In this document: piece after piece, positions 1 through 23,225 of the stretch
Layout: the number at the start of each line of letters is the position of its first letter
Numbering within the stretch: the stretch's first letter is position 1
DNA from: a virus
Strand: one strand, 5' to 3'
DNA: 23,225 bases
IMG/VR virus record: IMGVR_UViG_3300029914_000144
Location: 1 to 23,225 of that record
Program-made: the position numbers and the translations under genes
Notes under the pieces: model-generated
Databases searched by the model: none
What the model was told of the DNA's origin: nothing
The model's input: the letters and a program-made list of their open reading frames with translations, nothing else

Positions 1-1
1 T

Positions 2-1261
2 CCAAAAATAAAAAATAGTCGTTCACGAAAAATTCAAAAAATTTATCTATCAAATGGAAAAGGTGAAAGATTTTTACTTCCGTTTAAATCTTTATTGGCA
101 GCAAGAGCAATGGCGCGTCATATTGAATCTGGTGGAACTCCATACGATTCTATTGGCCGTGATATTTGTCAATTAGTAGAAGAAATGTTATCATTGAATA
201 AATTTTATAGAACATATAAAAATTCTCAATTTTCAAATGATCATGCATCGGAAGCATTAGCTTCTGGCCGTGAAAGATATTTAGAAATTAAGAAAACATT
301 GGCTAGTCTTTCTACAAAAGGAGGCTATGCTAAAAATAGCGTAACTATGACTGGTAATGCTGGTGAATTAGAAGACGATGATGAAATGTTTGAAGATATT
401 TTTGATGGTGTAGAAATGGATGAAGATAACACCATGGCTCTTCCATATATTAATCGTGTATATCAAAAATATAAAAGTAATAAAACACCCGAAGAAAATG
501 CATTTAATGATTGGGTATCTGCTGCAAAAGGGCAAGGTGAAGGTCAAGAAATTTTGAATGATGAAGATTTACCTTTTCAACCAGAAGATTTTGAGCATTC
601 GCGTGTAAGAGAAAATGAACCAACAGATATCGACCCCGATCAAAGAAATCAATCAAATATTACAGAATCTAAAATTAATGAAATTTTTGGGTTTAAAAAA
701 AAGAGTAAAAATCCAAAAGAAGAATTAGAAAAAATGACTAAGATGCTCACTAATTTGGAATTTGAGCAAGTAGTTAAACAGGGTGATGATGAAATTTGGA
801 AACGATCTTATTATCAAGTAATTTTTGGTGTATTGGATGGTAAATTTGGTTGGGTTATGTCTAGAAATGGTAAACCAATTGATAAAGGATTAAATACAAT
901 TTCATTTGCTGTTAGTGTTCTAATGGAACCAGATTTTAAGGGAGAGTTGGAATATCTTGTTAAGAAGAACAATGTAACAGAGGCAGATGTGCCAACTAGT
1001 GCCGGGGCAAATTCGCCGTTAACATATATTTCAAATAATATTCCAAATCATTTTAGAAGTAACAAGGAAATAGCATCACATAAAAATACAACTGGAAAAT
1101 TATCACCATTTTCTTTATTAAACTCTCCAGAACAAGACAAGGATGCCGATGATAAAGAGATAACAAGAATTGCGGATTTAGCGAAAGCACCACGTAAGTT
1201 ATCACCTAATTCTGCTGGATTTTCAAACAAACCGGGAAATAAAGGGCCATCTAACATATAA
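2..1261 (+). CDS. Conserved phage protein of unknown function, 5' end cut off by the window
   Basis: The reading frame is open from base 2 to the TAA at 1259-1261, so the true start lies outside the window; the first ATG inside is at 110. About 419 residues are visible. The N-terminal part has a compact conserved-looking block (GERFLLPF, then ARAMARHIESGGTPYDSIG, then a helix with LVEEM), which I recall from hypothetical proteins of marine T4-like phages. A very acidic middle (roughly residues 120-145) leads to a Pro/Asp/Gln-rich linker, the motif ITESKINEIFGF, and a second domain around YYQVIFGVLDGKFGWVMSR. The tail is Lys/Ser/Pro/Asn-rich and probably disordered. It lies just upstream of gp32 and could share its transcript. 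No catalytic motif is visible, and I do not know its function. The ITE-S in the linker resembles a prohead-protease site, but one match proves nothing. Confidence 0.8.
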   Translation, partial: PKIKNSRSRKIQKIYLSNGKGERFLLPFKSLLAARAMARHIESGGTPYDSIGRDICQLVEEMLSLNKFYRTYKNSQFSNDHASEALASGRERYLEIKKTLASLSTKGGYAKNSVTMTGNAGELEDDDEMFEDIFDGVEMDEDNTMALPYINRVYQKYKSNKTPEENAFNDWVSAAKGQGEGQEILNDEDLPFQPEDFEHSRVRENEPTDIDPDQRNQSNITESKINEIFGFKKKSKNPKEELEKMTKMLTNLEFEQVVKQGDDEIWKRSYYQVIFGVLDGKFGWVMSRNGKPIDKGLNTISFAVSVLMEPDFKGELEYLVKKNNVTEADVPTSAGANSPLTYISNNIPNHFRSNKEIASHKNTTGKLSPFSLLNSPEQDKDADDKEITRIADLAKAPRKLSPNSAGFSNKPGNKGPSNI

Positions 1262-1303
1262 CTAAAATAATTTTAAATATAACCAAAGAAATATATTGCA
1301 AAG

Positions 1304-1311
1304 GATAAATA
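1304..1311 (+). promoter_or_regulatory. NATAAATA late-promoter-like box upstream of gp32
   Basis: GATAAATA matches the T4-type late promoter box (TATAAATA; NATAAATA in marine relatives) and lies in the 134-bp gap before gp32. With the usual -13 to -6 placement the transcript would start near 1317, inside the hairpin at 1316-1337. T4 gp32 is mainly made earlier than late genes, so this may be an extra late promoter or chance. Confidence 0.4.
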
Positions 1312-1315
1312 ACAG

Positions 1316-1337
1316 TGTTACTATCTTAATAGTAGCA
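1316..1337 (+). promoter_or_regulatory. Hairpin in the gp32 leader, possible autoregulatory RNA
   Basis: TGTTACTAT (1316-1324) pairs with ATAGTAGCA (1329-1337) around the loop CTTA. This gives nine pairs, one of them a G-U wobble. The hairpin ends 58 nt before the gp32 start codon. In T4, gp32 represses its own translation by binding cooperatively from a pseudoknot located tens of bases upstream of its start, and the position here is similar. I could not find a convincing second stem to complete a pseudoknot. There is no run of T after it, so it is unlikely to be a terminator. Confidence 0.45.
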
Positions 1338-1395
1338 AACATGGACAACATGGGAACTACAAAATTATATTACATGGTAAACAAGGAGAAACATC

Positions 1396-2379
1396 ATGGG
1401 AAATACAAATACAACATTAGCAGATATTAGAGCAAGACTCGCACAAGCTGAACAGAACAAAGGTGGAAATTTTGATTCAGCCTTTTATCCATTCTGGAAT
1501 GCTAAATCAGATTCAACTACCGTTATTCGATTCCTTCCTGACGGTAACACAAATAACTCATATTTTTGGGTAGAAAAACAACAAATTAAATTGCCTTTTA
1601 ATGGCATTAAAGGTGGAGATTCAAAACAAATCACCGTTTCTGTACCATGCGTAGAAATGTTTGGACGCGAGGAATATCCACAAGGATGTCCTATTCTTAG
1701 CGAAGTTCGTGCTTGGTATAAAGATGAAGCCTTAAAGGAAAAGGCTAACCGTTACTGGAAGAAGCCACAATTCATTATGCAAGGTTTTGTTCGTGAGAAC
1801 ACTGTTGCAGATGATAAGACTCCTGAAAATCCAATTCGTAGATTTAGCTTGAATAAACAATTATTCAATTTAGTTAAGGCTGGTCTAATGGATGCAGAAA
1901 TGTTAAATCTACCCTGTGATTATGAAAAGGGTTCAGATTTCCGCATTGTAAAAACAGTCAAGGGACCATATGCTGATTACGGAACTTCTTCATATGCACG
2001 TAGAGAAAGTCCTTTAACAAAGAGTGAACTTGAAGCCATTGAAAAGTATGGTTTGACAAATCTAAATGATTTTCTTGGTAAGAAGCCAACGGCAGAAGAC
2101 TTAGTTATCATTCGCGAAATGTTTGAAGCATCTGTTGATGGCGAAGCATATGATAACGAACGATGGGGTGCTTATTATCGTCCAGCAGGTATAAAGGGTG
2201 ATAAGGAAACTTCCGAAGAAACACAATCTACCAAGACAGAAAATGTTGCTTCAACTAGTTCAGTAGCACAAACTGAAACCAGCCCGGTTACAGCACCATC
2301 CACAGAAAAAACTTCTGCCGCAGCCGTATTACAAATGATACGTGAACGTGGCAAGAAGGCCGCAGAAGCAAAGGTATAA
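1396..2379 (+). CDS. 32: Single-stranded DNA binding protein (T4 gp32-like)
   Basis: This 327-residue protein would coat single-stranded DNA during replication, recombination and repair. The OB-fold core is recognisable from TTVIRFLP (residues 41-48) through the aromatic-rich stretch YWKKPQFIMQGFV (about 120-132) to FSLNKQLFNLV, and the whole aligns in outline with T4 gp32 (301 residues). The start is firm: AAGGAG lies 7 bases before the ATG. The zinc site looks altered. T4 uses one His and three Cys, whereas here I see only Cys85 and Cys98, and the expected final Cys is absent. The C-terminus is also unlike T4: after a Ser/Thr-rich linker it ends in a basic helix (QMIRERGKKAAEAKV) and not the acidic tail that contacts partner proteins. 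A hairpin with a terminator shape follows, and uvsX is the next core gene downstream. Confidence 0.9.
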   Translation: MGNTNTTLADIRARLAQAEQNKGGNFDSAFYPFWNAKSDSTTVIRFLPDGNTNNSYFWVEKQQIKLPFNGIKGGDSKQITVSVPCVEMFGREEYPQGCPILSEVRAWYKDEALKEKANRYWKKPQFIMQGFVRENTVADDKTPENPIRRFSLNKQLFNLVKAGLMDAEMLNLPCDYEKGSDFRIVKTVKGPYADYGTSSYARRESPLTKSELEAIEKYGLTNLNDFLGKKPTAEDLVIIREMFEASVDGEAYDNERWGAYYRPAGIKGDKETSEETQSTKTENVASTSSVAQTETSPVTAPSTEKTSAAAVLQMIRERGKKAAEAKV

Positions 2380-2382
2380 ATA
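2375..2382 (+). promoter_or_regulatory. Exact T4 late promoter box TATAAATA
   Basis: A perfect TATAAATA overlaps the gp32 stop codon. If the box sits at -13 to -6, transcription starts at 2388, which is the A of an ATG followed at once by AGG TAG. The transcript would run through the hairpin at 2386-2417 into the endonuclease gene and uvsX. Confidence 0.55.
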
Positions 2383-2385
2383 ACA

Positions 2386-2417
2386 AAATGAGGTAGTTGA
2401 AAAATACTACCTCATTT
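2386..2417 (+). terminator. Perfect 12-bp hairpin after gp32, terminator or regulatory stem
   Basis: AAATGAGGTAGT (2386-2397) pairs perfectly with ACTACCTCATTT (2406-2417) around an 8-base loop. It lies 7 bases past the gp32 stop. The T run after it is weak (ATTATT), so it may be only a partial terminator or an mRNA stability element. Because a late promoter box precedes it directly, it may instead regulate the following gene. Confidence 0.65.
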
Positions 2418-2426
2418 ATTAAAATT

Positions 2427-3521
2427 ATGCAAAAAACATCTCAAGAACAATTTATTAAAAAATTTATTTCAATTCATGGAAATAGATATGATATTTCGTT
2501 GCTAGTATACAAAGGTCTTAAATATCCAATCATTATTATATGTAGAGAACATGGAGTATATGAACAACGAGCAGATCATTCTTTAAGAGGACAAAATTGT
2601 CCAAAATGCTCATCACTACTAGAGAGTAATAAAGAAGAGTTTATAATTAAAGCAAAACTGAAACACCCAGATAAAAATAATAATTATGATGAATTTATTT
2701 ATGTTAATTCTCATACAAAGAGTATAATTATATGTCCTATTCATGGAAAATTTTTACAAAACCCAATGAGTCATTTATCAGGAAATGGATGTCCAGAATG
2801 TGGGAATCAAAATAATAAAGCACGACAAAAATTTAAAGAACATGCAACCAAAATTCATAATAATAAATTCGTTTATGATGAATTTATTTATGTTAATTCT
2901 CATACAAAGAGTATAATTATATGTCCTATTCATGGAAAATTTTTACAAAACCCATCTGATCATATGAATGGGAAAGGATGTCCAGAATGCGGCGGAACAA
3001 AAAAGAAAACACTAGAACAATTTATAGATCAAGCATCGTTACTTCATAATAACAAATTCAATTATGATGAATTTGTTTATGTTGACGCTCTTACTAAGGG
3101 AATTATTATATGTCCAGAGCATGAACGTTTTTTACAAAAACCCAATGATCATTTATCTGGATATGGATGTCCGAATTGCACAACACGAGTATCAAAGCCA
3201 GAAACTAAATGGTTAAATTATATTGGAATATTGGAAGAAAATCGACAGATTAAATTACCAAATCTTGGTAGAAATATTGTAGATGGATATGATCCAAAAA
3301 CAAACACAATATATGAATTTTATGGAGATTTTTGGCACGGAAATCCAAAAACACATGATCCAAATAAAATAAACCTAATGAATCATAAGACTTTCGGATA
3401 TCTTTATACACAAACTATGATACGAGAAGAAAAAATAAAACAGCATTATAACTTACTAACCATTTGGGAAAATGAATGGATACAGTATATCAAGGAGAAC
3501 AAAAATGGCAAAACCCTTTGA
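2427..3521 (+). CDS. Zinc-ribbon repeat protein with Vsr-like nuclease end, probable free-standing homing endonuclease
   Basis: The 364-residue protein has four tandem modules of about 63 residues. Each carries a core like YDEFIYVNSHTKSIIICPIH, then GxFLQ and a CPxC pair, giving repeated zinc-ribbon-like Cys/His sites (the repeat recalls DUF723-type modules). The C-terminal part has VDGYDP, then YEFYGDFWHG, which resembles the Asp/Glu core of Vsr-type (PDDEXK-related) nucleases used by some homing endonucleases. The frame is open from TTG 2397, but that codon lies inside the hairpin stem; ATG 2427 is the better start, although no Shine-Dalgarno sequence precedes it. The 3' end overlaps uvsX by 17 bases and contains its ribosome binding site. 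Insertion between gp32 and uvsX fits a mobile endonuclease. Target and activity are inferred only. Confidence 0.75.
   Translation: MQKTSQEQFIKKFISIHGNRYDISLLVYKGLKYPIIIICREHGVYEQRADHSLRGQNCPKCSSLLESNKEEFIIKAKLKHPDKNNNYDEFIYVNSHTKSIIICPIHGKFLQNPMSHLSGNGCPECGNQNNKARQKFKEHATKIHNNKFVYDEFIYVNSHTKSIIICPIHGKFLQNPSDHMNGKGCPECGGTKKKTLEQFIDQASLLHNNKFNYDEFVYVDALTKGIIICPEHERFLQKPNDHLSGYGCPNCTTRVSKPETKWLNYIGILEENRQIKLPNLGRNIVDGYDPKTNTIYEFYGDFWHGNPKTHDPNKINLMNHKTFGYLYTQTMIREEKIKQHYNLLTIWENEWIQYIKENKNGKTL
2684..2765 (+). repeat. 82-bp perfect direct repeat, copy 1
   Basis: Identical over 82 bases to 2873-2954, offset by 189 bp (63 codons), exactly one protein module of the endonuclease gene. It starts at TTATGATGAATTT and ends at AAAACCCA. 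Confidence 0.95.
2873..2954 (+). repeat. 82-bp perfect direct repeat, copy 2
   Basis: Second copy of the 82-base repeat starting at 2684. The flanking parts of the modules differ, so the exact identity looks like recent duplication or gene conversion within the gene. Confidence 0.95.
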
Positions 3522-4563
3522 TTTAAGTAAATTTAGGAAAGGACTTACTAAAAGTATTGAAGGTTTAAGTATAGGTTTTAATGACCCAACTGATTGGATT
3601 TCAACTGGAAATTTTGCACTGAATTACTTAATATCAAGTAGATTTGATGTTGGTATTCCACTTGGAAAAGTAACATTAATTGCTGGTGCTCCAGCCGCAG
3701 GTAAAAGTTTAATTGCTTCTGGAACAGTAGTAAAAAATGCTCAAGAAAAAGATATTTTTGTAATCTTAATTGATAGTGAAAATGCTTTAGATGAAAAATG
3801 GCTACAAGCATTGGGTGTTGACACCAGCGAAGAAAAATTATTGAAACTTAATATGGCAATGATAAATGATGTTGCCAAGGTAATAACTGATTTTGTAACA
3901 CAATATAAAGAAGTTCCTCTTGAAGAAAGACCAAAAGTTTTATTTGTAATTGATTCTCTCGGTATGCTTTTAGCTCCTACACAAGTTGATCAATTTAACG
4001 AAGGTGATCTAAAAGGCGATATGGGAATTAAAGCAAAGCAACTAAAAGCTCTTATCACAAATTGCGTTAATATGTTTGGTGATTTGAATATTGGTATGGT
4101 TTGCACAAATCACGTATACTCTAGTCAAGACAAATATACCGATGATATTATTTCAGGTGGAAGTGGTTCCCTTTATGCAAGTAGTATTATTATTTCGATG
4201 ATTCCTTATAAGTTAAAAGAAGATGAAGAAGGTAATAAGATTACAGAAGTAAGAGGTATCAGAAGTAAATGCAAGGTTGTAAAAACTCGATATAATAAAC
4301 CATTTGAAGCTGTCGAAGTTTTTATTCCCTATGATACAGGAATTGATAAATATTCTGGATTGTTTGATATCTTTGAAAAACAGAAATTATTAGTCAAAGA
4401 TGGAAATCGTTATGTTTATACAGACAAAAACGGTATTGAACATAAACATTGGCGTAAAGATTATCTAAGTAATGATGAGGGAATTTTAGACTTGATCATG
4501 CAAGAATTTGATAAGGATGCAAAAGTAATAATTAATACAACGGATGGTTTTGTAGTTAAGTAA
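3505..4563 (+). CDS. uvsX: UvsX, RecA-like recombinase
   Basis: UvsX forms filaments on single-stranded DNA and, with ATP, drives strand exchange in T4-type recombination-dependent replication, working with gp32 and UvsY, both encoded nearby. The 352-residue protein has Walker A GAPAAGKS (residues 61-68), Walker B LFVIDS (146-151), a catalytic-type acidic patch IDSENALDE (89-97), TNH at 201-203 and the Gly/Ser-rich SGGSGSLYASS (217-227) typical of the RecA core. Its length is close to T4 UvsX (about 390). ATG 3505 is chosen because AAGGAG precedes it by 7 bases and MAKPFDLSKFRKGL is a sensible N-terminus; the frame stays open to 3472 but that extension lacks a binding site. The gene starts inside the end of the endonuclease gene and ends just before a bidirectional palindrome. 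Confidence 0.93.
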   Translation: MAKPFDLSKFRKGLTKSIEGLSIGFNDPTDWISTGNFALNYLISSRFDVGIPLGKVTLIAGAPAAGKSLIASGTVVKNAQEKDIFVILIDSENALDEKWLQALGVDTSEEKLLKLNMAMINDVAKVITDFVTQYKEVPLEERPKVLFVIDSLGMLLAPTQVDQFNEGDLKGDMGIKAKQLKALITNCVNMFGDLNIGMVCTNHVYSSQDKYTDDIISGGSGSLYASSIIISMIPYKLKEDEEGNKITEVRGIRSKCKVVKTRYNKPFEAVEVFIPYDTGIDKYSGLFDIFEKQKLLVKDGNRYVYTDKNGIEHKHWRKDYLSNDEGILDLIMQEFDKDAKVIINTTDGFVVK

Positions 4564-4568
4564 TAATG

Positions 4569-4594
4569 ATATGGTGCCACTAGTGGCACCATAT
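4569..4594. terminator. 26-bp perfect palindrome, bidirectional terminator
   Basis: ATATGGTGCCACT (4569-4581) is followed at once by its exact reverse complement (4582-4594). It sits between the stop of uvsX (4563, + strand) and the stop of the kinase-like gene on the - strand (4599). As RNA it would fold into an 11-bp stem with a CTAG-type loop from either strand. The A/T run at each side gives short U tracts. Confidence 0.8.
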
Positions 4595-4598
4595 TTCC

Positions 4599-5222
4599 TT
4601 AACTATATGGATCAGTTATAACAATGGTTCCATCGTTTCTAATCATAAAATTGCCACTATGCATATCTAAAAATCTATCTTCTTGATTTTTACCAATAAT
4701 CTGTGCAGCTTTTACCAATTCTGGTTGTTCTTCTAAATAAAACATTGTTTTATCATCAAAATATCTTGTAAACCACTTATAATCTCGACTCCACCCAGTT
4801 GCTATTCGCTGTAAACAGTCCGTTAATATATCAGTATCTATTTTAACACCTTCATAATTAATAGTGAGAGGAAGATTTTTAAGTTTTTCAATGAGATATA
4901 CATAATAATTAAAACCTCCAAATTCTACAACCTTCATATCACCGATATTAGGAAAATGAATATTTGGATTATCTTTTAAAATTTCAATATATCGAGCATA
5001 ACCTCGATCTGGTCTATTGTTTATTTTTAAAACAAATCGCTTATTTGGATTTGTATATACTGAACTAAAACAACCTTTATTATTATATGTCCATCCAAGT
5101 TTAGAAAGTTTTAAAGATAATATCTTTCCATCAGCATCTAAACTTTTATTTTTAAAATATTCAGAAGTAGCTGTGAATATCGGTTTTATTATTTTTGGTT
5201 GTCGTAATTCAAATATTTTCAT
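4599..5222 (-). CDS. Kinase-like protein (paralog A)
   Basis: This 207-residue protein has the outline of a small protein-kinase/phosphotransferase fold. It shows a glycine-loop-like KGCFSSVYTNP, then VLKIN with a candidate ATP-binding Lys, a hinge-like YYVYLIEKL, then LDMHSGNFM (Asp and Asn spaced as in kinase DxxxxN catalytic loops) and VITDPY in place of DFG. The substrate is unknown. I chose ATG 5222 (MKIFELRQPKI) over 5240: AAGGA lies before it, and paralog B starts with the same residues. It lies 11 bases downstream of paralog B and should be co-transcribed. The 5' end is identical to B for 37 bases (5189-5225 versus 5821-5857). It is one of four family members in the window. The kinase assignment is by motif only. 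Confidence 0.75.
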   Translation of the reverse strand: MKIFELRQPKIIKPIFTATSEYFKNKSLDADGKILSLKLSKLGWTYNNKGCFSSVYTNPNKRFVLKINNRPDRGYARYIEILKDNPNIHFPNIGDMKVVEFGGFNYYVYLIEKLKNLPLTINYEGVKIDTDILTDCLQRIATGWSRDYKWFTRYFDDKTMFYLEEQPELVKAAQIIGKNQEDRFLDMHSGNFMIRNDGTIVITDPYS

Positions 5223-5233
5223 TATTTTCCTTA

Positions 5234-5854
5234 TTAACAATAGGGATCGGTTATAACAATTGTTCTATTTTGTCTTTGCATAATATTTCCACCATGCATG
5301 TCAAGATATCTATTACCTTTATATTGTCCAACAATTTTTGTTGCTTCTATTAAAGATAGATTTTTTTTTAAATAATTTATTGTAGAATATAAACAATTAA
5401 AATAGAATAGTGTTTCAAATGTTTCACGATTTGATTCTCCCCAACAATCCATAATTCTATCTAATGCAACAGCTAAATTTCGAGCATTTACAGATTCAAC
5501 TGTTTGTAATTTTTCAATAAGATAAACATAATAATTTAAAGTGCCAATTTTCATAATTTTCATATCACCAATATTAGGAAAATGAATATTTGGATGATTT
5601 TTTATAACTTCAACATAATGTTCATAACCACCATCAACCCAATCATTAATCTTTAAAACAAAATTCTTTTTTGGATTTGTATAGACAGAACTATAAGCAC
5701 CTTTATCAAGAAATGTCCAACCAAGTTTAGCAAGTTTTTTAAATAATATTTTTCTTTCATGGTCTTCGTCTTTATCTTTATCTCGGACAAATCTAGTGGC
5801 AGCACTGATAATTGGTTTCGTTATTTTTGGTTGTCGTAATTCAAATATTTTCAT
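5234..5854 (-). CDS. Kinase-like protein (paralog B)
   Basis: The 206-residue protein is closely similar to paralog A. It carries MKIFELRQPKI at the start, KGAYSSVYTNP and VLKIN (glycine-loop and Lys equivalents), NIHFPNIGDMK, YYVYLIEKL, then YLDMHGGNIMQRQ and VITDPY at the end. The Asp/Asn pair expected in the catalytic loop is kept, so it may be active. It is the first gene of the (-) pair. No Shine-Dalgarno sequence precedes the ATG; instead AATAAATA lies 8 bases upstream, which would give a leader of only about 3 bases. It is divergent from the operon starting at 5956. Function unknown beyond the fold-level guess. Confidence 0.75.
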   Translation of the reverse strand: MKIFELRQPKITKPIISAATRFVRDKDKDEDHERKILFKKLAKLGWTFLDKGAYSSVYTNPKKNFVLKINDWVDGGYEHYVEVIKNHPNIHFPNIGDMKIMKIGTLNYYVYLIEKLQTVESVNARNLAVALDRIMDCWGESNRETFETLFYFNCLYSTINYLKKNLSLIEATKIVGQYKGNRYLDMHGGNIMQRQNRTIVITDPYC

Positions 5855-5862
5855 TATACTAG

Positions 5863-5870
5863 TATTTATT
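5863..5870 (-). promoter_or_regulatory. NATAAATA late-promoter-like box for the kinase-like pair
   Basis: Reads AATAAATA on the - strand, 8 bases before the ATG of paralog B. Predicted +1 is near 5857. It lies back to back with the sigma70 promoter of the + strand operon. Confidence 0.45.
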
Positions 5871-5872
5871 CA

Positions 5873-5901
5873 TTGACTTAAAATTTTAATTGCGTTATAA
5901 T
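5873..5901 (+). promoter_or_regulatory. Strong sigma70 promoter
   Basis: TTGACT (5873-5878), a 17-base spacer, and TATAAT (5896-5901) make a near-perfect host sigma70 promoter. Transcription would start near 5908, about 48 bases before the ATG at 5956. It is the only such strong promoter I saw and would drive the seven-gene operon at 5956-9899 early in infection. Confidence 0.85.
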
Positions 5902-5955
5902 CAATTCATACACTAAATAACCACGTTGTTCAAAATATATTAAAGGACTAATTAA

Positions 5956-6201
5956 ATGACAAAAGAAACTCCAGAACTTATTACAGAGTGTTGGCAGTTG
6001 TTGGTTGAGTATATCCCAAGAAGAGACCATGCTGCCGCAGCAGAACAATTGTTTAGTTATCTTTCATCAGTTTTAAGCAAGGAAGAACAGGAAGCAATTG
6101 CCGATCTAGACAGCGATCTTTCCGAAGCATATAACATTGTTTCAGATGACGAAGATGAATATGAAGAAATGTTTGATGATGACCCAGAAGAGTGTGACTA
6201 A
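5956..6201 (+). CDS. Small acidic conserved phage protein
   Basis: The 81-residue protein has a helical N-terminal half with CWQLLVEYIPRRDHAAAAEQ, then an acidic second half with DDEDEYEEMFDDDPEE. The first part resembles a conserved hypothetical family of T4-like and other phages that I recall with a Trp, Tyr-Ile-Pro and Asp-Arg pattern, but I know no function for it. AAAGGA precedes the ATG by 8 bases. It is the first gene of the operon behind the sigma70 promoter, and its stop overlaps the uvsY start as TAATG, so translation is likely coupled. The acidic tail could be a DNA-mimic or protein-contact surface; that is speculation. Confidence 0.75.
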   Translation: MTKETPELITECWQLLVEYIPRRDHAAAAEQLFSYLSSVLSKEEQEAIADLDSDLSEAYNIVSDDEDEYEEMFDDDPEECD

Positions 6202-6653
6202 TGTGGTATAGTAAAATTACGAAAGATTTATCTGAGATTCCAAATTTCATATCATATTATGAAAAAGAACTGGAAAATCATAAAAAATTTGTTGGTATTA
6301 ACGGTAATTTAGAACAAAATATGGCACGTCTTCCGGGTCAAACTGAAACTGTTTTTAACAGTCTACAAGAAATCGAAGCTATATTAAATTTTATGAACAT
6401 TCAATTGAGAAAAATTAAACAAACACATTATAAACAATATCTTGAAGGTTATAATAGAGCATTGACAAGCAGAGATGCCGAAAAATATAGCGATTCAGAA
6501 AGTAGTGTTATTGAATATGAACTTCTAATTAATGAGGTTGCACGAATAAGAAATTTATATTTAGGGATAATGAAGGGATTAGAAACAAAAAGTTTTATGG
6601 TTGGACATATTACACGTATTCGTGCAGCGGGGCTAGAAAATATTAGTATATGA
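6201..6653 (+). CDS. uvsY: UvsY-like recombination mediator
   Basis: UvsY helps UvsX displace gp32 and load on single-stranded DNA. This 150-residue, mainly helical protein is close in length to T4 UvsY (137). The best match is the C-terminal segment KSFMVGHITRIRAAGLE, which lines up with the T4 KSRGFAIKHIQDMRAFEAG region, preceded by a long helix. The central YKQYLEGYNRAL matches the T4 KARLDYYSGRG area in pattern. UvsX and gp32 are encoded a few kilobases upstream, which supports the call. It is joined by TAATG overlap to the acidic gene before it and by a 4-base ATGA overlap to the QueC-like gene after it. The assignment rests on pattern and context and a profile search could confirm it. 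Confidence 0.75.
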   Translation: MWYSKITKDLSEIPNFISYYEKELENHKKFVGINGNLEQNMARLPGQTETVFNSLQEIEAILNFMNIQLRKIKQTHYKQYLEGYNRALTSRDAEKYSDSESSVIEYELLINEVARIRNLYLGIMKGLETKSFMVGHITRIRAAGLENISI

Positions 6654-7204
6654 TAAAACAATGTTTATGGTCGGGTGGTTTAGATTCAACATATATGATC
6701 TTTAAGTTATTAAGTGAAGGACATCATGTTGATGCTTATTATATTAAATTAACTGATAATACACAACAAACCAAACGAGAATTATCAGCAATTAATAAAT
6801 TGGTTCCATTATTATCAAAATTTGATTTTTCATATAAAGGTATATTATCTGAATTTTCAGTTAGAGAAATATGTTCAGATATTACTATGCAACAAGCACC
6901 TATTTGGTTATTATCTTCTTATTATTTGTCTGGACCAGTGAATATTGGATATGTAATGAATGATGATTCAATTAGTTATTTGAATGATTATTATTCTATT
7001 ATTAGTTCTTTAAATTTACTAAGAACTAAACCACTGATAATAGAATTTCCATTAATAAAAATTAAAAAAGAAGACATAATAAAAAATTTACCATTAATTT
7101 ATAAAAAACATATAACATATTGTTCGTCAATGAAACGCAATAATTGTGGAATATGTGCATCATGCATAAGATATAAATCACTACTTAAAGGATTATTAAA
7201 ATAA
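6650..7204 (+). CDS. QueC-like PP-loop ATPase (7-cyano-7-deazaguanine synthase family)
   Basis: QueC turns carboxydeazaguanine into preQ0 using ATP. Here SGGLDST (residues 8-14) is the PP-loop that binds ATP, and Cys158, Cys166, Cys169 and Cys172 form the C-terminal zinc site (C-x7-C-x2-C-x2-C) typical of QueC. The protein has 184 residues, shorter than bacterial QueC (about 225-230), and I do not find the conserved PGRN motif; at that place it reads QQAPIWLL. So it may be a diverged relative with another substrate. Phages use preQ0-type bases to modify their DNA against restriction, but no partner (QueD, QueE, FolE, DpdA) is in the window. It overlaps uvsY by 4 bases and the AAA+ gene by TAATG. 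Confidence 0.75.
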   Translation: MIKQCLWSGGLDSTYMIFKLLSEGHHVDAYYIKLTDNTQQTKRELSAINKLVPLLSKFDFSYKGILSEFSVREICSDITMQQAPIWLLSSYYLSGPVNIGYVMNDDSISYLNDYYSIISSLNLLRTKPLIIEFPLIKIKKEDIIKNLPLIYKKHITYCSSMKRNNCGICASCIRYKSLLKGLLK

Positions 7205-9237
7205 TGAAAAATGAAGATGATATGTTAAATGATTTACTATCCGATGAATCATCTGGAAGAGAATCTCAAAATAATAAAGAAGTAGCGGCTGCTTCACCTT
7301 TTTGGGATGACATTGATTCCAATGAAGATAACGAAAAGGCTTTTGAATTTAAACAATGGCAAGTTGGGGCCAATGATATTTTTCGTCCAGCAGGTATTAC
7401 TCGCGCTACTATTCCTCCCGGCGTATATGATTTTGATCGTGATGATAGCGGGGTTTTTGCTAAGAAAATCAAAGTTATTACAGATAATCTGATTGAATTA
7501 CCAGATAATTCAAGCGAACGAGTTCTTATAGGTATGCAAAAATTCTGGAATATGGAAGATCGTTATAGAAAGCATGGACTTTTATATAAAAGGGGAATTT
7601 TACTATGGGGTCCACCGGGATGTCATGCTAAAGGAACTGATATAGTTATGTATAATGGTTCTATTAAAAAAGTTGAAGATGTTATTGTTGGTGATCTTTT
7701 ATTAGGCCCAGATGGAAAATCTCGCACAGTTCTTGGTTTATGTAGAGGAAAAGATGAAATGTATAAAATAACTCCAACAAAAGGAGAAGCATTTGTAGTT
7801 AATGGAAATCATATTTTATCATTGACCAGATCAAGATTACGAGATAATAGATATCCTTCCATTCTTAATACAACAGTAAATGAATATATTAATTTAACCA
7901 AATGTAGCCAAAGATCATTTAAATTATATCGATCTAAGGCAAATGAATTTTCTTCATCTATTAATGTAAAAGAACCATATTTATTAGGTGTTTGGTTAGG
8001 CGACGGTAGTGCTGATCGAGCAGCAATTACTACTGCTGATATAGAAATTAAAAATTTAATTTTTTCATATGCTAAAGAAAATAATTTACATATACGCGAA
8101 GACAAACAAGGAAATAGTTTATGTTCTACTTATTTTTTCTCTGGAGATGGTGGAGCAAAAGGGTGTAATAGTTTTATAAATTTACTTAAAGAAAATAATA
8201 TATTTGAAAATAAACACATTCCAGAATCATATATGACTGCATCTATTACTAATAGATTAGAAATATTAGCTGGATTAATTGATACTGATGGGGGTAATGA
8301 AGGTTCATGGAGGCCATCATCAAAACGACTTAACAAAAATAATAAAGGTTATTTTTCTATAACTCAAAAACGAGAAATTCTTTCAAATCAAATTGTTCGT
8401 CTTGCTAGAAGCCTTGGATTTGGAGTAACAATAAAGAAAGTAACAAAAACATTAAAATCAAGAAATTTTATTGGACAATATTTTAGGATTTCTATATATG
8501 GTGATATTCAAAGAATTCCAACTAAGATATTACGTAAACAATCAAATGCTGGAAATCCAAACAAGGATCATTTAAGAACTGGAATAAAAGCAATCGAATC
8601 TCTTGGTATTGATAATTATTATGGTTTTACATTATCAGATGATCATTTATATATGACCGGTGATTTTAATGTTCATCATAATTCCGGTAAAACCGCAACT
8701 ATTTCATTGTTAAACAAATGTCTATTAGATAAGGGTGGAATCGTAGTAATGTGTGATCATCCACGAATTACATCACAGGGATTGGAAGCAATAAGACGTA
8801 TTGAACCAACTCGCAGAATTATCTGTATTATGGAAGATATTGATGAAATCATTGACAAGTATGGCGAACATGATTTATTAGCTCTATTAGATGGAGAAAA
8901 TCAAGTAGAAAATATTGTAATGTTGGCCAGCACTAACTATCCTGATAAACTTGGAGCACGTATTGTAAATCGTCCAAGTCGCTTTGATGAACGTATTTTT
9001 GTTGGTATGCCAACAACAAATGCACGTCATGCATATTTAAAGAATATTTTGGGTGATATTGATGAATTAGATAAGTGGGTCAATGACACCGAAGGTTTAA
9101 GTATTGCCCATCTTCGTGAAATGACCGCCGCAGTTCGTTGCCTTGATCAAGACTATGATTTAGTTTTGGCAAGATTAAAGAAAATGAAACAGAAAATTAA
9201 AGCTGATTCAGATTCAGAAGGAAAGGTTGGATTCTAA
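7204..9237 (+). CDS. AAA+ ATPase interrupted by an intein
   Basis: The gene encodes 677 residues, of which residues 140-493 are an intein, so the spliced ATPase has 323 residues. The first part ends in GILLWGPPG and the second begins SGKTATISLL; joined they give the perfect Walker A GPPGSGKT. Walker B is IICIMEDID, followed by a sensor-1-like MLASTNYP and an Arg-finger-like NRPSRFDERI. The N-terminal 50 residues are acidic and probably disordered. The protein belongs to the classic AAA clade, but its substrate is unknown; position between uvsY and small genes suggests DNA metabolism. Without splicing the P-loop is broken, so ATPase activity should depend on intein removal. TAATG couples it to the gene before, and the next ATG follows its stop by one base. 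Confidence 0.88.
   Translation: MKNEDDMLNDLLSDESSGRESQNNKEVAAASPFWDDIDSNEDNEKAFEFKQWQVGANDIFRPAGITRATIPPGVYDFDRDDSGVFAKKIKVITDNLIELPDNSSERVLIGMQKFWNMEDRYRKHGLLYKRGILLWGPPGCHAKGTDIVMYNGSIKKVEDVIVGDLLLGPDGKSRTVLGLCRGKDEMYKITPTKGEAFVVNGNHILSLTRSRLRDNRYPSILNTTVNEYINLTKCSQRSFKLYRSKANEFSSSINVKEPYLLGVWLGDGSADRAAITTADIEIKNLIFSYAKENNLHIREDKQGNSLCSTYFFSGDGGAKGCNSFINLLKENNIFENKHIPESYMTASITNRLEILAGLIDTDGGNEGSWRPSSKRLNKNNKGYFSITQKREILSNQIVRLARSLGFGVTIKKVTKTLKSRNFIGQYFRISIYGDIQRIPTKILRKQSNAGNPNKDHLRTGIKAIESLGIDNYYGFTLSDDHLYMTGDFNVHHNSGKTATISLLNKCLLDKGGIVVMCDHPRITSQGLEAIRRIEPTRRIICIMEDIDEIIDKYGEHDLLALLDGENQVENIVMLASTNYPDKLGARIVNRPSRFDERIFVGMPTTNARHAYLKNILGDIDELDKWVNDTEGLSIAHLREMTAAVRCLDQDYDLVLARLKKMKQKIKADSDSEGKVGF
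7621..8682 (+). mobile_element. LAGLIDADG intein inside the Walker A loop
   Basis: The 354-residue intein starts with Cys140 (TGT at 7621) and ends with His-His-Asn before Ser494, the usual splice junction residues. The N-terminal splicing domain has CHAKGTDIVMYNGSIKKVED and a block-B-like VNGNHILSL. Two LAGLIDADG motifs are present: YLLGVWLGDG (residues 259-268) and LAGLIDTDG (355-363). Both keep the catalytic Asp, so the endonuclease may be active. The C-terminal block reads YYGFTLSDDHLYMTGDFNVHHN-like and ends in the penultimate His and final Asn. The frame is intact throughout. Insertion in the P-loop, the most conserved site of the gene, fits intein biology. Confidence 0.93.
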
Positions 9238-9238
9238 T

Positions 9239-9397
9239 ATGAAAACAATTGACTTAGTTGATAATATTAATATTGACTTTGATGAAGAAGAGCAAGACCT
9301 TGTAGCACTTTCAATGAAAGATGTTAATGAAGGAAGACTTTACTATCTAGAACAGACCTATTTCGATCCAAACGACAATGGCAATCAAGGAGCATGA
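9239..9397 (+). CDS. Small acidic protein of 52 residues
   Basis: A short frame, MKTIDLVDNINIDFDEEEQD to NDNGNQGA, fills the gap between the AAA+ gene and the next gene. It begins one base after the AAA+ stop and its TGA overlaps the next ATG as ATGA. This exact fit, and the lack of any other use for the stretch, support it as a real gene. It is acidic, with a helix-forming middle (ALSMKDVNEGRLYYLEQTYF). I recognise no family. AGGAAAGG lies about 12-20 bases upstream in the end of the AAA+ gene; otherwise translation is probably coupled. Confidence 0.75.
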   Translation: MKTIDLVDNINIDFDEEEQDLVALSMKDVNEGRLYYLEQTYFDPNDNGNQGA

Positions 9398-9642
9398 AAG
9401 ATAAAAATAGAGTAGAATTAAAGATTGGAGATTATATAAAAATTTCTACCACTGGTAGGGTTGGAATTATTGTTGATTTTTTTGATGTTTGGGATATAGA
9501 TGCATATATATGGTCTGCAAGAATACGTCTTATTGATGCAAACTCTGATGGAGTATATAATACTCCCTTAATGTCTGAGGATTGTGATGTGTTTGAAAAG
9601 TTATCTGATGAGCAAGCAATGCTATATTTATTGGAACAATGA
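9394..9642 (+). CDS. Small SH3-like beta-barrel protein, function unknown
   Basis: The 82-residue protein has the look of a small beta-barrel: KIGDYIKISTTGRVGIIVDFFD is a typical KOW/SH3-like opening with the Gly turn, followed by further strands (AYIWSARIRLIDA) and a short helix (SDEQAMLYLLEQ). Such domains bind nucleic acid or protein, but nothing here tells which. An AAGGAG lies only one base before the ATG, which is unusually close, so the 4-base overlap with the gene before it suggests coupled initiation. Its own stop overlaps the next ATG in the same way. Confidence 0.7.
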   Translation: MKDKNRVELKIGDYIKISTTGRVGIIVDFFDVWDIDAYIWSARIRLIDANSDGVYNTPLMSEDCDVFEKLSDEQAMLYLLEQ

Positions 9643-9899
9643 TAAATACTAATATGAAGGAAAAGACTAAATCATTATTAGAATCATTGATTAATATGGC
9701 TCCAACCCAAGATACTTCTTTAATCATTGAATCTCGTGGAACTCATATTATAGCCAGTGCTATTCAATTTCTTAATTCTATTCAAGAAAATTATGGCGCT
9801 GAAATGGCAGAAGATTTAGAGAAGAGATTACTTAGTAGTATTCGAAATAGAAATAATGGAAAGTTTGTTCGTGGCACAAAATCCCTAATTAAAAATTAA
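9639..9899 (+). CDS. Small helical protein of unknown function
   Basis: The 86-residue protein is mostly helical: KSLLESLINMAPTQ, then an amphipathic stretch with IIASAIQFLNSI and EDLEKRLLSSIRNR, then a basic end (GKFVRGTKSLIKN). It may bind nucleic acid by its basic tail, but no family is recognised. Two starts are possible: ATG 9639, overlapping the upstream stop (ATGA), or ATG 9654, which lies at the predicted +1 of a late promoter box. It is the last gene of the + strand operon. Its TAA shares bases with the TAA of the convergent kinase-like gene (common bases 9896-9899), so there is no intergenic terminator. Confidence 0.7.
   Translation: MINTNMKEKTKSLLESLINMAPTQDTSLIIESRGTHIIASAIQFLNSIQENYGAEMAEDLEKRLLSSIRNRNNGKFVRGTKSLIKN
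9641..9648 (+). promoter_or_regulatory. NATAAATA late-promoter-like box, ATG at predicted +1
   Basis: GATAAATA is followed by five bases and then ATG 9654-9656, in frame with the gene that opens at 9639. The predicted +1 is the A of that ATG, so late transcripts could be leaderless and start at residue 6. Confidence 0.45.
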
Positions 9900-10534
9900 T
9901 AAGCATATGGATCAGTTATAACAACTGTTCCATCTTGTCTTTGCATAATATTCCCACTATGCATATCATTACAATGACCACCAATATTTCTTCCTGCGAT
10001 TCTCGCCGCTCTTACTAAAGATGGATTTTTTCTAAAATAAGCTATTACTTCTTTAGTATTTTTAATTCTTGACCAATCTTCTTCAAAAATTTTATATATT
10101 TCATTAATATTGGTGGTTGGCATATCCATAATCTGAGATATCAATTTTGCAAATATTTTATTATCCATAGATATTGGATGTAGTTTTTCAATGAGATAAA
10201 CATAATAAGTATTCATATATCCGTCTCTATCTGGAAATTTCATGCTCTTCATATCACTTATTTTAGGAAAATGTTTATTTCTATATTTTTTAATTACAGA
10301 TGCATAATCAGCAAATGCTGAATCTGGATTCAAATTAATTTTAATAACATAATTCTTTTTTGGATTTCCATATACAGCACTAAAAGCACCGGGATCAGCC
10401 AACATAGTCCATCCCAATTTTTTAAGTTTTTCAGATAAATCAGAATTCATTCTGTTGGGAGTTTTGTAATAACCGGCAACAGCAGTTGTTAGAGGATTTC
10501 CAATTTTCGGTTTGTATAATTCATTAAGTAACAT
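9896..10534 (-). CDS. Kinase-like protein (paralog C)
   Basis: The 212-residue protein belongs to the same family as the genes at 4599, 5234 and 10544. In order it shows MLLNELYKPKIGNP, a glycine-loop-like GAFSAVYGNP, VIKIN, KHFPKISDMK, YYVYLIEKL, then CNDMHSGNIMQRQ and VITDPYAY. The Asp and Asn of the catalytic loop and the Asp of ITDP are kept. GGAG precedes the ATG by 8 bases. It is the last gene of the long - strand run and ends by overlapping the convergent gene at 9899. Its last 52 bases are identical to those of paralog D. Substrate unknown. Confidence 0.75.
   Translation of the reverse strand: MLLNELYKPKIGNPLTTAVAGYYKTPNRMNSDLSEKLKKLGWTMLADPGAFSAVYGNPKKNYVIKINLNPDSAFADYASVIKKYRNKHFPKISDMKSMKFPDRDGYMNTYYVYLIEKLHPISMDNKIFAKLISQIMDMPTTNINEIYKIFEEDWSRIKNTKEVIAYFRKNPSLVRAARIAGRNIGGHCNDMHSGNIMQRQDGTVVITDPYAY
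9897..9948 (-). repeat. 52-bp identical tract in paralogs C and D, copy 1
   Basis: Identical to 10545-10596. It covers the end of paralog C, coding for the final MQRQDGTVVITDPYAY and most of the stop region. The neighbouring sequence of the two genes is much more different, so this looks like recent gene conversion or selection on the C-terminus. Confidence 0.95.
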
Positions 10535-10543
10535 TATAATCTC

Positions 10544-11155
10544 CTAATAAGCATATGGATCAGTTATAACAACTGTTCCATCTTGTCTTTGCATAAAATT
10601 TTCACTGTGTAAATCTAAACTATGACTTTTTACCCCATAAGCAACTATTTTTAATGCTTTAATCAATTCTGGGTTTTTTCTTAAAAGCAATGGAATACCA
10701 GTTGATCCCAATAATTTAGCAAACCCGATAGATAAATCAGTATTATCTAATTTATAATCTAAATTTATCAAATGAAAAACCCAATCAAATATTTCTTCAT
10801 ACTTACCTGCACGTTGCCGTGGAATTTTAATTAGCTTCTCAATTAAATAAATATTATAATATCTATTTCCAATTTTCAATTGCTTCTCATCACTTATCTT
10901 TGGAAAATGTATATTCGGAATTTTATGAATTATCTTACTATATGTTTCAAAAGCTCTATCTCTTGTAGTGTTAATTTTTAGAACATATGATTTATTTTTA
11001 TTTGCATATATTACATTGAATGATCCTTGACCAATTGGTTTCCATCCAAGTTTCGCAAGGCCAACATCTAAGTCACCGGCTACAGAAAACTCATTTTTTA
11101 CTGTAGAAATTACTTTATCATTAATCTTGGGTTTATATAATTCATTAAGATTCAT
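10544..11155 (-). CDS. Kinase-like protein (paralog D)
   Basis: The 203-residue protein is the most diverged of the four. It starts MNLNELYKPKI, with GQGSFNVIYANKNKSYVLKIN as glycine loop and Lys, IHFPKISDEK, YYNIYLIEKL, then SLDLHSENFMQRQ and VITDPYAY. The residue after SLDLHS is Glu where the others have Gly, but the Asp/Asn pair is kept. ATG 11155 is chosen over 11173 because GGAGG precedes it, it overlaps the gp15 stop as TAATG, and paralog C starts with the same residues. So it should be translated together with gp15. It ends in TAG, the only amber stop I found among the genes here, and paralog C begins 9 bases further on in the same frame. Confidence 0.75.
   Translation of the reverse strand: MNLNELYKPKINDKVISTVKNEFSVAGDLDVGLAKLGWKPIGQGSFNVIYANKNKSYVLKINTTRDRAFETYSKIIHKIPNIHFPKISDEKQLKIGNRYYNIYLIEKLIKIPRQRAGKYEEIFDWVFHLINLDYKLDNTDLSIGFAKLLGSTGIPLLLRKNPELIKALKIVAYGVKSHSLDLHSENFMQRQDGTVVITDPYAY
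10545..10596 (-). repeat. 52-bp identical tract in paralogs C and D, copy 2
   Basis: Partner of 9897-9948; covers the 3' end of paralog D. Identity ends abruptly at both sides. Confidence 0.95.
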
Positions 11156-12576
11156 TATAAAATTAACCTCCAAGATGAACTATCATAAGGTCCGTTCCAT
11201 CCGCGTATCCAAATATTTCCATTCCATTGATATTGCAAATTTGTGGTGTCATCAAAAACAAACTGAATATTTCCAGTATTACTTGATGCTGAAAAGGTCG
11301 TAACCCATGAATTTCCAGTGTAAGTAATAATATCATTAGTATTTGCAGATGCATTACTATTTCCTGTATCATATGGCCACTCAGAACCAATCGGAGAAGT
11401 AATTAAATAACTATCTCCAATATTTGCATTGGATAATCCATAACCCGGAGCAACATTTTCTGGATTCACAACGGTAATAATCGATGGAAGAGTATTAACA
11501 GGTAATGTTGCAATATTTGCATTATATAGAAGAATGGTTGAATCAGTTGGATCAATTGTAATTGTTCCTAATATTTCGTCATCACTATTGTTATATGATA
11601 ATCCAATCATTGAAACACCGGGTCTCATTGCTCCATATGCATCTAAAACCCCAGTCCAATCCAAAGGATTTCCATAGAAAAATGGTTGTGGAGATACATT
11701 TGCAAGATTCGATGAACTAATAGAATCACTTGCGTTCCAAAAAGCATCTGGCCCATCTGGATGAGTAACATTTGAGTTAGCTACTTGTGGAAGAACTTGT
11801 ATTTGTCCATTGTTTACAAATAAACCATAATTATTAAATGTAACCACTTGTCGAGTTCCAATCACAAGATCATTTAAATCAGTAGTTTCATTAATATTCA
11901 TAATTACTTTGAAAATTACGCCCATTTTACTAACTTGTGCAGGAAGTGACATCCATATTGGAGCTTCAAAAGACAAAGAACATACATCATACGAGCTATC
12001 ATTACCTTGTCCAACTGGAATTGTTCTATTTGACCATGTTACATCTTGTAATTCAAGATAACTTAAACTTTCCCAATCTAAAAAATTATCATTTCGCTGT
12101 ATTTCTAAAGCAGGATTAAATAATGGTAATATTTGTTCCAGTATTTGCATTTTTTGTTGAGTATTTGAAGTTACGATATCTACTGCAATTGACAATTGGT
12201 ATGGAACTGGCATAAAACGCTTAATATTGTATGCATTTGCTTGTTGGGGTAAAAATGCCCCAACGTTTGCATCCCACTGTCTTGTTCTAACTGATAAAGT
12301 ATCTTCAAATGTTGGAGCTTGAGTTCTAGGTCTATCAAATTTTAGATTTTTAATATAAACACTGATCATTGGAAAAGAAGGCATAACATTTTCACTATTC
12401 AAACGAGCTATTGTTGCGGCAGAAAAAGTTCCATCTCCCCATATAACAGGAACAGTAGAATATAATTGATTACCATTAGAATCTAATGAATACGCAACGG
12501 TAAATTCGCTAAAGAGACGAATAATTTGAAGAAGCCATTTGCGTATATTTTGGTCGTAAAAATAATTTTGACTCAT
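11155..12576 (-). CDS. 15: Tail sheath stabiliser/completion protein (T4 gp15-like) with C-terminal extension
   Basis: T4 gp15 caps the tail tube and sheath and joins the tail to the head. The N-terminal part (about residues 1-225) matches its pattern: YFYDQNIRKWLLQIIRLFSEF, then VPVIWGD, YQLSIAVDIVTSNTQQKMQILEQILPLFNP (121-154 region) and a strand-rich end with SLSFEAPIW. T4 gp15 has 272 residues; this one has 473, with about 200 extra. The extra part ends in a beta-rich module (about 383-473) with NIGDSYLIT, NDIITYTGNSW and repeated WNG motifs, like exposed surface domains on phage virions. The gene follows gp17, as T4-like phages keep these genes close. A GATAAATA box lies 5 bases before the ATG and there is no Shine-Dalgarno sequence. 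Confidence 0.75.
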   Translation of the reverse strand: MSQNYFYDQNIRKWLLQIIRLFSEFTVAYSLDSNGNQLYSTVPVIWGDGTFSAATIARLNSENVMPSFPMISVYIKNLKFDRPRTQAPTFEDTLSVRTRQWDANVGAFLPQQANAYNIKRFMPVPYQLSIAVDIVTSNTQQKMQILEQILPLFNPALEIQRNDNFLDWESLSYLELQDVTWSNRTIPVGQGNDSSYDVCSLSFEAPIWMSLPAQVSKMGVIFKVIMNINETTDLNDLVIGTRQVVTFNNYGLFVNNGQIQVLPQVANSNVTHPDGPDAFWNASDSISSSNLANVSPQPFFYGNPLDWTGVLDAYGAMRPGVSMIGLSYNNSDDEILGTITIDPTDSTILLYNANIATLPVNTLPSIITVVNPENVAPGYGLSNANIGDSYLITSPIGSEWPYDTGNSNASANTNDIITYTGNSWVTTFSASSNTGNIQFVFDDTTNLQYQWNGNIWIRGWNGPYDSSSWRLIL

Positions 12577-12581
12577 ATAGA

Positions 12582-12589
12582 TATTTATC
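12582..12589 (-). promoter_or_regulatory. NATAAATA late promoter box before gp15, ATG at predicted +1
   Basis: GATAAATA on the - strand, then five bases, then the gp15 ATG (12576). The predicted transcript begins at the start codon. It lies between the gp17 stop and the gp15 start. Confidence 0.6.
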
Positions 12590-12595
12590 TATAAC

Positions 12596-14182
12596 TTAGT
12601 AATATCTATTTGAAGAAGTGCTCATTATAAACGGCAAAGGCATTGCATTTTCACCAATATCTCGTATATCCTGTAATTCGGGAATATAATCTTTTAATGT
12701 TTCCATCATTCGTATGATTACTAGCATTGAACATACTAAATCATCCGTGCTTCCAATTTTTGCTTGATAAGTATTACCTATACTTACAAATGTTTTTAAT
12801 TCACTAATTAATTTCTTGCTATATAAAAATATTTTCTTGGATTCGATTAAACTTTTTAACTTAGCACAAGCAGTTAATTTACTAGTATTTGTTGTGTTAA
12901 ATCCTTTTCTAAACTTTTTACTTTGTCCCAGTTTTACTGGTTCGCTTAGAAAAACACCGGGAATGTTTTCTTCTCCAATATTTCTAATGGTAACTAAAGT
13001 TGCTTCTCCAACTGTATTTGATTCGATAGACCAGTAAACATTAGTTGTTTGTTCAGTAATAGATACTAAGTATGTAGTAATTTCCTTTAATAAATCAACT
13101 TGTTTTTCAATACTAGTTTTATTATTACACCATTCTGCAATTTGTGTATTTGTATTTGCTTCTAATACTTGTATAGCTGCTAGATTTCCTCCAGTTCCAA
13201 TACTTGGATCAAGAGCAACAAGATAAATATTCCCTTTTTTGGGTTTTTTATACCAACGAATTTGGCCTTGTAATTCTATTGGTTCTATGCCTGATAATTG
13301 ATTCAAAACAAATGGATTGATTAAGGTCTCAGAATCAATAATAAACTCACAATTATGTTCCCTTAAAAATTTTTCTTCACCTATATCAGATTTTTCTACA
13401 TCAGCCCATTTTTGATCTCTTTCTGGATGTTCACTCCATATTGCTTTAAATGCTTTAAAACCATTAACTCCTAAACCATCAGATAAAGTATTACCGAATT
13501 CATCTTCTGTTTTATTAGCATTATGCCAAATTTCTGAAAATTGATCCTCATCACTCTGTGGTGTTGAAGATATGATAATTTTTCCTCCTGTAGATAAAGT
13601 AGGAGAAATAGAAGCCCAAAACTCTTTTTGAATGTTTTGCGGAACTGATGCTAATTCGTCAACAAAAAATAATCCAACCGAATAACCACGACCAGTTGTT
13701 GGGGTTGTAGTTTGTGCAATAATTCTTGATCCATTATCAAATGAAATAGATTGTTTATTATATTCAACGGTTCCTGCACGTAAAAAATCTGGCATGAATT
13801 CATATGCATATTTTATACGAGCCATAATTTCAGACACAAAACGCCCAGTGTGAGCGGCAATTAATATTGTCATATCTGGAACAAAAGTTGCATACCATAA
13901 AACGTAACCACCAACAGTTGTAGTTTTTCCTAATTGTCTTCCGCATAAAAGCACACTTTTTCGATTATTCTGAATTATATCTAACATTCTTTCTTGATAA
14001 TCATATGCTTTATATAAGGTTTTTCCTTTTATCGGATGTCTAGTATAATAATAATTATTAATAAAATATTGACAACCAGATATAGGGTCTGCGCATTTAG
14101 CAAACTCTTCAAGGTCATGCTTAGTATATTTTGTTTTTTGATGTGGCTTTTTAATTAATGAGTAATCAGTGGAAATGTTCAT
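12596..14182 (-). CDS. 17: Terminase large subunit (T4 gp17-like)
   Basis: Gp17 is the motor ATPase and nuclease that cuts concatemeric DNA and packs it into proheads. The 528-residue protein shows Walker A GRQLGKTT (81-88), Walker B LFFVDE (171-176) with the catalytic Glu, and a coupling motif IIISSTP (202-208). The RNase H-like nuclease follows: ALDPS with Asp325, SIESN with Glu387, and STDD with Asp480/481, the expected metal-binding triad. T4 gp17 has 610 residues; the N-terminal region is shorter here. Upstream lies a probable homing endonuclease gene separated by only 13 bases, and those 13 bases are exactly a TATAAATA box plus five bases. No Shine-Dalgarno sequence is seen, so late mRNA may be leaderless. 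Confidence 0.93.
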   Translation of the reverse strand: MNISTDYSLIKKPHQKTKYTKHDLEEFAKCADPISGCQYFINNYYYTRHPIKGKTLYKAYDYQERMLDIIQNNRKSVLLCGRQLGKTTTVGGYVLWYATFVPDMTILIAAHTGRFVSEIMARIKYAYEFMPDFLRAGTVEYNKQSISFDNGSRIIAQTTTPTTGRGYSVGLFFVDELASVPQNIQKEFWASISPTLSTGGKIIISSTPQSDEDQFSEIWHNANKTEDEFGNTLSDGLGVNGFKAFKAIWSEHPERDQKWADVEKSDIGEEKFLREHNCEFIIDSETLINPFVLNQLSGIEPIELQGQIRWYKKPKKGNIYLVALDPSIGTGGNLAAIQVLEANTNTQIAEWCNNKTSIEKQVDLLKEITTYLVSITEQTTNVYWSIESNTVGEATLVTIRNIGEENIPGVFLSEPVKLGQSKKFRKGFNTTNTSKLTACAKLKSLIESKKIFLYSKKLISELKTFVSIGNTYQAKIGSTDDLVCSMLVIIRMMETLKDYIPELQDIRDIGENAMPLPFIMSTSSNRYY

Positions 14183-14187
14183 ATTAC

Positions 14188-14195
14188 TATTTATA
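14188..14195 (-). promoter_or_regulatory. Exact T4 late promoter TATAAATA before gp17, ATG at predicted +1
   Basis: TATAAATA on the - strand, five bases, then ATG at 14182. It fills the whole gap between the endonuclease stop (14196) and gp17. The predicted +1 is the A of the ATG. Confidence 0.75.
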
Positions 14196-15113
14196 TTAAT
14201 AATTTATAAAATCAAGTAATTTTTGATTTACCTTTTTTAAATCCTTATAACATATTTCTAAATAAGGAATATTATTATTTTTAGCGAACGTTCTTTTAAT
14301 TTGATCATGTTTTTTAACAATGTTAAATCTTTTTATTCCACCAAAACATTCTCTTGGAATATAATGTTGTTCTCCTTGATATTCTATTAATCCAAGCAGA
14401 TTATCATTTTTATAAATACCAAAATCAAATGGCAGCGGTTTTTTATTTTTGCAATTTTTAAATCTAACTTGATTTTTATACTCAATATTATTTTCTATTA
14501 AAAATAGTCGGATAGCTTCTTCCCCTTTACTACTTTTACAAATGGGGCAACCATTTCTACCTTGAATATGATTCATAGGAAGTTGCCAAAATGATCCATG
14601 TTCTAGACATATAATTTCAATATTTTTATCTGCTCTAATATAGATAGCCTTACTAAAATCAAAAATAGGACCATGAATTTTTATTGATTCTTCTATAAAT
14701 TTTTCAATTGTTTTTGTTCTACTTGTTGCAGATTTATTTAAACTACATGGTGGACATTCCCTTCCGTGCCAGTGTTTTTCAGGAGTTTGCCAAAAAGAGC
14801 CATGTATAGGACAAACAATTTCAACTTTGGTTTTGGAATCAATATATTTAACTTTAGTATAATCATATATTGAATTAAGATTTAGAAATCTTAGATTAAC
14901 TTCTGATACTGTTAATAAATCTGATCCGCCGCATTTATGACATTTCTTTCCAAATAAATGAGCACGAGCTATTTGCCAAAATGATCCATGAATTGGGCAA
15001 ATTATTTCTAACTCAGTTCTAGAATCAATATATACTGATTTTGAATAATCAAAAATATTTCCATGCTTTAATTTAGCACGTTGAATAAAAATTTCTGTTG
15101 TAAGTAATGGCAT
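14196..15113 (-). CDS. Zinc-ribbon repeat protein with PDDEXK-like nuclease end, probable homing endonuclease
   Basis: The 305-residue protein has three modules of about 60 residues, each with YxKxxYIDxxTxxEIICPIHGSFWQ and a CxxC pair, the same type of repeat as in the gene at 2427. The C-terminal part has LPFDFGIYKNDNLLGLIEYQGEQHY, in which Asp, Glu and Gln are spaced like a PDDEXK/Vsr-type nuclease core, then KKHDQIKRTFAKNNNIPYLEI, typical of such nucleases. The call is therefore a free-standing homing endonuclease that probably cuts near the terminase gene of related phages. It sits directly before gp17. AATAAATA lies one base before the ATG, too close to serve as its own promoter. No clear Shine-Dalgarno sequence is present. 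Confidence 0.75.
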   Translation of the reverse strand: MPLLTTEIFIQRAKLKHGNIFDYSKSVYIDSRTELEIICPIHGSFWQIARAHLFGKKCHKCGGSDLLTVSEVNLRFLNLNSIYDYTKVKYIDSKTKVEIVCPIHGSFWQTPEKHWHGRECPPCSLNKSATSRTKTIEKFIEESIKIHGPIFDFSKAIYIRADKNIEIICLEHGSFWQLPMNHIQGRNGCPICKSSKGEEAIRLFLIENNIEYKNQVRFKNCKNKKPLPFDFGIYKNDNLLGLIEYQGEQHYIPRECFGGIKRFNIVKKHDQIKRTFAKNNNIPYLEICYKDLKKVNQKLLDFINY

Positions 15114-15149
15114 ATATTTATTATATCATAATAATTAAAAATTCACCAA

Positions 15150-15803
15150 TTATTTCGGATGCTTTCCAGAATTATGATTTGTTGGAGATTTTTTATGAAT
15201 ATCTGTTCCTTCTGTGCTTCTAGAATTACTCAATCTCTTACCGGGAAATCCACATATTTTAGCAGCCATTGAAATAATATCATCATCTTCCTGTGTGTAT
15301 GCACTAGAAAATGGCATATCTTGTGAAAACGAAGAAGCATTTATTTTTGGAGGATTTGGTAAACTTGCCGCCATTACCATTGCTCGATAATGAAAATATG
15401 GAGTTCCTCCATCATACCATCTTGCATTTGGTAAAGCATCGGCATGATCGGAATTTAATTTTCCTCCATCTTGACCATCATTGGGATCAACAACCATCAT
15501 ATCTTCCTTGGATTCTTCCAAAGAAAATCTTCGTGCTCGTAACTTAGAAATTACTCTTGATTCTCTAATAACCGGATTACTTTCTCCATACATTTCTATG
15601 GCTTCCTGTTTTGCCCATTCATCTAGCATATGATATACTTGCCATCCCAGTGTATCAACAAACATCGGAGCTACAAAATTACATGCTTCTATTCGTGTCA
15701 TCTTGCTATCATCCATAACACGTTTAACTAAAGAACGAATTGTTTCTTTTCCAATTTCGTTACCTGTAGTTTTTTCTATAAATTTATGGTTAATATAAAA
15801 CAT
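15150..15803 (-). CDS. Conserved-looking late protein of unknown function
   Basis: The 217-residue protein begins with a helical domain (KETIRSLVKRVMDDSKMTRIEACNFVAPMFVDTLGWQVYHMLDEWAKQEAIEMYG, residues about 20-74), then a basic helix (RVISKLRARRFSLEES) and a low-complexity region rich in Asp, Asn, Gly and Ser. It ends in a stretch with RLSNSRSTEGTDIHKKSPTNH. I recognise no family with certainty. It starts by TAATG overlap with the gene before it, so it belongs to the same late operon as the head-targeted proteins. LEE-S in FSLEESK resembles a prohead-protease site, so it too may enter the head. AAGGA lies 10 bases before the ATG. Confidence 0.75.
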   Translation of the reverse strand: MFYINHKFIEKTTGNEIGKETIRSLVKRVMDDSKMTRIEACNFVAPMFVDTLGWQVYHMLDEWAKQEAIEMYGESNPVIRESRVISKLRARRFSLEESKEDMMVVDPNDGQDGGKLNSDHADALPNARWYDGGTPYFHYRAMVMAASLPNPPKINASSFSQDMPFSSAYTQEDDDIISMAAKICGFPGKRLSNSRSTEGTDIHKKSPTNHNSGKHPK

Positions 15804-16183
15804 TAAACATATCCTTGTTTGTTAGAAAGTCCACCAATTGGAGTTAGTTCAAGATTATGAGTATGTAGATACTTTTTAATCTGATCTGCCAATGGAACAT
15901 CAGTGTGAACATCTTGAGAATCAATGAAAGAAACTAAACCATCAATGGGATCATCTGAAGTTACTTCGGCTTCTGGTTCAGAGTCAACATCTGTAAAATT
16001 ATTATCATCTTCATTATCCAATGGTTGCTTATCATCAGCTTCCCAATCTTCAGAATCATAATCAGTCATCATATCTTCATCATCTGGTCTATCATCACTC
16101 GGTAACCAATTACCAGATGGTAGATCAGCTTCACTAATAATTCTAGAATATTCTCTAAGTAACTCTCCCTCTGACTTTTTCAT
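15803..16183 (-). CDS. Acidic protein with capsid-targeting-like N-terminus, candidate internal head protein
   Basis: The 126-residue protein starts MKKSEGELLREYSRIISE-ADLPSG. In T4, internal head proteins begin with a short helix ending in a gp21 protease site ((L/I)xE before A/G/S); ISE-A here fits. The next gene upstream starts with a matching LLxEYxxII helix. The rest is extremely acidic (many Asp and Glu between residues 30 and 90) with a helical end. I chose ATG 16183 because GGAG lies 6 bases before it and because of the N-terminal match; ATG 16228, which overlaps the upstream stop as TAATG, would add 15 residues. Strong acidity suits a DNA-free prohead core or ion-binding role, but this is inference. 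Confidence 0.7.
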   Translation of the reverse strand: MKKSEGELLREYSRIISEADLPSGNWLPSDDRPDDEDMMTDYDSEDWEADDKQPLDNEDDNNFTDVDSEPEAEVTSDDPIDGLVSFIDSQDVHTDVPLADQIKKYLHTHNLELTPIGGLSNKQGYV

Positions 16184-16227
16184 TTTATTCTCCGTTATAT
16201 TTTCTTGTTCCTTTTGTTTATTAGTCA

Positions 16228-16611
16228 TTAAAATACTGTCCCATTAAATTTAAATAATCTTTGATTATCATGGTGTCGATCTAAAGCATATTTAATACAC
16301 ATTTGAATTTGTTCTGGTGTTGCTTTATTATTCTTTGAAATTCTTTTTTGAACAGCATTTGTTATTTTTTCATCGGATGTTAAAATATCCATATTTCCAA
16401 CAAAAAGATCAATAGCAATCTCTGGAACATATGCTGGATAATTATCTCCATCCACATATGATTCATTAATATTATATGGTTTACATAAGTCACATTTACA
16501 TTGGCATTTTTCAGGAACACTCATACTGCATATATTTCCATTACAATGTCGAGCGGACCCTTCAATAATTGTTCGATATTCTTGTAATAATTCAACTGAT
16601 GTTTTATCCAT
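16228..16611 (-). CDS. Cys-rich protein with capsid-targeting-like N-terminus
   Basis: The 127-residue protein begins MDKTSVELLQEYRTIIE-GSARHC. IIE-G at residues 15-18 fits the T4 prohead-protease site, and the leading helix resembles the neighbouring gene's. Residues 23-43 hold six Cys (C23, C28, C36, C38, C40, C43), a likely metal site. A second candidate cut, INE-S, falls at 48-51, so cutting at both would free a Cys-rich peptide of about 33 residues. The C-terminal half is helical with basic patches (NAVQKRISKNNKATPEQIQMCIKYALDRHH). AGAGGAAC precedes the ATG. It lies in the same operon as the large modular protein upstream. Function unknown. Confidence 0.75.
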   Translation of the reverse strand: MDKTSVELLQEYRTIIEGSARHCNGNICSMSVPEKCQCKCDLCKPYNINESYVDGDNYPAYVPEIAIDLFVGNMDILTSDEKITNAVQKRISKNNKATPEQIQMCIKYALDRHHDNQRLFKFNGTVF

Positions 16612-16621
16612 AATGTTCCTC

Positions 16622-19600
16622 TTATTTTACAAATGGTGCATGTGCATCTTTAATGCCTTGCATATAACCATCATGAAAATCGCGTTTCCAAGTTCCAACT
16701 GGTTTATTTTTTGCTTCACCAAAAACATCGGTATAAGACCTTACGCCATTAATATAATCTTTCTGTGCATCTCTATAACCCATTTGATATCCTCTACTTT
16801 TTGGTTTAGGTAATGCTTTATTATCATCTGCCCAATTACTCATTGAATTTCTTTTGGCATCCTCTTCTTGTTCTTGGCGAGTTAGAGCGTCACCGTCATC
16901 AATATCACTCCAATCCTCGGCTGCTATAGCTTCATTCATACCAGCACATTTCTTGCAATATCCATTACCACCTTTTACTGGCGGGCATTGCCCACAATCA
17001 GCACATTTCTTTTTAGATGCTGGCTTCTTTACATCAGCTTCATAAATTCCTTTTCCGATATCTTTTACCTTACCAACGGCGGCAGAATCACCGCCTTCAG
17101 TTTTTGGAGTATCTTTCTGTTCCTTTGATTTAGGTTCTGTTTCTTTTCCTTCCTCTTTTGGTTCAGTTTTTTCTTTAGCTTTAAATGGATTGTTATTTTT
17201 TGGAGCATTTTTCTTCTGGCTATCTTTCTTTTGTTCTTCTTTATCTTTCTTTGGTTCATCTTTCTTATCTTCTTCTTTTCCATTCTTTTTATCAAGAGTG
17301 GCTTTCATGGCAGCGATTTTCTCTTCAAATCGTTCCATTGATTGAGTAATCTTTGTTTTTGCAGATGGAGGAGCACCAAGTTTCTTAACTTTCTTTTCAA
17401 GGTTATCTAACATTCCTTGAAGTTTGTTAGTTTGTGACTTGGATAAAGATTCTTTTACTGTTCCTTCACCAACCATTGTATGAGTCTTATTCATTTCCCA
17501 TTTTTCAACTCCTAGACCTGTGCGAACTAAAACAATGCCATTTTCAATCTTAATGATCTTTCCAACTTCACCATTGGTGGCATTATATACACGCGCATTT
17601 GGTCTAAATCTATCTGACTTAGAACTCATTGAATTTGTTGCATCGGGATCAATAACAAATTTTCCGTTATTATAAATTGATTCATTCTTTACTGGTTTAT
17701 GCTTAGGGCAATAATCTTCCTTTGTTCTCCAAAGACATTTCTTTATCTTACAAAACTCTTCTGGATTAGCTTCTTTTGCTTTTGCTACTTTGGCTGCAAC
17801 ATTTGAAGATTCTTCAACTTTTTCCATTTTAAATTGAGATTTTGCTTCTTTATAATCATCAACTGCATTTTCATAATCTTCTGTTGCAGCGTCACGTTCT
17901 TTGATTGAAGATTTTGGATTTGCAAAAACTCTATCCATCTCTGCTTCGGCTTCATCCATTGCTTCTTTTGCTACACTCATAAAAGATTCATTAACTTTCT
18001 TACTCTTTTTCTTGGCTTCTAATTTCTCTTTTTGATAACACGCTTCGCATTGGTTAATATCACTACCATTTGGAATGCGTTTTTCGCAAGAAATGCAGTA
18101 ATCTTCATTCAAAGAAGAAGAAGAAAACTTCTTTTGTAACTTCTCAGCAAGAGTATTAACGGTGCTATCTTCATGAAGTTTTTCTTCTTTCTTATTGGCA
18201 GCAACAGTTAGAATATTATCACTACCCTTAACAGGATTGAACATATCTTTTGGATTGTTTGGACCATCGGCATCTTGAACTAATGCTCTCCAACCAGCAA
18301 TTTGTTCATTGGGTTCATTGGACCAAGTTTTTGGTGCGCCGTTCAATCCTTCTTTGCGACGATCAGGTGTTAATGATTCATTCATATTAGTTTCCTCTAA
18401 TGTATTTACTGGCACAACCTTAACATTCGTATAATATTGTGGCATTTCTTTTAATTGCCCCGCTTCTTTTTTTGCCTCTGGCAAATCTGAAAAATTAGTA
18501 GCTTCGTCTTTATTTACAGCATACCTTTCTTTTATATTATCTACTTTCAAATATTGTGTAACGCCGCGCAAAACAAATTCTACATAATAACTCGAAGATT
18601 CGTTTATCTTTTTCTCTTGCTCTTGTAAAGACATAGATTCTTCTATATTATCCCATGCTGGATAATCATCTTCTTCGTCAGGTGTCGTATCCATTGAACC
18701 ATTTTCCCATTCATCTTCGCAACTTCCACTATGATATAGGCCGCAAATATCACACCAATGGCCTTCTTTATCTTCATCACTATTATGCAGTTCAGGAGGA
18801 TTTTCATCGAAAGTATCATCAATCATATCACCAAATTCAGAATCTTTTGAAACTTGATTATTCCAATCTTCATCGGAACCTTCGAATTCTGGAATTACTG
18901 ATTCATCAACATCAAAATTTTCTGGATTATCATGAGTATATTTGTAACAATCAGCGCAAAGTTTTTCTCTATCGGCGTTTTCATTAACACCAACTTCTCT
19001 CGGCGCTCCACAATTATCACAACTTACTGTATCTAAATCATAAATATATCCTTCTCCAACAACAGTCGAAACAGGAGACAATTCAGGTGTAGGATTAGTT
19101 GCAGATTTATCAGGCATTAATCCACTCAATTTTAGAATATCCATAAGATCGTCAGCTTTCTGATTCTTAGCAGTAACAGTTAAACTTTTTTCATCTGTTT
19201 CACTGTTATAAGACGAATCTATTGATACTTTATCTCTAACTACTGGGTTACAATCCGATCCACTTGTTGGATCACATTCTTGAATTCTTTTCACTGACTC
19301 ACCTACCTTTTTCTTATTACGAAGATGTTCTACATAATTATCAATTGCTGTCATACTTGGTTCTCTGGTTTCTGCTCTACCAATTCCTTTTGGGTGATTA
19401 CGTAATTTACCTTTTGTTTTGCAAGTGCATGGACTATGACCACATCCAATACACTTTCCTTCTAATTTTCGTTTTGCCAATTTACGTGTAACGGTATCAA
19501 CCCTATTAGATTCTTCTAACTTATCTATTTCTTTTATATAACCTTTTTTTAACATATCTTGAACTTTATATCCATCTAATGCAGTATTATGTTTAACTGA

Positions 19601-20929
19601 TCCATCATGAAGAATAATATCAGCGCCTTGGCCTAAATTATTTAAATTTATAGCAACATATTTAACATTGTTTTCAAAAGGCTCATCGTCTGCCCTAATA
19701 TATCTCTTTATTAAGGATTCTTCTAACTTATCAACCATTTGTCTTTCCACTGGTAACTCTTTAACTTCGGCACCATAAGTAGGATCAAAAGCTAATTTTA
19801 ATTCTTTTTCTCTAATCTGTCTTTTTAAATTATTAATCTCTTTTATTTTAGATGGTTTTTTATCTAACAATGCTTCAAGTTTAACTATAGCAGCTTGACA
19901 CCACTTAATTTCGCTTTCTGCTCGTTTTTGAGCTTCTTCAGCATTGCGTTTCTTCTCTTCTCTATCAACATAAGCATGGACAAATTTAGATAAATTATCA
20001 CGAAATTCATCACCGATATAATAATCTGTTGAATCAGTTGATTCAGTATAATCAGTTCTATATCCTTTAGATTTTGCAATTCTTTCTGAATGTGGAAATA
20101 TAGCTATATTTCCATCTTGTTTGAGACATTTTTTACCCGGCGTTGCTCCACATCTAGGACATTTCTTTTTTAAACTACCAATTGAATTTCCAGTTACAAA
20201 TCTATTATGTTTTATAAATCCAGATTGTTTATATGATTCTTCAATACCTTTTTGTTCAAGTTCTTGATCTATATTTAACTCATGATCATTAACATCTTCA
20301 ACCCCTGTTTTTTCACCGGCAATATCTTTCTTGAAATCATTAAAATATTCTTCCTCTGGAAAATCCATTTCATCTTTAGACCATAAGTGATCTGCGGATT
20401 CATCTATCCAAGAATCTTTATATTCTTTAAATTGTTTTTGAAGTAGATCATAGCAGTCTTGACAAAATGGACCATATCCTTCGCTTGTATAAAGAGAATC
20501 ATCAAATTTTCCTGCGCGACCAGTTGGTTCCTTACATCTTTCGCAATATTCAACGGGAATATTTGGATCATTTTGATCATAAACTTTATGAGGAATAGTA
20601 TCTTCGCCTAACATTGCTTCACTCGCTTTTTTAAGATTGAACATCATAATCAATTGCTCCAAACTATTTTGTGCTAATAACGTATCTTTTCTCTTTATTA
20701 AAGTTATAACATCCTTAATAGTTCCTTTAATACTTTCATCAGATAGATCATATGCTTCTTCAAGATTAAAAATCGCATCATCTAAACTATATCTAAGAAA
20801 TTCCTTTGCCTTGTTCAAATATTCTAACACTGTCAATTTAACATCAATTGGTTCTTCACTTACTGGTGTTCCAGACATGTTGTTATTTTTCATCGAATTA
20901 AATATTGAAAGAATACGACCCATGTCCAT
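16622..20929 (-). CDS. 1435-residue multi-zinc-module protein with many prohead-protease-like sites (candidate head polyprotein)
   Basis: No family is recognised for the whole. It is a string of small modules. Eight Cys/His sites: C129/C132/C156/C159; C257/C260/C268/H280 (CPRCGATPG type); C493/C496/C501/C503; C637/C640/C658/C661; C726/C729/H733/C737; C945/C948/C961/C964; C1060/C1065/C1074/H1077; C1309/C1312/C1315/C1325/C1328. Between them lie coiled coils (about 320-380 and 985-1035), beta domains (422-468, 784-841), a KOW-like barrel (1107-1146), a Lys/Glu-rich linker (1213-1280) and a C-terminal GYRDAQKDYINGV domain. About 16 sites of form (V/I/L/M)xE before S/A/G separate them, e.g. LEE-S 402, LEE-S 471, VDE-S 674, INE-S 775, MNE-S 849, VNE-S 979, VEE-S 1038, VKE-S 1158, IYE-A 1295, MNE-A 1331. 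AAGGA precedes the ATG. The polyprotein reading is inference. Confidence 0.8.
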   Translation of the reverse strand: MDMGRILSIFNSMKNNNMSGTPVSEEPIDVKLTVLEYLNKAKEFLRYSLDDAIFNLEEAYDLSDESIKGTIKDVITLIKRKDTLLAQNSLEQLIMMFNLKKASEAMLGEDTIPHKVYDQNDPNIPVEYCERCKEPTGRAGKFDDSLYTSEGYGPFCQDCYDLLQKQFKEYKDSWIDESADHLWSKDEMDFPEEEYFNDFKKDIAGEKTGVEDVNDHELNIDQELEQKGIEESYKQSGFIKHNRFVTGNSIGSLKKKCPRCGATPGKKCLKQDGNIAIFPHSERIAKSKGYRTDYTESTDSTDYYIGDEFRDNLSKFVHAYVDREEKKRNAEEAQKRAESEIKWCQAAIVKLEALLDKKPSKIKEINNLKRQIREKELKLAFDPTYGAEVKELPVERQMVDKLEESLIKRYIRADDEPFENNVKYVAINLNNLGQGADIILHDGSVKHNTALDGYKVQDMLKKGYIKEIDKLEESNRVDTVTRKLAKRKLEGKCIGCGHSPCTCKTKGKLRNHPKGIGRAETREPSMTAIDNYVEHLRNKKKVGESVKRIQECDPTSGSDCNPVVRDKVSIDSSYNSETDEKSLTVTAKNQKADDLMDILKLSGLMPDKSATNPTPELSPVSTVVGEGYIYDLDTVSCDNCGAPREVGVNENADREKLCADCYKYTHDNPENFDVDESVIPEFEGSDEDWNNQVSKDSEFGDMIDDTFDENPPELHNSDEDKEGHWCDICGLYHSGSCEDEWENGSMDTTPDEEDDYPAWDNIEESMSLQEQEKKINESSSYYVEFVLRGVTQYLKVDNIKERYAVNKDEATNFSDLPEAKKEAGQLKEMPQYYTNVKVVPVNTLEETNMNESLTPDRRKEGLNGAPKTWSNEPNEQIAGWRALVQDADGPNNPKDMFNPVKGSDNILTVAANKKEEKLHEDSTVNTLAEKLQKKFSSSSLNEDYCISCEKRIPNGSDINQCEACYQKEKLEAKKKSKKVNESFMSVAKEAMDEAEAEMDRVFANPKSSIKERDAATEDYENAVDDYKEAKSQFKMEKVEESSNVAAKVAKAKEANPEEFCKIKKCLWRTKEDYCPKHKPVKNESIYNNGKFVIDPDATNSMSSKSDRFRPNARVYNATNGEVGKIIKIENGIVLVRTGLGVEKWEMNKTHTMVGEGTVKESLSKSQTNKLQGMLDNLEKKVKKLGAPPSAKTKITQSMERFEEKIAAMKATLDKKNGKEEDKKDEPKKDKEEQKKDSQKKNAPKNNNPFKAKEKTEPKEEGKETEPKSKEQKDTPKTEGGDSAAVGKVKDIGKGIYEADVKKPASKKKCADCGQCPPVKGGNGYCKKCAGMNEAIAAEDWSDIDDGDALTRQEQEEDAKRNSMSNWADDNKALPKPKSRGYQMGYRDAQKDYINGVRSYTDVFGEAKNKPVGTWKRDFHDGYMQGIKDAHAPFVK
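17090..17293 (-). other. Lys/Glu-rich low-complexity linker in the modular protein
   Basis: Residues 1213-1280 are almost only Lys, Glu, Asp, Pro, Asn and Gln, and are certainly disordered. Such charged linkers join domains or bind DNA loosely. Confidence 0.85.
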
Positions 20930-20934
20930 TTGTT

Positions 20935-21174
20935 TTATTCCTTATTAAACTCTTTCTTTATATGACGAATAACTCTCCACAGATTTCTTACAGCACCATC
21001 AATTTTATTTCCATTATGATCCATGAAACTTTTACAACTTTTCATTTCATCGGCTACCTGTGCAAGCATAATTAAAATTTCATCAATTGGTTCTTTTGAA
21101 GAAATAATTTCAATAGATTCTTTAACATCACTATCCATTATTACTGCACGAAATTTTTTAAGATCATCATTCAT
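20935..21174 (-). CDS. Small helical protein of unknown function
   Basis: The 79-residue protein is mostly helical (DEILIMLAQVADEMKSC and GAVRNLWRVIRHIKKEFNKE), acidic at the start and basic at the end. AGAGGA precedes the ATG by 7 bases. It sits between a protein with a T4-type capsid-targeting peptide and the modular giant, and its VKE-S at residues 18-21 also fits a prohead-protease site, so it may be a small core or internal protein. No family recognised. Confidence 0.7.
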   Translation of the reverse strand: MNDDLKKFRAVIMDSDVKESIEIISSKEPIDEILIMLAQVADEMKSCKSFMDHNGNKIDGAVRNLWRVIRHIKKEFNKE

Positions 21175-21186
21175 AATTATTCCTCT

Positions 21187-21834
21187 TTAACGAGCAAAGC
21201 TCTTAATTACTGGTTTTTTCACAGGAGATGATCCCATAGCACTTTCTTTTCCAATCTTAAATTCTGGATCATTCAAAGTCTTGCCTTTAATTTTCTTAAA
21301 TTCTTTTGGAATAAGTTGATCGGTTGATCCAATACTATTCTTCACAAGTTTTTCATTGTAAGTATCTCCAAAATTTTCACCACTAATTTCTTCATTGTTC
21401 TGTGGGTCATAATTAGAATCTAATAAAGCAGATTTTCCTGTATTCTTAGCAACAGAATCATTCTCTTTATTCATACTGTCAAAATGACTTGGTTGACCAT
21501 CTGGAAAATACATACTATCTGGCTCACCAGTTAAAACACAAACAGTTTCAAAAGCAAAACCAACGGATGCAATTGTATGCCTTAACATATTTTGGGAACT
21601 TGGATATGCAGTTTCCGCTTCAAAAGTATAAGTCTCTGGTGAATTCATTCCCGGAAAATCTTTATCCACTCGTTGAATTGGGAGACTCTTTGGTTGAGTT
21701 ATAGACACAAGATTATACTTCTGCAATGCATTTTCAATTGCAGTCATCATTTCGTTGTCTGGTTTAAAACTCAATTTTACTATAAATTTATAGTTTCTTA
21801 CACTTTCCGCTAGAAATTCACTAAATTTTTTCAT
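21187..21834 (-). CDS. Protein with T4-type capsid-targeting peptide, candidate internal or core head protein
   Basis: The 215-residue protein begins MKKFSEFLAE-SVRNYKF. T4 internal proteins begin MKTYQEFIAE-A and are cut after that Glu by gp21 inside the prohead; pattern and length are the same here, with the cut after Glu10. The next 110 residues look like an alpha/beta domain (YKFIVKLSFKPDNEMMTAIENALQKYNL, then LPIQRVDKDFPG and ETYTFEAETAYPSSQNMLRHTIA, a ferredoxin-like pattern), which I recall from hypothetical proteins of T4-like phages. The C-terminal 85 residues are polar and probably disordered. AGAGGA lies before the ATG, and a CATAAATA box lies 16 bases upstream. Position next to gp16 and gp4 fits a head role; the exact job is unknown. 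Confidence 0.75.
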   Translation of the reverse strand: MKKFSEFLAESVRNYKFIVKLSFKPDNEMMTAIENALQKYNLVSITQPKSLPIQRVDKDFPGMNSPETYTFEAETAYPSSQNMLRHTIASVGFAFETVCVLTGEPDSMYFPDGQPSHFDSMNKENDSVAKNTGKSALLDSNYDPQNNEEISGENFGDTYNEKLVKNSIGSTDQLIPKEFKKIKGKTLNDPEFKIGKESAMGSSPVKKPVIKSFAR

Positions 21835-21850
21835 ATTTGATCCTCTTACA

Positions 21851-21858
21851 TATTTATG
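21851..21858 (-). promoter_or_regulatory. NATAAATA late-promoter-like box with a short leader
   Basis: CATAAATA on the - strand; predicted +1 near 21845, giving a leader of about 11 bases with the AGAGGA ribosome site of the gene at 21834. It would drive the head-protein gene and the downstream modular protein. Confidence 0.5.
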
Positions 21859-21870
21859 ATTATTCTAAAT

Positions 21871-22365
21871 TTATTGTGGTTTTCCAAGTAGATGATTAAG
21901 AAGTTCATTACGATCAAATGTCTTAGCTTCTAATTCTTCTGGTTCTTCTTTTTCATTTTCTTTTGTTTTATGATCGGCAAGTTGTTTCTTAATTTGAAGG
22001 TTTATCATATCCAACTTCTTTTTTGCCTTATTGGTTTTGGCAGTCAACGCTGTAGAAAGCATATTTGCAGCAACTCCAGCTACTTCACCGCAGAACCTCT
22101 GCTCGATATTAAACGATAACTCAATTAAATCCTTAAATGCTTTCACTCCATATTCTGCTAATTCATCAAATTCTTGGTCTGTTGCATCTAAGCCATATAC
22201 CTGTGGTAGCGCAGCTTGAATTTTATCTATGACTTTATAATGATCCAAGGTTACTGGTTCTACAGATAATTCAATTGGTTCTTCTTTTGTTTCTTCTGTT
22301 TTTTCAGTTAAAGACATTGAAGGAAGATTAAATTCATTTTCTAAGTTTGTGTTTATTACTGTCAT
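21871..22365 (-). CDS. 16: Probable terminase small subunit (T4 gp16-like)
   Basis: Gp16 forms rings that recognise DNA and regulate gp17. This protein has 164 residues, as T4 gp16 does, with the same layout: an acidic, loose N-terminus, a central helical hairpin (about residues 65-130) and a charged C-terminus. The segment EYGVKAFKDLIELSFNIEQRF then ANMLSTALTAKTNKAKKKLDMINLQIKKQL follows the pattern of T4 [23 protein letters not shown] and the TTTNREILKLHKDM helix. Gp17 is about 7.7 kb further along on the same strand, so the usual gp16-gp17 adjacency is broken by the modular protein and its neighbours. The start overlaps the gp4 stop. The call rests on pattern, size and context. Confidence 0.6.
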   Translation of the reverse strand: MTVINTNLENEFNLPSMSLTEKTEETKEEPIELSVEPVTLDHYKVIDKIQAALPQVYGLDATDQEFDELAEYGVKAFKDLIELSFNIEQRFCGEVAGVAANMLSTALTAKTNKAKKKLDMINLQIKKQLADHKTKENEKEEPEELEAKTFDRNELLNHLLGKPQ

Positions 22366-22790
22366 TACTTAACTCCATTTTTAAACATTTCTAATTCCGT
22401 AATTATTCTAAATTGTAATCCGTTCTTCGCACAATATGCAAGAGCGGCCTCCCATTTACAATGGTTACGGGCCACTAGTGCATTATTCTTTCGTGATTTT
22501 CCAATTTTTGACTGATTAGCTGGTTTAATTTCTATTATTTCCCCATGTTTAACACCATTTATATCAACATAGATGATAAAAAAGTCAGGAAAATACCGTT
22601 TCAATTTATTTGTAATAATATCTCTATAAGGAATTGCTATTGCCTCAGAACTCCATTGTAATATCGAAGTGTGACCATCGAGGAAACGCATGAAAGTAAA
22701 TTCCCACGAACTTCTGTAAATTGGCCGTTTGCGACCAATATATTTTTCCTGATTCTTTACATTATAAATTCCTTTTGCGAATCTTGCCAT
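22365..22790 (-). CDS. 4: Head completion nuclease (T4 gp4-like)
   Basis: In T4, gp4 acts on filled heads, trimming DNA ends and preparing the neck for tail joining. This 141-residue protein aligns well in pattern with T4 gp4 (150): a basic start, IYRSSWEFTFMRFLDGHTSI (24-43), WSSEAIAIPY (46-55), RYFPDFFI, and KWEAALAYCAKNGLQFRIITE near the end. It keeps the TnsA/PDDEXK nuclease residues: Glu30 in SSWE, Pro68-Asp69 and Glu87-x-Lys89. GGAG lies 10 bases before the ATG. It belongs to the late (-) operon between a small unknown gene and gp16, with 2-base spacing or overlap at each side. Confidence 0.9.
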   Translation of the reverse strand: MARFAKGIYNVKNQEKYIGRKRPIYRSSWEFTFMRFLDGHTSILQWSSEAIAIPYRDIITNKLKRYFPDFFIIYVDINGVKHGEIIEIKPANQSKIGKSRKNNALVARNHCKWEAALAYCAKNGLQFRIITELEMFKNGVK

Positions 22791-22792
22791 AT

Positions 22793-23104
22793 CTAAGCTC
22801 CAATCTCTCTTGAAATAAACAATGGAATATTTTGATTTAAAGATATTCCTAAAACACTATTGCGAGGTCTCACAGAATTTAACTGTGCTGCAAGATAGAT
22901 AGATTGTTGTGCTCCATCACCTTTGCTTTTTAATATCTGAATAAAGTCAAATGCACTTATTCCTAAGTTTTGAGATATTAGAGTATATGCTTGTTCAAGT
23001 TCTGAAATAATAGTTGGATTTTGTGATTGTGCTTCTGCAAATGCACGAGCATAATCAAAGCTATTTCTTTCAATACTAGTATTAACAGATTTTATTGTTG
23101 CCAT
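22793..23104 (-). CDS. Small late protein of unknown function
   Basis: The 103-residue protein has a helical first half (FDYARAFAEAQSQNPTIISELEQAYTLIS, then FDFIQILKSKGDGAQQSIYLAAQLNS) and a short extended end (RPRNSVLGISLNQNIPLFISREIGA). The pattern, with YLAAQLNSVRPRNSVLG, looks like a conserved small late protein and I have a vague memory of relatives in T4-like phages, but I cannot name it. AGAGGAAG precedes the ATG by 5 bases. It sits one base after the stop of the repeat protein and two bases before gp4, so it is part of the head/neck operon. A structural or neck role is inferred from position only. Confidence 0.75.
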   Translation of the reverse strand: MATIKSVNTSIERNSFDYARAFAEAQSQNPTIISELEQAYTLISQNLGISAFDFIQILKSKGDGAQQSIYLAAQLNSVRPRNSVLGISLNQNIPLFISREIGA

Positions 23105-23105
23105 A

Positions 23106-23225
23106 TTACTTCCTCTTATTTGCTAGTTTTTTAACGGCTTCGCTTGGATTTTTGATATATTTAATGGCATGACCATCTTGATTAACCGCAGCCAGTTGCA
23201 TTTCTTCGCTTGGATTTTTGATATA
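23106..23225 (-). CDS. Tandem-repeat protein, only the C-terminal end present
   Basis: Only the last 39 codons are inside the window. They contain one and a half copies of a 22-residue unit, YIKNPSEEMQLAAVNQDG followed by HAIK, the type seen in DUF4116-like repeat proteins of phages and bacteria, where such units stack as helical repeats. The last copy decays to SEAVKKLANKRK at the stop. Function is unknown; the rest of the gene lies to the right of the window. The stop (23106-23108) is one base from the next start. Confidence 0.85.
   Translation of the reverse strand, partial: YIKNPSEEMQLAAVNQDGHAIKYIKNPSEAVKKLANKRK
23138..23159 (-). repeat. 22-bp direct repeat, copy 1
   Basis: Identical to 23204-23225, 66 bp apart, which equals one 22-residue protein repeat. 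It codes for YIKNPSE with its first bases. Confidence 0.9.
23204..23225 (-). repeat. 22-bp direct repeat, copy 2 (runs to the window edge)
   Basis: Second copy of the repeat at 23138. It may extend past the window, as part of the tandem-repeat gene. Confidence 0.9.

Follow-up and report, generated by a model that had tools for sequence, protein, structure and literature searches.

A candidate modular head polyprotein with prohead-protease sites between zinc-type modules in part of a T4-like jumbo phage genome

The window, i.e., the whole stretch of 23,225 nucleotides analysed here, holds part of the genome of a T4-like jumbo phage that is a relative of Pseudomonas phage PA5oct. It carries an intact gene at 16622-20929 on the minus strand, with an ATG start and coding for 1435 amino acids, as read from the open reading frame and its translation. 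The initial annotation gave these coordinates correctly, and the minus strand has to be added. The protein is mostly acidic and rich in charged residues. A search with the whole protein found one near-identical contig and matched no relative in a cultured phage. Zinc module 6 has diverged in the sister contig L001, the remainder of which is identical. The T4 late promoter TATAAATA has 3 matches in the window, which is below chance expectation. The genes considered are listed below; the arrow marks the bond predicted to be cut.

2..1261, plus strand: C-terminal part of a member of a second motif-rich family, with ITE↓S and VTE↓A, truncated by the contig start
12596..14182, minus strand: terminase large subunit (TerL), the anchor of the locus
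15150..15803, minus strand: 217-aa neighbour
15803..16228, minus strand: 141-aa neighbour, ELLREYSRIISE↓A
16228..16611, minus strand: 127-aa neighbour, MDKTSVELLQEYRTIIE↓G, also INE↓S
16622..20929, minus strand: candidate head polyprotein, 1435 aa (open reading frame, translation, motif enrichment, positional family)
21187..21834, minus strand: small head protein with the T4-CTS-like N-terminus MKKFSEFLAE↓S (family alignment, N-termini)

The gene at 21187..21834 is conserved, lies upstream of the polyprotein gene and has a weak PHROG match to an internal head protein. The N-termini of its family follow the pattern MKxFxxYLxE↓S, which resembles the T4 CTS, and the capsid-targeting-like N-termini initially seen on the neighbours are T4-like, MKKFSEFLAE↓S being one example. 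An alignment search with this small upstream family found no stretch that was sufficiently conserved. A CTS-bearing family of small proteins (about 120 aa, upstream of TerL) recurs as a module at 15150-15803: residues 112-208 of the 217-aa neighbour belong to it (E 5e-22) and are preceded by IRE↓S and LEE↓S. The second motif-rich family has counterparts in PA5oct gp278 and CBB gp276. No S77 protease gene is found on the 23-kb contig, a fragment too short for this absence to be informative, and the open reading frames of the contig showed no scaffold or capsid gene either.

All 16 sites of the form [LIVM]xE↓[SAG] reported for the 1435-aa protein are present in the translation. It should be noted that the numbers first given to them are those of the P3 residue; the scissile bond lies two residues further on. 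Cuts are predicted after residues 177, 231, 404, 473, 544, 626, 676, 764, 777, 851, 981, 1040, 1155, 1160, 1297 and 1333. The regular expression finds 19 sites in total, the three extra ones (58, 818 and 993) all before Ala. Sites 58 and 993 are probably uncut in life, because they lie within helices which AlphaFold predicts with confidence. The pieces between the predicted cuts and the features they contain are as follows.

20399..20929, minus strand: segment 1, aa 1-177, N-terminal helix (aa 1-13), helical bundle, zinc module 1, ends SWIDE↓S
20453..20545, minus strand: zinc module 1, CxxC...CxxC, aa 129-159 (sequence pattern)
20237..20398, minus strand: segment 2, aa 178-231, acidic, ends GIEE↓S
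19718..20236, minus strand: segment 3, aa 232-404, zinc module 2 and coiled coil, ends KLEE↓S
20063..20161, minus strand: zinc module 2, aa 257-289 (Pfam PF24623, Phage_zn_bind_8)
19511..19717, minus strand: segment 4, aa 405-473, ends KLEE↓S
19298..19510, minus strand: segment 5, aa 474-544, zinc module 3, basic (pI 10), ends KVGE↓S
19421..19453, minus strand: zinc module 3, CxxCx4CxC, aa 493-503 (sequence pattern)
19052..19297, minus strand: segment 6, aa 545-626, ends VVGE↓G
19118..19150, minus strand: LAG motif DLMDILKLSGL, aa 594-604, in segment 6 (type of the scaffold C-terminus)
18902..19051, minus strand: segment 7, aa 627-676, zinc module 4, ends DVDE↓S
18947..19021, minus strand: zinc module 4, aa 637-661 (sequence pattern)
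18638..18901, minus strand: segment 8, aa 677-764, very acidic, zinc module 5, ends NIEE↓S
18719..18754, minus strand: zinc module 5, CxxC..H..C, aa 726-737 (sequence pattern)
18599..18637, minus strand: segment 9, aa 765-777, a 13-aa peptide, ends KINE↓S
18377..18598, minus strand: segment 10, aa 778-851, ends NMNE↓S
17987..18376, minus strand: segment 11, aa 852-981, zinc module 6, ends KVNE↓S
18038..18097, minus strand: zinc module 6, aa 945-964 (sequence pattern)
17810..17986, minus strand: segment 12, aa 982-1040, helical hairpin beginning right at the cut (AlphaFold), ends KVEE↓S
17465..17809, minus strand: segment 13, aa 1041-1155, zinc module 7 and SH3-like beta domain, ends MVGE↓G
17699..17752, minus strand: zinc module 7, in segment 13 (sequence pattern)
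17489..17605, minus strand: SH3-like beta domain, in segment 13 (AlphaFold)
17450..17464, minus strand: segment 14, aa 1156-1160, ends TVKE↓S
17039..17449, minus strand: segment 15, aa 1161-1297, helical hairpin and Lys/Glu-rich tail, ends GIYE↓A
16931..17038, minus strand: segment 16, aa 1298-1333, a 3.7 kDa peptide with zinc module 8, ends GMNE↓A
16946..17005, minus strand: zinc module 8, in segment 16 (sequence pattern)
16625..16930, minus strand: segment 17, aa 1334-1435, C-terminal piece

The eight Cys/His modules of the initial annotation are all there and are of zinc-ribbon or knuckle type by sequence pattern. CxxC occurs 12 times where 0.8 are expected, and the modules would, from this pattern, bind zinc. 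Module 2 (cluster at aa 256-286) matches PF24623, described in Pfam as a putative phage zinc finger (E 5.5e-6, 26.5 bits; cut-off 24); searches of Pfam, PHROGs and NCBIfam gave weak matches only for the other modules. Weak matches in the relatives include an AT-hook, a double zinc ribbon and an FmdE zinc finger. AlphaFold, applied to the protein in two halves without relatives, gave poor models (mean pLDDT 40 and 47) with long helices or hairpins and one small SH3-like beta domain. Of the three small beta domains claimed at first, this one is recovered at low confidence and the set of three is not confirmed; segment 10 may possibly be a small beta domain, judging from its sequence. The helical bundle of segment 1 (aa ~30-100) is predicted with confidence, and the N-terminal helix before it resembles the N-termini of relatives. 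The module in segment 6 is common to at least six relatives (best E 3e-6).

A rough estimate had put the Ser form of the site at about 2 by chance; the computed expectation is 1.8 against 12 observed, and for all forms together 4.9 against 19. The comparison with shuffled sequences was named at the outset as a way to refute the claim, and the claim survives it: the maxima were 17 (all forms) and 10 (Ser form) in 50,000 residue shuffles, and 17 and 9, with means of 7.6 and 2.9, in 3,000 dipeptide-preserving shuffles. A joint test of P3 and P1', which is independent of composition, finds V/I/L/M at P3 for 12 of 16 Glu-Ser bonds and for 25 of 135 other Glu (odds ratio 13, p 9e-6). The signal is lost in the 1435-aa protein when the hydrophobic position is moved by one, and also when Asp or Lys replaces Glu. 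The excess is specific for P3 and P1'.

The same scan finds known T4 substrates, namely gp22 (10 sites against 2.6 expected), gp21 and the LTE↓A site of gp23, and does not pick up gp19 and gp20. All five named relatives encode an S77 prohead protease. On three contigs with a family member, the S77 protease is accompanied by a motif-filled scaffold (11-15 sites where 2.3-2.6 are expected) and by a major capsid protein with sites of the type LLE↓S/G..LLE↓G, so that polyprotein, scaffold and major capsid protein have the recognition motif in common, above chance. The scaffold in the relatives is a separate gene between the S77 and capsid genes; the polyprotein gene is located beside TerL and does not lie between the protease and the major capsid gene as does the T4 gp22 scaffold family.

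At the same locus, near a CTS-bearing gene and TerL, 32 relatives have a modular protein of 169-1219 aa with the same type of sites. The 33 positional members, window included, span 169 to 1435 aa and hold 215 sites where 83 are expected; the remaining genes of their contigs hold 623 against 503. Several relatives (L041, L078, L082 and L101) show no excess. Glu residues at sites are better conserved than other Glu (odds ratio 2.8, p 3e-4). Shuffle and pair counts take partly related sequences as independent. In L036 sites frame tandem 19-aa knuckles, and 34 of the 43 members of the second family have a site at one domain border, the E↓S being kept while the linker around it varies. The TerL value in the joint test is raised because the TerL sequences are homologous; weight is therefore placed on the divergent polyproteins, with the "other" genes as control. 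It appears that a fast-changing family of such polyproteins exists across giant T4-like phages.

PA5oct gp281, which occupies the same locus, gp282 and gp278 are annotated as detected in virions by ESI-MS/MS. The bonds predicted to be cut are VKE↓S, VEE↓S, VSE↓A, MDE↓G and LHE↓A in gp281 and VSE↓S, IIE↓S, IKE↓S and IEE↓A in gp278. No sequence homology was detected between the window protein and gp281; the two are linked by position, neighbours and motif. All MS-flagged PA5oct proteins pooled show a weak excess (109 sites, 91 expected), because proteins of the tail, of the head and of metabolism all carry the flag.

The head origin and the prohead-protease sites first proposed are thus borne out as far as comparison can carry them, by the enrichment in the family, the motif in scaffold and capsid protein, the T4 controls and the CTS of the neighbours. 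By comparison it is well supported that the locus would code for a modular head polyprotein cut by the prohead protease, and there is a good probability that the protein is an internal head protein of a T4-like jumbo phage and is processed by that protease; we infer from the sequence that sites are cut in the source phage. The model supposes that the polyprotein is synthesised together with the head proteins and enters the prohead core, probably guided by a capsid-targeting-like helix at its N-terminus and by a short LAG motif. Many polyproteins of the relatives begin xYDILGxLxGL...VYE↓S; the window protein has an N-terminal helix of similar type, MDMGRILSIFNSM, with no site close after it. 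The motif LxxLAGL occurs in the polyproteins, in the gene after TerL and at the C-terminal end of the scaffold, and is probably a core-docking tag. A placement of LAG motifs just before sites was considered and rejected, the frequency being no higher than chance. The S77 (T4 gp21-type) protease would then cut after [V/I/L/M]-x-Glu before Ser/Ala/Gly in at most 16 linkers, and of the roughly 17 products (0.5-20 kDa) eight would carry zinc-type modules. Many folded pieces would most likely remain with the packaged DNA and enter the host alongside it, like the T4 internal proteins; for retention in the head and ejection into the host the chances seem evenly balanced. A further-reaching version, which we hold tentatively, is a hypervariable head polyprotein in the style of animal viruses, in which the protease frees zinc-module peptides in the capsid, these are co-injected and act on targets in the host, and modules are gained, lost and swapped between sites.

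The main rival to retention and delivery is disposal as in T4 gp22, a live alternative to which we give the same tentative standing as to the hypervariable polyprotein. It postulates a core protein which builds the prohead core and is then chopped, the pieces leaving through the shell and the modules having no job after assembly. In T4, core proteins end up as many fragments, which for the most part leave the head (PMC9026906), and the propeptides of SPN3US undergo several cuts, presumably so that they can be cleared (PMC10052503, PMC5694885). The site and LAG motifs are common to polyprotein and scaffold, and a mostly acidic protein of such variable length (169-1435 aa) would suit a filler. 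However, the relatives have a separate scaffold adjoining the protease, eight zinc-type modules are unexpected in throw-away material, and pieces of 4-20 kDa overlap the retained T4 internal proteins in size. The PA5oct counterpart is MS-flagged in virions, although T4 gp22 fragments partly stay too.

It is improbable that the virion protein is largely uncut, its sites being linker wording from module exchange with one or two used at most. SPN3US has 14 proven sites in nine proteins and most of its head proteins are uncut (PMC10052503), and two of the Ala-type sites here fall within predicted helices; against this, site Glu is conserved above other Glu, and E↓S persists at the border site of the second family in spite of a variable linker. 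Less probable still is an injected protein of the polyvalent type, with several domains in one chain and its own processing enzyme. Such phage proteins do combine many domains and are described as packaged and processed (PMC5512222), but Pfam, PHROGs and NCBIfam find no polyvalent domain or zincin metallopeptidase in this one, and its processing sites point to a prohead protease acting in trans. That the motif excess is an artefact of repetitive Glu/Ser/hydrophobic-rich sequence, as the many charged residues and the dipeptide expectation of 7.6 might suggest, is refuted by the shuffles, neither type of which reaches 19 and 12, and is further opposed by the joint test and by the like behaviour of T4 substrates.

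Many proteins of unknown function enter cells with jumbo phages. The family would explain how small internal proteins are loaded and quickly diversified in these phages, and would allow internal head proteins to be predicted from sequence; site pattern, CTS-like N-termini and LAG motif, taken together, can serve as a working rule for annotating the head-core proteins of such phages. The long-open question whether prohead-protease fragments are waste or delivered products becomes testable.

Among known systems, the polyvalent proteins of phages and conjugative elements (Iyer et al. 2017) are similar in having many domains and being thought to be packaged and processed; they carry enzymes, often a metallopeptidase of their own, whereas no zincin metallopeptidase, ArdC-N or ART was found in the window protein with Pfam, PHROGs and NCBIfam. 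The ejection and inner-body proteins of phiKZ, 201phi2-1 and SPN3US (S80) are likewise jumbo head proteins with several sites and Glu at P1, but their protease is S80 and not S77, the motif is AxE or SxE, and the proven SPN3US cuts remove propeptides; the literature covered on these phages describes no zinc-module polyprotein. T4 gp22, gp67 and gp68 with protease gp21 (MEROPS S77) share the hydrophobic-x-Glu before a small residue, the many sites per chain and, for the family, a place in the head; gp22 differs in being a coiled-coil scaffold, removed for the most part, whereas the window protein is modular, of zinc type and encoded beside TerL. T4 IPI-III and Alt, with their capsid targeting sequences, resemble it as probable internal head proteins with overlapping fragment sizes; each T4 internal protein is a protein of its own with one cut near the N-terminus, whereas the window protein has many modules with sites between them.

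The 23-kb virus record carries a candidate polyprotein gene (16622-20929, minus strand, 1435 aa). In its large terminase the window shares about 50% identity with the Pseudomonas jumbo phage PA5oct, 47% with Sinorhizobium phage Phosso and likewise with Agrobacterium phage Atu_ph07, and about 41% with the GAP32/CBB/121Q group; the source is therefore a T4-like jumbo phage. The initial annotation had described eight Cys/His modules and named 16 sites of the prohead-protease type, [LIVM]xE/[SAG] (the slash marks the cut). All 16 are present, together with three further matches of the Ala type, and the protein has eight Cys/His clusters and 12 CxxC pairs (0.8 expected).

The 19 sites compare with 4.9 expected, and the 12 before Ser with 1.8; neither number was reached in any of 50,000 residue shuffles or of 3,000 shuffles preserving dipeptides. 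A joint test, which is independent of composition, asked if a hydrophobic residue at P3 accompanies a small residue at P1' around Glu. P3 was hydrophobic at 12/16 Glu-Ser bonds vs 25/135 other Glu (odds ratio 13, p 9e-6), and the signal was absent when the hydrophobic position was shifted by one or when Asp or Lys replaced Glu. The site excess in this protein is not due to chance.

Starting from the terminase alignment, 80 further loci were fetched. The order of genes in many of them is:

small nuclease-like gene
PA5oct gp283-like gene
gene of 150-220 aa with a T4-type capsid targeting sequence (CTS)
long site-rich gene
few small genes
large terminase (TerL)
second site-rich gene; in the window 2-1261, plus strand, a site-rich head-protein family (PA5oct gp278 type)
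SSB/RecA

The long gene product, 1435 aa in the window, has 169 to 1219 aa in relatives. The 33 long-protein members taken together have 215 sites vs 83 expected, and the second family (PA5oct gp278, CBB gp276) has 590 vs 222, compared with 623 vs 503 in other genes on the same contigs. In the divergent long proteins, window protein left out, the joint test gave an odds ratio of 3.0 (p 6e-21) with signal at P3 only. Over 14 pair comparisons the site Glu was kept in 57/71 cases vs 321/544 for other Glu (p 3e-4, which overlapping pairs make optimistic). The second family numbers 90 members found, and one border site is kept in 34 of 43 members.

Other genes in the window are an AAA+ ATPase (7204-9237, plus), in which the P-loop is split by an intein-like insert (GPPG-C...HN-SGKT) with homing-endonuclease-like stretches, and two genes, adjoining RecA (2397-3521, plus) and TerL (14196-15113, minus), whose products contain CPIHG...CPxCG repeat units and are probably homing-endonuclease-like. 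Four related small kinase-like proteins (4599-5240, 5234-5854, 9896-10534 and 10544-11173, all minus) form a local gene expansion; they begin alike (FELRQPKI / LNELYKPKI) and resemble each other at the end (VITDPY), and 9896-10534 matches a PHROG of T7-type kinases (E 2e-13) as well as, weakly, Kinase-PolyVal.

The long-protein members have modules in common, and the order of these varies. Residues 545-626 of the window protein are related to modules in six loci (L054, L043, L044, L064, L063, L075; E 3e-6 to 5e-3). Apart from one zinc module (aa ~936-977), the final 450 residues are the same in the sister contig L001, the identity picking up again at the site KKVNE/S. The L036 protein has tandem copies of a 19-aa Cys-rich knuckle with sites on both sides of each (...FPVQE/GETCHTCHQNPCDCNEMEE/GAG...), and the module at the C-terminus of the L063 protein recurs with 95% identity within a separate gene of L037. 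A CTS-bearing family of ~120 aa upstream of TerL recurs as a module of the window's 217-aa neighbour (E 5e-22), preceded by the sites IRE/S and LEE/S. A polyprotein module in L045 (6138-8486, aa 465-535) matches mycobacteriophage hypothetical proteins (36% identity, E 5e-5), hinting at exchange across distant phages.

The S77 prohead protease (the family of T4 gp21) and a gp23-type capsid protein are encoded in 5/5 named relatives, on three uncultured contigs each with a family member (L056, L066, L070) and on a fourth of 524 kb (L099). On these four contigs a scaffold-like gene between the protease and capsid genes has 11-15 sites (2.2-2.6 expected), and the capsid proteins start LLE/[SG]RWxETKxALLE/GL. 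The same scan of T4 gave 10 sites in gp22 (2.6 expected) and five in gp21 (1.0), and included the gp23 site LTE/AEIGG; neither the portal gp20 nor the tail tube gp19 had an excess. This agrees with the literature, in which fragments of gp22 arise by cuts after L/I-x-E and gp20 is unprocessed (PMC9026906, PMC5694885). The motif proposed from T4 gp21 is thus the right one for this phage group. On the 524-kb contig four repeat-rich paralogous genes with units AIFGYG...TNLVSNTGVV lie in a row after the capsid gene (L127, ~13816-17736). PA5oct has, besides its S77 gene gp331, a second annotated head maturation protease, gp212 (L033 31150-31821; NC_071039 180349-181020), with an ESI-MS/MS annotation, to which the S77 model gave no match.

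PA5oct gp281, gp282 and gp278, at corresponding positions, carry ESI-MS/MS annotation and are labelled structural. The 498-aa gp281 has five sites (1.8 expected); a pairwise search found no sequence similarity to the window protein, and gp281 has a domain in common with the L005 member (E 1e-6). Upstream of the polyprotein gene lies a CTS-bearing gene with the N-terminus MKKFSEFLAE/S; most members of its family begin MKxFxxYLxE/S, resembling the T4 capsid targeting sequence. N-terminal sites of this type occur in 11/89 PA5oct proteins with MS annotation vs 10/315 others (p 0.002).

The pattern [LIVM]xx[LIVM][AS]G[LIVMYF], here called the LAG motif, occurs 44 times in the long proteins (1.9 expected). 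In PA5oct, Phosso, Atu_ph07, Vibrio phage 2.275 and four uncultured phages the scaffold has it at its very C-terminus (e.g. ...VIDIKRLAGLK), in 121Q and RaK2 the scaffold has it as LSGI close to the end, and it is C-terminal in 38 second-family proteins; T4 gp22 is without it. It ends 49 of 1829 proteins (0.7 expected), a few scaffold records being counted twice. The window protein has a single internal copy, DLMDILKLSGL. Judged by sequence, it is a newly recognised motif common to the long proteins, the scaffolds and the second family, and it is probably a docking tag for the prohead core.

Most likely the polyprotein would be synthesized together with the head proteins, enter the core by means of an N-terminal helix and the LAG motif, and be cut at its linkers by the S77 protease into pieces of 0.5-20 kDa. 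These might then leave the head, as T4 gp22, gp67 and gp68 do, and multi-cut core proteins set a precedent for such disposal; the zinc-type modules and the DNA-binding-like modules of the relatives' polyproteins (weak AT-hook matches) favour a role after cutting. If the protein is cut, the chance that its pieces are retained and delivered, like the T4 IPs and Alt, which stay in the head and get injected, is about even or slightly better.

Polyvalent proteins are also multi-domain and packaged (PMC5512222), but none of the enzymes that define them was found in the window protein. Searches of open-access literature turned up no account of a polyprotein in which prohead-protease sites separate zinc modules, which does not prove that none exists. 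Cutting at multiple sites by a prohead protease is itself already known from T4 core proteins and from the head-protein propeptides of SPN3US and phiKZ; SPN3US has 14 sites in nine proteins, while in phiKZ and in 201phi2-1 the number of proteins cut is 19 (PMC10052503).
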